64,000 bases of DNA from Rhodococcus yunnanensis NBRC 103083 (lineage in GTDB: Bacteria > Actinomycetota > Actinomycetes > Mycobacteriales > Mycobacteriaceae), in contig NZ_BCXH01000010.1 in the NCBI RefSeq assembly GCF_001895005.1, forward strand, positions 124,001 through 188,000, written 5' to 3'. The stretch's first letter is position 1; every line of letters begins with the position of its first letter. Below the pieces are notes generated by a model. That model had not been told where the DNA came from. It saw only the letters and a program-made list of their open reading frames with translations, and did not search any database. This document shows positions 1 through 64,000 of this stretch, one piece after another. The position numbers were made by a program, and so were the translations under genes.

Positions 1-1
1 G

Positions 2-3000
2 TACACCGAACACGACGTCCCACCGCTCACCCTCGTCGAACTACTGGAGTCGGCGTCGATTCGCCACGGCGACAACACATGCGTCGTCTTCGACGGCCGC
101 TCGCTCGGTTACGCCAACTTCGCCGCACGTGTGCACTGCCTTGCGCGCTTCCTCGTGTCCCGCGGCGTCGGCCCCGAGTCGGTCGTCGCGATCTCGTTGC
201 CACGATCGATCGATCAGCTCGTCGCGATACACGCCGTGATCCATGCCGGGGCTGCCTACATGCCGCTCGACCCGGGGCTTCCTGCCGCTCGCCTCGCGCA
301 CATGATCGACACCGCCGCACCCGCCGTCGTCCTCGGCTCGTGCATGGACAGTGCCGTACCGGTCATCGACCCACGCGCACTCGACCTCTCGGCGTTTCGC
401 ACCACCGCACTGTCGAACCGCGAGCGTCGCGGCGTCGTCCGGGGCGAGAACACCGCCTACGTCATCTTCACCTCGGGTTCGACGGGACGGCCGAAAGGTG
501 TTGCAGTATCGCATCGGTCGATCGTCAACAGGCTGCTGTGGATGCAGGACCGGTACCCACTCGACCCGAGTGACGTGGTACTGCACAAGACTCCGACCAC
601 ATTCGACGTATCGGTATGGGAACTCTTCTGGCCACACCTGGCAGGTGCACGTACCGTGATCGCCGAACCCGAGGGACACCGAGACCCGAGGTACCTCTCG
701 GGTCTGATTCGCGACGAGGCCATCACCACCACCCACTTCGTACCGTCGATGCTGGATCTCTTTCTTGCACACGGCGATCCCGCGCACTGCACGTCGCTGC
801 GGCAGATCTTCGCCAGCGGTGAGGCCCTTCCTCGATCGACCGTCGCTCGAACCCACGCCGCACTCGACACCGAGTTGCACAACCTGTACGGCCCGACCGA
901 GGCCGCCGTCGACGTCACGTACCACCGAACCGACGGCCGCACGGCGGGTGCGGTTCCGATCGGCGCTCCGGTCTGGAACACCCGTGTCCGTGTCCTCGAT
1001 TCGGCACTGCGGACCGTACCGATCGGTGCCACCGGCGAGCTCTACCTGTCCGGGGTTCAGCTCGCACGAGGCTACGTCACCCGATCGGCTCTGACCTCGG
1101 ACCGATTCGTCGCCGATCTCTTCGGCGACGGCGGCAGAATGTACCGGACCGGTGATCTCGTCCGCTGGAACCTCTCCGGTGAGCTGGAATATCTGGGCCG
1201 TAACGATTTTCAGGTCAAACTTCGCGGCCAGCGCCTCGAACTCGGCGAGATCGAGGCCTCGATCCTGCGTACACCGGGAGTCACCTCGGCCGTCGTGACG
1301 ATGCACGGCGACGGGCCGAGCGGCAGGCTCATCGCATACGTCTGCGGCACCGCCGACACCGATCGGATACGCACCCGCATCGAGACCGAACTCCCGCCGT
1401 ACATGGTTCCCACACAGTTCGTCGAACTTGCGCACATGCCGCTCGGGCGGAACGGAAAGCTGGACAGGGCCGCGCTACCCCGACCGACGTCGACCATCGC
1501 GCCGTCCGAACCGCCTGCAGGCGACTCCGAGGTCGCCGTGGCACTGATCTTCGCGGAGGTACTGGGCAGCAGCGATGTCGGAGCAACGACCAGCTGGTTC
1601 GAGCTGGGCGGGAACTCGCTGACCGCGACCCAGGTGATTGCGCGCGTCAACTCCGAACTCGGTGCGCAGTTGAGTGTGCGCGAGCTTTTCGACAATCCGA
1701 CGGTGCGCGGCCTCGCGGCCCGGATCGGAGCCGGATCGTCCGCGGTTCCGTTGACCGCGGCGGACCGGCCGTCGCGTATCCCACTGGCTCCCGAGCAGCA
1801 TCGGATGTGGTTGCTCAATCGGTTCGATCCGGCGTCGGGTGCGTACAACATCGCAGGCGCCGTCCGGCTCACCGGCGACATCGACGCCCATGCTCTCACC
1901 CACGCATTCACCGATGTCGTCGCCCGACACGAGCCGTTGCGTACCGTCTACCCCGACGGGTCCGACGGGCCCCACCAGGTCGTCCTCGACTCCATCGAAC
2001 TCGACGTTCCGATACTCGACACCACCGAGAGCCTGCTCCCCGGCGCGCTCGTCACCACGGCCGCACACGGATTCGACGTCACCGCCCACCCCCCGGTACG
2101 GGCACGGGTGTTCCGGATCTCACCCGTCGACCACGTTCTGCTCGTCGTGACACACCATATCGCCGCGGATGGCTGGTCGATGCGTCCGCTGGCACGAGAT
2201 GTCATGCTTGCGTACACCTCTCGCACTCAGGGCATCGCCCCGGCCTGGTCTCCGTTGGCAGTTCAGTACGCCGACTACACCCTGTGGAAGATGGCCGTCC
2301 TGGGCTCGGAGACCGACCCGGAATCGGTGCTGTCTCGCCAACTCGCCTTCTGGACAGACGAACTCGACGGCGTCCCTCATCGCCTTGCTCTTCCGACGGA
2401 CCGTCGGCATCCCGAGGTCTTCTCGTATCGAGGTGCCGCGGTGCCCTTCACAGTCCCCGAGCACACCCGTCGCGCCGTCGCGGACCTTGCCGCCGCCACG
2501 GGTACGACCCAGTTCATGGTTCTGCACGCGAGCCTCGTCGTGCTGCTCGCCCGTCTGTCCGGGGAGCGGGACATCACCGTCGGAACACCGGTCGCGGGAC
2601 GCGGTGAACGTGCTGTGGACGATCTCGTCGGCATGTTCGTCGGAACACTGACCTTGCGCACGCACTTCGATCCGTCGTCGTCGTTCGCCGCACTGCTCAC
2701 CGCTGTCCGCGACCGGGATCTGGCCGCGTACGCCAACGCGGACGTACCTTTCGATCGGGTCGTGGACGCAGTGGCCCCGCCTCGCTCGACCGCCCATCAT
2801 CCGCTCTTCCAGGTGATGCTGTCCCTCGAGGATCCGGTGCCGACGCTCGAGCTCCCCGGCCTGACCGTGAGCCCGCTCGATCCGGTGGCCTCGGTATCGA
2901 AGTTCGATCTTCAGCTCGGGATCGACTCCGCCGATCTCGGCGGAACCTTCACCTACGCAACGGATCTGTTCGACCGCAGCACCGTCGAGTCGTTCGCCGA

Positions 3001-6000
3001 GCAGTTCGTGTCGATTCTGACGGCCGTCACCTCGGACCCGGCCGTCGTCGTCGGCGACATCGTCTCGCGCGACGGATCGGCGCTGCGCGGCAGGCCTGCA
3101 CTGCGCGGACGAACCCTGCCTGCCATCATGTCCGCCGCAGTGCTGGCTTCCGGTGGCGGCCATGCGGTCACGACACCGACCGCGACATACACCTATCCCG
3201 AGCTCGACGACGCCTCCACCCGGATCGCACGGCACTTGATCGCACGAGGGGCCGGGCCGGGCGACGTGGTCGCGATCGCCCTACCCCGCGGCCTCGTCTC
3301 GGTCACGATGCTGTGGGCGGTGGCCAAGACCGGTGCCACATTCGTCCCGATCGATCCCCGCTATCCGGCGGACCGAATCCGGCACATGCTCACCGACTCC
3401 GGTGTCACACTCGGCATCTCGGACTCGGTGCACATCGGCGACGTGGAGTGGCTCGATCCGACAGAGCTCGCCGCGGCACCGGGTCCGGCAGCCGCCATCT
3501 CCGACCACGACCGAACACGTGCCCTGCATCCAGGTGACACCGCGTACGTCATCTACACCTCCGGCTCGACCGGGATCCCCAAAGGGGTCGCCGTCACCCA
3601 CACCGGGCTCGCCAATCTCACGGCCGAGTTGGTCGAGCGCCTGCATCTGGACAGCTCCAGTCGCACACTCCATTTCGCCTCCGCCAGCTTCGACGCGTCG
3701 ATACTCGAACTTCTGATGGCCATCGGCGCCGGATCGTCGATGACGGTGGTGGACCAGGACATCTACGGCGGCACCGAGCTGGCGTCCGCCATGGCCGAGG
3801 TGACCCACGCATTCCTGACACCTGCCGCGGCTGCGACCATCGACCCGGGCGACCTGCCTCGATTGTCGACTCTCGTCGTCGGCGGCGAGGCCTGCGGGCC
3901 CGAGCTCGTGCGGATCTGGGCGGATCGAGTGTCGCTCTACAACGCATACGGACCGACCGAAAGCACAATCGTCACCACGATCGACGGCCCCCTCGACGCG
4001 GCCGCACCCATCCGCATCGGTACCCCGGTCCGTGGCATCGACGCGTACGTACTCGACGCGCGACTCCACCTCGTACCGCCAGGGGTCGTCGGCGAACTCT
4101 ATGTCGCAGGCGAGGCGCTCGCGCGGGGTTATCACGGCCGCGCGTCTCTGACGGCGTCGAGCTTTGTCGCCGACCCGTTCTCGGCATCCTCGCGCCTGTA
4201 CCGCACGGGGGACCGAGTTCGGATGGTCGGATCCACACTCGAGTACCACGGCAGAGCCGATGCACAGGTCAAGGTCCGCGGATTCCGCATCGAACTCGGT
4301 GAGGTCGACGCGGTCCTTTCCCGGCACCCCGGCGTCGAACATGCGGTGTCCGCGGTACATGCCGACAGTGTCGTCGGATACGTCGTCCCTGCGGAGGGTC
4401 ATGCACTCGATATCGAGGCACTGACCGACCACGCTCGCCGTAGCCTCCCGTCGCACATGGTTCCTCGCTCCATCACCGTGATCGCACGCATCCCTCTCGC
4501 TCCGTCCGGCAAGGTCGATCGGTCGGCTCTGCCCGATCCCGTTGTCGCCGTCGCCGAGTTCCTCGCACCGCGGACCGACGGTGAGACCCTGGTGGCGGAG
4601 GTCTTCGCGTCCGTGTTCGGGAGAGATCAGGTCGGCGTACGCGAGAACTTCTTCGACCTCGGCGGAAACTCCCTCGTCGCGACCCGGGTGATCGGACAGA
4701 TCAACGGACGCGCCAGGACGGCGCTGCCGGTGCGGGCCCTCTTCGATGCTCCCGTCGTCGCGCAACTGGCCGTGGTCGTCGACGCTGCCTCGCGCGGTGC
4801 GAGCCTGCCGCCGTTGGTCGCGGGGCCGCGGCCGGATCGAATCCCGCTGTCCGCAGCGCAGACTCGGATGTGGTTGCTCAATCGGTCGGCTCCGGAATCG
4901 GCCGCGTACAACATCGCATTCGCGGTGCGTCTGAACGGAACTCTCGATACCGCTGCGTTGTCTGCCGCGGTGGACGACATTCTGGATCGGCACGAGTCAC
5001 TTCGGACGGTCTATCCGCTCGCCGACGAACCGCACCAGGTGATTCTCGGCCCTGCCGACGTCGAGCTCGATCTTCGGCCGTACGACGTCGACGAGCGATC
5101 GGTTCTGTCGGAGGTCGCGGCGGTCCTCGGCCGCGGATTCGACGTCACCGCAGGGGTTCCCGTCCGCGGGCGCCTGTTGCGTACCGCCCAGGACTGCCAT
5201 GTCCTCGTCCTCGCAGTGCATCACATTGCCGCAGACGGGGTGTCGATGGGACCGCTGTCGCGAGACCTCGTCGCCGCATACGCCGCACGGGCACACGGCG
5301 GACGTCCCTCGTGGGAGCCGCTGGCTGTCCAGTACGCCGATTTCGCCCTGTGGCAGCACTCGGTGCTCGGATCCGAGGACGATCAGGACTCGGTCGTATC
5401 GAGACAACTCGACTACTGGCGGCGCACCCTCGACGGTCTGCCGGAACTGCTGGAACTACCCACCGACCGACCACGGCCTGCGCGCGCCTCCGGCCGGGGA
5501 TCGGTGGTCGAGTTCGACCTGCAGCCTCACGAGCTGGCTGCGCTTCGATCGGTAGCGGGCCGCCACAGCATCTCGGTGTTCATGCTCGTGCACGCGGCAT
5601 ACGCGATTCTGTTGGCAAAACTGTCGGCGACGACCGACATCGCCGTCGGGACAACGGTGTCCGGGCGGGCGGCAGGTGCGCTCGCCGACATCGTGGGAAT
5701 GTTCGTCGGAACCCTCGTTCTGCGTAGCGAGATTCGGGCCACCGACACCGTCGCGGACCTGTTGCAGCAGGTCCGCGCCACCAATCTCGGCGCCCTCGAG
5801 CACGGGGACATCCCGTTCGAGAAGGTCGTCGACGCAGTGCGGCCCACTCGGTCGACATCGCACTCGCCTCTGTTTCAGGCGCTGCTCGCCTACGAACACG
5901 AACGGCCCTCCGGCATCGAACTACCAGGCCTCACCGTCGCGGAGTTCCCGTACGAATCCGGGGTCACGCGGTTCGATCTCGCCCTCACGCTCACCGAGAT

Positions 6001-8674
6001 GACCGAGGGTCTGCACGGGGCACTGCGATACAGCACCGACCTGTTCGACAATGACACCGTCGCCGGCTTCGCGCAGATGTTCCAGGCGATCCTCGCTGCC
6101 GTGGTGGCGGATTCGTCTCGGCAGATCGGGGACATAGACATACTCGATCCATCGGATCTGGCGTCCCTGACGCCGGTGCACGGACCCGCAGCCGTATCAC
6201 CGAGAACGCTCGCCGAATCGATCGATGACGCCGTCGCATCCAACCCGGACGGAATTGCGATGCGATGGAACGGAATCGATCACACCTATCGGGAGGCCGA
6301 CCGGGCGTCGAACCGTCTTGCCCGAGTCCTTCTGGGATACGGCATCGGTCCTGAAACGGTGGTCGCACTCGGACTTCCGAGGTCGGCGCAGTCCGTTCTG
6401 GCGGTCTGGGCGGTCACCAAGACCGGTGCCGCGTACGTGCCCGTCGACCCGAACTACCCACCGGATCGGATCGCGCACATGGTGTCCGATTCACGGGCCG
6501 TCATGGGTATCGCGCTCGGATCGCATCGCTCGTCGCTTCCCGGCGGAATCACCTGGCTGGAGCTGGACAGCGACGACGTGCTGGCCGAATGGGACAGTGC
6601 GCCGGAGCATCCCGTGCAGGATCACGAGCTCAGCGCTCCCGTGACCCTCGACACGACGGCGTACATGATCTACACCTCCGGTTCGACCGGAGTACCGAAG
6701 GGTGTCGTCGTGACCCATCGCGGCATCGCGAACCTGGCGGCCACGCGGCGCGAGTTGCACGAGATCACCCCGAGCTCACGGTTCATGCACAACACGTCCC
6801 CGAGTTTCGACATGGCGGTCGGTGAAATGGTCTCCGCGTTGTCGGCTGCGGCGACACTGGTGATCAGCCCACCCGAGTTACTCGGCGGCGACGAACTGGC
6901 AGAGTTCATCCGATCCGAGGGCGTCACCCACTCGCTGATGACACCGTCGGCCCTGTCTACTCTCGATCCGACCGAGCTCGACACGCTTCGCGTCGTATGC
7001 GTGGGCGGGGAGGCGTGCAGCCCCGAACTCGTTGCACGATGGGCACCCGGACGGGTGATGCTCAACGGGTACGGTCCGACCGAGGCGACGGACATCTCGA
7101 CGCTCGGCAGACTCACCGCGGGCGATCCGGTCGACATCGGTTCTCCGGTAGCAGGATTCGAGGCGCTCGTCCTCGACGGACGGCTACGCCCCGTTCCGGT
7201 GGGAGTTCCCGGCGAGCTGTACGTCGCCGGGCCCGCACTCGCCCGCGGTTACCACGAGCGATTCGGCACCACCAGTGCACGTTTCGTGGCGAACCCATTC
7301 GGCTCGGGACGGATGTACCGCACAGGCGACGTCGTTCGATGGACACCGGACGGCAGGCTCCACTACCGCGGCAGAAGCGACGCACAGGTGAAGATCCGCG
7401 GATTCCGGATCGAACTGGGTGAGATCGACGCTGCACTTGCGACGCACGCCGGCGTGGACTTCGCCGTCACCGTCGGCAGGCCCGGTCCGTCCGGGGACGA
7501 TATTCTCGTCTCCTACGTACTCGGCACCACCGCGGACGACCTGCGGGCCTACCTACGAAAGATGCTGCCGAACTACATGGTTCCCTCTGCCGTCGTGACA
7601 GTCGAGACCATCCCGCGGACGCCGACCGGAAAGCTGGATGTCGGCGCTCTTCCCGTACCGGAATTCACCGGCGGCTTCCGCGCACCCACCAGCGACACCG
7701 AAGAAGTAGTCACTGCAATTTTCTCGGAGGTACTCGGAATGGAAACGGTCGGAACAGACGACGACTTCTTCGAACTGGGAGGAAACTCGCTCGCCGCGAT
7801 GCGGGCAGTGACCCTGCTACGGAACTCGACCGGCGTCGATCTTCCGCTTCAGACGTTCCTCGCCGATCCAGTGCCGTTATCCATTGCTGCACTGGTGGAC
7901 ACTGGTGGCGGCGCAGAGTCGTCCTTCGACATCGTGTTCCCCATCCGCACCGAGGGAAGCGGTGCGCCGCTCTTCTGCATCCACCCGATCGTCGGATTGT
8001 CCTGGTGCTACACCGGACTCGACCAGTACACCGACGGACCGATCTACGGCATCCAGACCCCTGGGCCGACGGATCTGCCCTCCTCGCTCGACGATCTCGC
8101 CCAGCGCTACATCGAGGAAATAGAGCGCGTCGCACCGGACGGGCCCTACCATCTACTCGGGTGGTCACTCGGTGGCACGATCGCACACGCGATGGCCGTG
8201 CGACTTCGAGCCGCAGGCAAACCCGTCGGATCGCTGATCCTGCTCGACAGCCACGCCGTGCAACAGATCGACGTCTGGGACACCGAAGTTCCTGCAACGG
8301 ATCTGCTCGACGCGGTGGGTGTGACGTTGCCTGGGACGGAGGGTCAGCTCGTCGGGCTGGACTCTCTGCCTGCGCTGGCAGCGGGATCCGGCATCCTCGA
8401 CGGCTCTGCCGCGGAGCGCCTGTTGGCGTCGGCGCGCCACAACCACGAGATGGCCATCCGACACCGACCGGGGGTGTTCGACGGCGACGTCTTGTTCGTC
8501 AGCGCGGGCGCGGAGGACGAGGCCGGGCTTCCGACGTGGTATCCCTATGTGCGCGGCGAGATCTGGAACGTATCGATCGCACACACGCACTGGCAAATGA
8601 CGTCGGCACCTGCGTTGAAGGCGTACGGTCCCTCTGTTGCACGCCATCTCACGCGGACGGCGGTCGCACGGTGA
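2..8674 (+). CDS. Non-ribosomal peptide synthetase, 3' part (A-PCP-C-A-PCP-C-A-PCP-TE), 5' end outside window
   Basis: The reading frame is already open at base 2, so this is the last 2890 residues of a larger synthetase. Three adenylation domains are visible (about 2-1460, 3120-4545 and 6190-7650), each with the TSGSTG, YGPTE, YRTGD and GK-D/LD core motifs. A carrier domain follows each one (GGNSL near 1610, 4665 and 7780). Two condensation domains carry HHIAADG near 2150 and 5220. A C-terminal thioesterase has GWSLGG near 8160 and a downstream His in AHTHWQM. There is no epimerase or methyltransferase domain. Aligned by eye to GrsA, the first A-domain pocket reads D-V-W-H-F-S-L-V-D-K, the EntF-type serine code. 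The second (D-A-L-F-V-G-A-I-V-K) and third (D-M-G-L-C-G-G-D-I-K) match no code I recall. The product is probably a Ser-containing peptide, perhaps a siderophore (inference). The stop overlaps the next gene's GTG. Confidence 0.96.
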
Positions 8675-9663
8675 ACTGTCTGGGGCGAGCGGCAATCGCA
8701 GCGCTCGCGACACTGTTCCTGATACCTGTATCGGTGGCGATCGCCGAACCTTCTCCCGCGGAGACGGGTTCGCTCGACCACATCGAGAAGATCGACGACC
8801 GGCGGTGGGACGTATTCGTCCACTCGCCGTCGATGGATCGGATCATTCAACTCGAGGTCCTCAGACCCGCCGACACCTCCGTCCCGCAGCCCACTCTGTA
8901 CATGCTCAACGGCGCCGGTGGCGGAGAGGACGGCGCCAACTGGCTACGACAGACCGACATCGCCTCGTTCTTCGGTGACAAGAACGTCAACGTCGTGATC
9001 CCTGTCGGCGGCTATCTGTCGTACTACACCGACTGGGAACGCGACGACCCGGCGCTCGGCCGCAACATGTGGCAGACCTTCCTCACTCAGGAACTACCTC
9101 CCGTTCTCGATGCGGCGTTGAATGCCAACGGCGTCAATGCAATCGGCGGGCTGTCGATGTCCGCTGGATCGGTACTCGATCTCGCGATTCAAGCACCAGG
9201 GCTGTATCGCGGGGTGGCGTCGTACAGCGGTTGCGCGCAGACATCCGATCCGATGGCACGCAACTTCGTCCGATTGCTCGTCGAAGCGCGCGGTCAGGGA
9301 AGTACCGACAACATGTGGGGACCCGACGGCGATCCGCGGTGGGTCGAACACGACCCGTATGTCAATGCCGAGAAGCTCCGCGGTCTGGAACTGTTCGTCT
9401 CCAACGCAACCGGGCTGCCGGGACCCTACGAGATGCCAGGCGTCGTCCGGCCTGCGGGCTCGCCTCCGCTCGCGGATCAGGTCGTCGTCGGCGGGATCAT
9501 CGAAGCCATCACCAACGAATGCTCCATGCGACTGCAGCAGCGGCTCGACGAGCTGCAGATTCCGGCCGACTTCGATCTCGGACTCCCCGGAACCCATTCG
9601 TGGATGTACTGGCAGGATGCGTTGCGCGCGTCGTGGCCGACGTTGGAACGGGCCCTGCGCTGA
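8671..9663 (+). CDS. Secreted esterase of the antigen 85 / mycolyltransferase-like family
   Basis: The protein has 330 residues. The GTG start at 8671 overlaps the synthetase stop by four bases (GTGA) and opens directly into a signal peptide (hydrophobic residues 5-25, then AEPSP). The fold is alpha/beta hydrolase, esterase D/antigen 85 type. GGLSMS around residue 162 supplies the nucleophile, and a C-terminal GTHSWMYW matches the catalytic-His segment of antigen 85. Family members transfer mycolates to trehalose or arabinogalactan, or act as simple esterases, outside the membrane. Translational coupling to the NRPS is unusual for a mycolyltransferase. It raises the possibility of an export-side hydrolase or acyltransferase for the peptide, similar to IroE-type siderophore esterases; this is inference from position only. 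The gene is convergent with the lysozyme gene, 4 bp away. Confidence 0.88.
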
Positions 9664-9667
9664 CGCC

Positions 9668-10375
9668 CTACCAGCGAGCGAGTTGCCTGATGTCCCCACC
9701 GGATCCGCTGTAGCTGTTGATGTCGGTGGGGGCATCGATTCCCGGGATACGACCGTTGTCGGTGAACTGCCAGAACATCCAGTTCGACCAGCCGCCCGGC
9801 AGCGGGCCTGGGGCGTTGCCGCCGTTGTAGTCCGCAATCCACAGCGGGTAGTTGTTGAACTCGTGTGTGTCCGCCATCGCGGTACGCCAGAAGTTGGGGT
9901 AGGTGTAGATGATCGGTTGCCGACCGGTCAACGCCTGCACGGTGTTCAGGTATCGGTGCGTCCAGTCGATGAGCTGCGCGGGCGCCAGCCCACGCGAGTT
10001 CTCCAGATCGAGGACAGGCGGCATGTCACCAGCGCCGTTGATGCCGAGCACCACCGTCGAGTAGAACGCAGCCTGAGCTTCCGGCGAAAGGCTCACGTCC
10101 GCATAGTGATACGCGCCGCGAGCCACTCCGGCGACCCGCATGACAAGACAGTCCTGAACGAAGAACGGGTTGACGTAGTTCAAGCCCTCGGTTGCCTTGA
10201 CCATCGCGAACTCGTGCTCGGACGCGCGGACCGCGAACCAGTCGATCTTCGTGCCGTCGATGTGCTGCCACGACGACACATCAGGGCCCTGCGGATTGGC
10301 CGACGCGACCGCGGGAAGCCCGCAGACGAGAGTACCGGCGAGCAGAAGCGGTGCGAGCGCGCGTTTGATGGCCAT
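9668..10375 (-). CDS. Secreted GH25 lysozyme (N-acetylmuramidase)
   Basis: The protein has 235 residues. The ATG at 10375 gives a clean signal peptide (MAIKRALAPLLLAG…ASA), whereas the longer frame starting at 10411 would bury it. The mature protein begins with PDVSSWQ (D32). VLDLE (D123, E125) has the Asp/Glu arrangement of GH25 catalytic residues at the ends of the barrel strands. The C-terminal WQFTDNGRIPGI is the usual closing strand of the family. GH25 enzymes cleave the beta-1,4 bond between MurNAc and GlcNAc, and this one is exported without a cell-wall binding domain. Actinobacterial homologues of this size are probably involved in wall remodelling. No partner gene is evident; its neighbours are a convergent esterase and an unrelated hydrolase upstream. 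Confidence 0.92.
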   Translation of the reverse strand: MAIKRALAPLLLAGTLVCGLPAVASANPQGPDVSSWQHIDGTKIDWFAVRASEHEFAMVKATEGLNYVNPFFVQDCLVMRVAGVARGAYHYADVSLSPEAQAAFYSTVVLGINGAGDMPPVLDLENSRGLAPAQLIDWTHRYLNTVQALTGRQPIIYTYPNFWRTAMADTHEFNNYPLWIADYNGGNAPGPLPGGWSNWMFWQFTDNGRIPGIDAPTDINSYSGSGGDIRQLARW

Positions 10376-10457
10376 CGAGCTGATGCTAGGGAGTCCGGGA
10401 CGATCGCTCAATGGTGAGTGATCACAGAATCCCGCGTCACCCCAGCCAGTCGACGCG

Positions 10458-11795
10458 TCAGCCCAGCCAGTCGAGAACTGCTGCCGCCGTCCAGGATTGC
10501 TGCATACTTCCGAGCGGCTCGCCGGTGAAAGGCTCGTAGTACTCGGCGAAGCTACCGTCGCTGGCCTGCCGCAGACCTTCTTCGCGCAGGTTCAGCGACC
10601 GTTCGGCCCAACCGCGGCGCGAGAACGCCCAGGAGAACAACCAGGTGATGACGGGCCACACCGGTCCGCGCCAGTACTCACGCGGGCGGAAGTCACGTGA
10701 GACAGGCGATGTGGACGGTGGAACTGCGTAACGCAGGTCCGGATGCCCGCAGAATCGCGTGCCCTCGAACGTTCTGATGAGATTGCGTTCCTGCTCACGT
10801 GGAAGTCCGCCACACAGAAGGGGTGCGAACATCGCGATGGTTTCGGTACTGATCCACCGTCCCGCGCGGATGTCGTAGTCGCGAGCGGCGCCGGACCGCT
10901 GATCCGTCGTCGCGATGACACCCTTGCGGAACTTCTCGGCCCACCCTCGGAGTTCTCGGACGTCGGAATTGGGCTTCGAATGCTCCTCGCCTATCGTCGC
11001 GAGCACATCGCAGGCCATCGCGAAGATGGCGCTCACGAACACGTCCTCGACCGCGAAGCTCATCTTCTCCGCGAGCGCTGTGTCGTCGTATCCCGCTTGC
11101 TTCATCTCCTCGACGAGCCAGATGTAGCGGTCGTACTCGTTGTTGCTCGGGCGTTGCGAGGCGTCGGTGATGACGGCGTCGTCCTTGCGCACGTACGGCG
11201 GCATCGCACCGGCGACGACGTTGCGATACGACGAGTCCCATCGCGGTGAGTTGTCCATGCCCGATTCCCAGCCGTGGAACAAGGTGATGCGTCCGCTGCC
11301 CTCGATGTCGCGTGCCTCGGCCAGCCAGCGGTGCCAACGGACCAGATTTTCCCAGCGACGGTCCAGGAACTCCTCGGCGACGGCCCTCGTGGTCCGGCCA
11401 TGCCTGCGTGAGTGATCGAGAATGCGCTGGACGGCGATGGCGTGGACGGGCGGTTGGGTGATGCCCGACGTCTGCGGGCCGAGCGGGGCATGCACCGCGA
11501 GTTCGCTCGTCTCCCACCGCGCAGGACCAGGGAAATAGCCGTCGACACCGTTGGCGAAGACGATGTGCGGAATCATGCCGTTCTTCCACTGCGCGGACAG
11601 CAGCGTATCGAGCTCGACGACGGCGCGTTCGACGCTCAGCGGAGCCAACCCGACGGAGACGAATGCCGCATCCCAACTCCACATGTGCGGATAGAGCCGA
11701 GGCGCGGCGCTCGTCATCGTGCCCAGGTCGTTACCGCGGAGGAGGTAGGCAGCCCGCGCGGCCAACTGTGTCGAGGTGAATCCACGGTCGCCCAT
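10458..11795 (-). CDS. Glucosylglycerate hydrolase-like GH63 enzyme
   Basis: The protein has 445 residues, the length of the characterised mycobacterial glucosylglycerate hydrolase. ATG 11795 is chosen because conservation begins with FTSTQLAARAAYLLRGNDLG; the longer frame to 11909 adds unconvincing sequence. Features are an (alpha/alpha)6-type hydrolase with MWSWDAAF near residues 38-45, HGWESGMDNSPRWD around 174-187 (D181 in the position of the known catalytic acid), and FAEYYEP near the C-terminus supplying the candidate Glu. The enzyme would hydrolyse glucosylglycerate (or mannosylglycerate) in the cytoplasm; in mycobacteria this compatible solute is mobilised when nitrogen starvation ends. 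No signal peptide is seen and the gene stands alone. Substrate is inferred from family resemblance. Confidence 0.85.
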   Translation of the reverse strand: MGDRGFTSTQLAARAAYLLRGNDLGTMTSAAPRLYPHMWSWDAAFVSVGLAPLSVERAVVELDTLLSAQWKNGMIPHIVFANGVDGYFPGPARWETSELAVHAPLGPQTSGITQPPVHAIAVQRILDHSRRHGRTTRAVAEEFLDRRWENLVRWHRWLAEARDIEGSGRITLFHGWESGMDNSPRWDSSYRNVVAGAMPPYVRKDDAVITDASQRPSNNEYDRYIWLVEEMKQAGYDDTALAEKMSFAVEDVFVSAIFAMACDVLATIGEEHSKPNSDVRELRGWAEKFRKGVIATTDQRSGAARDYDIRAGRWISTETIAMFAPLLCGGLPREQERNLIRTFEGTRFCGHPDLRYAVPPSTSPVSRDFRPREYWRGPVWPVITWLFSWAFSRRGWAERSLNLREEGLRQASDGSFAEYYEPFTGEPLGSMQQSWTAAAVLDWLG

Positions 11796-11913
11796 GGTTC
11801 CAGTTTGCGACCGATCACTGTTTTCTGCCCATCGAGACACCGAATTGATCGAGGACCATAACTGTCCGCAATCATGCTTAGTGTTGTCCTCACCAGCAAC
11901 GAAAGGCAATTAG

Positions 11914-12438
11914 ATGACTCTCACGGGTGAGAAGGCCGACATCGCGCGAATGCTCGCCGATCAGCGTAAGAACTTCCTCTACACGGTCAAGGGCATCACC
12001 GACGAGCAGGCCAGGGAGCGGACGACCGTCAGCGAACTCACCCTCGGTGGACTGCTGAATCACGTCGTCAGCAACGAACGAAGCTGGATGAAGATCATTG
12101 CGGACATGGACGAGCACTCCGAGTTCGACATGTCCCGCATGGGCACTGAGTACGTCCTGGGTCCCGATCAGACCGTCGCTGGACTTCTCGCCGAGTTCGA
12201 GCAGGTCGCGGCCGACACCGAGACCGCCCTGGCTTCGCTGAATCTCGACGAGCAGATTCCGCTCCCGACCGCCCCCTGGGCTCCCGAGCGGACCTGGCAG
12301 TCGGCCCGCTTCACCCTGCTGCACATCCTCCGCGAGATCGCCCAGCACGCCGGGCACGCAGACATCATCCGCGAATCCCTCGACGGGGGAAGTACAACCA
12401 TGTCCATGGCAGCCGAGGCGGGAATGACGTTCGACTGA
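11914..12438 (+). CDS. DinB superfamily protein (DUF664 type)
   Basis: This 174-residue protein is a four-helix-bundle DinB/YfiT-like protein. Candidate metal ligands are H50 in LLNHVVSNE, H137 in TLLHILRE, and H145/H148 in QHAGHAD. In this superfamily a His triad binds Ni or Zn, and mycothiol- or bacillithiol-dependent transferases are built on it. It lacks the C-terminal MDMPI domain of the maleylpyruvate isomerase branch, so the substrate cannot be named. The ATG at 11914 follows a weak purine stretch (CGAAAGG). It is divergent from the GH63 gene, with 118 bp between starts, and is followed at once by the first palindromic repeat array. Confidence 0.85.
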   Translation: MTLTGEKADIARMLADQRKNFLYTVKGITDEQARERTTVSELTLGGLLNHVVSNERSWMKIIADMDEHSEFDMSRMGTEYVLGPDQTVAGLLAEFEQVAADTETALASLNLDEQIPLPTAPWAPERTWQSARFTLLHILREIAQHAGHADIIRESLDGGSTTMSMAAEAGMTFD

Positions 12439-12466
12439 CGCCCGCCCACCACCCCTGCCCCTTTTT

Positions 12467-12642
12467 CGCAAACGCACATGCATTTGTGCAGATCGGGCGG
12501 TCCCACCCACCACCCCACGCAAACGCACACGCATTCGTGCAGATCGGGCGGTCCCGCCCACCACCCCACGCAAACGCACACGCATTCGTGCAGATCGCCA
12601 GGTCCCACCCACCACCCCACGCAAACGCACACGCATTCGTGC
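12467..12642 (+). repeat. Intergenic palindromic repeat array 1 (4 units, 51-bp period)
   Basis: Four copies of a 22-23 bp core (CGCAAACGCAC…GCATTCGTG) start at 12467, 12518, 12569 and 12620, an exact 51-bp period. The core is an imperfect inverted repeat, CGCAAA-N-GCA…TGC-N-TTTGCG in the most symmetric copies. The linkers are nearly identical (AGATCGGGCGGTCCCACCC and an ACCACCCCA run). The array lies between two co-directional genes and does not belong to either. Arrays at 13413-13536 and 48215-48392 share the core but have different linkers. Confidence 0.9.
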
Positions 12643-12711
12643 GGTGGGTGGGGCTGCAGGTGACCGGGTGGGCCTACCGGTCCCGCCCATGCGCCGATCT
12701 AGGCTGCAGCC

Positions 12712-13383
12712 ATGACTTCGACAGCTTTGGTGACGGGTGCGAGCAGAGGTCTCGGGGCCGAAATTGCACGAACATTGGCGTCGGACCACCAGGTGTATCT
12801 CGGGGGTCGATCGGCGGACTCGCTCACTGCGGTGGCGTCGGAACTACCCGGTTCGACGCCATGGCCGGTGGATCTTCTCGACCACGACGCCGTTCGTTCC
12901 GCCGTCGAGAAGATCGAGTCGCTGGACGTACTGGTGCACAACGCAGGCGTCGCGCAGCTCGGCACGATCGAGGAGTCTTCGATCTCGGACTGGCGCGCTC
13001 AATACGAGAGCAATGTGCTGGCCGTCGTCGCCCTGACGCAGGCATTGTTACCTGCACTTCGACGGGCAGGCGGTCACGTTGTGCTCGTGAACTCCGGCGC
13101 CGGTTTGCGCGTCAACCCGGGGTGGGGCGCGTATGCGGCGTCGAAGTTCGCGTTGCGTGCATTCGGCGACGCCCTTCGTCAGGAGGAGCCATCGCTGCGC
13201 GTGACGTCGGTCCACCCGGGGCGGATCGACACCGACATGCAGCGAGCGATCGTCGCCCATGAGGGCAACGAGTACGACGGCTCGAAGTTCCTGCAGGCCT
13301 CGACCGTTGCGCGGGCGATTCGAAACGCCATCGACACTCCCGCCGACGCGCATCCGACGGAGATCGTCCTTCGCGTCCGCTGA
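12712..13383 (+). CDS. Short-chain dehydrogenase/reductase
   Basis: The protein has 223 residues with a classical SDR layout: a Rossmann glycine motif TGASRGLG at residues 8-15, HNAGV about residue 76, an active-site Ser in LVNSGAG, and the YAASK catalytic Tyr/Lys pair. It is shorter than the typical 250 residues but ends naturally. It would be a cytoplasmic NAD(P)(H)-dependent oxidoreductase of unknown substrate; the R17 side chain of ASRG suggests NADPH (weak). The gene is flanked on both sides by palindromic repeat arrays and so is probably a single-gene transcript. Confidence 0.92.
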   Translation: MTSTALVTGASRGLGAEIARTLASDHQVYLGGRSADSLTAVASELPGSTPWPVDLLDHDAVRSAVEKIESLDVLVHNAGVAQLGTIEESSISDWRAQYESNVLAVVALTQALLPALRRAGGHVVLVNSGAGLRVNPGWGAYAASKFALRAFGDALRQEEPSLRVTSVHPGRIDTDMQRAIVAHEGNEYDGSKFLQASTVARAIRNAIDTPADAHPTEIVLRVR

Positions 13384-13412
13384 TCGCCGCATCCCCGTCC
13401 CTCCCGTCCCTC

Positions 13413-13536
13413 CGCAAATGCATGTGCGTTTGCGGGAAACGGCGGACAACACCCCACCACCCACACGAACGCACGTGCGTTTGCGGGAAACGGCGGACAA
13501 CACCCCACCACCCACACAAACGCACGTGCGTTTGCG
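13413..13536 (+). repeat. Intergenic palindromic repeat array 2 (3 units, 51-bp period)
   Basis: Cores start at 13413, 13464 and 13515, again exactly 51 bp apart. The half-site CACGTGCGTTTGCG is conserved and the cores are close to perfect inverted repeats. The linker (GGAAACGGCGGACAACACC then ACCACCCACAC) differs from that of array 1, apart from the C-rich stretch. It lies between the SDR stop and the acetyltransferase start. Confidence 0.9.
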
Positions 13537-13561
13537 GGAGGGGTTCGGGCACACTGCTCGC

Positions 13562-14062
13562 ATGATCGTCCGACGCGAACGCCCCACCGACCGGCCCGTG
13601 ATTCTCGACGTCATCCGCGCCGCGTTCCGGAAAGACTCCGGTGAGCCCACCGAAGTGGGCCTCACCCAGAAACTGTTCGACGACGGTTACCTGCCCGAGC
13701 TTTCGTTGGTCGCCGTGACGGACGGGCAGATCGTCGGATACGTCATCGGGACGGTCGGGTGCATCGGCGACACCGAGGCCATCGGGATCGGGCCGCTGGC
13801 GGTTCTGCCCGAGTTCCAGGGCCGAGGCGTCGGGCAGGCGTTGATGTATGCGCTGATCGGGGCTTCGGAAGCACTGCACGAACGGGTGCTCGCTCTGCTC
13901 GGCGAGCCCGAGTACTACTCGCGCTTCGGTTTCCGTGCGGGGTCGGAGGTGGGTGTGAAGTCACCTGATTCGGCGTGGGGCGACTACTTCCAGGCACTGC
14001 AACTCACCGACGGCCCGGTGAACGGCGAGTTTCAGTACGCGAAACCCTTCGACGAGCTGTAG
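13562..14062 (+). CDS. GNAT family N-acetyltransferase
   Basis: The protein has 166 residues. The start is taken at ATG 13562 because the frame upstream only reads through repeat array 2. The N-terminus MIVRRERPTDRPVILDVIR is the usual first GNAT strand and helix. LAVLPEFQGRGVGQALM contains the acetyl-CoA pyrophosphate loop (Q/R-x-x-G-x-G/A). GEPEYYSRFGF is typical of the YhbS-like branch. It would transfer an acetyl group from acetyl-CoA to an unknown amine. It is followed 22 bp later by the PPOX gene and probably co-transcribed with it. Confidence 0.9.
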   Translation: MIVRRERPTDRPVILDVIRAAFRKDSGEPTEVGLTQKLFDDGYLPELSLVAVTDGQIVGYVIGTVGCIGDTEAIGIGPLAVLPEFQGRGVGQALMYALIGASEALHERVLALLGEPEYYSRFGFRAGSEVGVKSPDSAWGDYFQALQLTDGPVNGEFQYAKPFDEL

Positions 14063-14084
14063 AAACCGACCTAGGCTTGCACCC

Positions 14085-14507
14085 ATGCCACTGTCGAAAT
14101 CGGAACGTGAAGAGTTTCTGTCCGAGCCGCACATCGCGGCATTGTCGGTCTTCGCCGGCACTGATCGAGGACCGCTGACGGTACCCATCTGGTACCAGTA
14201 CACCTCGGGCGGCGAGGCCTGGGTGCTCACCGGCAAGGACTCCAAGAAGGCCGAACTCATAAGGGCTGCAGGTCAATTCAGCCTGATGGTCGAGCGAGTC
14301 GAACCCACCATCCGATACGTCGCCATCGACGGTCCCGTGTTGCGTGAAGAGCCGGGTTCACCCGAGAAGTCCCGCGAAATGGCCAGCCGTTACCTCGCGC
14401 CCGAGAAGGTCGACGGGTACCTCGAGTTCGAAAAGACCATGGGCCCGCAGGTCTCGTTCTACCTCGACCCGAAGCACTGGCTGTCCGCTGACATGGGCTC
14501 GATCTAG
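14085..14507 (+). CDS. Pyridoxamine 5'-phosphate oxidase-like flavin/F420-binding protein
   Basis: This 140-residue split-barrel protein of the PPOX/FDOR superfamily begins SEREEFLSEPHIAALSVF, then PLTVPIWYQY and the strand pattern GEAWVLTGKDSKKAELI typical of actinobacterial F420- or FMN-binding members. The length suits a single-domain dimer. The cofactor cannot be decided from sequence alone. It is the last intact gene before a scarred zone of mobile-element remnants. Confidence 0.85.
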   Translation: MPLSKSEREEFLSEPHIAALSVFAGTDRGPLTVPIWYQYTSGGEAWVLTGKDSKKAELIRAAGQFSLMVERVEPTIRYVAIDGPVLREEPGSPEKSREMASRYLAPEKVDGYLEFEKTMGPQVSFYLDPKHWLSADMGSI

Positions 14508-14532
14508 TGCGCTCCGCACCCGTGCGCGCGCA

Positions 14533-14995
14533 GTCGGTCTCCGGGGTCAGTTCTCGGAGCGGATGCGAGCCCGCTACCGGGACCAGGGCTTCTGGGGGTT
14601 GGTCGATACCCGCTCGGCACGTGGACGCACGCTGACCGGCAATGTCGACGAGCGAGTGGTCGAGGCCGCACATACGGTCGTCGCCGCCCAAACCGGCACC
14701 TCGACGGGCACCCGTTCACGAGTAGTCCGCCGGGTACGCGATCTGCTCGACGAGCAACACGGTCCAGGGGAGTGCAGATGCCCTCGCGGACAACGCTGTA
14801 CCGGTTGTTGGACACCTTGTCCAAGGGCAGACATACGTTCGGGACGGCCACGACTCGGCGCACGACAGCGCTCAAACCCGACCGCGTCTACACCGCCACG
14901 ACGGCGGCGAGGCCGGGTGAGCAGGTGCAGATGGATGCGACACCACTCGATGTGATGGCGGTGATGGACGCCGGGGTGATCGGCCGTGCCGATGG
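14533..14995 (+). pseudogene. Frameshifted, truncated transposase with integrase (rve) core
   Basis: Two partial reading frames together read like one DDE transposase of the Mu/IS481-type group. From about 14533, GFWGLVDTRSARGR and VRRVRDLLDEQHG give the N-terminal DNA-binding part. After a shift near 14772, PSRTTLYRLLDTLSKGRHTF and PGEQVQMDATPLDVMAVMD give the start of the catalytic core with its first Asp. Homology stops around 14990 (VIGRAD), before the other acidic residues would appear, so the gene is dead. No clear terminal inverted repeats are visible. This remnant marks the left side of the accessory region. Confidence 0.7.
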
Positions 14996-16043
14996 TCGAT
15001 CTCTCCCGCAACGTCGAGATCATCACCGCGCACCGGCGATGGGGCCGGTTGCTCGCCGCTACCTCCGACCACGCGTGGGCGCGCCAACAATTCTGTTGCG
15101 CAACAGCGATCGTCACCCGCTGGCACCACCAGGATTGGGGCACCCGCCGGGCTGCCGGGTTCGACCACCTGCACGCGCGGTGGGACCGACGGGCTCTAAC
15201 ATTGTCGGCCTCGGATGCGGCTACGTCACTGCTGGTGACGCCCGAGGCCGTCGTACTCGCCGAGATCCTCTGCGACCTCCGGTGGCGGCGGCATCTCGCC
15301 ATGGCTCATGACTTCGTTCTGGTGTCGTTCTATCCAAAGACTGGGTTATGAGGCACCGCAACCTATTTCGGGATGTCCGCGACCAGCATTGGAAGCGAGT
15401 CGACAGCCGCTACCCCTACAAACGTCGCTTCGCCAACGCCATCCTCCCCGAACCTCATCGTTTCAGATGAGAAAGATCAGTCCGGCCCGCCGCGACTCCC
15501 TGGGTGCTTGATAGGACCTGGAGTCTCGATCCGCAACGTGCGTTGACCGCGCCTTAATTAAGCAGCTCGATGTAGAAACGAGCACGTGTGTCCCACGCGT
15601 CGAGCAGAAGGACTTGCGGCGTCCACCGCGCGCGATCCCCGCACCTGAACGCGAGGCCTGCAGGCCTCGACTCGAGGCCTATTGGTCGCCGTCAGATACG
15701 TCGCGATACCGGTAGATCAATTGCGCTGGAATGGCTTTTGCATGCCGGGTAGGCGACGCCGCGCAAAGGATCCACGGGCGAGCTCGTCCCGCAACAAGCA
15801 CGCATGGTGAACCAAGCTCAGGTAACGGTTACGAAGCAAGCAATCAGGGTGCCGATTCAGAAAGCAATGGATCGCCGGGCAATTAGGTTCTGGGCGCCCG
15901 TCTCACCCGTCCAAAGCCGGGTGAGAAGCGAATCTCTGATAGTGGCGGCACAGCGTGCCCAAGTACAGTGAAAGCCTGGCCGCAGCATCTTTACTTGACG
16001 CATCCTGCTCGGCAGCTCAACACGGTGACGAGCACCGCTCCGT
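14996..16043. other. Stretch without a convincing gene; degraded mobile-element zone
   Basis: About 1 kb holds no gene I can support. An open frame at 14986-15351 (121 codons) and a 40-codon frame starting at 15348 have plausible codon use but no recognisable family; both could be transposon debris. Past 15500 the sequence becomes less coding-like, with no long frames. The only structure seen is the palindrome at 15653. Confidence 0.55.
15653..15680. repeat. Perfect 16-bp palindrome plus third half-site
   Basis: GAGGCCTGCAGGCCTC (15653-15668) is a perfect palindrome. A third GAGGCCT follows at 15674. Its role is unknown; in this degraded zone it could be an old element end. Confidence 0.4.
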
Positions 16044-17201
16044 TCACCGTAGGCTCGGTTGGCGAGCATCTCGTTTGTTGTTGCTGCTGTTGAGGAGGTG
16101 CGCAAGTGCGTGAGGAGCGCCCTTTCCAAAAATGAGTTCCACCGTGTCATGGGCGGCGGTGGCCTCAGCGAGGCTACGTTCGAACATCACCGCCTCATAG
16201 GCGGCGAGCGCTGTTTCGGGATCATCGGGTGTTGCGGCGATCGCCTCGGCCAGTTCGGCTCCGTCGAGCATTGCGGTATTTGCACCTTCACCGCCGGGGA
16301 CTGTCACGTGGGCGGCGTCGCCGAGCAACGTGACGCCGGGAACCCGGCCCCACCGGTGCCGATCGGGCAGTTGGTGGATGCTGCGCAGGACGGGAGCGGT
16401 GTCACTGTGGGCGATGAGGGCGGTCAGCTCCGGCGCCCATCCCTCGAACTGCGCGGCGATCGCGATGCGCGCGGTATCGGCGTCTGCGAAGTCGATGCGG
16501 TCGAACCATGCGAGCGGTCGTGTCATGACGACGTAGGTATGGATAACGTTGTTCGCCTCGCGGTGGGCGAGGAAACCTCCGCGTGGTTCGAGCGCGTAGA
16601 GCGCGCCATTGCCCACCAACGCAGCGGAGGCGGGATGCCTTCGCTCTACGTCGTGCAGATAGACGTCGACGTTGCTCATGCCGGCGTAGGTCGGGGTCTG
16701 GTCCGACAGCAACGGTCGTACTTTCGACCAGGTGCCGTCGGCGCCGACCAGCAGATCGGTGGTGGCTGTTGATCCGTCTGCGAAGGCCAACCAGTGCTTG
16801 CCGTTACCGAGTGTGCTCGCATTGGTGAGCTTCTTGCCCCACTGCACCGTCGTGTCGGGTAATGACTCGAGCAGGATTCGTCGGATGTCGCCTCGGAGTG
16901 CCTCGGGTTTGGCCATCGAGCCGTCGTCGGGAACCTCGCCCAGAATGCGTCCGTGCCGATCGCAGACCCGTTGCGCCGCACCGCCGCGGTGCAGGATCGC
17001 GCGGTACTGCTCGTCAAGGCCGGCAAGATGCAGCGCGTGCTGGCCGTTGTGTTCGTGTAGGTCGAGCTGGCCGCCCTGGGTTCGTGACCGGGGTGAGGCG
17101 TCCTGGTCGTAGACGGTTACGGGGACGCCGTGCCGGTACAGCACGCGGGCTAGGACCAGCCCGCCGAGGCCGGCACCAATGACGGAGACGTGTGGGGGCA
17201 T
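16044..17201 (-). CDS. TetX-like FAD-dependent monooxygenase
   Basis: The protein has 385 residues and the fold of class A flavoprotein monooxygenases. VIGAGLGGLVLARVL at residues 6-20 is the dinucleotide-binding motif, LLVGADGTWSKVR the DG motif, and GVTLLGDAAHVTVPGGEG the GD motif that contacts the FAD ribityl chain. The segment GGQLDLHEHNGQHALHLAGL is strikingly like that of Tet(X), and the divergent TetR gene with tandem operators fits a substrate-induced detoxification pair. Tet(X) relatives hydroxylate tetracyclines, but many homologues act on other aromatics, so no drug substrate should be assumed. ATG 17201 lies just beyond the operator region. The gene ends near degraded DNA. Confidence 0.88.
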   Translation of the reverse strand: MPPHVSVIGAGLGGLVLARVLYRHGVPVTVYDQDASPRSRTQGGQLDLHEHNGQHALHLAGLDEQYRAILHRGGAAQRVCDRHGRILGEVPDDGSMAKPEALRGDIRRILLESLPDTTVQWGKKLTNASTLGNGKHWLAFADGSTATTDLLVGADGTWSKVRPLLSDQTPTYAGMSNVDVYLHDVERRHPASAALVGNGALYALEPRGGFLAHREANNVIHTYVVMTRPLAWFDRIDFADADTARIAIAAQFEGWAPELTALIAHSDTAPVLRSIHQLPDRHRWGRVPGVTLLGDAAHVTVPGGEGANTAMLDGAELAEAIAATPDDPETALAAYEAVMFERSLAEATAAHDTVELIFGKGAPHALAHLLNSSNNKRDARQPSLR

Positions 17202-17221
17202 TCGACTATCCTCTCAAACCT

Positions 17222-17269
17222 TTGGACCATCGGTCCAAGCGTGTGCTTCAGCTTGGACCGGCAGTCCAA
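17222..17269. promoter_or_regulatory. Two TetR-type operators between the monooxygenase and its regulator
   Basis: TTGGACC-ATC-GGTCCAA (17222-17238) is a perfect inverted repeat. TTGGAC-CGGCA-GTCCAA (17253-17269) is a second copy. Their centres are 31 bp apart, about three helical turns, within the 86-bp divergent promoter region. This is the expected layout for binding by the adjacent TetR protein. Confidence 0.85.
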
Positions 17270-17287
17270 AAATGTCAAGATGAAGGC

Positions 17288-17953
17288 ATGACTTCCCAGC
17301 CGACGCGTACACCAAGGCGCCTCGATGGCCTATCCCGCCAGCGAATAGTGAGCGCCGCTGTCGAGATCCTCGATGCGGATGGCGAGCACGCGCTCACGAT
17401 GCGGACGCTCACGGAGCACTTCACGACCGGCCGGGGCGCGATCTATCACCACGTATCCGGGATGGACGACCTGCTCGCCGCGGCCGCCGACGACGTGATC
17501 GCGGTCGTGACGACGCCCGCCACCGCGCAGCTCGACCCGGTCGCGTCGCTCCGCCACCTCGCGGTCGGCGTCTACGACGCGGTCGACCGCCATCACTGGG
17601 TCGGTACCCAGCTGGCCCGGGATTCGATGCAACCGGCCGTACTGAGGATCTGGAAAGGCGTCGCGGTGGCGCTTCGCGAGATCGGGCTCACCGGATCATC
17701 GGCCGCCAATGCCGGCTCGGCGCTGTCGAGCTTCCTGTTCGGTTCCACGGCACACATCGCTAGCCGCTCCCGGCGTTCACACGATCCTGAGAGCCGGCGC
17801 GCGTTCCTCGATGCTCTAGCGTCCTATTGGACGGCCGACGACCCCGAGCCCACCACCATCGAGGCGGCCGCACACCTCCGAGACCACGACGACAGGGAAC
17901 AGTTCGTCGCGGGATTGGACATCGTTCTCCGCGGGATCACTGCGGCGCCATAA
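17288..17953 (+). CDS. TetR family transcriptional regulator
   Basis: The protein has 221 residues from ATG 17288, preceded by GAAGG; the upstream extension to 17192 would read through both operators and is rejected. The N-terminal HTH runs from RQRIVSAAVEILDADGEHALTMRTLTEHF to GAIYHHVSGMDDLL, with the recognition helix near residues 44-52. The C-terminal ligand-binding domain is divergent, as usual. It is transcribed away from the TetX-like monooxygenase and probably represses both genes through the TTGGACC operators until an inducer binds. Confidence 0.9.
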   Translation: MTSQPTRTPRRLDGLSRQRIVSAAVEILDADGEHALTMRTLTEHFTTGRGAIYHHVSGMDDLLAAAADDVIAVVTTPATAQLDPVASLRHLAVGVYDAVDRHHWVGTQLARDSMQPAVLRIWKGVAVALREIGLTGSSAANAGSALSSFLFGSTAHIASRSRRSHDPESRRAFLDALASYWTADDPEPTTIEAAAHLRDHDDREQFVAGLDIVLRGITAAP

Positions 17954-18073
17954 AGCTTCAGAAATCCCTTCCACTGCGAATTTGGTCGCCGCGTACGCGC
18001 CCAAGCCAGGCGCTGGTGGCGCGATACCGGCGAGTGAGGAGATCTGCACGAGGTGTCCATGCGTCCGCAGGCG
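17948..18073 (-). pseudogene. Fragment of a short-chain dehydrogenase
   Basis: A 42-codon stretch on the minus strand reads LRTHGHLVQISSLAG…GLGAYAATKFAVEGISEALW. That is the active-site Ser and YxxxK region of a classical SDR, with nothing recognisable before or after it. It overlaps the 3' end of the TetR gene by a few bases, marking a recombination joint where the TetR gene abuts an older truncated gene. Confidence 0.75.
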
Positions 18074-18188
18074 GAAATCCGCCAGATCCGATGAGAACGA
18101 ATCGATTGACGTTACATCTGAGACATGGGGCGCACCGCTGGTCAGCCTGACAAGCGCCGCCACATGGGATGAGAACCCACATCCAGTG

Positions 18189-18368
18189 CTACTTTGCGCG
18201 CACGGGTGGCGGAGCCGTTCTGCGGTCACGCCTGTCCTTGTGATCGACGAGCGTCCGACCTCCACCCATCGAGGCCGTACCGCACAGCGGACAGATCACA
18301 TACCAATCCTCGAAGCCGTCGATGAACTTCATCGTTCCTTGTTGCCCGACGGCTGGACATTGCGTCAT
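18189..18368 (-). CDS. Small zinc-ribbon-like protein (59 aa)
   Basis: ATG 18368 is preceded by a strong ribosome binding site (AAGGGGGAAAGC) and encodes 59 residues ending at a TAG. The protein has C4, a CPLC knuckle (C26, C29) and H43 in LVDHKDRRDRR, followed by a basic tail. A single CxxC with an isolated upstream Cys and a downstream His could bind one zinc. I recognise no family. The good Shine-Dalgarno and regular codon use argue that it is real. It is divergent from the SOS-boxed DUF5131 gene, with about 130 bp between starts. Confidence 0.6.
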   Translation of the reverse strand: MTQCPAVGQQGTMKFIDGFEDWYVICPLCGTASMGGGRTLVDHKDRRDRRTAPPPVRAK

Positions 18369-18473
18369 GCTTTCCCCCTTTGATTCGACTTCTGCAAGTG
18401 GCGTGTAAGAAGAGAACCGGACTCACGTGCCGCACTGGCAACACTCACCGGCACGTGGTTCAATTGAGTGAAT

Positions 18474-18487
18474 CGAACATACGTTCG
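18474..18487 (+). promoter_or_regulatory. LexA (SOS) box before the DUF5131 gene
   Basis: CGAAC-ATAC-GTTCG is an exact match to the Gram-positive/actinobacterial SOS box CGAAC-N4-GTTCG, with T on the 5' side (TCGAAC…). It ends 12 bp before the GTG start and directly abuts the ribosome binding site, so LexA binding would block expression. Confidence 0.8.
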
Positions 18488-18499
18488 TCAGGGGGTGAC

Positions 18500-19243
18500 G
18501 TGGCCGACAAGTCGTCGATCGAATGGACCGAAGCGACGTGGAATCCGGTCACGGGATGTGACCGCGTTTCCGCAGGCTGCGACCATTGCTACGCGCTGAC
18601 ACTGTCCAAGCGACTGAAGGCTATGGGCGCAGAGAAGTATCAGAACGACGGTGACCCACGCACATCTGGACCAGGGTTCGGGGTGACCACCCACGAATCA
18701 GCGCTCGACCAACCTCGCCGATGGCGTGCGCCTCGGGTGGTCTTCGTCAATTCCATGAGTGACCTCTTCCACGCCAAGGTTCCAATTGCGTTCGTGCGGG
18801 ACGTCTTCGACGTGATGCGTGAGACTCCTCAACACACTTATCAGATCCTCACCAAGCGATCACTCCGGTTATCGCGCATGGCTGAGAAGTTGGAGTGGCC
18901 GTCGAACGTTTGGATGGGGGTGTCGGTCGAGGACTCGTCCGTGCTCGATCGTGTCGATCACCTGCGGTCCGTCCCCGCGGCGGTTCGCTTCCTTTCGTGC
19001 GAACCACTCATCGGTCCACTCGGCGGAATCGACCTGCGCGGTATCGGCTGGGTCATCGCGGGTGGAGAGTCCGGCCCCAATTACCGTGTGATGGATATCA
19101 ATTGGGTTCGGGTCCTGCGTGACGACTGCCGCGAGGCCGATGTCCCATTCTTCTTCAAACAGTGGGGTGGACGGACTCCGAAGCAACTCGGCCGTCAGCT
19201 CGATGGCCGCCTGTGGGACGAAATGCCTCGACTGGCAATGTAG
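18500..19243 (+). CDS. DUF5131 (phage Gp37/Gp68-like) three-Cys-motif protein
   Basis: The protein has 247 residues from GTG 18500, with AGGGGGTG just upstream; the frame reaching back to 18380 would cross the LexA box. The start of the conserved region, SSIEWTEATWNPVTGCDRVSAGC, leads into C20-x6-C27-x2-C30, the three-Cys motif that resembles a metal/cluster site of radical-SAM type. FVNSMSDLFH, ILTKRS, GVSVE, FLSCEPLIGPL and AGGESG are the hallmark blocks of the Gp37/Gp68 family. The biochemical function is not established. The gene is adjacent to tcmP, its usual partner, but here the two converge and their stop codons touch. The LexA box suggests DNA-damage induction. Confidence 0.88.
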   Translation: MADKSSIEWTEATWNPVTGCDRVSAGCDHCYALTLSKRLKAMGAEKYQNDGDPRTSGPGFGVTTHESALDQPRRWRAPRVVFVNSMSDLFHAKVPIAFVRDVFDVMRETPQHTYQILTKRSLRLSRMAEKLEWPSNVWMGVSVEDSSVLDRVDHLRSVPAAVRFLSCEPLIGPLGGIDLRGIGWVIAGGESGPNYRVMDINWVRVLRDDCREADVPFFFKQWGGRTPKQLGRQLDGRLWDEMPRLAM

Positions 19244-20230
19244 TCACCACCATGGTCGCGACGACGGCTCCCAGTGGGGTTCGGGTCGCCACAACGTCTC
19301 GCCACTGACCTCGGGATCCGGGATTTCGACATCGAGAAAGCTCAGCTGCCCCGACTCGATGCGCGTCTCCTCTGCTGCCAGCTGGCGCGCCTGTTTCATC
19401 ATCCCCGGCTCACGCTGTGCGGCTTTGTTGTACAAATAGCTCATGATGTTGTCGCCAGCGATGTGATCAGTCGCGAAGACCATGTAGTACAACTCGGTCT
19501 CGTTCTGCATCGTCATCGGAATGGAATGTGTGACAGCGTAGCCGAGGTCCTCAGAGAGCTGCTTGCGAATGAGATTGACCATTTCGCGGCGATACTCAGA
19601 ACCCGAAATAGTCTTTCTGTCTCGTGCTCGCTGGATCCGCAGCCAGTCCTCTGTCCCGTACGACATAGACACGCGCTCACGGAAGCGAACATGACCGCTA
19701 CCGGTTGCACCCTTGATGACCATGGCTGGCGAGACAAGCATCCAGATCTCAGCCTTGGTTCTCGAGGTCGTCGGTTTGAACCGCGACACCTTTTCGATTG
19801 TGCTCCAGTGAATCTCGGCAGCCTGCTGGTCTGCAAACACGAACGTAGGCGCCCACGACACAGGCTTCAGCCTACGAAGCACCGAGTCGATCGTCGAATT
19901 GCAGTCGCCGGGGACCACATCGAATGTCTTGTGCGGGTATGTTCTTCTGAGGTTGTCTTCCAGAGCACCTGCGTTTTTCGGGAGTTCACAGAACGCATGA
20001 TGCGTGAAGCCCGGATCGGACTCGAGTGCGCGACGAGGTGACCCCGCGAGCTGCTTACCGGTGTACCGCTCGACGTTCGCAGCCTGGCCTGCCATCAGAT
20101 CGATATAGAGCCTCTCGTCCGATCGCTTCGCGGCTTTGTTGAAGGCCGGCAGATAGTCGCTCAGTATCTGCAGCTTGTTGACTGTCCAATACGACCACTC
20201 CCGTGGCGTTCTTTCCGACACCTGATCCAC
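19244..20230 (-). CDS. tcmP: Three-Cys-motif partner protein TcmP
   Basis: The protein has 328 residues and resembles the TcmP family, named for its association with three-Cys-motif Gp37-like proteins. The N-terminus REWSYWTVNKLQILSDYLPAF, followed by LYIDLMAGQA, looks like an AdoMet-methyltransferase-like first strand. The C-terminus QLSFLDVEIPDPEV is typical of the family. Its function is unknown. GTG 20230 abuts AGGG with no spacing; GTG at 20221 (codon 4) has better spacing and may be used. The stop touches the stop of the DUF5131 gene (19243/19244), so the pair is strictly convergent and must be made from separate promoters. Confidence 0.85.
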   Translation of the reverse strand: MDQVSERTPREWSYWTVNKLQILSDYLPAFNKAAKRSDERLYIDLMAGQAANVERYTGKQLAGSPRRALESDPGFTHHAFCELPKNAGALEDNLRRTYPHKTFDVVPGDCNSTIDSVLRRLKPVSWAPTFVFADQQAAEIHWSTIEKVSRFKPTTSRTKAEIWMLVSPAMVIKGATGSGHVRFRERVSMSYGTEDWLRIQRARDRKTISGSEYRREMVNLIRKQLSEDLGYAVTHSIPMTMQNETELYYMVFATDHIAGDNIMSYLYNKAAQREPGMMKQARQLAAEETRIESGQLSFLDVEIPDPEVSGETLWRPEPHWEPSSRPWW

Positions 20231-20353
20231 CCCTAATCAGTCGAAATTCATTCCCCCGCCGGACACTAGTTGTAGCCTCCGACAAACTTCGCAACTCAGT
20301 CCCGGCACAGCCTCGGCAGAGCGCCAACGTTGCAGGCGCTCTGCCGGTTCCGA

Positions 20354-20761
20354 CTAGACCCCAGCGGATCCGGTCCACGGCAGCGGTGCCGGAGCGGGAA
20401 GCGGCGCGGGGACAGGTGCCGGAGCGGGCGCCGGAGCCTTCAGCGTCCATGTCCCGCAGTAATCGGAGACGAAGGCGACGTCGCTGGCCTTGATGGTCAC
20501 CACAGCCTGACCGGACTCGGGGCTGACGAAGTCGTTGGCGATGATCGAGTCGAAATCACCGTCGAAACTCGATGCACGCTCCCAGTAGCAGCCGTACTCG
20601 TCCGTGGATCCAGCGGAGACGTAGGTGCCGGGGGCGATGTCGCTGCCGACAGCCCATGTGCCGTTGCCGAACGATGTTGCGGGAGCGGCGGACGCGATAC
20701 CCGTACCGGCGAAAGCCGTGCCGGCCAGAACTGCAGCAGCGATGAGGGACTTCTTGAACAT
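20354..20761 (-). CDS. Secreted small actinobacterial protein with Pro-Ala tail
   Basis: The protein has 135 residues with an obvious signal peptide (MFKKSLIAAAVLAGTAF…ASA) and a mature domain containing GTWAVGSDIAPGTY, YGCYWERASSF, SIIANDF and DYCGTW. Two Cys residues probably form a disulfide. Residues 108-130 are an APAPAPVPAPLPAPAP-type low-complexity tail, perhaps spanning the cell wall. This domain recurs in exported proteins of actinobacteria and their phages, with no assigned function that I know. AAAGGCTCCACC gives a ribosome binding site before the ATG. Confidence 0.8.
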   Translation of the reverse strand: MFKKSLIAAAVLAGTAFAGTGIASAAPATSFGNGTWAVGSDIAPGTYVSAGSTDEYGCYWERASSFDGDFDSIIANDFVSPESGQAVVTIKASDVAFVSDYCGTWTLKAPAPAPAPVPAPLPAPAPLPWTGSAGV

Positions 20762-20838
20762 GGTGGAGCCTTTCGAGTGAAGTGAACGGTTCCGATCGAG
20801 TCTGATCGTGAGCCGGTACAGCAGGAAGAAACTGCTTC

Positions 20839-21735
20839 CTATGCGGATAGGGCAAGAGCGCTGCTCTGCCCCATGATGTTTCGGTTGATCTGATCCTTGA
20901 CGCTGGAACTGACGCCCGCTTCCTCGTTGCGACGCGCTGCCACTGCGAGGCGATCGGCAAGCTCGTTCAGTTCGTGGCCGGCGTGCCCGCGAACCCAGCT
21001 GTATCGGATGTCGCGGCCTGCCGCGCGGCGGTGAACTACATCGACGATTTCGACGACGTCACCGCGCCGCGTGTCGAGCAACCTCGCCCGCGACTTCCCC
21101 AGGCACGCCAGTGCTGGCTTGCTGTCGGTCAGAATGTGGAGACGACGGTCGGGGAATGTCTTGATCGCCAGGGCGATCGCGAGAAGCTCGCCGACGAGGA
21201 CGGTTTCGACGTCGGGATATGCCTTACTGGCAAACGCGCCTTCTGCGCTGACGCACCCCACTCCGACACCGCTCCTGCGTGTCGCCTTGGATGCGTCGGT
21301 TGCCACGGTCAACTCGGGGAGTGCCTCCCGTCTGGCCAGTTCTTCGGTCCACGCCCGGCGGTGAGCGAAGCGGGTGTAGTCGTCCAGGGCCTCGAGTGCC
21401 GTCCCGACCAGGTCGAGCAGCGGACCTCGTGCGACTGCAGCGACGCCGAGTCCGGGAAACGATTCCGCAACTGCCGCGATTTCACGCCGGAACGTGGTGT
21501 CCGCGATGTACAGGACACTCGGCTGATCGACGACGAGCAAAAAGTGCTCGAAGGCGTCCAGTGCGGCAGCATATTTCCCGTCACCGACCCGACTCGTGAA
21601 AACCTTTGCTTGCGTTCCGCTTTCGCAGGCCCACGCCAGGGCTACTTCCAAGTCGGCATCGGGCCCGACGTCGTTCCTACGAATATGAAGAGCTGCGAGC
21701 ACTGTGGCCTCCTCGGTTGGCTGTGGAATGAACAA
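20839..21735 (-). CDS. RNase H-fold protein with extra N-terminal domain
   Basis: The protein has 298 residues. Residues 143-270 form an RNase HI-type domain with all four acidic residues: D147 (VATDASK), E183 (VGELLAI), D204 (ILTDSKPAL) and D261 (GHAGHELNELADRLA). The first 140 residues are not a hybrid-binding domain that I recognise; they contain two Rossmann-like hydrophobic strands (FLLVVDQPSVLYIAD). Activity on RNA:DNA hybrids is likely from the intact active site. It is transcribed away from the restriction operon across a palindromic operator, so it may be co-regulated with it. Confidence 0.82.
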   Translation of the reverse strand: MFIPQPTEEATVLAALHIRRNDVGPDADLEVALAWACESGTQAKVFTSRVGDGKYAAALDAFEHFLLVVDQPSVLYIADTTFRREIAAVAESFPGLGVAAVARGPLLDLVGTALEALDDYTRFAHRRAWTEELARREALPELTVATDASKATRRSGVGVGCVSAEGAFASKAYPDVETVLVGELLAIALAIKTFPDRRLHILTDSKPALACLGKSRARLLDTRRGDVVEIVDVVHRRAAGRDIRYSWVRGHAGHELNELADRLAVAARRNEEAGVSSSVKDQINRNIMGQSSALALSA

Positions 21736-21773
21736 AGCATCAGCCAGAGCGGTAGAGATTGGAAGTGATCAGT

Positions 21774-21791
21774 TGATAACCCGAGTTATCA
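21774..21791. promoter_or_regulatory. Palindromic operator TGATAAC-N4-GTTATCA, copy 1
   Basis: TGATAAC-CCGA-GTTATCA is a perfect 7-bp-arm inverted repeat, with a T before it as in copy 2. It lies in the divergent region between the RNase H gene and the methylase-fusion gene. The same site recurs at 36277 upstream of hsdR. Confidence 0.75.
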
Positions 21792-21884
21792 CCTCTTTGG
21801 TGCCAATGAAGCATTCCATGCGGTAGTTTTCAAGGGCTGGACCGACGCGTCCGAAGGACAACACTACCGAGGAGGTGCGACATC

Positions 21885-23975
21885 GTGGTTCAGCGAGTCA
21901 ACACTCTTCTCACGATGTCCGACATCGCCGCCTTGGCCCAGGTCCAGCGCCCGGTAGTGACAATGTGGACACGCCGCTACACCGGCAGTGACCGCCCCTT
22001 TCCTGCCCCCTCCCAGATACGTGGCCGGCAACGCCACTACGACGGTGACGAGGTGGTCCGCTGGATCGAGAGCAGAAACCTCGGCAACAACGACGCGCTC
22101 GACGAGAGCCTTGCCCTGCATGCGGCCCTGAACACGGGCGACGAGTTCGACGAAGACATCGTGTTCGACGGCATCACCGCACTCCTCTGCTTGAAGTGGT
22201 ATCTCGGCGGTCAGCTGAGCGAGTATTCATCCGCCGAGCTCCTCGACGAGGCCGACGAAACCGATCCCGACGACGAGTTTCTCTACTCGGAGATCGAGAC
22301 GCTCGGAGACGGCCTCACTAAGTTTGCCGAGTACACCGATCTCCTGGCAGATTCCGCATACGAACCGAAGTTCGCGTTCGAATCACTTGTGGCTCAACGG
22401 AACCGCTCGACGATCAGTAGCGATTCCGGTGGCCGAGTCTCCCCGCAGTGCCTGACGCTGTGCGCCGCGATCACCGCGGCGCTCACCGACCCCGACCACC
22501 ACGTCTACGTCGACCCCACCGCCGGCACCAGCGATTTGCTGGTCGCTGTCCGCGCCGGCCTTCCCGAGTACTCGGAACCGACGTCCATGTGCAATGAAAC
22601 CGGTTCACGTACCTCACGTTTGGCGCGTCGGCGTCTCGCCGTCCACGGTTGGGCGCGCGCGAGTCCGCCACGCGGCGGCTTCGGAACCGGCTTCGAGTTG
22701 TCGGGTCCGTCGGCGTTCGTCATCCAATACCCGTCGGCATCATCGCTCGGTCACACCGATGCACAGATACTGTCCGAGATCGACGACATTGCCGTCCAGA
22801 TGTCCGACGACCATGTCGCCGTTGTATTGGCCCCTGCCTCGGCACTGCTCGATGCGCAGCCGGACCCTGAGGCCGCACGCCTACGCTCGGACATCCTGCG
22901 GTCCGATCGCGTGCGCGCTGCGATTCGGCTGCCGGAAGGCCTCATGCCGGCCAGCCCTGGAACATCGCTGGCACTCTGGGTCCTGGGCCCCGCGTCCGAG
23001 GCAGTGCGGCCGGCCGATCGGTGGTCGGTGATCGTGGATGTCGGATCACGCGAACTCGATGACGCGACTACCGACGGATTGGTCTCCGATGTCGTTGCTG
23101 CGATGGGTGATTGGAACAGCATTCGTGCTCACGCTTTCCAGTTCGGCGTTCTCACCAAGACGTCGGTGCTGTTGGCGGAGGACAAGCGCGGACTCACTCC
23201 AACACGGATCAAGCGGCCTCGTGTTCGACGTATCGGTGCCGATCTCGCTGCCGAGATCCTCACGCGCTCGGATGCAATTCAACACACTCAGCTCGAATTG
23301 CGCCGCGACGTCCGTCTACCGGTCGAGTATCGAGCCGCAGACGGCTCTTTGCTGCCCACCCTCGGTCAACTCGCTGCGTCCGGTGAGCTGAAAGTGCTGG
23401 GTGGTCACAGGATCGAGCCCGGACACATTCTCGCCGGGGGAGCAGTCCGTGTGATCGGACTCGAAGAAGTGCTCGGTCAGATTGGGATCGGACAACGTGG
23501 AGTCGATCGCTTGCTGTTCACCGCGGCGTATCCCAGCGCCCGCTACACCGAACCCGGCGACATCGTGTTCACCTCGGGCGCGCGCTTCGGTGCGGTCGTC
23601 GATCACGACGGTTCCTCGGTCGCCGTCTTTCCAGCGCGAATCATCAGGATCGCCGACGCGACCTCCTCGGGCCTGATTCCCGACGTCATCGCAGGTCACC
23701 TGAATGCATCCGGCCTCGGCTCACGCCCACCGCGTGCCATCAGATCCAGCGCCACATGGAAACGCTGGGAAGTACCTCGCGTTCCACCAGAGACAGCTGC
23801 GGCGACGATCGATGCCGTCGATTCGTTGCGACGACATCGTGCGACCGCCGCGCAATTACTGGCCGAAATCGAACAATTAACAAGCACTCTCGTCGACGGA
23901 TTGGCGCACGGCGTGCTCACCGTCAGCGATGGTTCACGGGCTCCACAAGAAAGGTCTGCACAGAATGCCTCCTAG
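21885..23975 (+). CDS. HTH / degenerate HsdM-like methylase / TRD-like fusion protein
   Basis: The protein has 696 residues. Residues 9-64 form a MerR/excisionase-like HTH (TMSDIAALAQVQRPVVTMWT … YDGDEVVRWIESR). The middle part follows the HsdM fold: YVDPTAGTSDLLVAV (209-222) corresponds to the AdoMet-binding motif I, and IRLPEGLMPASPGTSLALWVLGP (347-369) matches the post-catalytic part of HsdM. The catalytic NPPF/Y is replaced by IQYPS (280-284), so adenine methylation is not expected. The C-terminal 220 residues (LGQLAASGELKVLGG… to IEQLTSTLVDGL) read like half of a specificity subunit. It overlaps hsdM by 11 bp. I infer a regulatory or targeting subunit of this type I system. A start slightly downstream (M11) is possible. 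Confidence 0.75.
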   Translation: MVQRVNTLLTMSDIAALAQVQRPVVTMWTRRYTGSDRPFPAPSQIRGRQRHYDGDEVVRWIESRNLGNNDALDESLALHAALNTGDEFDEDIVFDGITALLCLKWYLGGQLSEYSSAELLDEADETDPDDEFLYSEIETLGDGLTKFAEYTDLLADSAYEPKFAFESLVAQRNRSTISSDSGGRVSPQCLTLCAAITAALTDPDHHVYVDPTAGTSDLLVAVRAGLPEYSEPTSMCNETGSRTSRLARRRLAVHGWARASPPRGGFGTGFELSGPSAFVIQYPSASSLGHTDAQILSEIDDIAVQMSDDHVAVVLAPASALLDAQPDPEAARLRSDILRSDRVRAAIRLPEGLMPASPGTSLALWVLGPASEAVRPADRWSVIVDVGSRELDDATTDGLVSDVVAAMGDWNSIRAHAFQFGVLTKTSVLLAEDKRGLTPTRIKRPRVRRIGADLAAEILTRSDAIQHTQLELRRDVRLPVEYRAADGSLLPTLGQLAASGELKVLGGHRIEPGHILAGGAVRVIGLEEVLGQIGIGQRGVDRLLFTAAYPSARYTEPGDIVFTSGARFGAVVDHDGSSVAVFPARIIRIADATSSGLIPDVIAGHLNASGLGSRPPRAIRSSATWKRWEVPRVPPETAAATIDAVDSLRRHRATAAQLLAEIEQLTSTLVDGLAHGVLTVSDGSRAPQERSAQNAS

Positions 23976-25581
23976 GAAACGGGCGGTGACGGTCACCACG
24001 CCGTCGACCATGAAGGAACTGAAGGACACACTCTGGAAGGCTGCGGACAAACTCCGCGGTTCGATGGACGCGTCGCAGTACAAGGACGTCATCCTCGGGT
24101 TGGTGTTCCTCAAATACGTGTCCGACGCCTTCGACGAGCGTCGTGAGCGGATCCGTGCGGAGCTCGTTGCCGACGGGATGACCGAGGACCAGATCGGCGA
24201 CCTGATCGACGACGAAGACGAGTACCTCGGCAACAGCGTCTTCTGGGTTCCCGAGACGGCCCGCTGGAAGTACCTCGCGGAGAACGCGAAAGGCATTCAG
24301 GAGGTTGTGGGTACGGCCGGAAAGTCGACCGGCGAGTTGATCAATGCGGCAATGGTGTCGATCATGGCCTCCAACTCGACGCTGACCGGAACGCTGCCCG
24401 TTGTGTTCAACGACGACAGTATCGATCAACGCAGGCTCGGCGAGCTGATCGACTTGCTCACCGATACCCGCTTCACCGGGCATGGATCGACGAAGGCCCG
24501 AGACCTCCTTGGCGAGGTGTACGAATATTTCCTCGAAAAGTTTGCTCGCGCAGAGGGCAAGCGCGGCGGCGAGTTCTACACGCCCGCAAGCGTTGTCCGC
24601 GTGCTGGTCGAGGTACTCGAACCATACAGCGGCCGAGTCTACGACCCATGCTGTGGTTCGGGTGGAATGTTCGTTCAGACCGAAAAGTTCATCGAGAACC
24701 ACGGTGGGAACACCGCTGACGCTGCGGTCTATGGCCAGGAAGCTAACCAGCGCACGTGGCAGATGGCGAAGATGAACCTCGCGATCCACGGTGTCACCGG
24801 CAACCTCGGGGATCGGTGGGAAGACACCTTCGCTCACGACAAGCACCCAGACCTGAAGGCGGACTTCGTCCTTGCGAACCCGCCGTTCAACATCAAGGAC
24901 TGGTCGCGGCGTGAGGACGACAAGCGGTGGAAGTTCGGCGTACCGCCTGCCGGCAATGCGAACTATGCGTGGATCCAGCACATCATCTCGAAGCTCGCCG
25001 AGCGCGGTAGTGCGGGTGTAGTTATGGCGAACGGTTCCATGTCCTCCAACTCCGGCGGCGAGGGCGACATCCGTGCTCAGTTGGTCGAGGCAGACCTGGT
25101 GTCCTGCATGATCGCACTGCCGACCCAGCTATTCCGCAGCACCGGAATCCCGGTCTGTGTCTGGTTCTTTGCGAAAGATAAGACCGCCGGGCCCAAGGGG
25201 TCGATCGACCGACAGGGTCAGGTGCTGTTCATCGACGCCCGAAATATGGGCTACATGGTCGACCGGGCTGAGCGGGCATTGAGTGATGAGGATATAGCGA
25301 AGATTGGCAGAATCTTTCACGCCTGGAGGGGTACAAAATCGGCAACGGATACGGACTATTCGGATGAACCGGGCCTTTGCTACTCGGCCAGCCTAGATGA
25401 AATCAAAGCGGCGAGCTATGTTTTGAGCCCTGGTCGCTTTGTGCAGTCCGTCGAGGTCGAGGATGATGGGATTCCAATAAGCGACAAGATCGATCAGATC
25501 ACCTCAGTATTGTATCGGCAGTTCGAAGAGTCTGACCGCCTACAAGCAGTTATTCGCGAGCAGATGGCCCGCGTACGATGA
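23965..25581 (+). CDS. hsdM: Type I restriction-modification system, DNA adenine methylase subunit
   Basis: The protein has 538 residues from ATG 23965 (AGAAAGG upstream). The N-terminal helical domain (LKDTLWKAADKLRGSMDASQYKDVILGLVFLKYV) is the HsdM N-domain. YDPCCGSGGMFVQ (226-238) is motif I for AdoMet, and VLANPPFN (302-309) is the catalytic NPPF motif, so it should be an active N6-adenine methyltransferase working with HsdS. It overlaps the preceding fusion gene by 11 bp and hsdS by 4 bp (ATGA), showing one operon. Base composition visibly shifts toward A/T after about 25280, so the last 100 codons look like hsdS rather than the rest of hsdM. Confidence 0.95.
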   Translation: MPPRKRAVTVTTPSTMKELKDTLWKAADKLRGSMDASQYKDVILGLVFLKYVSDAFDERRERIRAELVADGMTEDQIGDLIDDEDEYLGNSVFWVPETARWKYLAENAKGIQEVVGTAGKSTGELINAAMVSIMASNSTLTGTLPVVFNDDSIDQRRLGELIDLLTDTRFTGHGSTKARDLLGEVYEYFLEKFARAEGKRGGEFYTPASVVRVLVEVLEPYSGRVYDPCCGSGGMFVQTEKFIENHGGNTADAAVYGQEANQRTWQMAKMNLAIHGVTGNLGDRWEDTFAHDKHPDLKADFVLANPPFNIKDWSRREDDKRWKFGVPPAGNANYAWIQHIISKLAERGSAGVVMANGSMSSNSGGEGDIRAQLVEADLVSCMIALPTQLFRSTGIPVCVWFFAKDKTAGPKGSIDRQGQVLFIDARNMGYMVDRAERALSDEDIAKIGRIFHAWRGTKSATDTDYSDEPGLCYSASLDEIKAASYVLSPGRFVQSVEVEDDGIPISDKIDQITSVLYRQFEESDRLQAVIREQMARVR

Positions 25582-26765
25582 CTTCTCGCAAGACACTTGG
25601 CGATGTTTGTTCAGCAATCGTTGACTGCGAGCACAAATCAGCACCGATCGATCCGATCGGAGACTATTATGCTGTAGGCACACCGGCAATGCGAACCGGA
25701 TACATAGACTACAAGGGTGCGCGCAGGATATCAGCGGCGACGTTCGAGCAGTGGACCCGACGACTAAGGCCAGAATATGGCGACCTGCTGCTCGCACGCG
25801 AAGCACCTGTCGGACCAATCATTCAGATTCCAATGAGTGAGAACATTGCGCCGGGTCAGAGAACCGTCCTTTTACGACCTGATCGCGGTCAAATTACATC
25901 TACGTACCTTTACTATCTCCTTCGGTCTCCTGATCAACAAACGCGACTGCTACAAAAGTCAGGCGGGTCCACAGTTGCCCATTTGAACGTCGCAGATGTC
26001 AGAGGATTTGGGCTTCCTACAATCCCTGACCTTGCTACCCAAGAGAGAATTTGCAGCGTTCTAAGGGCAATCGACCAAAAAATTGCATGCAACTCTGAAA
26101 TCATCGCGAACTCAGACATGTTGTCTGCGCTTGCATTTAGATCAATGTCCGAACTTTCCCAACATCGTCCGTTGTCGTCAATGGCAGAATTCATTAACGG
26201 AAAAGCCTTTACAAGGAATGCAAGCGGCACGGGCCGAGTGGTGGTTCGAATCGCAGAACTCAACTCGGGAATCGGGCCTTCAACAATTATGAGTGATGCA
26301 CTCGTTCCGCCACAGCATCTCGCAACAAAAGGGGACATTCTATTTGCTTGGTCAGGTTCCCTCACCCTCCATCGATGGTATCGCGACGATGCAATAATAA
26401 ATCAACACATATTTAAGGTGTTACCTATAGGCGACACTCCAAATTGGCTTATTTTCCAACTCATCAATAACAAGTTAAGACAATTCCAGGATATTGCAGC
26501 AGACAAGGCCACTACGATGGGCCATATCCAGCGCAAACACCTTGACGACCCTGTGCCGGTACCGAGATCGACGGATATCGACCGATGGGATCCACTTCTG
26601 TCCGCACTGTGGAGCAGGTCGTTGCTTGCGGAGGTCGAATCGGAGCATCTGTCGAAGCTCCGGGATCTATTGCTCCCGCAACTAGTCGCTGGGAGACTTA
26701 CAGTAGGAAATGCGGAGGAGCATGTTGGCGATCTGCCCACTAATGTAAGGAAAACTGGTGCCTGA
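25578..26765 (+). CDS. hsdS: Type I restriction-modification system, specificity subunit
   Basis: The protein has 395 residues with two target-recognition halves. The first is about 5-150 (LGDVCSAIVDCEHKSAP … FGLPTIPDLATQERICSVLRAIDQKI). The second is about 195-380 (LSSMAEFINGKAF … LDDPVPVPR … LRDLLLPQLVAGRL). Each half ends in the conserved helix that spaces the TRDs. It determines the bipartite DNA target for both methylation and cleavage. The gene is clearly richer in A/T than its neighbours, a usual sign of TRD replacement by transfer. ATGA overlap with hsdM and an 8-bp overlap with the PLD gene place it mid-operon. Confidence 0.92.
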   Translation: MTSRKTLGDVCSAIVDCEHKSAPIDPIGDYYAVGTPAMRTGYIDYKGARRISAATFEQWTRRLRPEYGDLLLAREAPVGPIIQIPMSENIAPGQRTVLLRPDRGQITSTYLYYLLRSPDQQTRLLQKSGGSTVAHLNVADVRGFGLPTIPDLATQERICSVLRAIDQKIACNSEIIANSDMLSALAFRSMSELSQHRPLSSMAEFINGKAFTRNASGTGRVVVRIAELNSGIGPSTIMSDALVPPQHLATKGDILFAWSGSLTLHRWYRDDAIINQHIFKVLPIGDTPNWLIFQLINNKLRQFQDIAADKATTMGHIQRKHLDDPVPVPRSTDIDRWDPLLSALWSRSLLAEVESEHLSKLRDLLLPQLVAGRLTVGNAEEHVGDLPTNVRKTGA

Positions 26766-27843
26766 ACTTGGCCTCGACGACCGCACCAGCCGACTTATCG
26801 CAGGTAGACGAACCTGGAATGAACTCTCTCTTGTACTGAAGCCATACTCGAGAACGCTGACCGCCGCCATCGCCTACATTGGTTCACAAGCAGCGCAGCA
26901 TCTTCCGCTGTTGGCAGGCTCGTCGATCATGGTCGATGCCTCTGATCGGATGGTTCGTTCCGGGTCCACCGATCCCCGGGTACTGCTTGCGTGGGTCAAG
27001 AGCGGCGTCACGGTCTACTCACTCGCCAACCTTCACGCGAAGATGATTCTCGCTGACAGTGCCTCCGCCGACGATCCGTCGTTTCTCGCAGTCGGCTCAG
27101 CCAACGCTTCTGGCGCCTCGGCGAGCCGCTTGTACGAGTCGATCATGCTGACGGACAACGACGAAACGATAGAGGAGGCGCGGGCAGCTCTCATCGATTG
27201 GAAAACCCGTGCGGGCAGCCCACTGACCATCAAACAGCTGGAAGAGCTCATCAAGCAGTACAAGGCCGACGACAACAGTAACGAGGAACCCGAAGGTGAC
27301 CCAGAGGCAGACGATGACGACGACCCCGAAGAGACCGAAACACCCTGGTCGCGAGCAACGTCGCTGTATATAGCTCCGATCGGCCTAGCCGGTGACCCGT
27401 CCGAGGAAGCATTGCACAAGCAAGAAGAACTGGCCGAGCAGTACGACTGCGCGGAGGAGGAAGATCAGTACTGGTTCGATATCAAGATGTTCTGGTGGGA
27501 TCAGGACACTGATCCCACCAGCGCGAGCGAAGGGACCTACCCGGAGGGGTCCCACGTGATCGTGATCAACGGAACAAGAAACGGCCAGATGCGCGCGACC
27601 TCCAAATTGACCGAGCCTGGGCGAGTTGTTCATAGCTTCACCGAAGACCTCGGGCGACTCACACGGACGTACTACTATATCCACACGAAACTTTCCGATG
27701 AAGAGCACACACTTGCCGACCTCAAGGCTGCGCTTGCTTCGGTGAACGACCAGGTCGACTACGACAGGCAATACCTACGGCGCCGCCAGATCGACGCGAT
27801 GCTCGATCTGTGGACAGATATCGAGTACAGCGAGGACCATTGA
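26758..27843 (+). CDS. Phospholipase D-like (HKD) domain protein in the restriction operon
   Basis: The protein has 361 residues from GTG 26758, overlapping hsdS. The N-terminal domain (1-150) is PLD-like: LHAKMILAD (H93, K95, D100) is one HxKx4D motif and VGSANAS follows. A second HKD is absent, so activity would need a dimer, as in Nuc/BfiI-type nucleases. Residues 171-197 are extremely acidic (EEPEGDPEADDDDDPEE), a flexible linker. The C-terminal 160 residues (WFDIKMFWWDQD…) resemble no domain known to me. The likely role is a nuclease or processing factor tied to the type I system. Its place in the hsd operon is clear, but the function is inferred. Confidence 0.78.
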   Translation: MPELGLDDRTSRLIAGRRTWNELSLVLKPYSRTLTAAIAYIGSQAAQHLPLLAGSSIMVDASDRMVRSGSTDPRVLLAWVKSGVTVYSLANLHAKMILADSASADDPSFLAVGSANASGASASRLYESIMLTDNDETIEEARAALIDWKTRAGSPLTIKQLEELIKQYKADDNSNEEPEGDPEADDDDDPEETETPWSRATSLYIAPIGLAGDPSEEALHKQEELAEQYDCAEEEDQYWFDIKMFWWDQDTDPTSASEGTYPEGSHVIVINGTRNGQMRATSKLTEPGRVVHSFTEDLGRLTRTYYYIHTKLSDEEHTLADLKAALASVNDQVDYDRQYLRRRQIDAMLDLWTDIEYSEDH

Positions 27844-27909
27844 GCGACAGCAAAACCGAAGCCCGGAAACGATCTCCCGGCTTCACTACATCCTGATGCC
27901 TTGCTTGGA

Positions 27910-29214
27910 ATGAGGAGGAAGAGAGCGATCCTCCGCACTGACGACAGCTGGGAGAAGTACGGCTTCACCGACGACGACCGGATTGCGTGGTTGCGTGGCG
28001 GCCTCACAAACGACGAGGCCCACTTCGCCGCAATGTGCCGGGGAGCGGTGTCCGTACCCGGCATCCGATTCACGCCCGAAAAACTGAAGTGGCTCATCGG
28101 CGACAGCACTGTCCTCGACCGTCTTCGTCGAGGCAAGAACATCATTCGCATCCAATTGGCATTCGCCGCTCACCGTGGCATCGAGCATACCGTCGACACC
28201 CGCCTCATCCGTGCCCTGGAATTGAAGACTGGCAAAGCGACTGAACTGCCGGATCTCGCGCACCTCGGGCCTCTGGCATTGACCGCCCGTGGACTACCAA
28301 GGGTCATCGACGGGCTGGCGATCCGCGCCGAGCACGTGGTCGACATACTCGGGCCTGTTATCGACCTGAGGCTGGAAGCCGATGTCTTCCGCACTACTGG
28401 GCTCGTGCGGCCACTGCTCACCCAGGCTGCCAAGGCACATGGAATCTACTCACGCGGCTCTGCGCTGGATGACTTCATTGCTGGCTTGGCGCTCGGAATC
28501 GGAGAGGTGCGCGGTTGTGTCGAAGCCGCTCACATCATTCGGAAAGTTGCGAGAACCAGGCGTTTCTACAGCATGCCGTCGGAGACCGCGAGCCTGCTCG
28601 GAGCCGCCTCGGAAAACGACATGCACGGCGCACCCGTTGCAGTCGCGGATCTCCCGTCCCATGACGGGGTGGCGCTCGTCTGGAACGACGAGGACAAACC
28701 AGAGTTTCTATTGAGTTGGACCAGCCACGGAGACAATATCGACATAGCACTGACCTCTGCGCGGTATCTCGCTCAGAAGGTCCTGGACGGCAAGAAAGCC
28801 AATGCGATCAAGTCCGCAACGGCGACGCTGCACCTCAGCGCAGATCACAGCGATCGCCCGCCCGTTGTCACGAAGACCAACGGCTCAGAGTCATCGGTCG
28901 TTCCGCTGTTCCTCGCCTTCGTCCACCTTTTTCGCGAACAACAGATGATCGAAAGAAGCGCGGTCGTTGCGGAACCGTCGACTGCGCCGCCGGAGCCAAT
29001 CCATGGCGCTCAGTCTCGCGATGAGGTTCAAGTACTGACGATCTCGCCACGAGCTGGCCTCTCGGAAACGAACGCCGGGCAACGCGTGCTCGATCACCGA
29101 TGGTTGGTTCGAGGCCATTGGCGCCGGAAGTGGTTCCCATCGCTGGGTGTCCACAAGCTCATCTGGATTGCCGAGCATCCCAGCGGACCGAGCGATCGAC
29201 CTCTGGTCGCTTGA
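27910..29214 (+). CDS. Unknown protein, about 434 aa, in the restriction island
   Basis: I do not recognise this family. ATG 27910 is preferred over TTG 27901, but neither has a convincing ribosome binding site. The central part has an actinobacterial look (LDDFIAGLALGIGEVRGC, MPSETASLLGAASENDMHGAPVAV). The C-terminus (VRGHWRRKWFPSLGVHKLIWIAEHPSGPSDRPLV) matches a tail seen in many uncharacterised actinobacterial proteins of replicons and islands. No signal peptide or membrane segment is present. It follows the PLD gene by about 65 bp on the same strand and probably belongs to the same transcript. Confidence 0.7.
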   Translation: MRRKRAILRTDDSWEKYGFTDDDRIAWLRGGLTNDEAHFAAMCRGAVSVPGIRFTPEKLKWLIGDSTVLDRLRRGKNIIRIQLAFAAHRGIEHTVDTRLIRALELKTGKATELPDLAHLGPLALTARGLPRVIDGLAIRAEHVVDILGPVIDLRLEADVFRTTGLVRPLLTQAAKAHGIYSRGSALDDFIAGLALGIGEVRGCVEAAHIIRKVARTRRFYSMPSETASLLGAASENDMHGAPVAVADLPSHDGVALVWNDEDKPEFLLSWTSHGDNIDIALTSARYLAQKVLDGKKANAIKSATATLHLSADHSDRPPVVTKTNGSESSVVPLFLAFVHLFREQQMIERSAVVAEPSTAPPEPIHGAQSRDEVQVLTISPRAGLSETNAGQRVLDHRWLVRGHWRRKWFPSLGVHKLIWIAEHPSGPSDRPLVA

Positions 29215-29326
29215 GACCGAGTTCTTGTAGTAAAACCGCGTACACGTTCACCGAGCAAGTGACTGTCAAGTCAATTCCGCTGATCAGCAATGTATCTCAC
29301 CGCAAGCAATGAACGGAAGGCAGGGA

Positions 29327-29758
29327 ATGACTGAAGACAATCCCTTGGCTGAGCTCTCGGAAGAGGACAGGTCCGCCCTGCGCAGTCTTGCAGACCGACT
29401 CGACGCCAACCCCGACGCGATTGGATCGTGGGTACTGCCGGAGCCGCTTGCGGACGGCAGTACCCACGTCGGCTACGTGGACTACGGATCTCTTGTTCAG
29501 GAGTTTCTCGAGTTCATGTACGCCAAGAACCTCGTCATCCAGTTCGACTGGCCCCGTTGGCGCGGGAAAGAAGTTGTTCAGGAGGGCAACGTCCGAGAGA
29601 TCAACACGGCGACACCAGACGATGCTCTGAAATATCTCACGGTCATGATCCGAGCGGATCGCTTCAGCGAGGGCGCTTTACTGGACGCATTCGAGAACGG
29701 TCTCGTCTCCTGCGCTCTCCATCGAGTTCTCGGTCATCCGGCCGCAAGCCAGAGATAG
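29327..29758 (+). CDS. DUF6508-like protein
   Basis: The protein has 143 residues. ATG 29327 is preferred to ATG 29309 because GGAAGGCAGGGA precedes it. The core IQFDWPRWRGKEV, followed by ATPDDALKYLTVMIRADRFSEGALLDAFENG, matches the DUF6508 pattern (FDWP…, then an RADRF-E-G helix). This family is small, cytoplasmic and unassigned, and is often found in mobile or defence contexts. It lies 112 bp after the unknown 434-residue gene. Confidence 0.75.
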   Translation: MTEDNPLAELSEEDRSALRSLADRLDANPDAIGSWVLPEPLADGSTHVGYVDYGSLVQEFLEFMYAKNLVIQFDWPRWRGKEVVQEGNVREINTATPDDALKYLTVMIRADRFSEGALLDAFENGLVSCALHRVLGHPAASQR

Positions 29759-29813
29759 CATCGAAACCGATCGACGACGACCGCAGTCAAGTACTCACCC
29801 GAGCTTCGTACCC

Positions 29814-30800
29814 TTGCGCCGCCTGACCAGGCACAACTCCGCTCTGTTGGTTGTGCAGACATATGCCGATTGCCGCCAATATGCTGTCCGAGTGGCCAAC
29901 CTCCCGCCCGTGCAGACCATCGAATCCTTCGTTCTCCGCGCGCGACGCATATGCGCACACTCCCTAATGCAGGGCGAGAATCGAGCGCTGTTGCACACTC
30001 GATACAAGGGCGACATGACCATCGAGATAACCAAGACCCACAAAACGGGAGCAGTTTCTTACGAGATGGTTCGGCGCTACCCCGATGAGGAAACGATGGA
30101 ATCGCTGGCTGCCCGCGTTCGACCGCTCATGCTCGGCAGTGAAACGATTGCCTTCAAGAAGGTCATCGACGCTTTGAGAACTATCATCAAGACAACGAAA
30201 CTCCCCGATGAGTTCGAACCGTTGACCACCTGGCTGGGCGAGTGGAACCAACTGGTGCTGCGCGGAACTGACAATGCGCAAGCTCTCGCGATTCAGACCG
30301 ACGAAGGCATGGTCACCGACCGGGACCTCATGTACTCATGGCTGTACGGAGACGTGGTGCATTCGAACGCACAAGAAGACGTCAAAGGCGCAACCTACGA
30401 ACAGCGATATTTCGGCGCAGTCGATGTGCTGGCGCGAATCGTCGACTTCGTTGAAAGCGCACTCTATCTCGTGCATAAGTTGTACGAAGAAGGTTTCGTG
30501 AAGATGGACGCCCGAGTCTTCGAGGAAGGGGTGACAGTTCGCGACACCACCAAGCGCCTGCCAGTCGTCGGGGCGTATGCCCGCGAAGTAACGGATGAGG
30601 GCCCGCCCGACTTCGAAAGTATCGATTTAACTCAGTGGGAGAACGGGTTTGAGTTAATGGAGGAAGTGTTACAGCACGATGTTTGTACGCGATGGAGTAT
30701 GCGTGCCGCTGGTTCTCAAATCGCACCGCCGGCCACTGCCCTTATGCGGCAGCTGTGGGACTCAATTGCGTCGCAAATGGAACCAGCCATTGGCCAGTAG
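29814..30800 (+). CDS. Unknown protein, 328 aa
   Basis: No family recognised. The frame has the compositional look of a real gene and no competitor. The start is uncertain: TTG 29814 is the earliest, and an internal ATG at 30016 (MTIEITKTHK) is a strong alternative with GGGCGAC upstream. Predicted all-soluble, rich in acidic and aromatic residues (YSWLYGDVVHSNAQEDVKGATYEQRYFGAVDVLARIVDFVESALYLVHKLYEEGF). The helical central part and VVHSN could suggest a ligand- or nucleic-acid-binding helical protein, but this is a guess. It is the last plus-strand gene before the minus-strand block. Confidence 0.6.
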   Translation: MRRLTRHNSALLVVQTYADCRQYAVRVANLPPVQTIESFVLRARRICAHSLMQGENRALLHTRYKGDMTIEITKTHKTGAVSYEMVRRYPDEETMESLAARVRPLMLGSETIAFKKVIDALRTIIKTTKLPDEFEPLTTWLGEWNQLVLRGTDNAQALAIQTDEGMVTDRDLMYSWLYGDVVHSNAQEDVKGATYEQRYFGAVDVLARIVDFVESALYLVHKLYEEGFVKMDARVFEEGVTVRDTTKRLPVVGAYAREVTDEGPPDFESIDLTQWENGFELMEEVLQHDVCTRWSMRAAGSQIAPPATALMRQLWDSIASQMEPAIGQ

Positions 30801-31014
30801 TCGACTTAGCAAGCGCGCGGTTGCCTGCGACGGCGTCAACGTGATCTCCTAGCCACATCGGCTTTCTGTTCACCGGGCGGCACGGTCGGCCTGATCGCAA
30901 GCCCCAACGTAGCTTGCTCTCCATGCCACAGACTCAGCCAAAGATGGTTGTAACGTCTTGAGCGTGTCGGTTGTCTTTTACAGCGCAGCGCAGCGCACCT
31001 GTCAAAGCGACAGG
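30801..31014. other. Convergent intergenic region with small hairpin
   Basis: It lies between convergent genes. The only structure is CCTGTC-AAAGC-GACAGG (30998-31014), directly against the stop of the minus-strand gene. It has no T-run on either side and is at most a weak terminator. Confidence 0.4.
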
Positions 31015-32082
31015 CTATTCGTCGTCGATCCAGTAGTCGAGAGTCGGCATCGGGCTAGTTCGGGCCGCTTGCAACCTGGCATGGCCAATCGCCTTTCCGA
31101 GGGGGGTCAAAACGGCCATTCCGAAAGCGGACCCCTCCAGGACCAAGAGTGATGCCATACAAGGCCCAGCCTTCAGCAACTGAACACTCGCTTCCTCATC
31201 TGTCATCCGGTGCAAGTCGACGAGCCGCTTCAATTCTGCTGCGACAGCCTGACTCCAAGGCGGGAACGCATCGTCGACACTCCAGTATTCGTAGCCCTTT
31301 CGCACCACGAATTTGTCGTCGAAGATAGGGTGTGGTGCGAGAAGGTACTCGGCGCTGAACTCGGTGAGCGGCGGCTTCATCTCATCAAGCATGAAACCAC
31401 GGGTGAACAGTCCCGGCCAGGATTTGGTGAACGACCCAGCAATTGGCAAGGGGATTGGGACGATCGTCACCAAGCCAAGGGAGCCGAGATGAAGTATCGC
31501 GGCGTCTCGGCGCGTCAGGTCGTTGATGAGTTCTGGCAGACCCTCGGACCAGTCTTGGAGCGCGCCTTCGATCGTCGAATACTGTCGAATGCCGGCGTAG
31601 CCCTGGATCGCGAAAAGGACTGCAAGAGTGGAGAGATGCGCTTTGGGTAGTCTGGGGACAATCGGTACCGCGTCACTGACCACGCAGGACAGGAACGACT
31701 TAGTTGCTGAGTCAGCCGCTGTCACCACAAGGTCGGTGAGCATCTGCGCTGTCGTGACGTCGCCGCCGGCTGCTTGCTGCTGTACAGCGTTCAGGAAGAT
31801 TGCATTTTTCTCGGGTATGCTGAGTTGGCTAAGCGGAACCTGTCGGTCGTGAAATGACTCGACAAGAAATCCAACCATTTTCTTTTGAGTCTCCTCGCGT
31901 TCTCGGATGACGTTGTTGTCGTACTCGTAAATCATGCTGAGGACAGTGGCTTTTATCGTCGCCGGGTCTGCCATCTGCGAGATGCTGACGTTTACGTCAC
32001 GGCCAGCTTGATTGAGCGTCGCGCCATCCTGACCGCGCATTGCAAGACTGGCGTCACGCTTTCGACTCAGCCAAAATCTCAC
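31015..32082 (-). CDS. Unknown 355-aa protein with N-terminal QAGRD motif
   Basis: GTG 32082 overlaps the stop of the upstream small membrane gene by four bases. After a basic N-terminus, residues 24-34 read NQAGRDVNVSI, a short strand-forming motif of the RHIM-like/amyloid-signalling type found at the N-termini of actinobacterial NLR-like receptors. Next comes a long soluble region: a helical segment (IYEYDNNVIREREETQKKMVGFLVESF), then alpha/beta sequence to residue 355. There is no NTPase motif. It may belong to the group annotated LPO_1073/Vpar_1526, which I cannot confirm. The motif matches the C-terminus of its operon partner, suggesting that the two proteins interact. Confidence 0.7.
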   Translation of the reverse strand: MRFWLSRKRDASLAMRGQDGATLNQAGRDVNVSISQMADPATIKATVLSMIYEYDNNVIREREETQKKMVGFLVESFHDRQVPLSQLSIPEKNAIFLNAVQQQAAGGDVTTAQMLTDLVVTAADSATKSFLSCVVSDAVPIVPRLPKAHLSTLAVLFAIQGYAGIRQYSTIEGALQDWSEGLPELINDLTRRDAAILHLGSLGLVTIVPIPLPIAGSFTKSWPGLFTRGFMLDEMKPPLTEFSAEYLLAPHPIFDDKFVVRKGYEYWSVDDAFPPWSQAVAAELKRLVDLHRMTDEEASVQLLKAGPCMASLLVLEGSAFGMAVLTPLGKAIGHARLQAARTSPMPTLDYWIDDE

Positions 32083-32369
32083 GATTCCTGCCTGTCTTCG
32101 CGCTCGATGGTGAGGTCTCGGCCTGCCTGATATCCCCGGGCTTTACCTGACAGTTCCTGTCGCTGTGAGAAGTGTTCGTTGGATTCTGGTTTCGACTTAG
32201 CGACTCCCCAAACCGTGAGAGCCAGGGCGACGATTGCCACTGCAATCGCGACGTAGGTTGACGTTGACCACAGTGGCACGTCGTCGCGTCGAACGATCAC
32301 GCCCCAGACTGCTGCATCGGCCGCAACGATTGCCAGTCCGATCGTTACGTAGTGTCCGCTTCGCGCCAT
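32079..32369 (-). CDS. Two-TM small membrane protein with C-terminal QAGRD motif
   Basis: The protein has 96 residues from ATG 32369; the longer frame to 32507 adds a non-conserved-looking basic stretch. Two membrane helices (about 7-26 and 38-56) form a hairpin. A polar linker follows, then YQAGRDLTIERE at residues 80-91. The partner gene, overlapping by GTGA, carries NQAGRDVNVSI at its N-terminus. In bacterial amyloid-signalling pairs a membrane or lytic effector bears the motif at one end and the neighbouring receptor bears it at the other, as here. A pore-forming role is inference. Confidence 0.65.
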   Translation of the reverse strand: MARSGHYVTIGLAIVAADAAVWGVIVRRDDVPLWSTSTYVAIAVAIVALALTVWGVAKSKPESNEHFSQRQELSGKARGYQAGRDLTIEREDRQES

Positions 32370-32508
32370 TCGACAATTATGGCCTTGTGGGCCGACAGGT
32401 TCAGCCAAAAGTGGCGACGACTTGCTACCCGGTACGACAAACTGGTGTTGACGTACCAGGCGGGTGCGCTTCCACATTGCGGTTTTCCTATAGTCTCGCC
32501 ACATCACC

Positions 32509-32530
32509 TTCTATGAAACACGCCATAGAA
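32509..32530. promoter_or_regulatory. Inverted repeat TTCTATG-N8-CATAGAA
   Basis: Seven-base arms with an 8-nt spacer lie between the lipoprotein stop and the two-TM gene. It could end the lipoprotein transcript or act as an operator for the QAGRD pair. There is no T-run. Confidence 0.45.
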
Positions 32531-32560
32531 CAGCGTGGTCCGGCTATCGGGGACCTGCCA

Positions 32561-33109
32561 CTAGTTCAGAGTTGCGCGGCAGAACTCTCGGGTGTTGCCA
32601 GCGCCGAGGCAGTTCTGCCAGTCGATCTGTCCCTGAACCCAGGGTGAAGGTGTCTGCACCACCCGGTAATTCGGGTTCGGGACGGTCGCACCGTTCGGGT
32701 GCACGCACACATCGGTCTCGCACGTCGGAGTGCTGGCTTCGACTTCGGACTGCAACGCCTGATCGTGGACGGACTGGCAGTATGCCGACCAACCCGTCTC
32801 TGATCCATCCGACCAACTCGTCGCGATCGGGCCGAGGCCTCCGCCGTGCTGGCATTCGACAATGTACGGCTCCTCGTACACCGGCGCCGGTTCCACGTAT
32901 GTCTCGACGGGTTCAACCGTAGTTGTCACCGGTGCCGGCGGCACCGCTGTCGTCGGCAGTATTGACGGCGGAACAGACGTGGTCACTGGCGTCGGCGCCG
33001 ACACCGACGCAGTGGGCGATGTATCCGCGGAAATGTCCTCGGCGCCTGCACATCCCGACAATACGAACAGCCCAGCGAACACAGCAATGGCGGCGATTGG
33101 CAACTTCAC
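32561..33109 (-). CDS. Lipoprotein with Thr/Pro-rich linker
   Basis: The protein has 182 residues. GTG 33109 is chosen because it starts the signal sequence KLPIAAIAVFAGLFVLSGC, whose LSGC lipobox puts the acylated Cys near residue 20. A long T/P/V-rich linker (TSPTASVSAPTPVTTSVPPS…) follows. A small C-terminal Cys-rich domain (VECQHGG, AYCQSVHDQAL, PTCETDVCVHPNG, WQNCLGAGNTREFCRATL) has an even number of Cys and is probably disulfide-bonded. The function is unknown; it would sit on the outer face of the membrane. It follows the Fic gene by 55 bp on the same strand. Confidence 0.8.
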   Translation of the reverse strand: MKLPIAAIAVFAGLFVLSGCAGAEDISADTSPTASVSAPTPVTTSVPPSILPTTAVPPAPVTTTVEPVETYVEPAPVYEEPYIVECQHGGGLGPIATSWSDGSETGWSAYCQSVHDQALQSEVEASTPTCETDVCVHPNGATVPNPNYRVVQTPSPWVQGQIDWQNCLGAGNTREFCRATLN

Positions 33110-33164
33110 GCCGTCTCTACCGTCCGGCGGGCGTCTACCGTTACAGTCCGTGAGCTTCGTTCGC

Positions 33165-34184
33165 TCACTCTCGCGAATACCGCTGTTGAAGATACGCATC
33201 GACTGATTTGCGACTCGAGCGCCATGCCCCGTCCGATCCCTGGTGCGCGTCAAGCCGTCCACGTCGCGCTGCCTGCCTCAGCGCGTTGTAGCTGATCACC
33301 GGCGTAGCCAAGGCCTGCAACGGAACAAGACGGGCGGGCCCAGCAAACGACGGCACCACGAACCTGTGCAGATTGTCGATCACCGATCGGGCCAGGAGTT
33401 CGGCCAACGGGCCGAACTCGCCCTTGTCGGCGTGGTCCAAGGCGTCGAGATACTTCACTCGGTCGCGCTTGAACACGATCGCAGGCGGGAAGCCGAGGCG
33501 AACGAGAATCAGGTTGAGCAGCAACCTCCCCGTTCTGCCGTTGCCATCGAGGAACGGGTGTATCCGCTCAAACTCGCAATGAATCGCAGCTAGTCGAACG
33601 GGAATGTCTCGCGGATCCAACCCACCCGAGGCCAACGACGACAACTGAGCTGCAAAGACGTTGACGTCATCGACCCACGTCGACAATCGCTCAGGCACCT
33701 CTACCCAGGGAGGAGGCCTCATTCCACCGTCGAACGCACGGATGTCGTGTCGCCGGAAACTGCCGGGGCCCTCATCCCGCGTGGCGTCGGGATGAGGAGC
33801 GACATCCCACACCCGCTGCATGACCTGTTGATGCACGGATCGAACCTCGGTGATGGTCACAAGTCCGTCGCCGGTGTAACCGTCCGGTGCAGTGGCCTGG
33901 GCATAGACCCACTGCGCGGCTTCGCCGTACCCGAGGACCTCCATGTAGTCCTTCAGATCCTTGGCTCCGACAGCCTTACGTCGATCGAGCAGAGCTTCGA
34001 CCTCCCGCAGGACAAGAGTGTTGCCTTCGATCGCGGTGGAGTTGTGAGCCTCGAGGTGCCAAATGTCGTCCCAGATGGCAGTCGATTCGGCGGGCAGCGG
34101 CATGCCGCCGAAGCGCTGCAGTTCACTCAGCGCCTCGGCAAACTGCTTGTAGATCGACTCGCGACTAGGCCTACCGCGAGGCAT
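33165..34184 (-). CDS. Fic family protein with C-terminal HTH
   Basis: The protein has 339 residues. [13 protein letters not shown] at 208-220 is the full Fic motif HPFxxGNGRxxR (catalytic His209). HNSTAIEGN at 47-55 matches the inhibitory-helix motif (S/T)xxxE(G/N), so autoinhibition within one chain is expected. The C-terminal about 60 residues ([24 protein letters not shown] … [13 protein letters not shown]) resemble a MerR/excisionase-like HTH. Fic enzymes usually AMPylate target proteins, and those with a DNA-binding tail often control their own expression. A 20-bp direct repeat in the promoter fits such autoregulation. No antitoxin gene is separate. Confidence 0.92.
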
Positions 34185-34223
34185 TGCGGCCCACCCGCGG
34201 AAGTTGTAGCACCTGCATGCCGA

Positions 34224-34289
34224 CTAAATGTACAGAACAACTTCGAAAGTTGATACGCCGGCGAGCTAGCTAAACGAACAGAACAACTT
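34224..34289 (-). promoter_or_regulatory. Direct repeats in the Fic promoter region
   Basis: Two 20-bp sequences at 34224-34243 and 34270-34289 (common core ACAGAACAACTT, 18 of 20 bases identical) lie 46 bp apart, just upstream of the Fic start. AACTT-CG-AAAGTT in the first copy is also locally symmetric. They are likely operator sites, perhaps for the Fic HTH tail. Confidence 0.6.
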
Positions 34290-34847
34290 TCAAAGCTTCG
34301 CTCGTCTACGTGCGATTCCGAGCTCGAATCCTGCGCGTCGGCTACGTAAGACGTCGAGCTGGCGATCGCGGACAGTGCCTGGTTCCGACGCTTCCAGGTC
34401 AGTGATCTTCCGTTCTACCCTGGTCAGTGCAAGTTGGAGATCGGAGATCTGCTTGGTGATCTTCACGATTGGATCCACAGCGACATTCCGCCGAGCCTTC
34501 GTCGCTGCACTCTTCGACAACCGCTCCCGCTTGATCCCGTTCACAGTCTTCTTCGCTCTCGCGGCCTCCGAACGATGTTTCTGCTCGACGCCAGAACCAC
34601 CCGCTGTCGATCTATCCAGCCCGCGCAGCCCGTTTGCGGACATGAACCTGGAGGCGCTCTCGATGATCAGTTCGAGCTTCCGACACCGTTTGCAACGACG
34701 CGCCGCCGATTTCGAAGTGCTCTTTCCACCACACCAGGTGCATGGACTCGATTTCAGCCGGGGATCCAGGAATCGGTCGCGAGAAGCCTTAGTGGCCCGT
34801 GGACCCGACGCTGACGGGTTCCCGGTATGTAGCTGCGCGCGCCCCAT
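34290..34847 (-). CDS. Unknown 185-aa protein with zinc knuckles and coiled coil
   Basis: CTWCGG and CKRC around residues 36-55 make a four-Cys zinc site (CxxC-x13-CxxC). The rest is very basic (RSEAARAKKTVNGIKRERLSKSAATKARR), followed by a heptad-like helix (ITKQISDLQLALTRVERKITDLEASE). A nucleic-acid-binding role is plausible, but no family is recognised. It starts 12 bp after the stop of the upstream gene, in a minus-strand operon-like row. Confidence 0.65.
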   Translation of the reverse strand: MGRAQLHTGNPSASGPRATKASRDRFLDPRLKSSPCTWCGGKSTSKSAARRCKRCRKLELIIESASRFMSANGLRGLDRSTAGGSGVEQKHRSEAARAKKTVNGIKRERLSKSAATKARRNVAVDPIVKITKQISDLQLALTRVERKITDLEASEPGTVRDRQLDVLRSRRAGFELGIARRRAKL

Positions 34848-34859
34848 CCTCTCGTCTCC

Positions 34860-35081
34860 CTATCTTCGATCGGTCGGAACCGGCCCGACAGGACTCATCT
34901 CGCGAAATCCATCCAAGTTCACAATGTGCGCAACATATGAGATCTCACCGGTCCGTTTATCCACCAACATCGCCGGATCACCGGGCGGAATTTCCCTGGG
35001 CTCACCGTCTACCATCCACTCCTTCATACCTTTGACCATGAGGAAAGACTCGTCGTCCTCGAAACCCCAGTCCGCAATCAT
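34860..35081 (-). CDS. Small protein resembling YrhB/Imm35
   Basis: The protein has 73 residues from ATG 35081; the longer frame to 35177 overlaps the neighbouring gene. The pattern EWMVDGEPREIPPGDPAMLVDKRTGEISYV resembles the YrhB/immunity-protein-35 core (W…G…P-x-LVDK-x-TGEI). The resemblance is short and could be coincidental. It sits 25 bp after the DUF4352 gene and 12 bp before the zinc-knuckle gene. Confidence 0.5.
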   Translation of the reverse strand: MIADWGFEDDESFLMVKGMKEWMVDGEPREIPPGDPAMLVDKRTGEISYVAHIVNLDGFREMSPVGPVPTDRR

Positions 35082-35106
35082 GAAAGTTCCACGAGGGATG
35101 ATCAGA

Positions 35107-35685
35107 TCATCGCAGCGCGACACGAGTCCCACCGGAGAACATGGAATCATGCAGGTCGATTTCGGCCGGAACAGCACCCACCGGCATGTCGAAGACGACC
35201 TTCATGCTGACACTGTTGCCAGGGTTGATCTCGTCCCAGATCGCGACGTCGGTATCGAGGCCGATCGCAGCTGAGGTATCCGCGCTGAATTTTCGCCCCT
35301 CGGCGTCGTACATCTCCTGAGCGTTTGGGCTGAGGCCCTTCGGCTCGTTCGAGGTATTGAGGACGGAGACGGTGACGACGGTGAACTGCCCCTGAGCCTT
35401 CTCGATCAGATACGGGTTGTCGCCGACCTCGTCGAGCCCGGAGACCACATCCGTCACAGTGAATTCGAACTTGCCGTCACGTACGGGCGCACCGAGGCCC
35501 GGCAGTGCCGCGGGGACATCGACAGGGGCTTCCTCGGTAACGACCGCACGCGCCGGCTCTTGGGTCCTCGGTTCGTGATCTGCGAGATTCGCAAGAACGC
35601 CGAACGCGATCAAAACTGCCGGAATGCCGATCCACGGCCACTTCTTCGACTTCTTTGATTCAGGCGCAACAGGCTTGGTGGTCAT
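35107..35685 (-). CDS. Membrane-anchored DUF4352 protein
   Basis: The protein has 192 residues: a basic, short cytoplasmic tail, one membrane anchor (WPWIGIPAVLIAFGVLANLA), a linker, and an extracytoplasmic DUF4352-like beta domain (VRDGKFEFTVTDV … GQFTVVTVSVLNTSNEP … WDEINPGNSVSMKVVFDMP). Such domains are common on actinobacterial surface proteins with no enzymatic role known. AGAGAGAACATG-type spacing gives a ribosome binding site. It lies 32 bp after the next membrane protein gene on the same strand. Confidence 0.82.
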   Translation of the reverse strand: MTTKPVAPESKKSKKWPWIGIPAVLIAFGVLANLADHEPRTQEPARAVVTEEAPVDVPAALPGLGAPVRDGKFEFTVTDVVSGLDEVGDNPYLIEKAQGQFTVVTVSVLNTSNEPKGLSPNAQEMYDAEGRKFSADTSAAIGLDTDVAIWDEINPGNSVSMKVVFDMPVGAVPAEIDLHDSMFSGGTRVALR

Positions 35686-35717
35686 GTTCTCTCTCTTTCA
35701 GAAGATTGGAATGGGTG

Positions 35718-36206
35718 TCAGCCGAGTGAAAAGACAAGGCCCGATTGGGCTTCGGACTCGGTGTAAGTGAGCTCGCCGCGATGACTGACTTCCACTTTGT
35801 AGAAGGCCTTTCCACGTGGGACGCCCGACACGGTGAAGTCCAACCAGCAGCCGTTCGAGCCGCCGTAACTCGTCGCGATAACACCTTTGGCCAACAACGT
35901 GCCGGTTTCGTCGGCCACCGTCACAGCAGTACCTGGGCCGATGTCCTTGTATCCGCCCTTGCCGGCGCACTCGAACCCGTCAGGCAATCCGTAGGTCGTG
36001 ATGCTGTCCTCGAGCGTGATCGCGCCCAGGACCTCGAACGTCTCGGGTTCGCGGTTCGCCGTGAACGCCATGACGGCGACAACGACGACTGAGGCAATGA
36101 CCGCCAGCGCCACCGCGCCCACGGCGACGACGATCGTCCGACACGAGGTCGAGGTCGGTCCGGCAGGTGAATCAGGTTGTACTGCTGAGGCGTTCGGTTC
36201 GGTCAT
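35718..36206 (-). CDS. Single-pass membrane protein, unknown
   Basis: The protein has 162 residues from ATG 36206, preceded by AAGGAGAAGCGG; the longer frame to 36296 would run through the operator. A Ser/Pro-rich N-terminal tail, one strong membrane helix (IVVAVGAVALAVIASVVVVAVMAF), and an extracytoplasmic domain with two Cys (FECAGKGGYKDIG, NGCWLDFTVSGVP) and beta-rich pattern. It is divergent from hsdR across the TTGATAAC palindrome, so the minus-strand block may share that control. Confidence 0.75.
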   Translation of the reverse strand: MTEPNASAVQPDSPAGPTSTSCRTIVVAVGAVALAVIASVVVVAVMAFTANREPETFEVLGAITLEDSITTYGLPDGFECAGKGGYKDIGPGTAVTVADETGTLLAKGVIATSYGGSNGCWLDFTVSGVPRGKAFYKVEVSHRGELTYTESEAQSGLVFSLG

Positions 36207-36276
36207 CCGCTTCTCCTTGCTCTGCAATGGCTGAAAGCTATGCTGCAACCAAGACTCCGCAAGACACATCTGCATC

Positions 36277-36296
36277 TTGATAACCTCTGTTATCAA
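36277..36296. promoter_or_regulatory. Palindromic operator TTGATAAC-N4-GTTATCAA, copy 2
   Basis: Perfect 8-bp arms (TTGATAAC-CTCT-GTTATCAA) sit in the divergent region between the membrane-protein gene and hsdR. The arms match copy 1 at 21774; the 4-nt spacer differs, as expected for a protein-binding site. A second palindrome, ATGTTG-GA-CAACAT, lies at 36378 near the hsdR start. Confidence 0.75.
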
Positions 36297-36401
36297 CGCA
36301 ACAGACCTGAGTCATGCCGAGGCCCTATAACCTTCGGCTGACGAAGAAGTTTCAGCACCGACCGACCGTTACCGTTTATGTTGGACAACATGGGAGCAGC
36401 G

Positions 36402-39400
36402 ATGAACTCGTACGGACCGTCCGAGGACGACTGGGAGCACATGGCTCTGGACAACCTCGGCGAACTCGGGTGGCGTCATGTCGACGGCGCCGGCATCGCA
36501 CCCGGAACTGGTGAGCGCACCGGGTGGGACGAACTGCTCATCCGCCCGCGTCTGCGCGCTGCTATTGCGAAATTCAACCCGCACTTGCCGTCATCGGCCG
36601 TCGAGGACGCCGTATCCATCGTCGCCACCGCCGGATCGACCGACGCGATCTCCGAGAATCAGGTGGTGCACGAGTACCTGACCGAGGGCCTGCGCAAAGT
36701 CTCCTACGTCGATGACTCGGGTGCCTCCGTCACTCCGACCATTCGCCTGTCGTCCATGGACCCTGACGAAAACGATTGGCTTGCAGTCAATCAGGTGACT
36801 CTCGTCCGCGGAGACTTCAAGCGTCGGTTCGATATCGTGCTGTTCCTCAACGGCATGCCGGTCAGCGTGATCGAACTGAAGAAGGCCGGCAGCGCGAACA
36901 CGAATCTCAGCCAGGCCCATGCTCAGTTGCGCACGTATGTACGTGAGTTTCCTCTGGCTTTCAGGTTCGCCGTGTTCAGCCTGGTGTCCGACGGCATCGC
37001 AACGAGGTACGGAACTCCCTTCACCGCGTTCAATCACTTCTCGCCTTGGAACGTGGACGACGACGGTAAGCCCGTCAGCTACGACAACGCCGACAACACC
37101 CCACTCGGAACAGCGTTGTTCGGGCTCTACAACCAGGAACGATTCCTGCAGTTGATGCGTGACTTCACCGCGTTCGACAAGGGTGACACCGGCCTGGTCA
37201 AGCGTATTGCGAAGCCACACCAATACTTTGCCGTCAACAAGGCCGTGGGCTCGACCGTCCTTGCCGTCGAAAGCAACGGCAAAGCCGGTGTCGTATGGCA
37301 CACGCAGGGGTCGGGCAAGTCCATGGAAATGGAGCTGTACACCAACCAGGTGCTTCGGCACCCCAAGCTCGCCAACCCCACCATCGTCGTCATCACAGAC
37401 CGCAACGAGCTCGACGGCCAGCTGTACGAGACGTTCGCCCGTTCGCGGCTACTCCCAGGGGAGCCCAAGCAAATCCGTAGGCGCGAAGAACTGCGCGCGG
37501 AGTTGTCCGGACGCAACACCGGTGGAATCTACTTCACTACCCTCCAGAAGTTCGGAAAGACCAAGGGCGAGCGTGAGTCCGGAGAGAGCCACCCGCTGCT
37601 CTCGGCGCGTCGAAACATCATCGTCGTCGTCGACGAGGCGCACCGAAGCCACTACGACAACCTCGATGGATACGCACGACACCTGCGGGATGCGCTTCCT
37701 CATGCCACTTTGATCGCATTCACCGGTACGCCGATCTCGTTCGACGACAGAAATACTCAAGACGTCTTCGGCGATTACATCGACATCTACGACCTCACTC
37801 GCGCCGTGGAAGACGGTGCGACGGTTCCCGTCTACTTCGAGAGCCGACTGGTCAAGGTCTCCTTCGCCGAAGGCATCAGCGAGTCCGACCTCGACGCATC
37901 GGCCGATGAGGCGACCGTCGGTCTGGACGACACCGAGCGCAAGCGCATCGAGGACAGCGTCGCGGTCATCAATGCCGTCTACGGCAACCCTGACCGCTTG
38001 AAGAAACTTGCGTCCGATCTCGTCGAGCACTGGGAAGGTCGCCGAAAGGCCATGACTGCGTTCCTCAGCACCGACGAGCACCCGGACACGCCGGGCAAGG
38101 CGATGGTCGTCGGCGCGACCCGTGAAATTTGCGCAAACCTGTACTCCCACATCATTGCTCTTCGTCCTGATTGGCATTCCGACGACCTGGCCAAGGGCAA
38201 GATCAAGGTCGTCTACTCCGGGGACGCGACCGATGAGGAACCGATCAGTCTCCATGTGCGGCGCGACTCGGCCAACGCAACGGTCAAGAAACGCATCAAG
38301 AATCCCGACGACGAACTCGAACTCGTGATCGTCAAGGACATGATGCTCACCGGGTTCGACTCGCCGCCGCTGCACACCATGTACTTGGACCGCCCGCTCA
38401 AGGGCGCGCTGCTGATGCAGGCGCTCGCGCGAGTCAACCGCACCTTCCGCGGCAAGCAAGACGGCCTGCTCGTCGCCTATGCTCCCGTCGCCGACAATCT
38501 TGCGAAGGCACTGGCGGAATACACTGCGCAGGACCAGAAGTCGAAGCCGATCGGCCGTGACATCTCGGCCGCAATCGATGCGGCGAAGGACTTGGTATCC
38601 ATCATCGAGGGTCTGCTGCATGGATTCGACTGGCGGGCCGAGCTGAGTGCTGCCAAGACCGGCCGTGCGTACTACGACGCTGCAACTGCGACCGTGAACT
38701 ACCTCCGTGATCCACGCCTTCCCGAGAATCGGGTAGGCGAGGGGGAGGAAACGCTGGCGGCTCGCTACCGCAAGTTCTCGTCGCAGCTGTCGCGCGTATG
38801 GGCAATATGTGGCAGCACAGAGGATCTTCGAGACGTTGCGCCCGTCGCGCGATTCTTCGAGGAAGTACGCGTCTACATGGCCAAGTTCGACGCGGAGGAG
38901 CGTCAAAGCCGCGGCGAGGCAGTGCCTGAGGACGTCCAACGTGCATTGCGTCAGTTGATCGCGGCATCCGTCGAATCCGGCGAAGTCCTGGACATCTACG
39001 CCGCAGCGGGCATGCCGAAGCCGTCGCTCAGCGACATCAACGTCGACTTCATCAAGAAGGCACAGGAAGCCAAGAATCCGAACCTGGCCATCGAGGCACT
39101 GCGGAAGCTCATCAACGACGAGTCCAAGGCCGCTACCAAGCACAACGTCGTCCGTCAGCGCGCGTTCTCCGATCGTCTCTCCGAGCTCATGCTGAAGTAC
39201 ACGAACAGCCAGCTCACCTCGGCCGAGGTCATCGCCGCGTTAGTGGAGATGGCCGAGGAGGTCGCAGCGGAGGCCGATCGCGGCGCCAAATTCACGCCGC
39301 CTCTGACGAGCGACGAGCTGTCCTTCTACGACGCCGTTTCGCAGAACCAGTCGGCCGTCGATATCCAGGGCGAAGGCAAGCTCGCCGATATCGCACGTGA

Positions 39401-39593
39401 CCTCGTCGGCGTCATGAAACGAGATGCAAAGACGGACTGGACGATTCGAGCGGACGTCAAGGCAAAACTGCGCTCACAGATCAAAAGGCTCCTCACGCGG
39501 CACGGCTACCCGCCGGACAAGCAGCCCGAGGCCATCAAGCTCGTCATCGAGCAGATGGAGTTGATCGCCCCCGTCTTCGTGGCGGGGTCGTGA
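36402..39593 (+). CDS. hsdR: Type I restriction-modification system, endonuclease/translocase subunit
   Basis: The protein has 1063 residues. ATG 36402 is preferred because GGGAG lies five bases upstream; ATG 36378 or 36390 would add 8 or 4 residues. The N-terminal nuclease domain has FDIVLFLNGMPVSVIELKK (D144, E158-x-K160) of PD-(D/E)xK type. Helicase motifs follow: HTQGSGKS (300-307, Walker A), VVVDEAHRSHYD (411-414 DEAH), FTGTP (440-444), and later LTGFDSPPLHTMYLDRPLKG and QALARVNR of the second RecA domain. It translocates and cleaves DNA when bound to HsdM/HsdS at unmethylated sites. It is separated from hsdMS by about 10 kb and has its own promoter region with the shared palindrome. Confidence 0.95.
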   Translation: MNSYGPSEDDWEHMALDNLGELGWRHVDGAGIAPGTGERTGWDELLIRPRLRAAIAKFNPHLPSSAVEDAVSIVATAGSTDAISENQVVHEYLTEGLRKVSYVDDSGASVTPTIRLSSMDPDENDWLAVNQVTLVRGDFKRRFDIVLFLNGMPVSVIELKKAGSANTNLSQAHAQLRTYVREFPLAFRFAVFSLVSDGIATRYGTPFTAFNHFSPWNVDDDGKPVSYDNADNTPLGTALFGLYNQERFLQLMRDFTAFDKGDTGLVKRIAKPHQYFAVNKAVGSTVLAVESNGKAGVVWHTQGSGKSMEMELYTNQVLRHPKLANPTIVVITDRNELDGQLYETFARSRLLPGEPKQIRRREELRAELSGRNTGGIYFTTLQKFGKTKGERESGESHPLLSARRNIIVVVDEAHRSHYDNLDGYARHLRDALPHATLIAFTGTPISFDDRNTQDVFGDYIDIYDLTRAVEDGATVPVYFESRLVKVSFAEGISESDLDASADEATVGLDDTERKRIEDSVAVINAVYGNPDRLKKLASDLVEHWEGRRKAMTAFLSTDEHPDTPGKAMVVGATREICANLYSHIIALRPDWHSDDLAKGKIKVVYSGDATDEEPISLHVRRDSANATVKKRIKNPDDELELVIVKDMMLTGFDSPPLHTMYLDRPLKGALLMQALARVNRTFRGKQDGLLVAYAPVADNLAKALAEYTAQDQKSKPIGRDISAAIDAAKDLVSIIEGLLHGFDWRAELSAAKTGRAYYDAATATVNYLRDPRLPENRVGEGEETLAARYRKFSSQLSRVWAICGSTEDLRDVAPVARFFEEVRVYMAKFDAEERQSRGEAVPEDVQRALRQLIAASVESGEVLDIYAAAGMPKPSLSDINVDFIKKAQEAKNPNLAIEALRKLINDESKAATKHNVVRQRAFSDRLSELMLKYTNSQLTSAEVIAALVEMAEEVAAEADRGAKFTPPLTSDELSFYDAVSQNQSAVDIQGEGKLADIARDLVGVMKRDAKTDWTIRADVKAKLRSQIKRLLTRHGYPPDKQPEAIKLVIEQMELIAPVFVAGS

Positions 39594-39742
39594 GCGGTGC
39601 GGCGAATCTGAAGATCGCACCGGCAACCGAACGGAGGGGGAGGGATTCGCTGCGCCTTTTGCTGCCGACAAACCGATCACGCGGTACGGCTTACCATCAC
39701 CTCGGACCCAACTTCGATCTCGGTGAATGATAAATTTCTGCA

Positions 39743-40969
39743 GTGAAGTCACCCGTTCCCGATTACCTGCAAGAAGTATTGGACAGTCTGTCGGAGAACA
39801 CGGACGGCGCCGTCGCCGACTACATCCCCGATCTGGCCCACGCGAACCCCGATGTCTTCGGCATCGCCGTGACCACTGTCGACGGCCGGACCCACTCGGC
39901 GGGTGACGACGAGGTCGAGTTCTCCATCCAGTCCATCTCGAAACCCTTCGCGTACGCGGCGGCCCTCACCGATCGCGGCTTCGACGCCGTCGCGAACACC
40001 GTCGGTGTCGAGCCCTCGGGCGAGGCGTTCAACGAACTGTCGCTCGAGGGCGAGACGCGACGACCGAAGAACCCGATGATCAACGCAGGCGCAATCGCCA
40101 CACATTCTATGTTGGGCGGATCTGTCGACGAAAGAGTTTCTCGCGCACTGAGTTTCTTCTCGACGCTCGCCGGACGGCAGCTGACCGTCGACGAATCGGT
40201 CTGTCGCTCCGAGATGGCCACCGCCGATCGCAACCTCGCCATCGCACACATGTTGCGCAACTACGGAATTCTCGCCGACGACGCCCATGCCGTCGTCGAG
40301 GGATACACGACGCAATGCTCGATCAACGTGACGGTCCGCGACCTGTCGGTCATGGGCGCGACGCTCGCCAACGCAGGTGTCCACCCGGTCACCGGTGAAC
40401 GCGTCGTGACAAGAGCCATTGCGCGACAGACGTTATCGGTGATGGCAGGCGCAGGCATGTACGACGCGGCAGGCCATTGGCTCACTTCGGTCGGCATTCC
40501 CGCGAAAAGTGGTGTGGCAGGTGGACTTCTGGGCTCGCTTCCGGGGCAGGTGGGCATCGGCGTCATGTCGCCGCGACTCGACGCGCACGGCAACAGCGTT
40601 CGCGGCGTCAAGGCGTTCCAGCGACTGTCCGACGACATGGGCATGCACCTCATGGAAGCCGAACCCTACGGATCGTCCGTACTGCGCAGCATCTCGGAAG
40701 CCCACGGCGAGGTGCGCGTCGAACTGCAAGGTGTCGTTCAGTTCAGTGGCGCCGAGCGGGTGCTCGACGCGTTGTCCCGCGACAGCTCCTTGGGCACAGT
40801 CCTTTTCGACGTCTCCCGCGTAGACCGATTCTCCGACGTCGGACGCCGGATGGTGCTGGAGGGTATGCGACGCGTGGTGCTGGACGGGCGGGGAGTGGTC
40901 CTGACCGATCCCGACGGGGTTCTGCCCGACCCGGACTTGGGCGACGGGACCTTTCCACAGATCCGGTGA
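39743..40969 (+). CDS. glsA: Glutaminase A with C-terminal STAS domain
   Basis: The protein has 408 residues from GTG 39743. The beta-lactamase-like glutaminase domain (about 1-300) has the catalytic SxxK (S64-I-S-K67 in SIQSISKP), PKNPMINAGAI and the SGVAGG segment. It hydrolyses glutamine to glutamate and ammonia. Residues 320-400 (HGEVRVELQGVVQFSGAERVLDALS … VLFDVSRVDRFSDVGRRML) are a STAS domain, as in some actinobacterial fusions. It is convergent with lrp (1 bp between stops) and marks the right border of the restriction island. No paired transporter is seen. Confidence 0.94.
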   Translation: MKSPVPDYLQEVLDSLSENTDGAVADYIPDLAHANPDVFGIAVTTVDGRTHSAGDDEVEFSIQSISKPFAYAAALTDRGFDAVANTVGVEPSGEAFNELSLEGETRRPKNPMINAGAIATHSMLGGSVDERVSRALSFFSTLAGRQLTVDESVCRSEMATADRNLAIAHMLRNYGILADDAHAVVEGYTTQCSINVTVRDLSVMGATLANAGVHPVTGERVVTRAIARQTLSVMAGAGMYDAAGHWLTSVGIPAKSGVAGGLLGSLPGQVGIGVMSPRLDAHGNSVRGVKAFQRLSDDMGMHLMEAEPYGSSVLRSISEAHGEVRVELQGVVQFSGAERVLDALSRDSSLGTVLFDVSRVDRFSDVGRRMVLEGMRRVVLDGRGVVLTDPDGVLPDPDLGDGTFPQIR

Positions 40970-40970
40970 G

Positions 40971-41414
40971 TCAAGGAGCGTCGGTCTTGATGATCTTCAT
41001 CGTGATGCGGGAATCCACTCGTGAGATCGCAGGGTCGCCCATGAGCTGTGTGGTCAACCATTGCTCGTATGCGGCGAGATCGGCGACGCGAACGCGGATG
41101 AAGTAGTCGGGGATGCCGAACATCCGTCGGAGTTCGGCCACCTCGGGCATGGCTGCGATCCGATCTTCGAAGGCTTGGGTCGTCGTCAGGTTCTTGGAGA
41201 TGAGGTCGGCGTGGATGGTGACCTCGAATCCTTTGCCCATGCGCGCTCGGTCGACGATTGCCGAATAGCCCCTGATCACACCGTCTTCCTCGAGCTTGCG
41301 GACTCGCCGCAAGCACGGGGCGGGTGTGAGCCCGACGCGGGCCGCCAGATCCTGGTTCGACAGACGACCGTTTTCCTGGAGGAGCAACAAAATATGCTCG
41401 TCTACCGAATCCAT
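40971..41414 (-). CDS. lrp: Lrp/AsnC family transcriptional regulator
   Basis: The protein has 147 residues from ATG 41414, where the conserved MDSVDEHILLLLQENGRLSNQDLAARVGLTPAPCLRRVRKLEEDGVI HTH begins. A RAM/AsnC_trans_reg effector domain follows (EVTIHADL … MFGIPDYFIRVRVAD). It is divergent from azlCD, the arrangement of lrp-brnFE in Corynebacterium glutamicum, where Lrp activates branched-chain amino acid and methionine export when leucine is abundant. The same role is inferred here. Confidence 0.9.
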   Translation of the reverse strand: MDSVDEHILLLLQENGRLSNQDLAARVGLTPAPCLRRVRKLEEDGVIRGYSAIVDRARMGKGFEVTIHADLISKNLTTTQAFEDRIAAMPEVAELRRMFGIPDYFIRVRVADLAAYEQWLTTQLMGDPAISRVDSRITMKIIKTDAP

Positions 41415-41421
41415 ACTTGTA

Positions 41422-41461
41422 TATTGCCGAACGAGGGCTACTTCAGCAAGATCGGGCAATA
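41422..41461. promoter_or_regulatory. Lrp/brnFE divergent promoter region with inverted half-sites
   Basis: TATTGCCGA (41422-41430) and TCGGGCAATA (41452-41461) are near-inverted half-sites about 30 bp apart within the 79-bp gap between lrp and brnF. They are a candidate Lrp site; one arm carries an extra G. Confidence 0.45.
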
Positions 41462-41493
41462 ATTTCACGCTGCGGATTTTCTATCATTGCGCC

Positions 41494-42174
41494 ATGACAG
41501 TGATCGAAGGTGTCCGCGCACCGCTCCGGACATCGTTTGTCGACGCATCCCGGTCCGCCGGCGTCGTCTGGGTGGGTTTGCTCACGCTCGGAATAGGATT
41601 CGGCGTTCTCGTGACGTCGCACGGTTTTCCGTGGTGGCTCGCACCCATCATTTCCGGCGTCATGTTCGCCGGATCGGTGGAGTTCATCATCATCGGGATG
41701 TTGGCGGCCGCCGCACCGATCGCGGCGATCGCCGTCACGACGCTACTGGTCAATTCGCGCCACCTCTTCTACGGCCTGTCGTTCCCTCTTCACCGCGTCG
41801 AGGGCCGATTGGCCAAGGGCTACAGCATCTTTGCTCTGTGCGATGAGGCATTCGCACTCGCGTCGAGCCGTATGCGCAGCGGCCAGATCCTGTGGACGCA
41901 ATTCGGGCTGCACGCGTCCTGGGTCGTGGGATCGTTCCTCGGCGCACTCGTCGGCCATTCGATACTCGGTGACGTGCAGGGACTGGACTTCGTGCTCACC
42001 GCACTGTTCGTCGTCCTCGCTCTCGACGCGTACCGCGCCGATCCCAATCGGGCGACGCTCGTCCTGGCAGGCGCGTCGGGAGCCACCGGCGTGCTGATCG
42101 CCCCTGGATCGATGCTGGCAGTCTCGATGGGCGTGTTCGCCGCGGCTTTGGTCGTGCGGCACCTCCGGTCATGA
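41494..42174 (+). CDS. brnF: AzlC-family branched-chain amino acid exporter, large subunit
   Basis: The protein has 226 residues from ATG 41494, with about seven membrane helices. FVDASRSAGVVWVGLLTLGIGFGVLV and LVNSRHLFYGLSF are typical AzlC blocks. With the small AzlD partner it exports isoleucine, leucine, valine and methionine in corynebacteria. The stop overlaps the next gene (ATGA), and the divergent lrp supports the assignment. Confidence 0.9.
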   Translation: MTVIEGVRAPLRTSFVDASRSAGVVWVGLLTLGIGFGVLVTSHGFPWWLAPIISGVMFAGSVEFIIIGMLAAAAPIAAIAVTTLLVNSRHLFYGLSFPLHRVEGRLAKGYSIFALCDEAFALASSRMRSGQILWTQFGLHASWVVGSFLGALVGHSILGDVQGLDFVLTALFVVLALDAYRADPNRATLVLAGASGATGVLIAPGSMLAVSMGVFAAALVVRHLRS

Positions 42175-42491
42175 CGGGATACATCGCCGGGGCACTCGGA
42201 GTTGCGGTGGCGATCACTTTTGCACTGCGGGCACTACCTTTCGCGGTCCGATCGCGGCTACGGCAGTCCGCGCTGCTCGACTCGATCGGGAAATGGATGC
42301 CCCTGGGCGCCGTCGTGATTCTGGCGATGTATGCGCTGTCGTCGATCGACGTTCTCGGCTCCGGGCACGGGATACCCCAGATCGCGGGTGTCGCGGCCAC
42401 AGTCGGAGTTCATCTGTGGCGACGTAACGCGGCGTTGAGCATCGTTGCCGGGACGGTCGTGTGTGTCGTGCTGCAGAACTGGGTGGTCTAG
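42171..42491 (+). CDS. brnE: AzlD-family branched-chain amino acid exporter, small subunit
   Basis: The protein has 106 residues with four membrane helices (YIAGALGVAVAITFALRALPF …, MPLGAVVILAMYAL …). The R-A-L-P-F start and the MPLGAVVI block are AzlD hallmarks. It is translationally coupled to brnF and is its obligate partner. It converges with the SGNH hydrolase gene, overlapping by four bases. Confidence 0.88.
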   Translation: MTGYIAGALGVAVAITFALRALPFAVRSRLRQSALLDSIGKWMPLGAVVILAMYALSSIDVLGSGHGIPQIAGVAATVGVHLWRRNAALSIVAGTVVCVVLQNWVV

Positions 42492-43159
42492 CAACTGTCG
42501 ATACGCGGGATTCCCAGGCGTGTCAGGTCGTCGAACAGGCGGTTCGCCATCTGCGCGTGACCGCGGGTGTTGGGGTGGATACCGTCGGGCGCGTAGTCGC
42601 CTGCGGCGTTCAGCCACCTCTCCGCCTGCGGGTCGACGAAGGTCACTCCGGCAACCGAAGCCGCGTCGCGGAGATGGCGTCGTACCTCGTTTATGTTGTC
42701 GTGCTTGGCATTCGGAGCACCCGTCGGTCCGACGACGACGATCCTCGCTTGCGGCGCTATCGCTCGGAACGCGACATACAGGCCCGTGGCGGCGACGAAC
42801 AACCCGCTGTCGCCGCGATCGTTGCCGCTGCCTTGGATGATGATGACGTCCGGGATCGTCGACGCGGCTTTCGTCACGCGGGGCAGGCGGACGAACGGGT
42901 CGGGGCTCGCGGTGTATCCGCTGCCCGACACCGCGACCAGGTTGTAGATCCAACATCCCCGCGCAGCCAGGATGGGCGCGTAGCCCAGGCTGTCACCGGC
43001 TCCGATGCCGGCGCTGAACGAGTCGCCGACGATCGACACCCTCAGGGGTGCCGGGGCAGCAAAGGCTTGGGTATTTCCGCTGGTCAGTACGGTCGTAATG
43101 GCTACCGCCACTACGACGACCAGTCGCAGTACTCGCCTTCGCGGGACGATATCGATCAC
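42488..43159 (-). CDS. Secreted SGNH/GDSL hydrolase
   Basis: The protein has 223 residues. A Sec signal (about 1-35, RRRVLRLVVVVAVAITTVL…AFA) is followed by the SGNH blocks: GDSFSAG (catalytic Ser47), block III GSGND, and DGIHPN with the catalytic Asp/His. It would act as an exported esterase or lipase on lipids or polysaccharide acetyl groups; the substrate is unknown. An alternative start slightly downstream would still give the signal peptide. The 298 bp upstream (43160-43457) hold no gene; an inverted repeat ATGTG-N5-CACAT is at 43378. Confidence 0.9.
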   Translation of the reverse strand: MIDIVPRRRVLRLVVVVAVAITTVLTSGNTQAFAAPAPLRVSIVGDSFSAGIGAGDSLGYAPILAARGCWIYNLVAVSGSGYTASPDPFVRLPRVTKAASTIPDVIIIQGSGNDRGDSGLFVAATGLYVAFRAIAPQARIVVVGPTGAPNAKHDNINEVRRHLRDAASVAGVTFVDPQAERWLNAAGDYAPDGIHPNTRGHAQMANRLFDDLTRLGIPRIDSC

Positions 43160-43457
43160 CGGCTGATCGTAGATTCACCGTCGTCGTGGAACCGGAGAAA
43201 TCGGACGCGAATCATCCGTACGGGTGAGTACTTCTCGGTCAGGTACTGACCACGCCGTGAGAGTACGCGGGTCTGGCGCGCGCTACCGTCGACAGCGCCG
43301 TCGCTCGAACCGCCGCAGACCTCGGACCGATCCAGCTGTGAGCGACCCACGCCGATCCGTGACCAGACCGCAATGAGATGTGGGTAACACATCGGGACAC
43401 TGGCCCGACATATTCGTCAGTGCAGAACGACGACTCGACCCCCCTCGGAGGCCCAGC

Positions 43458-44141
43458 ATGACCGTTGTCAACGATTACTCGAAGCTGGCCTTCACCGAGT
43501 TCGCCGATCGGACCGTCACCGCCTACGCCACCCCGTCCATCGTGCCCATCCGTACGACCGGCACCCAGGCACCGGTCTTCTGCATTCACCCGCTCGAAGG
43601 CCTGACCAGCTGCTATGCCGAACTCGTCGAACACATCGACGAGGACCGCCCCGTCTTCGGAGTCCAGGCGATCGGGGAGCGGTTGGGCTCGTTGACAGCA
43701 CTCGCGGCCCGCTACGCCGACGACATACTCGAGGTCCATACCGGTGGCCCGCTGCACCTCCTCGGAGCATCGTTCGGCGGACTTCTCGCGCACGCAGTGG
43801 CAGTCGAACTGCAAGGACGCGGCATCGACGTCGACAGCCTCGTCCTCGTCGACAGCAATCCGCTCGATCGCCGTCCGCAGCACAACCTGCTGGCTCTCAT
43901 GGGCGACGTCATCGACCGCAGCCGCGCCGAGGAACTACTGGCCGTCGCCGCCCACAACGAAGAGCTGGCCAGCAGGTACTTCCCCGGTGTCTTCGTCGGC
44001 AAGGCCTTCGTCGTATCCGGGGCCGACTCCGACGGCGGACCGGCATGGCACGCGTTCGTCAGCGGAACCGTCGCCAAATATTTGGTTCCCGACGCCTCCG
44101 CTTTCGGTCTCGTCGGGCCGTTGGTCAATCGTTTCTTCTGA
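43458..44141 (+). CDS. Stand-alone NRPS-type thioesterase, catalytic His not found
   Basis: The protein has 227 residues from ATG 43458 (TCGGAGG upstream). It aligns well with the thioesterase domain of the window's own synthetase: VPIRTTGTQAPVFCIHPLEGL versus [21 protein letters not shown], then LLGASFGG (Ser105) and LVDSNPLD supplying the Asp. In the synthetase the C-terminal AHTHWQM provides the His; the corresponding part here (YLVPDASAFGLVGPL) has none. It may be a binding or scaffold protein, or use another His. No synthetase gene is adjacent, so it is an orphan. Convergent or regulatory neighbours give no hint. Confidence 0.82.
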   Translation: MTVVNDYSKLAFTEFADRTVTAYATPSIVPIRTTGTQAPVFCIHPLEGLTSCYAELVEHIDEDRPVFGVQAIGERLGSLTALAARYADDILEVHTGGPLHLLGASFGGLLAHAVAVELQGRGIDVDSLVLVDSNPLDRRPQHNLLALMGDVIDRSRAEELLAVAAHNEELASRYFPGVFVGKAFVVSGADSDGGPAWHAFVSGTVAKYLVPDASAFGLVGPLVNRFF

Positions 44142-44235
44142 CGCCCCCGAACACGCACCGGGACCCCGCAGCATTCGACAGCCTGGCTTCGTCTGCACGC
44201 TGCGTCACCCATGAGTGCGCAATCGGAGCCGGGAC

Positions 44236-46020
44236 CTAGTATCCGCGCACGAGCGATGCAGCCGCGAGTTTTTCGAGCAAGGGCGCGATCGGCCCGAGGT
44301 CGATGCAGCCACTACCGGCTGCGCGTTCCTCCGCGGCAGGCAACAGCGCCTCGTACGCTCGGCGCATCGAATTCTCAGCTCCCGCAGCCAGAGCGGCGTA
44401 TCCGACCAGACACCAGCACACTTCGGCCATCACGTCGCGCGGAGGTTCCGGGATGTCGTCGAGAGCGGTCGGGCGGGCCCACGGCTCGTACGGCCCGAAA
44501 TCGCCGTTCGGCAACGGCTTTCCGTTCCTGATGGCGGACGTCAGATGCGCAAGCGCCGTCAATCCTGTTCTGAATCCCGGCATCTCCCTTCCGTCGGCGG
44601 GCTCGGGTCCGTCCTCGAAAGTGAAGCGAAACCACGCCGAGAACACCGAGGCGAGTGGTCGGTCGAAGCATAGGGCAAGTTCGTCGATTCTCCGAGCCTC
44701 CGCGGATGCTGCTGGCACCTCATCCAGTGCACAGAGTGTCTGCATCCTGTAGATCCGACCGGCGATCTCGAACGTCGACAGTTCGGTGTCGACGGCCAAT
44801 TCGACTATTTCATCGGCAATCTCGATCCGCCTGTTCGCCGAGCCTACCTTCTCGAAACTCTGCAGATACCGCGCACTGAGCGCCAGACACAACAGCGACG
44901 GATCGCCGAGGCGTCGGGCAATGTGCTCTGCCTCCTCGGCCTCGGCCAGGCGACTTCCGACGCCGCGTGATTCCATCGCGATCGTGGAAAGCAGCCGCGC
45001 GCGAACGCGCTTCGATGTGGAGGATGGTAGAACGTGCAGTGTTCGATCCGCGGCATCGACGATCGCCGCCGAGAGCTCCGGGTCGTCCGACCGAGTCCAG
45101 GTGCCCGGTACGTCGTAGCCGACGATCACGCGAGCGGTCAGCTCCGGATCACCCAGCTGTTCTGCGGTCGCGATGGTCGCGAGTCGTTCTGTTGTCGCCG
45201 CTCCAACGGAACCCGACAAAGCAATCACAGGAACCAGAGCAGTGGCACTTTCGAGCTGGGAACGAGGACTCAACTGTGCAGCGGTGTGCATCAGTGTCGA
45301 ATCGGCGTCCAGCGCAGTATCTCGCCTAAGAATGCGCACCTCGAGTTCGTCGAGACGATCGCTCGGATCGAGCCCCACGCCGTCGGTGAACGTGGTGCGC
45401 GCATGCCGCAACAGCGCCAACGCGTCAGCTTGTCGCCCGACGCGATACAGCGCGAGTGCGAGCAGCCGCCACGCCTCCTCCCGCCACGGGTGTTCGTCGA
45501 CGAATGCATCCAGCAGCGTGATCACGTCGAGCGAACGGCCTTGCGCCAGAGCAGTTGCCGCACGTTTCTCGATCAACCCAGCCCGAAGGTCCGAATTTCT
45601 GGCACGTTCTCCGGCAGCCCATGGCCGCGTCGCAAATTCTTCGAACGCTGTCCCGCGCCACGCATCCAACGCAGTCTCGGACCCGGCCTCCACACGCCAC
45701 AGATCGACGCTGCACTGCTCGAGCGCGTAACCGGCACCGCGCGTCACGAGAACAGTCGGGGGTGTGCGCGCTGGACGGCTCGGTTCCAGAATTCTTCTGA
45801 GCTCACCGATGAAGGTACGAACAGACCCCAGTGCTCCGGCCGGGGCGTCCTCCCACAGGTCGTCGATCAATCGGGTCGTCGACACCGCTCGTCCGCGTCC
45901 CACCACCAGAAGCGCGAGAATCTCGCGATGCCGCGGCTTAGACAGAGCCAGTCTCACTCCATCGATCTCCGCTTCGACCTGGCCGAGGACGCGGATTCGC
46001 AGCTCGCTCACCGTCGCCAT
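44236..46020 (-). CDS. SARP-like transcriptional regulator with BTAD and TPR-type C-terminus
   Basis: The protein has 594 residues from ATG 46020. Residues 5-95 are an OmpR-type winged helix (IRVLGQVEAEIDGVRLALSKPRHREILALLVV … TTRLIDDLWEDAPAGALGSVRTFIGELRRIL). Residues 100-250 are the bacterial transcriptional activation domain (LDVITLLDAFVDEHPWREEAWRLLALALYRVGRQADALALLRHARTTF). The rest is helical, TPR-like, without the NB-ARC ATPase of full AfsR. Such proteins activate nearby genes by binding direct repeats. An 11-bp direct repeat lies just upstream, between this gene and the divergent SDR. Confidence 0.88.
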   Translation of the reverse strand: MATVSELRIRVLGQVEAEIDGVRLALSKPRHREILALLVVGRGRAVSTTRLIDDLWEDAPAGALGSVRTFIGELRRILEPSRPARTPPTVLVTRGAGYALEQCSVDLWRVEAGSETALDAWRGTAFEEFATRPWAAGERARNSDLRAGLIEKRAATALAQGRSLDVITLLDAFVDEHPWREEAWRLLALALYRVGRQADALALLRHARTTFTDGVGLDPSDRLDELEVRILRRDTALDADSTLMHTAAQLSPRSQLESATALVPVIALSGSVGAATTERLATIATAEQLGDPELTARVIVGYDVPGTWTRSDDPELSAAIVDAADRTLHVLPSSTSKRVRARLLSTIAMESRGVGSRLAEAEEAEHIARRLGDPSLLCLALSARYLQSFEKVGSANRRIEIADEIVELAVDTELSTFEIAGRIYRMQTLCALDEVPAASAEARRIDELALCFDRPLASVFSAWFRFTFEDGPEPADGREMPGFRTGLTALAHLTSAIRNGKPLPNGDFGPYEPWARPTALDDIPEPPRDVMAEVCWCLVGYAALAAGAENSMRRAYEALLPAAEERAAGSGCIDLGPIAPLLEKLAAASLVRGY

Positions 46021-46029
46021 TCTAGTTCG

Positions 46030-46051
46030 CGCTGATCGGGCGCTGATCGGT
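46030..46051. promoter_or_regulatory. 11-bp direct repeat, SARP-type binding site candidate
   Basis: CGCTGATCGGG (46030-46040) is followed immediately by CGCTGATCGGT (46041-46051). Direct repeats with an 11-bp period on one face of the helix are characteristic of SARP binding sites. The site fills most of the 49-bp gap between the regulator and the SDR. Confidence 0.6.
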
Positions 46052-46069
46052 GTGCGCGACCATCTGGGA

Positions 46070-46855
46070 ATGGATCTGAAACTCACCGGCAAATCGGCAT
46101 TCGTCAGCGGTTCCACCCAGGGGATCGGCTACGCCATCGCCACACGCTTGGCGGCCGAAGGCGTCGCCGTGACCATCAACGGCCGCGATCCGGTCAGGGT
46201 GTCCGGTGCCGTCGAGTCATTGCGCAGGAACGGCGCAACCGTCGACGGAATCGCGGCCGACTTCTCGGACGTCGGCGACGTCTCGAGCTTGTGCGACAGG
46301 CTCGCCGACGTCGATATTCTCGTCAACAATGTCGGACTGTTCGAGCTGAAGTCGTTCGACCAGATCACCGACGACGACTGGCAGCGGTACTTCGAGGTCA
46401 ACGTCATGAGCGGGGTACGACTCGCTCGAGCACTCATGCCCGCGATGCTGGATCGAGACTGGGGCCGAATCGTATTCGTCAGCAGTGAGTCCGGCGTCGA
46501 CGTACCAGCCGAGATGATTCACTACGGAACGACCAAGACGGCCATGCTCTCGCTCGGAAACGGCCTCGCCAAGCTCACCAAAGGCACTGGCGTCACGGTG
46601 AATTCAGTGTTGGGCGGGCCCACGTACTCGGACGGCGTCGCGCGGACGGTCGAGGCGCTCGCCGACGCGCAATCCCTCACCGCGGACGAGATGAAGGCAG
46701 CGATCATGGGCACGAATCCGACGTCGTTGTTGCAGAGGTTCATCGAGCCGGACGAAATCGCGAACATGGTCACGTTCCTCGCGAGTCCTATCGCGTCGGC
46801 CACCAATGGCGCGGCGATCCGCGTCGACGGGGGTGTCCTGGCGACGGTTCTCTGA
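46070..46855 (+). CDS. Short-chain dehydrogenase/reductase, FabG-like
   Basis: The protein has 261 residues from ATG 46070; the frame open upstream to 45764 only shadows the regulator. VSGSTQGIG (residues 13-21) is the cofactor motif; VNNVGLF, FVSSESG (catalytic Ser) and YGTTK (Tyr/Lys) are all present. The length is typical. Substrate unknown. Its divergent orientation to the SARP-like regulator, with only 49 bp between starts, suggests it is the regulator's target. Confidence 0.92.
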   Translation: MDLKLTGKSAFVSGSTQGIGYAIATRLAAEGVAVTINGRDPVRVSGAVESLRRNGATVDGIAADFSDVGDVSSLCDRLADVDILVNNVGLFELKSFDQITDDDWQRYFEVNVMSGVRLARALMPAMLDRDWGRIVFVSSESGVDVPAEMIHYGTTKTAMLSLGNGLAKLTKGTGVTVNSVLGGPTYSDGVARTVEALADAQSLTADEMKAAIMGTNPTSLLQRFIEPDEIANMVTFLASPIASATNGAAIRVDGGVLATVL

Positions 46856-46869
46856 CCCACCCGTGCGCA

Positions 46870-48129
46870 TCACGGAATCGGCGTGGGCGCCAGACTGTTA
46901 CCGGGCCCGATGACGGCACAGTTGCTGTGCGTCGGGCCTCCCGCGAACCGCTCGGTCAAGAACTGCAGGCCCTGAGCCTCGAAGGGCGGGAACGCTTCTC
47001 CGTGTGTCAGCCCGTCGTACTGCGAATACTGGACGTCGACGCCCCGGCCGCAGTACTCATGAGCGAGACCTTCGACGTCGGCGGTGATCATGACGGTGTC
47101 GCCGATCGGGTCGGCATGTCCGACGGCCAAGAACAACGGGATCGTCGGTGTCCCTTGGCTACCCATGATGTTGTCGTCGATCGCTGCCACGACCTCCGGC
47201 ACGTCGAGCAGCGACGTGTACGGCGCCTTGACCATCGACGCATCGGTCAGCGTGGGATAGTCGTCCGCGAACTGGGCGATGCACTCCTGATCCACCTGGT
47301 CGATCACCTGGGCGCCGTACTCGGACAAGAACGTACTCGTGTCAAGACCATAGGCACGCTGGTATGCGACGATGAGCGCCGGGATCACCCCGGCCCACTG
47401 TGCGCTGCCGCTGACGTAGGGCAGATTGTGAGCGAGGTCCACAGGCAGCCCGCCCGCCGCGACACCGACGATGTTCAGTTCAGGTGCGTACTGCGGTGCC
47501 ACCTCTGCACCCCACTGGGTCGGAACGGATCCTCCCGAGTAACCGATCATCCCGACCGGCGTCGACGACGGCACCTGCAGGAACGACTGTGCCGCACGGA
47601 CCCCGTCGAGCGCGGCGTACCCGGACTGACGACCGATCGTCCACTCGAGGTCTTCACCCTCGTAATCCGGTGCGACGACGGTGTATCCAGCCGCGAGATA
47701 TCCCGCGATGACAGCCTGTTCGGCACCTGCGATGGGGCTGGTCGCGCCTCCGCTGAGCGTGTACGACGGGTCGCACTGAGAACCGAGGGCGTCGTAGGCC
47801 ATGTGATAGGACACGATCTTCGTCGGCCCGGGGATCAGAGGCCTCAGCACCGTCGCGACAGTCACAACACCGTCACCCTGCTGATCGGTGGTCCGATACA
47901 GAACCTGATCGCCCTTGATCGGCGTGGTCTGGGTCGGCGTCGCGAACGTCATCGGCCGTGATCTCAATACGGTGCCGGGGGAGACGTCGAGCGAGCCGTC
48001 CCAGCTGTAGAACGGGTCGTTCGCCGGAATCGGCGAGCCTGGGCCGGGATCTGCCTGAGCAACATACGCGCTGGTACAGACAACGAAAGAAATCAGAGCG
48101 ACGACAAGACCTTTACCAACCCGTGACAT
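46870..48129 (-). CDS. Secretory lipase family protein
   Basis: The protein has 419 residues. Signal peptide 1-26 (VGKGLVVALISFVVCTSAYVAQA). The sequence follows the LIP-type secretory lipase pattern: PNDPFYSW-like start (IPANDPFYSWD), QVLYRTTDQQGDGVVTVATVL, VIAGYLAAGYTVVAPDYEG, and MIGYSGGSVPTQWGAE with the nucleophilic Ser in GYSGG. VGHADPIGD and GLTHGEAFPPF provide candidate Asp and His. Exported lipases of this kind are common in mycolate actinomycetes. Convergent with the SDR by 14 bp. Confidence 0.9.
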   Translation of the reverse strand: MSRVGKGLVVALISFVVCTSAYVAQADPGPGSPIPANDPFYSWDGSLDVSPGTVLRSRPMTFATPTQTTPIKGDQVLYRTTDQQGDGVVTVATVLRPLIPGPTKIVSYHMAYDALGSQCDPSYTLSGGATSPIAGAEQAVIAGYLAAGYTVVAPDYEGEDLEWTIGRQSGYAALDGVRAAQSFLQVPSSTPVGMIGYSGGSVPTQWGAEVAPQYAPELNIVGVAAGGLPVDLAHNLPYVSGSAQWAGVIPALIVAYQRAYGLDTSTFLSEYGAQVIDQVDQECIAQFADDYPTLTDASMVKAPYTSLLDVPEVVAAIDDNIMGSQGTPTIPLFLAVGHADPIGDTVMITADVEGLAHEYCGRGVDVQYSQYDGLTHGEAFPPFEAQGLQFLTERFAGGPTHSNCAVIGPGNSLAPTPIP

Positions 48130-48214
48130 GAAATGAATTAAAGCTCATCTCGAACCCTCACCTGTTGTTTCTCATACTAAAAGGATGAGGCGAACCCTCG
48201 GCCCCCCCCACCCG

Positions 48215-48392
48215 CGCAAACGCACACGCATTTGCGCGACACACCAGCCCGACACACCCCCACCCACACAAACGCACACGCATTTGCGCGACACACCAGC
48301 CCAACACACCCCCACCCACACAAACGCACACGCATTTGCGCGACACACCAGCCCGACACACCCCCACCCACACAAACGCACGTGCATTTGCG
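48215..48392 (-). repeat. Intergenic palindromic repeat array 3 (4 units, 52-bp period)
   Basis: Cores start at 48215, 48267, 48319 and 48371, exactly 52 bp apart. The core (CAAACGCACACGCATTTGCG, with CACGTG in the last copy) is the one seen in arrays 1 and 2. The 30-bp linker (CGACACACCAGCCCGACACA then CCCCCACCCA) differs, apart from a C-rich stretch. It lies 3' of leuS and 5' of the lipase gene, both on the minus strand. Confidence 0.9.
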
Positions 48393-48432
48393 TGGGCTGG
48401 GGGGCGGTGCGGGGGCGGGGGAGCGGGACCCG

Positions 48433-51255
48433 CTACTTCAGGACGATGTTGACCATCCGGCCCGGGATGACGATGACCTTGGCGGGCACCTGGCCGTCCA
48501 GGAGAGCTGCGATCTTCTCGTCCGCCAGAGCGGCCTTCTCGACGTCCGAGCCCGAGGCATCCGCGGGCACCGTGATGCGGCTCCGCACTTTGCCGTTGAA
48601 CTGGATGGGGTAGTCGACGGTATCGGCGACGAGCCACTTCTGGTCGGCCCGCGGGAACGGTCCGTGTGCGAGCGAGGACGAATGACCGAGGAGCTTCCAC
48701 AGTTCCTCGGACAGGTGCGGAGCCATGGGCGCGAGCATCAGGATCAGCGGCTCGACGACCCCGCGCGGGGCGCCGTCCGGGTACTCCTTGGTGAGGTGGT
48801 TGGTCAGCTCGATGAGCTTGGCCCCGGCCGTGTTGTCGCGCAGCGCAGTGTAATCCGCTTCGACGCCGTCGATGACACGGTTCAGGATGCGCAGTGTGCC
48901 CTCGGTCGGCTTCGCATCGGTGACGCGTACCTCGCCGGTTTCCTCGTCGAGCACCAGACGCCACACACGCTGCAGGAATCGCTGCGCGCCGACGACGTCT
49001 TTCGTCGCCCAGGGCCGGGAGGTGTCCAGCGGGCCCATCGACATTTCGTAGAACCGCAGAGTGTCGGCGCCGTACTCGGCGAAGATGTCGTCGGGGGAGA
49101 CGGAGTTCTTCAGGGATTTACCCATCTTCCCGTACTCGCGGTTGACGGGTTCGCCCTGGTAGAACCACCCGCCGTCGCGTTCTTCGACCTCGTCCGCCGG
49201 CACGTAGACCCCACGCGCGTCGGTGAACGCGTACGCCTGGATGTAGCCCTGGTTGTACAGGCGACGGTACGGCTCGCTTCCGCTGACGTGCCCCAGGTCG
49301 AACAGGACCTTGTGCCAGAACCGCGAGTACAGCAGGTGCAGAACTGCATGCTCGACGCCGCCGACGTAGAGATCGACGCCGCCTGGATCGTTCGGCCCGT
49401 GGATCTCGGGACGCGGCCCGACCCAGTACTTCTCGTTCTCGGGGTCGGCGAACGTCTCGGAGTTCGTCGGATCGATGTAGCGCAGCTGGTACCACGACGA
49501 GCCTGCCCACTGCGGCATGACGTTGGTGTCGCGGCGATAGATCTGCGGGCCGTCCCCGAGATCGAGTTCCACGTTCACCCAGTCCGACGCCTTGGCCAGC
49601 GGCGGCGACGGCTCGGAGCTCGCGTCGTCGGGATCGAAGGAGACCGGTGCGTAGTCCTCGACCTCGGGAAGTTCCACGGGAAGAACCGATTCCGGCAATG
49701 CGTGTGCGTTGCCGTCCGCGTCGTAGACGATCGGGAACGGCTCGCCCCAGTATCGCTGGCGCGCGAACAGCCAGTCGCGCAGCTTGTACTGAATGGTGCC
49801 GCGCCCCTTGCCGTCGGCCTCCAGCCGAGCGATGACCGTGGCCTTGGCCTCGTCGATCGGCAGCCCGTCGAGGTAGCCGGAGTTCACCAGTGCGCCCTCG
49901 CCGGTGTATGCGGCCTCGGTGACGTCTCCTCCGGAAATCACTTCGCGGACAGGAAGTTCGTACTTCGTCGCGAACTCCCAGTCACGCTGATCGTGACCAG
50001 GTACGGCCATGATGGCGCCGGTTCCATATCCGGTGAGCACGTAGTCGGCGATGAACACCGGCACCTGCTCACCGTTCACCGGATTGGCAGCGTAGGAACC
50101 GGTGAAGACGCCTGTCTTCTCCTTGTTCTCCTGGCGCTCGAGATCGGACTTCGCCGCGATCGAGGCCCGGTATGCCGCAACGGCTTCCGCGGGTGTCGCC
50201 GCGCCACCGGTCCACGACGACGCAACATCGGCGGGCCACTCGGCGGCAACCAGGCCGCCGACCAGATCGTGTTCGGGGGCGAGCACGACGTAACTGGCAC
50301 CGAACAGCGTGTCCGGCCGCGTCGTGAACACCTCGATTCCGGAGAAGGACACCTGCGCGCCGCGCGATCGGCCGATCCAGTTGCGCTGCATGGTCTTGAC
50401 CTTGTCCGGCCAGTCCAGGTATTCGAGATCGTCGATGAGGCGATCGGAGTACGCGGTGATGCGCATCATCCACTGCCGCAGGTTCTTTCGGAACACCGGG
50501 AAGTTGCCGCGATCGCTACGGCCGTCTGCGGTGACCTCCTCGTTGGCGAGCACGGTGCCGAGCCCGGGGCACCAGTTGACCATCGAGTTGGATTCGTAGA
50601 CGAGGCGAAAGCCGTCGAGCACGCCGGCTTTCTCGGAGGCCGTCAGCGCGCCCCAGGAACGTCCACCGTCCAACTCCCGAGTTCCAGCAGAAAACTCTGC
50701 TTCCAGCTCCGAAATCGGGCGTGCCTTGCCGGCCGAGACGTCGTACCAGGCGCCGTAGATCTGCAGGAAGATCCACTGCGTCCAGTGGTAGAAATCGACG
50801 TCCGTCGTCGCGAGAGACCGCCGCCGATCATGCCCGAGCCCCAGCCGGCGCAACTGGCGACGCATGTTCGCGATGTTCGCCTCGGTCGTCGAACGCGGGT
50901 GTGTTCCGGTCTGGACGGCGTACTGCTCGGCCGGCAAGCCGAACGCGTCGTAACCGAGTGCATGGAGAACGTTGCGCCCGTGCATGCGGTGGAAACGCGC
51001 GAACACGTCCGTCGCGATGTAACCGAGCGGATGACCTACATGCAGACCGCTGCCCGACGGGTACGGGAACATATCCTGCACGAACAACTTGTCCTTCGGC
51101 ACCTCACCAGCCAGCGGCCCGACCGGATTGGGGGCATCGAAGGTGCCTTGCTCGTCCCACAGGTCTTGCCACTGCTGCTCGATGCGCCCGGCCACGTCCG
51201 CGGTATAACGGTGCTCGGGGACGGACTCGGAAGGCGTTTTGGCTGGATCGGTCAC
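48433..51255 (-). CDS. leuS: Leucyl-tRNA synthetase
   Basis: The protein has 940 residues, the normal bacterial length. GTG 51255 is chosen because the homologous N-terminus ([20 protein letters not shown]) follows within a few residues; the frame upstream is a shadow of other genes. HVGHPLG (72-78) is the HIGH signature, and [11 protein letters not shown] is the KMSKS-type loop in its actinobacterial form. The central CP1 editing domain and the C-terminal anticodon-binding helices are intact. It charges tRNA-Leu in the cytoplasm. Repeat array 3 follows 41 bp after its stop. Confidence 0.97.
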
Positions 51256-51349
51256 ACGCGTCAGGGTAATCGGGTCATTTCGGCATGCTCCACTCGCGGC
51301 TAGTCGGGCCGCCTGATACATGGACCGGAAAGAGCCGTATCCTGGCGAA

Positions 51350-51751
51350 GTGATCGTCGTGTCCATACTCATGTTCGTGCTCGCCCTCGTCGTCGGCGCA
51401 GTCGCCGTCATGAGCCTCACGGGCAAACTTCCACGCAATCGGTGGGCCGGTGTGCGTACTGCCGAATCCATGCGCGACGACGCCGCGTTCACCACGGCCA
51501 ACAAGGTCGCCGCCCCCACCAGCGCCGCCGCGGCGTTGCTCTTGCTCATCGGCGGAGCTGCTGGCCTGATGCTCAGTGGCGCGTTCGCGATCATCGCCGC
51601 TGCCGCGTGTGTCGTCGCAGCCTTCGTCACCGCGGCCGTTGGCGGATCGATCGGGGCACGCACTGCTGCGGCCCTGCCGGTCGAAGAGGCCGACGGATGC
51701 GGCCACTCCTGCATCTCGTGCAGCCTGAAGGATGCCTGCGCGCCGAGCTGA
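51350..51751 (+). CDS. SdpI/YhfL family membrane protein
   Basis: GTG 51350 (133 residues) is preferred because homology begins at the first membrane helix; ATG 51320 would add ten polar residues. There are three membrane helices. Between the first two lies [21 protein letters not shown], the characteristic SdpI-family loop. The C-terminal [17 protein letters not shown] is a Cys cluster common in actinobacterial members. In Bacillus SdpI protects from a toxin; the role here is unknown. It is followed 6 bp later by the DUF1648 gene. Confidence 0.8.
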
Positions 51752-51757
51752 CCAGGG

Positions 51758-52711
51758 ATGAGATCGAGGACGTTCGACCCGGCCGGAGTGGTCTTCGGCG
51801 TCGTGATTCCGATTGCTGCTGCAGCGTTCGGAGTGATCCTCACCCATGTATGGCGGTCTCGGTTGCCCGAGCAGATCGCGACGCACTGGAGCGGTACCGA
51901 CCCTGATGGGTTCACCAGCCCGATCACGAGCTCGTGGACTCTCGCAGTGGTCATCGTTCTCGTCGGCGGCGGATGCAGTGCCGTCGCCTCGCTCGCACAC
52001 GCACTGCTGATCATGCGCCGAACGATGCTGATGATCGGCCTGACCGTCGTCGGGCTGATCGTGGTGTTGCAGATCGCGATCATGTCCCGCCAGCTCGATG
52101 TCACGGACGTGACCGCCGTCGAGATCCCCGGGTGGGCGCTGGCTGCGGGCACAGCCGTGGGATTTGCCGTCGGACTTCTCGGTGCGGCACTGCTCAACGA
52201 CTATCGCGACCGCGTCGTAGCCGACGAGCCACCACCTGCCTCGTTCCCGAGGGCGGACATCGACCTGCCGATCATCGAACCTCTCGGCGCCGGACGCGTC
52301 GCGATCGCGGTGTTGTTCACCGTTCTCGCCGCTGCCGCCGCGCTGACGTGCTGGCTCTCCCAGTCGTGGTGGCCGGTCGCGATATTCCTGCCGCTTGCGG
52401 TGCTTCCGGTGTCGATCATGCGCTACGAGCTCGTCGTCGACCGGAAGGGTATCCACGTCCGAAGTCTTGGCATGGCCGCCTTCGACTACGCGCTCGAGGA
52501 GGTCACCGGCGCCTCGGTGCGAGAGGTGAATCCATTCGAGGACTTCGGCGGCTGGGGTTTACGGGTGAAAGGCCGGGGTAATTTTGCGGTTGCGACGGCC
52601 AAGGGACCCGCAGTCTTCGTGACATTCGCCAACGGAGATCGGTTGACCATCACGACCGAACACGCCGAACGCATCGCCGGGGCACTGAACTCGTTGGCCT
52701 CCGTCCGATGA
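51758..52711 (+). CDS. DUF1648 domain membrane protein
   Basis: The protein has 317 residues. The N-terminal DUF1648-like part has the typical [24 protein letters not shown] between helices 1 and 2. Further helices lie at about 60-85, 90-108, 123-145 and 180-225. A soluble C-terminal PH-like portion ([24 protein letters not shown] … [24 protein letters not shown]) follows. Together with the SdpI-like gene it forms a two-gene membrane unit, as in SdpI contexts. Function unknown. Confidence 0.82.
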
Positions 52712-52943
52712 GCTCGATGAGTCGAATACCGGATCGTCAAAACAAACCGATCGCCGTTTTTATCAATTAGGATCGCTTTCAATCAATAGGAGATGGCTGG
52801 AGGCTCGTACGAACGAGACGCGATCGTCAGGCGGAGGTGAATCGAGCCGCGGTCGGCATGCCGGCCACCGCAAACCCCTTGATCGCAGTGCACGAAACGC
52901 GCTGCGAGAGTGGTTTCATCAGCCGTTCGACTACGAATGGATA
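52712..52943. other. Upstream region of the GGDEF gene with short leader ORF and start ambiguity
   Basis: AATAGGAG before ATG 52793 heads a 15-codon frame (MAGGSYERDAIVRRR). In the GGDEF gene's own frame, codons from about 52893 read RNALREWFHQPFDYEWI, which looks like coding sequence of the same protein but has no ATG, GTG or TTG. Either a CTG start (52902) or an upstream shift is possible. Confidence 0.4.
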
Positions 52944-53975
52944 GTGCGTCACCGCTCCACGCGTGCTCTGCAGCGCCCTGCTCAGAATGTGTTCGGTGCG
53001 GCAACGCTGCTGTTCGCTGTCGCGTCCATTCTCATGCTGTTCAGTGCTCACGGTCCGCAAGGGTTCGGTTCGCAGGCCTGGGTCGGGTTGGTCCTGCTGG
53101 TTCAGATCGCGGTTGCTCTCCGGTGGTTCTTCGGGCCGCTTCCCACCCGCAGAGATTTCATTGCGTTCGCGATCTTCGGTGACCTCGGACTGAGCTCGGT
53201 CCTGGTGCTGTACGAACCGTTCGGCGCTCTCATCGGCTGCAGCCTCTTCGCGATGACCGGTGCCCTGTGCACGTACTTCCTCAGCCAGCGTCTGCTGATC
53301 GCACACCTGCTCTGGTGCGCCGCGTTCATCGGTTTCACCACCATCCGCGGCTGTTTCGACAGCACCGAGGACGTGGCGAGCGTCCTTGCGGCCGGATTGG
53401 TCGTGCTGGCGGCAGTCACCGGTGTTCCACTGCTCGCACACATCGCGTGGACGGCGATCGGGCGTGACGCGCGCAGGTCTCTCGTCGATCCCCTGACCGG
53501 GCTCCTCAACCGCCGCGGCCTCGAGGACGCGGCTGTGGAACTTCTCGCGCGCGTTCGTCACCGAGGGCACTGCGTCGTCGTGCTGGTCATCGACATCGAT
53601 CGGTTCAAACAGGTCAACGACCACTACGGTCACGACAGCGGCGACGAGGTCATCGTGTTGATATCCGATCGATTGGCGGCCCTGTTCGAGCGGAACGGGG
53701 TCGTAGCGCGCACCGGCGGAGAGGAGTTCGTCGTCGTGTTCACCAGTCCGATCGACAGTGTGCATCATCGGATCGGCGAAGTGGGCCACACGCTCCATCG
53801 GCCCGACGACCGGATCCCCGTCACCGTCAGCGTCGGGGCGTCCATCATCTCGCAGCCCGCTGATCTGTGGGACGCCGCACCGACGATCGTCACCCGCGCC
53901 ACACGTGCCGCCGACTCGTTGATGTACCGAGCCAAGTACGACGGCGGAAACCGGACCGCGTCCTCGCACCTGTAG
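52944..53975 (+). CDS. Membrane-bound diguanylate cyclase (GGDEF)
   Basis: The protein has 343 residues from GTG 52944. Six or so membrane helices (residues 16-170) precede a GGDEF domain: DPLTGLLNRRGLEDA, VIDIDRFKQVNDHYGHDSGDEV (metal-binding Asp) and ARTGGEEFVVVF with an intact GGEEF active site. It would make cyclic di-GMP from GTP. No EAL domain is attached. The true N-terminus may lie about 14-17 codons upstream, where the frame reads convincingly but offers no standard start codon. It is convergent with the lipase gene. Confidence 0.9.
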   Translation: MRHRSTRALQRPAQNVFGAATLLFAVASILMLFSAHGPQGFGSQAWVGLVLLVQIAVALRWFFGPLPTRRDFIAFAIFGDLGLSSVLVLYEPFGALIGCSLFAMTGALCTYFLSQRLLIAHLLWCAAFIGFTTIRGCFDSTEDVASVLAAGLVVLAAVTGVPLLAHIAWTAIGRDARRSLVDPLTGLLNRRGLEDAAVELLARVRHRGHCVVVLVIDIDRFKQVNDHYGHDSGDEVIVLISDRLAALFERNGVVARTGGEEFVVVFTSPIDSVHHRIGEVGHTLHRPDDRIPVTVSVGASIISQPADLWDAAPTIVTRATRAADSLMYRAKYDGGNRTASSHL

Positions 53976-54041
53976 GCCGGACACACGAAAAAGGGCGGCC
54001 GACCCGACGGGGCCGACCGCGCCTACTCACTCGCTCTCGAC

Positions 54042-55229
54042 TCAGCCTCCGGTCACCGGTCCGTTCCAGACGCACGGGATCGCGCTGGCAGGTGTGCCCT
54101 GCGGGTCGAGTGCATTCTTGATGATTCCGATGGCGCGCGGAGAGACGCTGATCGACAGGTGATCGGACAAGTCGACTCCGCAACCGTCCTGCAGCAGAAT
54201 GTTCTTCACAGTGGCACCGGGACCTGCGGTCAGGAAGGTCGTCTTGTACGGCGTCACCACCTCGTCGAATCGAGTGCCGAGGACCGTGTAGTCGATACCG
54301 GGATCGGTGTCGCCGCCTGCGTCCAGAGCCTTGACGAGGGGCGAATCGATGACCTGATCGGACGCGGCAGGTCCTGCGATGGCCCCGACGACACCGAGGA
54401 CGTTCAGGCCGAGATTGTTGATGGTCCGGCCGAGAGTTCCGATCCCGACGAGCGTGGTGCCGTGGTTCGACCCGGACACGCTCACTACTTTGCCGACCTT
54501 GTTCTTGCTCGGATCGGACGGGTTGGCGCCGCCTTCGAAGCGCAGGTACTGACGAGTCACCAGCCCACCTTGCGAGTGGCCGACGATGTCGACCTTGGCA
54601 GCGCCGGTGCGGGCGCGTACGGCATCGATGTAAGTCGCGATCTCCTTCGCGCTGTCCGCGATCGGACCGGTACCGCGGACGGACTTGACGTGACCCAACC
54701 CGCTGGAATCCTGATCACCGTAGTTGAGGACGAACACGCAGTATCCGGCGTCCTTCAGTGCCGGCGAGATCCGTGCAAAGTTGTTGTACGCGTTCTCCCA
54801 CGTTCCGTGCAGCAGCACAACAGGATTGGGATGAGCATCGGTGGGCTTGCAGCTCCAGTCGTTGGCGCCCTGCGGAGCCACGTCGGGGTGGACGATGTTG
54901 TAGAGGAATCCAGCGAGGAAATTCTTCTGGACAGGCCCGTATCCGACGGTCTCCTTCTCGGGATCGTAGGTGCTGCTGACCTCGACCGGTACATCGGCGA
55001 TGCTGGGCCGCTCGATGCCCTGATCCTCCGCCTTGGGTCGCTGCGCTTCGCTGCCCTCGGCTGGAACCACTTCGGTGCCGTCGGCGGTCACGGTCGCCGG
55101 AGGCGCAGGCTCCGTCGCGGGTTGTGCAGAGGCTACTCCGAGACCTGCGAACACGATCGCGGCCGAGAGCGCGGCAATGGTGGTCGTGCTTCTGGCTCTG
55201 CGACGAACTCTGGAATGCTTGATCGACAT
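54042..55229 (-). CDS. Secreted lipase/esterase, EstA (class 2 lipase) type
   Basis: The protein has 395 residues from ATG 55229, which gives a normal signal peptide (basic RVRRRARS, then TTTIAALSAAIVFAGLGVASA); ATG 55250 would add seven residues. PVVLLHGTWENAYNNFARISPAL forms the oxyanion region, VDIVGHSQGGLVTRQYL holds the nucleophile in GHSQG, and DLSDHLSIS near the C-terminus provides a candidate His. The mature N-terminus carries an acidic, Pro-rich spacer. It is probably an exported lipase acting on acylglycerols. No operon partners. Confidence 0.9.
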   Translation of the reverse strand: MSIKHSRVRRRARSTTTIAALSAAIVFAGLGVASAQPATEPAPPATVTADGTEVVPAEGSEAQRPKAEDQGIERPSIADVPVEVSSTYDPEKETVGYGPVQKNFLAGFLYNIVHPDVAPQGANDWSCKPTDAHPNPVVLLHGTWENAYNNFARISPALKDAGYCVFVLNYGDQDSSGLGHVKSVRGTGPIADSAKEIATYIDAVRARTGAAKVDIVGHSQGGLVTRQYLRFEGGANPSDPSKNKVGKVVSVSGSNHGTTLVGIGTLGRTINNLGLNVLGVVGAIAGPAASDQVIDSPLVKALDAGGDTDPGIDYTVLGTRFDEVVTPYKTTFLTAGPGATVKNILLQDGCGVDLSDHLSISVSPRAIGIIKNALDPQGTPASAIPCVWNGPVTGG

Positions 55230-55492
55230 AGGCCGTTCGCTTTCGTTCATCGGACAACCCCGTCGAGACGCGAGAGTTGCCGTTGCTGCATCGATTTCAG
55301 CGTCGTCGGTTGCCCCGAATCCTTCGCTGCAAGTGGCACCGCGTCGATGCTGGTCGCCGAGCCGCATCGAACATTAGAAGTCGGTGCGGCGTTTGCCCAT
55401 CGTGTTTCGCAATCTCTGGACAACCGAGCGTATGTCCGCCGTCCACGTTGGAGGCGCTCACAACAACCGAGCCTTCCAAGCGATCCCCCAGC

Positions 55493-55557
55493 GCCGGATC
55501 TCTCAGGGCCGGATCTCTCAGTGCCCGACCTCTCAAGGCCGGATCTCTCAATGCCGG
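55493..55557 (-). repeat. 15-bp tandem repeat at the 3' end of the LysR gene
   Basis: Four consecutive units (GCCGGATCTCTCAGG and three variants) start at 55493, 55508, 55523 and 55538, with a partial fifth. The LysR stop lies in the fourth unit. The unit is five codons long; in one minus-strand frame it reads ERSGx repeatedly. Confidence 0.75.
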
Positions 55558-56387
55558 AGTCGGCGCATGATCGCATCACGCAGGGCCGCACGGGGAGTAC
55601 CGGAACCCGTCCGCGAGATCAGCACGAACTCGATGTCACCCGGATCCGGCAGCCCCTGCCCCTCGACGGCGACGAGACCGGCAGGCAGCGTGGATTCGGC
55701 GTGAACCAGAAACCCGAGGCCTGCGTGCGCCGCGGCTCGCAGACCGAGTTCACTGTCGGTGACGCACGTGATCCGCCACCCACGCCCCGCCCGATCCAAT
55801 GCTGCCAGCGCGCAGCTGCGGGTGATGCTGGGTGGGGGATACGTCACGAACGGCACAACCCCGTCGTCGACCTTGGCTCCCAGAGTGCCCGCCCACACGA
55901 GACGATCACTCCACACCAGGTCACCATGAGTTTGACCTGGTCGCCTCTTGCCGAAGACCATGTCCAGTTCACCCGCGTCGAACTTCGCCCGCAACGGTTC
56001 GCTGAGCCCGACACTGAGTTCGAGATCGATGCCGGGGTGCGCCTGCCGGAAGTCGAACAGAATCCGGGGCAGTTCGGTCCCGACGAGGTCGTCGGAGACG
56101 CCGAGTCGTAGGCGTCCGGACAGCGGTGCACCTGCGAAATAGTGCTCCGCCTCGGCGTTGGCGTCGAGAATCGAACGCGCGAACCCGACCATCGCCGCGC
56201 CGTCGGCCGTCAGTTCCATGTTTCGGGTGTCCCGCAGGAACAGCTCACGCCCGACGGCCTTCTCGAGCCGGGTGATGTGTCCGCTCACGGTCGACTGACG
56301 CAGTCCGAGACGCTCGCCCCCCGCGGTGAAGCCACCTTCACGTTCGACTGCGAGGAACGTCCTCAGCAGCACGGGGTCCAGGAGCAT
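55548..56387 (-). CDS. LysR family transcriptional regulator
   Basis: The protein has 279 residues. The winged HTH (LLRTFLAVEREGGFTAGGERLGLRQSTVSGHITRLEKAVGRELFLRDTRNMELTADG) is followed by the substrate-binding domain (RLRLGVSDDLVGTELPRILFDFRQAHPGIDLELSVG). It is divergent from the SBF-like transporter with 75 bp between starts and a LysR-type box between them, so it probably controls uptake or export by that carrier. Its stop codon falls inside a 15-bp tandem repeat. Confidence 0.92.
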   Translation of the reverse strand: MLLDPVLLRTFLAVEREGGFTAGGERLGLRQSTVSGHITRLEKAVGRELFLRDTRNMELTADGAAMVGFARSILDANAEAEHYFAGAPLSGRLRLGVSDDLVGTELPRILFDFRQAHPGIDLELSVGLSEPLRAKFDAGELDMVFGKRRPGQTHGDLVWSDRLVWAGTLGAKVDDGVVPFVTYPPPSITRSCALAALDRAGRGWRITCVTDSELGLRAAAHAGLGFLVHAESTLPAGLVAVEGQGLPDPGDIEFVLISRTGSGTPRAALRDAIMRRLRH

Positions 56388-56413
56388 CCCCGATATCTAT
56401 CACGATTCACGAT

Positions 56414-56430
56414 TGCAGTAAACGTCTGCA
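56414..56430. promoter_or_regulatory. LysR-type box in the divergent promoter
   Basis: TGCAG-TAAACGT-CTGCA (arms of 5, spacer of 7) sits mid-way between the two starts. It is flanked by ATCACGA (56397) and TCGTGAT (56438), which form an outer inverted repeat. Confidence 0.65.
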
Positions 56431-56462
56431 TCAACTTTCGTGATCAATTGTCGGCCGATATC

Positions 56463-57479
56463 GTGAGCAGAGTGAATCTTCTCCGACAGGCACGCCCGGA
56501 CGGGTTCGTTCTCGGCATCATCGCGGTGGCCGCGCTGGCGAGTGTCCTCCCCGCCACCGGCACCGCCGAGACCGTGCTCGGATGGGCCACCAAGATCGCC
56601 ATCGGACTTCTCTTCCTCATCTACGGCGCCCGGTTGTCACCCCAGGAGGCGTGGGAGGGGGTCAAGCACTGGCGGTTGCACTCGGTCGTTCTCGCGACGA
56701 CCTACGTGCTGTTCCCGCTGATCGGACTGGCTCTGCGCATACTGGAGCCGACGATCCTGACCCAGGATCTCTACACCGGCATTCTGTTCCTGTGCCTCGT
56801 TCCGTCGACGGTGCAGTCGTCGATCGCGTTCACCTCCATCGCCAAGGGGAACGTCGCCGGTGCCGTCGTCAGCGCATCGTTCTCCAACATCGTGGGTGTC
56901 TTCGTCACTCCGTTCCTCGTGATTCTGCTGATGAACACCTCCGGCGACGCCCACGTGGACGCGTCGTCGATCGTGAACATCGCCGTGCAGCTGCTTCTTC
57001 CGTTTCTCCTGGGACAGCTGATACGCCCACTCGTCACCGGATGGTTGTCGAGGCACACCACCCCGACCAAGGTCGTCGACCGCGGTTCGATTCTTCTCGT
57101 CGTCTACGCCGCGTTCAGCGAATCCATGAACCAGCACGTGTGGTCGTCGGTGTCGGTGTGGCAGATCGTCGCGGTGGTTCTCACGTGCATCTTCATCCTC
57201 GCGCTCGTTCTCGCGCTCACCTACTTCATCGGCAGGGCCATGGGCTTGCCGCTGGCAGATCGAATCGTGCTCGTCTTCTGTGGATCGAAGAAGAGCCTCG
57301 CCAGCGGACTGCCGATGGCCTCGGTGCTGTTCGCGGGCCAACCCGTCGGACTGATCGTGCTGCCGTTGCTTCTGTTCCATCAGATTCAACTGATGGTGTG
57401 TGCCGTGCTCGCGCAGCGATACGCACGCGCGCACGTTTCGCACGTCGTGGGTGATGCGGAGCCTGCACTGCGCGACTAG
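56463..57479 (+). CDS. Bile acid:sodium symporter family transporter (SBF-like)
   Basis: The protein has 338 residues from GTG 56463; GTG 56472 is an alternative. It has about ten membrane helices with the SBF-like blocks LFLIYGARLSPQEAWEGVKHWRLH, CLVPSTVQSSIAFTSIAKGNVAGAVVSASFSN and FCGSKKSLASGLPMASVLF. This branch (PF13593) includes putative organic-anion or sodium symporters of unknown substrate in bacteria. Paired with the divergent LysR gene. Confidence 0.88.
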   Translation: MSRVNLLRQARPDGFVLGIIAVAALASVLPATGTAETVLGWATKIAIGLLFLIYGARLSPQEAWEGVKHWRLHSVVLATTYVLFPLIGLALRILEPTILTQDLYTGILFLCLVPSTVQSSIAFTSIAKGNVAGAVVSASFSNIVGVFVTPFLVILLMNTSGDAHVDASSIVNIAVQLLLPFLLGQLIRPLVTGWLSRHTTPTKVVDRGSILLVVYAAFSESMNQHVWSSVSVWQIVAVVLTCIFILALVLALTYFIGRAMGLPLADRIVLVFCGSKKSLASGLPMASVLFAGQPVGLIVLPLLLFHQIQLMVCAVLAQRYARAHVSHVVGDAEPALRD

Positions 57480-57489
57480 CGTCGGCCAG

Positions 57490-57529
57490 GCCTAGCCCTT
57501 CGACCTGGGGGCCTAGCCCTTTGACCTGG
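57490..57529 (+). repeat. 21-bp tandem duplication before gadB
   Basis: GCCTAGCCCTTCGACCTGG (57490-57508) recurs as GCCTAGCCCTTTGACCTGG (57511-57529). The second copy runs into the GGAGG ribosome binding site of the decarboxylase. Confidence 0.7.
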
Positions 57530-57537
57530 AGGAACAC

Positions 57538-58911
57538 GTGGTTCACAGAAAGCATCCCGACGGCGTGATCTCCGCGGCGTACACCGGACGAATCGCGACG
57601 AACCCGGTGCCCGCCCTCCGACTGCCCGACGAGCAACTCGACCCGGAAGCCGCCTACCGCTTCATTCACGACGAACTGATGCTCGACGGTTCATCCCGCC
57701 TCAATCTGGCCACGTTCGTCACCACGTGGATGGATCCACAGGCCGAGAAGCTGATGGCGGAAACCTTCGACAAGAACATGATCGACAAGGACGAGTACCC
57801 GGCGACGGCGTCCATCGAAGAGCGCTGTGTCAACATGGTGGCAGACCTCTTCCACGCCCCAGGTCTCGATCCCGAGGATTCCGCAAGTGCGACGGGCGTG
57901 TCGACCATCGGGTCGAGCGAGGCCGTCATGCTCGCGGGACTTGCACTGAAGTGGCGGTGGCGGGCACGAGTCGAGGATTCCTCGAGGCCGAATCTCGTGC
58001 TGGGCAGCAATGTTCAGGTGGTATGGGAGAAGTTCTGTCGATACTTCGACGTCGAACCCAGGTATCTGCCGATGGAACCGGGCCGCTACGTCATCACACC
58101 CGAGCAGGTCCGAGAAGCCGTCGACGAGAACACGATCGGCGTCGTGGCCATTCTGGGAACGACCTTCACCGGCGAACTCGAACCCGTCTCGGAGATCTGC
58201 GACGTACTCGACGCACTGGCAGCGGGCGGAGGCCCGGACATACCGGTGCATGTCGACGCGGCCAGCGGCGGTTTCGTCGTGCCGTTCCTGCAGCCGCACC
58301 TCGAATGGGATTTCCGACTGCCGCGGGTGAAGTCGATCAACGCGAGCGGCCACAAGTACGGACTCACTTATCCCGGAATAGGTTTCGCGGTCTGGCGCAC
58401 ACGGGAGGATCTACCGGAGGACCTCGTGTTCCGAGTGAACTATCTCGGCGGCGACATGCCGACGTTCACGCTGAACTTCTCCCGCCCCGGTAATCAGGTC
58501 ATCGGGCAGTACTACAACTTCCTTCGGTTGGGCCGCTCCGGTTACACCGACATCATGGAAGCGCTGCGCGACACCGCAGTTCGAGTCAGTGGGCACCTGG
58601 CCGAACACCCGGCGTTCGAGGTCATCACCGACGGCAGCGCCATTCCGGTGATCTCGTTCAAGCTCACCGGGGACCACCCGTACACGGTCTTCGACGTCTC
58701 CCACGAGTTGCGCGCCCTCGGCTGGCAGGTGCCCGCGTACACGATGCCCGACAACGCCACCGATATCGCCGTGCTCCGGATCGTCGTCCGTGAGGGGTTC
58801 AGCGCGGACCTCGGGCGGCTGTTGTGCATCGCGATCGGCGAGGTGATCGACCAATTGGATTCCATCGCGGCCGGCGGGGGGCATTCGACGGCAACACATT
58901 TCGCGCACTGA
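57538..58911 (+). CDS. gadB: Glutamate decarboxylase
   Basis: The protein has 457 residues from GTG 57538 (GGAGGAACAC upstream). It is a PLP fold-type I decarboxylase of group II: STIGSSEAVMLAGLALKWRWR, IPVHVDAASGGFV (D240 contacts the pyridine nitrogen), and INASGHKYGL (Lys273 forms the Schiff base). It converts glutamate to GABA and CO2, consuming a proton. The N-terminal PVPALRLPDEQLDPEAAYRFIHDELMLDG is typical of GadA/B. No antiporter gadC is adjacent. Located 58 bp after the SBF transporter on the same strand. Confidence 0.96.
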   Translation: MVHRKHPDGVISAAYTGRIATNPVPALRLPDEQLDPEAAYRFIHDELMLDGSSRLNLATFVTTWMDPQAEKLMAETFDKNMIDKDEYPATASIEERCVNMVADLFHAPGLDPEDSASATGVSTIGSSEAVMLAGLALKWRWRARVEDSSRPNLVLGSNVQVVWEKFCRYFDVEPRYLPMEPGRYVITPEQVREAVDENTIGVVAILGTTFTGELEPVSEICDVLDALAAGGGPDIPVHVDAASGGFVVPFLQPHLEWDFRLPRVKSINASGHKYGLTYPGIGFAVWRTREDLPEDLVFRVNYLGGDMPTFTLNFSRPGNQVIGQYYNFLRLGRSGYTDIMEALRDTAVRVSGHLAEHPAFEVITDGSAIPVISFKLTGDHPYTVFDVSHELRALGWQVPAYTMPDNATDIAVLRIVVREGFSADLGRLLCIAIGEVIDQLDSIAAGGGHSTATHFAH

Positions 58912-58941
58912 CACCGCCCGCGCACGGGCGCCGAAGGGGCA

Positions 58942-59550
58942 CTAGTTGCGTTCGACGTCGATCGGATGCGAGGCCAACATGGCCAGCGGCATGGGCTGTC
59001 GACGCAGCACGTGAGCCCACATGTCGACCTTCGGCGGCCCGATGACGTCGGAAGCCAGTGCGGACACGACCATCCAGTCGTCACGCTCCAGCTCGCCGTC
59101 GAGCTGTCCGAGCGTCCACCCCGAGTACCCGGCAAAGATGCGCACGCCTTCGACGAGTGGTGCGATCTCCGACGGGTCCGAGTCGAGATCGACCATGACC
59201 ACACGCCCGTCCACCCTCCTGAGCCCGGGCACACCGTCGACCTGAACGCCGGTCCGCACCGTCGCCAGGCACAGCGCCGAGTCCCGCTTGACCGGACCAC
59301 CGACGTAGAGTGCTTTCGGCCGTGCCGCCAGCTCGCTCCACTGCGGCAGGACGTTCGTCACGGCCGTCTCACTCGGGCGATTGATGACGACGCCCAGGCT
59401 GCCTGCGTCGTTGTGCTCGATGACGTACACGACCGTCCGTCTGAACGTCGGCTCGACGAGTTCGATCGACGACACCAACAAACTTCCCGGGCGTACCGCC
59501 TGATCGGCGGATGCCGTCCGGTCCTCGGGTTCCTCCGCATGCGCCGCCAT
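58942..59550 (-). CDS. YqgE/AlgH family protein
   Basis: The protein has 202 residues. PGSLLVSSIELVEPTFRRTVVYVIEHNDAGSLGVVINRPSE is the UPF0301/AlgH signature start, and YVGGPV and IFAGYSGWTLGQLDGEL complete the pattern. The family is widespread, cytoplasmic and without an established biochemical role. Single gene, convergent with gadB. Confidence 0.93.
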   Translation of the reverse strand: MAAHAEEPEDRTASADQAVRPGSLLVSSIELVEPTFRRTVVYVIEHNDAGSLGVVINRPSETAVTNVLPQWSELAARPKALYVGGPVKRDSALCLATVRTGVQVDGVPGLRRVDGRVVMVDLDSDPSEIAPLVEGVRIFAGYSGWTLGQLDGELERDDWMVVSALASDVIGPPKVDMWAHVLRRQPMPLAMLASHPIDVERN

Positions 59551-59610
59551 GACAACATTGTGGCACCGCGTACTACCCGATGTGACGCAAGGGATCGGAC
59601 GAGTCGTGAC

Positions 59611-60300
59611 TCAGGTCAGCCCGGCGAGTTCGACGAAAAGGGCGAGCTGGTACTCGAAGATCTGGTCTCTGGCCCCGAACGTGTCGGATCCGTACTGGTC
59701 GAAGACATCGAAGCTGACCGCGCCGAACAGCGACGCCCACACCGTGACTCCCCGGGCCAACGCGTCGTCGGACATGTCCGTGCCCATTTCGTTACGAATG
59801 TCCGAGAAGTCTCCGTGCAGTCCGGACAGGGACGCCGGAGTGGTTCGTGCCACGAGTCTGTCCTCGCGCCAGGCCTCGTCGAAGATCTGCACCAGTTTCA
59901 CGATCACCCGCGTGCCCGGTCCGGTCGTCTGTTCGGCCGGCGCGTGATACCCGGGAACCGGACTGCCGAACAGCAGCGCGTATCCGGCGGGCTCACGCAG
60001 ACCCCATGACCTGACCGTCCGCCCGAGCGTGAGGAACTTCTCGACGGGCCCGTCGGCTGCATCGACCGCTGCATCGACCTCGTCTCCCAGCTGGGTGTAC
60101 GCGTCGACGACGAGCAGCGTCAGCAGCTCGTCCCGGCTCTTGACATAGCGATAGACAGCCGACGACACGACGCCGAGATCCCGTGCAACCGCCCGCAGCG
60201 ACAACGCCGCGGCCCCGTCGGCGGCCAGATGCTCGCGGCCGATTCGAGTGATGTCGAGAAGAGTCTGAGCCCTGGCGCGTTCGCGGGGGGTGGTGGACAT
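59611..60300 (-). CDS. TetR family transcriptional regulator
   Basis: The protein has 229 residues from ATG 60300. HTH: ARAQTLLDITRIGREHLAADGAAALSLRAVARDLGVVSSAVYRYVKSRDELL; the C-terminal domain is of the TetR_C type with a WG pattern (RSWGLREPAGYALLFGSPVPGYHAP). It starts 36 bp after the XRE gene on the same strand and may be part of that unit. It is a candidate to bind the AGAGCA-G-TGCTCT operators at 62.4 kb. Confidence 0.9.
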   Translation of the reverse strand: MSTTPRERARAQTLLDITRIGREHLAADGAAALSLRAVARDLGVVSSAVYRYVKSRDELLTLLVVDAYTQLGDEVDAAVDAADGPVEKFLTLGRTVRSWGLREPAGYALLFGSPVPGYHAPAEQTTGPGTRVIVKLVQIFDEAWREDRLVARTTPASLSGLHGDFSDIRNEMGTDMSDDALARGVTVWASLFGAVSFDVFDQYGSDTFGARDQIFEYQLALFVELAGLT

Positions 60301-60335
60301 GGGAGACACACTATCGGCGAGCCGGATCGCCGCGG

Positions 60336-60578
60336 TCACGCCGTGGACTCGCTTGATCCGAGTCGCGGATGCGGATCGATCGAGAAGATGACCTCGACCG
60401 GAACCTCGAAGTACGCCGCGATCCGCAGAGCCAGGTGAAGGCTGGGACTGTATTCGCCGCGCTCGAGGTATCCGACCGTTTGATAGTGGACACCCAACGC
60501 GTCCGCCAAATCCCGCCGCGAGATCTGGCGTTCCGCGCGCAACATCGCGATGCGGTTGTAGATGACTTCAGTAGGCAC
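60336..60578 (-). CDS. XRE family regulator, small
   Basis: The protein has 80 residues from GTG 60578, overlapping the permease stop by 11 bp. IAMLRAERQISRRDLADALGVHYQTVGYLERGEYSPSLHLALRIAAYFEVPVEVIF is a Cro/CI-type HTH of the YozG-like group that frequently travels with ABC-2 exporters. Probably an autoregulator of the operon. Confidence 0.9.
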   Translation of the reverse strand: MPTEVIYNRIAMLRAERQISRRDLADALGVHYQTVGYLERGEYSPSLHLALRIAAYFEVPVEVIFSIDPHPRLGSSESTA

Positions 60579-61419
60579 GTGCCAGTGCCCTGTCTCGTCG
60601 TTCGTCCACCTTGCTGCCGGACTCGTTTCGGGCCATGCGAGACAACACTATCGGGGCCGCGACCAGACCGACGATTGCCCAGGCACCGAGTGCAGCTGCG
60701 GTCTCGAGGTGCCGCCACGACTGATCGAGTTCGACGACGACCGCATCGGGCGGCAGCAACGCCGACCGCAACCCGAGACCGAGCCAGTAGCACGGGAGTA
60801 CCTGCGCCACGTCCTGCAACCAGCCGGGCAACGCGGTGATGGGGTAGAAGATCCCGGAGATACCGACGACGACCATCAACGGCATGGTCACGAAGAACAA
60901 GGCACGGGCAGTGCCCACCAACGCACCGAGCACGGCGCCGAGCGGCAGCGTGGCGAGCAGACCGAGCAGCACGACCCAGACCAACGTGAACCAGGATCCG
61001 ATGCTGCCGAGCGAGACACCCCCGACGATGATCGCGCCCGCGACCAGTATCGCAATCACCTGGACCGTCACCGTCACGGCGTTGCTGCCGACTCGTCCGA
61101 TGAAGTATCCGATCATTCCGTTCGGAGTAGCCTTGGCGCGAAGGAGAGTCCCGTCCTCGCGGTCGAGCACGATGGCTTCGCCGATGGTGTAGACACCGTT
61201 GAAGAAGATGATCGTTCCCATGACCCCTGGCAGGGCGAGAACCGCCAAGCTGTAGTTCGTGTCCTGAAACGATCCGTTCCGCATGAAGAACAGCGCGACC
61301 ATGATCAGGGCGGGGAACAGAAACACGGCGGCGAGACCTTGCGGGTCCGTGAACATCTGCCGCACTTCGATTCTCGTACGCCGAAGGCCGGACCGGACGG
61401 CTACGCTCTTGGCATTCAT
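60568..61419 (-). CDS. ABC-2 type exporter permease
   Basis: The protein has 283 residues with six membrane helices in the ABC-2 arrangement. RRTRIEVRQMFTDPQGLAAVFLFPALIM opens it; REDGTLLRAKATPNGMIGYFIGRV is the typical coupling segment (DGTL-x-x-KA-x-P); FYPITALPGWLQDVAQVLPCYWLGLGLR follows. It pairs with the ATPase encoded just upstream (ATGA overlap). Substrate unknown; drug or lipid export is usual for the family. Confidence 0.9.
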   Translation of the reverse strand: MNAKSVAVRSGLRRTRIEVRQMFTDPQGLAAVFLFPALIMVALFFMRNGSFQDTNYSLAVLALPGVMGTIIFFNGVYTIGEAIVLDREDGTLLRAKATPNGMIGYFIGRVGSNAVTVTVQVIAILVAGAIIVGGVSLGSIGSWFTLVWVVLLGLLATLPLGAVLGALVGTARALFFVTMPLMVVVGISGIFYPITALPGWLQDVAQVLPCYWLGLGLRSALLPPDAVVVELDQSWRHLETAAALGAWAIVGLVAAPIVLSRMARNESGSKVDERRDRALARAY

Positions 61420-62321
61420 CGTGTCATCACTTCCAATGTCGGTGCGCTGTCCGGCGATTCCTGTTCGTGAACCAACATCATGTACGTGTCCTCCAAACTC
61501 GCGCGGCGCACCTCCAGATCGACGACGCGATCGCCGTGCTGCAGGTACAGATCGTGCACGAATTTCGCTGCCTCCGTGCTGCTGTGGACCGACCGCAGAC
61601 CGTCGACACTCCAGCGCACCTCCGAATCGGCCGGGATACCCCTGGACAACTCGTCGGGTGAGCCGTCGGCGATGATGGCGCCTCCAGCGAGGATCACGAT
61701 GCGATCGGCCAGCTTCTCGGCTTCGTCCAGATCATGCGTCGTGACGAGGATGGTCGTTCCCTCGAGATCGGCCAATCTGTGTACCAACTCGTGGAATTCA
61801 CGACGACCATCGGGATCGAAGCCTGCGGTCGGCTCGTCGAGAAACAGCAGTTCCGGTTTGCCGACGATCCCGATGGCCACATCGAGTCGCCTGCGTTGCC
61901 CTCCCGACAACGACGCGATCTTCGAGTGCGCGTGTCCGGTGAGCCCGACGAGTTCGAGTAGCTCGCCGACGTTCCACGACGTTCCGAACGGCGCATAGAA
62001 AGATCCGAGGTAGTCGAGGAGCTCACGTACCCTCCACCGTCCGTGATCGCGCCACGATTGCAGTACTACTCCCACGCGAGCCCTCCAGGCCTCGTCGCCG
62101 TCGGCGGGATCGACGCCGAGTACCTCGACCCTTCCTGCGGAACGGAGTCGAAATCCCTCGAGAATCTCGAGCGTCGTGGATTTGCCCGCGCCGTTGGGAC
62201 CGAGCATCACCAGTACCTCGCCCTGGTGGGCCCTGAAGGACACGCCTTTCAGAACATCGGTGCTCCCGTATCTCATTCTTACGTTCTCGACGTCGACAAC
62301 GACGTCCCTCGAAGAATTCAC
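61416..62321 (-). CDS. ABC exporter ATPase
   Basis: The protein has 301 residues from GTG 62321, where GGGAGGCAG lies just upstream; ATG 62387 would extend over an A/T-rich stretch that looks like the promoter (TAGGTATGCTAC). Walker A is GPNGAGKST, the signature is LSGGQRRRLDVA, Walker B is LLFLDEPTAG, and the H-loop is VTTHDLDEAEKL. The C-terminal about 70 residues are typical of ABC-2 drug exporters. First gene of a three-gene operon with permease and XRE regulator. Confidence 0.93.
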   Translation of the reverse strand: MNSSRDVVVDVENVRMRYGSTDVLKGVSFRAHQGEVLVMLGPNGAGKSTTLEILEGFRLRSAGRVEVLGVDPADGDEAWRARVGVVLQSWRDHGRWRVRELLDYLGSFYAPFGTSWNVGELLELVGLTGHAHSKIASLSGGQRRRLDVAIGIVGKPELLFLDEPTAGFDPDGRREFHELVHRLADLEGTTILVTTHDLDEAEKLADRIVILAGGAIIADGSPDELSRGIPADSEVRWSVDGLRSVHSSTEAAKFVHDLYLQHGDRVVDLEVRRASLEDTYMMLVHEQESPDSAPTLEVMTR

Positions 62322-62408
62322 CCTGCCTCCCGGCGTCGTGGGTCGATGATGATTTGTAGCATACCTACTATATTCCGTATTTTCCATAGGAAGCTTTCTC
62401 ACTTTGCG

Positions 62409-62473
62409 AGAGCAGTGCTCTTGCTTTTCGGTCGGAACGGGTGCACACTCGAAGAAACAGAGAGCAGTGCTCA
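62409..62473. promoter_or_regulatory. Two TetR-type operators before the epimerase gene
   Basis: AGAGCA-G-TGCTCT (62409-62421) is a perfect inverted repeat. AGAGCA-G-TGCTCA (62461-62473) is a second, nearly perfect copy. Centres are 52 bp apart. GAGCA-N-TGCTC is a known TetR-family operator form. The second copy ends 22 bp before the gene start. Confidence 0.7.
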
Positions 62474-62494
62474 CATTCGAGTCGAGGAGACATC

Positions 62495-63427
62495 ATGAAC
62501 CAACTGCACGTCGTCACCGGAGCAGGACCCGTCGGATGGACCGTCGCGGAACAATTGGCTGCACAGGGTCATTCGGTTCGCGTACTCACACGCTCCGGCT
62601 CGGGGCCGGAGCACCCGTCCATCGAACGACGCCGCGTCGACATCGAAACAGGGGACCTACGAGCAGAATTCGAGGGTGCCACCGCCATCTACCACTGCAC
62701 CCACGTCGCCTACGAGGACACGGTGTGGCGCGCGAAGCTTCCGATGATGGAACGTCGAGTTCTCGACGCCGCCGCGGGCACCGTCGTGGTGTTCCCCGAG
62801 AGTCTGTACGCGTACGGGAGGATCGACGGACCCATCCGGGAGGATGCTCCGCGAAATGCGACTCACCGCAAGCTCGGTGTCCGAACCCAACTTCTTGCAG
62901 CCCGTGACGCACATGCAACACCGACCATCAGCGTCGCCGCTTCGGACTTCTACGGACCGAAGGTGCTCACGGCACACATGGGTGATCGTGTCGTACCGAA
63001 CGTGCTGGAACACAAAACCATTCGGGTACTCGCCAATGCCGACCTACCCCACTCGTTCACCTACGTTCCGGACTTCGCGGCCGCGATGATCGCCGCTGCA
63101 GCCGACCGATCCCTGTGGAACACCTTCCTGCACGCACCCACCGTGCCCGCGGTCACCCAGCGCGAGATGATCGAAATATTCTCGCGCGCAGCAGGAGTGG
63201 AGACACCCAAGGTCGGCGTACTTCCGGTCTGGATGATGCGCACACTGGGCATTGCACCGGGACCGATCAAGGAACTCGGCGACACTCTGTACCAGTTCCA
63301 GTACCCGTTCCGACTCGACAGCAGCCGGAGCGAGAAGATTCTCGGCATTCATCCGACGCCCCTCGAGGCCGGAGCCGCCGCCACGATCGCCTGGTGGAAG
63401 GCGAAGGAGCACTCCTCGGCCGCCTGA
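62495..63427 (+). CDS. NAD-dependent epimerase/dehydratase-like protein
   Basis: The protein has 310 residues from ATG 62495 (GAGGAGACATC). HVVTGAGPVGWTVAEQLAAQGHSV is an atypical Rossmann motif (TGAGPVG); the rest follows the extended-SDR/NmrA-like pattern (FPESLYAYGR in the active-site Tyr region, ASDFYGP, FTYVPDFAAAM). The classical YxxxK is not obvious, since YAYGR lacks the Lys, so catalysis is uncertain. It is behind TetR-type operators and divergent from the ABC operon. Confidence 0.85.
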   Translation: MNQLHVVTGAGPVGWTVAEQLAAQGHSVRVLTRSGSGPEHPSIERRRVDIETGDLRAEFEGATAIYHCTHVAYEDTVWRAKLPMMERRVLDAAAGTVVVFPESLYAYGRIDGPIREDAPRNATHRKLGVRTQLLAARDAHATPTISVAASDFYGPKVLTAHMGDRVVPNVLEHKTIRVLANADLPHSFTYVPDFAAAMIAAAADRSLWNTFLHAPTVPAVTQREMIEIFSRAAGVETPKVGVLPVWMMRTLGIAPGPIKELGDTLYQFQYPFRLDSSRSEKILGIHPTPLEAGAAATIAWWKAKEHSSAA

Positions 63428-63460
63428 GGCTCCTCGCACTGTCGGTATTACAGTGCAGCA

Positions 63461-64000
63461 GTGAGCAACGAGACCCTCCTGGCGCGCCTTCGAGATTCGC
63501 CCGGAGCAGGCAAACTCACCGCCATCCGTTTTGCAGGCCAGTTCGGCGACGGCCTGTTCCAGGCTGCGTTGAGCGGGGCCATCCTGTTCAACCCGGAACG
63601 TGAATCGAATCCAGCGGCGATCGCTGCCGGATTCGCCGTACTGCTCGTTCCGTATTCGGTGATCGGGCCGTTCGCCGGTGCCATGCTCGATCGCTGGGAT
63701 CGCCGCGCGGTGGTGCTGTGGGCGAACGTCCTGCGCATGATCCTCATTGCCGTCACCGCATCACTCCTGTTCGCAGGCGGAGGAGAGACACCCCTACTGC
63801 TGCTTGCATTGACGACGGTGGGGCTGAGCCGCTTCGTACTTGCCGGAGTGTCGGCATCGTTGCCGCACGTCGTCCGCACCTCGTGGCTCGTGCCGATGAA
63901 CTCGCTTCTCGCCACCGTCGGATCCGGTTTCGCCGCAGCGGGTGCGGGAGCCGCAGTCGCCATCATCGGAGGAATCGGGGCAGGCGACGTCGGATCAGGG
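63461..64000 (+). CDS. MFS transporter, N-terminal part (runs off window)
   Basis: GTG 63461 opens a frame that stays open for 180 codons to the window edge. The sequence (LTAIRFAGQFGDGLFQAALSGAIL…, VPYSVIGPFAGAMLDRWDRR) shows the first four helices and the D-R-x-D-R-R loop of MFS exporters of the MFS_3/enterobactin-exporter-like type. Three to four helices are visible; the rest lies beyond 64000. It is 33 bp after the epimerase-like gene. Confidence 0.85.
   Translation, partial: MSNETLLARLRDSPGAGKLTAIRFAGQFGDGLFQAALSGAILFNPERESNPAAIAAGFAVLLVPYSVIGPFAGAMLDRWDRRAVVLWANVLRMILIAVTASLLFAGGGETPLLLLALTTVGLSRFVLAGVSASLPHVVRTSWLVPMNSLLATVGSGFAAAGAGAAVAIIGGIGAGDVGSG

Follow-up and report, generated by a model that had tools for sequence, protein, structure and literature searches.

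Type II restriction-modification (R-M) systems include regulatory methyltransferases, which have an HTH at the N-terminus and govern their own gene and sometimes the R gene as well (PMC12707154). M.Ecl18kI, one of them, is a repressor of its own gene and an activator of the R gene, and this regulation survives the loss of methylation yet needs the methylation domain (PMC3695355); regulation without methylation is what a regulator made from a dead enzyme requires. C proteins of Type II systems exert autogenous control linked to restriction (PMC12707154). For Type I systems, these sources describe few dedicated transcriptional controllers. In Gammaproteobacteria, the autoregulated protein RptR represses Type I R-M islands (PMC12255303), and in Mycoplasma gallisepticum the hsd operon seems to be repressed by a C-family protein (PMC12707154). 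Known Type I control also includes proteolysis of HsdR by ClpXP (PMC12255303).

We analyzed a Type I locus in a 64,000-nt stretch of the Rhodococcus yunnanensis NBRC 103083 genome (hereafter the window). The locus opens with a gene that we call DM (21885..23975, forward strand), which an open reading frame check supports as a real ORF and which encodes a 696-aa protein composed of an HTH, a degenerate HsdM-like methyltransferase, a TRD and a C-terminal helix. An intact, NPPF-bearing hsdM follows at 23965..25581 on the forward strand (probable start 23965, although the ORF could begin at 23929). Family searches place hsdS at 25578..26765 and, far off beyond several unrelated genes, hsdR at 36378..39593, both also forward. 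We rejected an assignment to the MADS systems, as the window hsdM and hsdS match the MAD2 and MAD5 models far under the curated cut-offs.

The predicted structure of DM begins with a winged HTH-like domain (residues 5-65; 21897..22079, forward), which is supported by its E-HTH-EE-H order, by alignments and by comparison of the recognition helix; modeled by itself, the HTH region has a pLDDT of 48.6, too low for use. The model and fold search find the HsdM fold over residues 68-443, within which predicted structure, fold search and motif alignment delimit a pseudo-methyltransferase domain (residues 187-440; 22443..23204, forward). In the alignments, IQYPS (22722..22736, forward) replaces the catalytic NPPF region, with QYPS at the position of the absent NPPF/Y motif, and the AdoMet motif I, DPxxGxG, reads DPTAGTSD, the second glycine being gone. 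With motifs I and IV degenerate, DM is predicted to be inactive in methylation. A target-recognition-like domain (TRD; residues 490-625; 23352..23759, forward) is followed by a long helix identified from the secondary structure of the model (residues 635-674; 23787..23906, forward). The model matches the M-TRD fusion methylase 7eew_A through residue 681, and PacII M1M2S is also among its fold matches. The C-terminal helix appears to resemble the conserved helix of half an HsdS and could possibly act as a dimer helix.

An earlier, sequence-only reading of this DNA had taken the protein for an HsdM relative that is dead as a methylase and brings an HTH and a TRD of its own, and the degenerate motifs I and IV together with the HsdM-like fold bear this out. 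It had also raised the conservation of the QYPS replacement; the variants that relatives have at this position include QFPS, QLPP and LPY, and some relatives have no alignable motif there. DM matched zero Pfam, NCBIfam or PADLOC families; Pfam N6_Mtase was not found in the window DM and was found in 1/26 relatives, weakly (best E 0.021). A single-sequence search of PDB chains with DM gave no relevant match, and a profile search gave 2okc as its sole relevant match (E 0.047).

Compared to Type I HsdM and M-TRD fusion methylases (7eew), DM shares the fold and the M-TRD-helix order but has lost the catalytic motifs, has an added HTH and lacks a Pfam N6_Mtase match. Orphan actinobacterial HTH-N6 methyltransferase-TRD proteins (L154-L156, L161) have a related HTH and the same domain order as DM. 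Unlike DM, those at L154-L156 keep DPACGTG and HPPF, have no close hsdM relative adjoining and have a different upstream dyad. From these sequences, the orphan proteins probably represent the active ancestor type of DM.

Among described controllers, M.Ecl18kI, M.SsoII and M.EcoRII share with DM an N-terminal HTH and a methyltransferase fold. These enzymes bind a site at their own promoter, and DM has a predicted site at its own promoter; Ecl18kI and SsoII affect the R gene, and the DM system has a palindromic dyad, described below, before hsdR. However, M.Ecl18kI and M.SsoII are active cytosine-5 enzymes, whereas DM has an N6-adenine/HsdM-type fold with both motifs degenerate. DM further differs from them in having its own TRD, a separate intact HsdM, a Type I system and a separate second predicted operator before hsdR. 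Because the catalytic motifs that define the regulatory methyltransferases are degenerate in DM, we do not count it as a member of that group. C proteins are small stand-alone HTH proteins, unlike the 696-aa multidomain DM with its pseudo-methyltransferase and TRD. RptR resembles DM in being encoded by the first gene of a Type I locus and in having a conserved site, but it is a 9-kDa protein that binds TAGCTA repeats, two of them overlapping the -10 (PMC12255303), whereas DM has a methyltransferase fold and a single 18-bp dyad upstream of the -35 position. In the open-licence literature, we found neither a pseudo-methyltransferase controller nor this dyad described.

A protein search identified 214 DM relatives among 7998 scored candidates. 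Among the 120 matches listed, every relative with an organism is actinobacterial, most are annotated 'hypothetical protein', and the hosts include Rhodococcus, Prescottella, Arthrobacter, Pseudarthrobacter, Cryobacterium, Georgenia, Pseudonocardiaceae and others. DM is a conserved actinobacterial family, with full-length relatives in distant genera. Its own genome (6.37 Mb) contains one match to DM. Within the genus of the window, DM is present in 3/37 genomes, the same three that carry a close hsdM (at least 79% identity), and a fourth genome carries a 40% hsdM without DM. Phages gave a single weak, half-length match. DM evolves faster than hsdM, and dN/dS values of 0.15-0.28 in 8/8 pairs led us to reject a pseudogene.

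To compare loci, we used 81 DM loci, comprising the window and the best 80 of 180 matching loci in the genome collection, in which hsdM identity to the window ranges from 62 to 88% (L002-L081, tblastn). hsdM lies directly after DM, overlapping or abutting it, in 80/81 loci; the exception is L080, with hsdM 3 kb downstream. The tie to hsdM that had been read from the overlap in the window is therefore conserved. hsdR lies within the available flank in 55/81 loci.

DM also tracks hsdR. In a class sample of 393 genomes, with 2-3 candidates scored per genome, we found hsdM (E<=1e-120) at 35 places in 34 genomes, DM (E<=1e-20) in 20 genomes and hsdR (E<=1e-60) in 32. Our clade count leaves out six of the 35 hsdM places: five in a sister clade (hsdM 49-52%, hsdR present, DM absent) and G581, which has a 50% hsdM on a long branch and neither DM nor hsdR. 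At the remaining 29 places, which include G637 with its hsdR on another contig, DM and hsdR are both present in 18, both absent in 11 and never mixed. The sequence-only reading had looked to otherwise identical systems lacking the gene as possible counter-evidence. Each of the 11 DM-less places was read directly, and all keep hsdM but have no intact hsdR nearby, and hence are not otherwise identical. DM remnants occur in two of them (L169, L170; weak), hsdR remnants in two (L170, L171), and a relative of the window hsdS adjoins hsdM in five. On a tree of 58 hsdM proteins (the window, 34 class-sample places and 23 of the 80 loci), the DM state changes seven times and the hsdR state six times. 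Across six independent pairs on well-supported branches, hsdR changes the same way as DM in five, shows no difference in one and never changes in the opposite direction (sign test, p 0.0625). DM and hsdR being kept or lost together is thus strong in pattern, with few events. Separately, an intact DM with neither hsdM nor hsdR nearby occurs in G583 (L191), and DM fragments without this hsdM occur in G222 and G343.

By aligning the upstream regions of DM loci, we found a palindrome with the consensus TGATAAC-N4-GTTATCA, which we scored out of 14. Allowing up to three mismatches, the window contains exactly two such dyads, a count reached by 0/100 shuffles. Predicted operator 1, TGATAACCCGAGTTATCA (21774..21791, no strand assigned), lies upstream of the DM-hsdM-hsdS operon, and predicted operator 2, TGATAACCTCTGTTATCA (36278..36295, no strand assigned), lies 82 nt upstream of the start codon of hsdR. 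The complete genome contains TGATAACNNNNGTTATCA exactly twice, with no other site at up to one mismatch and one additional dyad-like site at two mismatches.

The dyad is present upstream of DM in 81/81 loci, 80 with the N4 spacer and L080 with N3, a spacer that we permitted for this locus alone. Within 300 nt upstream of DM, 80/81 loci have an N4 dyad scoring at least 10/14 and 67/81 one scoring at least 12/14. As controls at 12/14 or above, the 300 nt upstream of hsdM gave 0/81 and the region upstream of hsdS 0/75; at 10/14 or above, the counts were 10/81 and 1/75. Throughout the available DNA of the 81 loci, nine sites of at least 12/14 lie elsewhere than upstream of DM: seven immediately precede hsdR, one is at the edge of L063 and one, in L025, is irregular. 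Across the 18 DM-hsdM places of the class sample, 16 have a dyad of at least 10/14 (the window, L137, L139-L147, L150, L167, L216 (G275), L193 and L195; the G539 dyad, in stretch L193, scores 12/14) and two have a variant dyad (L148, L149). No dyad of at least 12/14 was found in any of 17 DM-less hsdM loci of 12-19 kb each. Within the genus, at up to one mismatch, 3/3 DM genomes carry the dyad (2, 2 and, in G315, 1 site), and 4/34 DM-less genomes have one similar site. Three of these four have in common a distinct palindrome centred on TATA; in the fourth (G325), 16 kb contain no part of the system.

The start of hsdR is readable in 55/81 loci, and we looked for a dyad of at least 10/14 within 300 nt of it. 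Such a dyad precedes hsdR in 15/34 loci where hsdR is more than 400 nt past hsdS, in 0/18 where hsdR closely trails hsdS and in 0/3 without an hsdS call, which points to a second site where hsdR needs its own promoter. The other 19/34 distant hsdR genes lack an immediately preceding dyad and may be transcribed from a gene upstream.

Both window dyads lie at the same distance from a predicted -10 hexamer, with TAGTTT of DM (21824..21829, forward) and TAACCT of hsdR (36328..36333, forward) each 41 nt from the dyad centre. Of the 81 loci, 74 have a TANNNT whose first base is 40-44 nt from the dyad centre, and five have one at 52-53 nt. This total of 79/81 compares with a mean of 1.1 and a maximum of 5 of 81 for random anchors; we note that the offsets were set after a first inspection of the same loci, leaving the plasmids described below as the only later test. 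The 52-53 nt spacing is about one helical turn longer; four of the five loci belong to Rhodococcus/Prescottella and the fifth to Micrococcaceae, and the change perhaps arose in two events. Following the 15 hsdR dyads, the -10 is at +41/+42 in ten, at +51 in one and absent in four. A -35 element shows no conservation across the 81 loci (about 0-0.2 bit), and a weak conserved element of up to 0.3 bit lies 13-17 nt before the -10. The -35 element is often missing from actinobacterial promoters.

A plasmid search returned five records with DM, four of them typed conjugative, and in each DM is followed by hsdM, hsdS and hsdR. The plasmid DNA had not been used for motif discovery, and the dyad with a -10 at +40/+41 is present in 5/5. 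A protein of Arthrobacter sp. U41, probably that of L214, was already in our protein alignments, but the upstream DNA of L214 was not; L216 shares coordinates with G275:C2 and is probably the same plasmid, its upstream DNA not having been inspected previously. The annotation of L218 splits DM, hsdM and hsdR into pieces, and its hsdS and hsdR are separated by other genes. In the two Streptomyces plasmids, an AAA ATPase gene is also preceded by a dyad, the second on the plasmid (scores 13/14 and 11/14), whose -10 is at +42.

Judging from sequence comparisons, we favor the HTH, the winged domain at the front of DM, as the probable reader of the predicted operator. In L148 and L149, from one genus, the dyad is GTTAAG-N4-CTTAAC and the recognition helix is VSRQAVSMW instead of V[QR]RPVVSMW, a covariation that is one evolutionary event. 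The search for further variant-dyad members found none in five genomes of that genus, and 35 genomes of a sister group yielded only members already known and one fragment. The recognition helix of L064 is VQRPPVSMW (V24 to P) with an ordinary dyad, and L143, L144 and L167 have a P to A change in the helix, also with an ordinary dyad. Covariation of operator and protein over the 81 loci does not separate the HTH and the TRD.

HsdS is often exchanged while DM remains. Over 75 loci, HsdS identity averages 0.25-0.37 in every bin of hsdM distance, with a few close pairs at 0.5-0.7, while the divergence of the DM TRD follows that of the rest of DM and lacks the hypervariability of HsdS-type TRDs. 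Between L002 and L003, DM is 95% identical and HsdS 20%, and dS is 1.08 for hsdM versus 0.12 for DM, indicating that DM stayed constant while the M-S cassette was replaced. Of the three roles suggested by the sequence-only reading, that of regulator is now the best supported, through the conserved dyad, which that reading had not seen. No support emerged for the reading of methylation, nor for a targeting subunit, the TRD not diversifying as specificity domains do. We rejected targeting as the main role given the constant TRD, the dyad before hsdR and the loss of DM where hsdR is lost.

We propose that DM is probably a transcriptional controller dedicated to its Type I system and derived from a methyltransferase whose catalytic motifs have been lost. 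This reading is based on the dyad at a fixed distance from the -10 before DM and hsdR, the absence of the dyad from DM-less loci, the linkage of DM to hsdM and the co-retention of DM and hsdR. Points that speak against it are the 19/34 distant hsdR genes without an adjacent dyad, the solitary intact DM of G583, the single site in G315, the covariation that does not favor the HTH over the TRD and the ordinary dyad of L064. A DM dimer would bind the dyad via its N-terminal HTH and jointly set transcription of dm-hsdM-hsdS and of hsdR, and the pseudo-methyltransferase, TRD and C-terminal helix would hold the dimer together and/or sense HsdM or DNA. DM would work like M.Ecl18kI and M.SsoII, with catalysis handed to a separate HsdM. 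It would act more likely as an activator, because the dyad lies just upstream of the -35 position on a constant helix face, no -35 is conserved and the spacing to the -10 is longer by about one turn in five loci. A controller that instead represses, holding hsdM, hsdS and hsdR low, is possible but somewhat doubtful. RptR, whose gene lies upstream, is a repressor of a Type I locus (PMC12255303), the C-family protein of M. gallisepticum seems to repress its hsd operon, and, with about 8 nt between the end of the dyad and the expected -35, a bound protein could hinder polymerase. However, the dyad is upstream of the expected -35 and -10 and not over them, and the one-turn-longer spacing in 5/79 loci, together with the lack of a conserved -35, fits activation better.

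Binding of the dyad by the TRDs of a dead M-TRD dimer, with the HTH doing another job, seems unlikely to us. The half-sites GATAA-N8-TTATC do resemble a bipartite Type I target, the match to 7eew_A is that of an M-TRD fusion, the TRD varies no more than the rest of DM, covariation of operator and DM gives no preference to the HTH and L064 kept its dyad despite a changed helix residue; against this, the 11-bp half-site spacing suits an HTH dimer, and L148/L149 changed the dyad together with otherwise near-invariant recognition-helix residues. It is less plausible still that DM is an enzyme subunit that pairs with HsdM and adds a second, fixed specificity. Complexes with two M subunits exist, as the PacII fold match recalls, DM has kept the HsdM-like fold, TRD and C-terminal helix, and the genes overlap or abut, but the dyad before hsdR would be left unexplained, the methyltransferase core is eroded in L145, L146, L147 and L150 while the HTH, TRD and dyad are retained, and loci without hsdR drop DM and keep hsdM. 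That another host regulator reads the dyad and DM is unrelated to it is very improbable: the similar sites in 4/34 DM-less genomes of the genus would allow this, but three of them are the different palindrome, the dyad tracks DM across genera and is absent from 17/17 DM-less hsdM loci, and in the window genome it stands only at DM and hsdR. The faster evolution of DM and the eroded core of some lineages might suggest a decaying passenger gene, an explanation that we consider scarcely credible in view of the dN/dS values, the full-length distant relatives and the constant operator.

For the controller reading, we tentatively suggest a licensing switch, an idea that we put forward as speculative in all its parts jointly. 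The dead HsdM-like domain might dock on HsdM or compete with HsdM for a shared partner, the occupancy of the two dyads by DM might report the amount of working methylase, and the restriction genes might come on only once modification is secured, whatever the HsdS specificity. Since HsdS is replaced and DM is not, HsdM would be the only route by which DM could sense how far the changing targets of the system are modified.

If the proposed role is true, the DM family would represent, in several actinobacterial genera and orders, a controller of a two-site regulon made from a pseudoenzyme. This would explain how an hsdR many genes away from hsdM and hsdS is coordinated with them and how HsdS can be exchanged without rewiring of control. 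DM would exemplify the conversion of an enzyme into a transcription factor, the stages of motif loss still being represented among living relatives, and the dyad before the AAA ATPase gene of the two Streptomyces plasmids hints that neighboring genes can join the same switch.

Many loci carry a weakly conserved TGTC-like element upstream of the gene for DM, the proposed Type I controller that combines an HTH, a degenerate HsdM-like methyltransferase and a TRD. This element falls in the interval between the operator and the -10 hexamer, 13-17 nt before the latter. In two Streptomyces plasmids with DM, a second dyad resembling TGATAAC-N4-GTTATCA lies 5′ of an AAA ATPase gene (L216:4011 and L217:5860), each with a predicted -10 hexamer beginning 42 nt from the dyad centre, suggesting that neighbouring genes may be part of the dyad regulon. 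An RNase H-domain gene is divergent from DM in the window (20839-21735, minus strand) and in most Rhodococcus-type loci, but not in Arthrobacter-type loci. The gap separating this gene from DM contains operator 1, the putative DM site, which could act on both genes.

Comparing L002 with L003, we observed that hsdM-hsdS was swapped as one cassette under a nearly identical DM, which places a recombination boundary near the DM/hsdM junction. The cargo separating hsdS from hsdR (window 26758-34184) encodes PLD-like, DUF6508, LPO_1073-family and Fic-domain proteins as well as two unknown proteins (27901-29214 and 29814-30800), and its content varies from locus to locus. On the other side of the system, a gene at 19244-20230 (minus strand) matches the PADLOC candidate defence family PDC-M41A, and the island upstream of the Type I genes may hold further defence genes.

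L191 encodes an intact DM (8461-10518, plus strand) with a dyad variant (11/14) upstream, and no hsdM, hsdS or hsdR match was found within 19 kb of it; a Fic-domain match adjoins this DM on the opposite strand. L076 is labeled Sporosarcina, yet its system is Arthrobacter-like, and it is likely a product of contamination or mislabelling.

Three orphan HTH-N6 methyltransferase-TRD genes with intact motifs (L154, L155 and L156) have in common an upstream dyad near TGTGAACCG...CGGTTCACA, which suggests that these enzymes also autoregulate. At L166:2873-4600 (minus strand), a gene from a sister lineage joins an HTH_17-like domain directly to an intact HsdM that retains NPPF, and the inverted repeat 5′ of this fusion, GGGTTAAG..CTTAACCC, differs from the DM dyad. 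This fusion with its own inverted repeat may be a second, parallel way of arriving at a Type I methylase that regulates itself.
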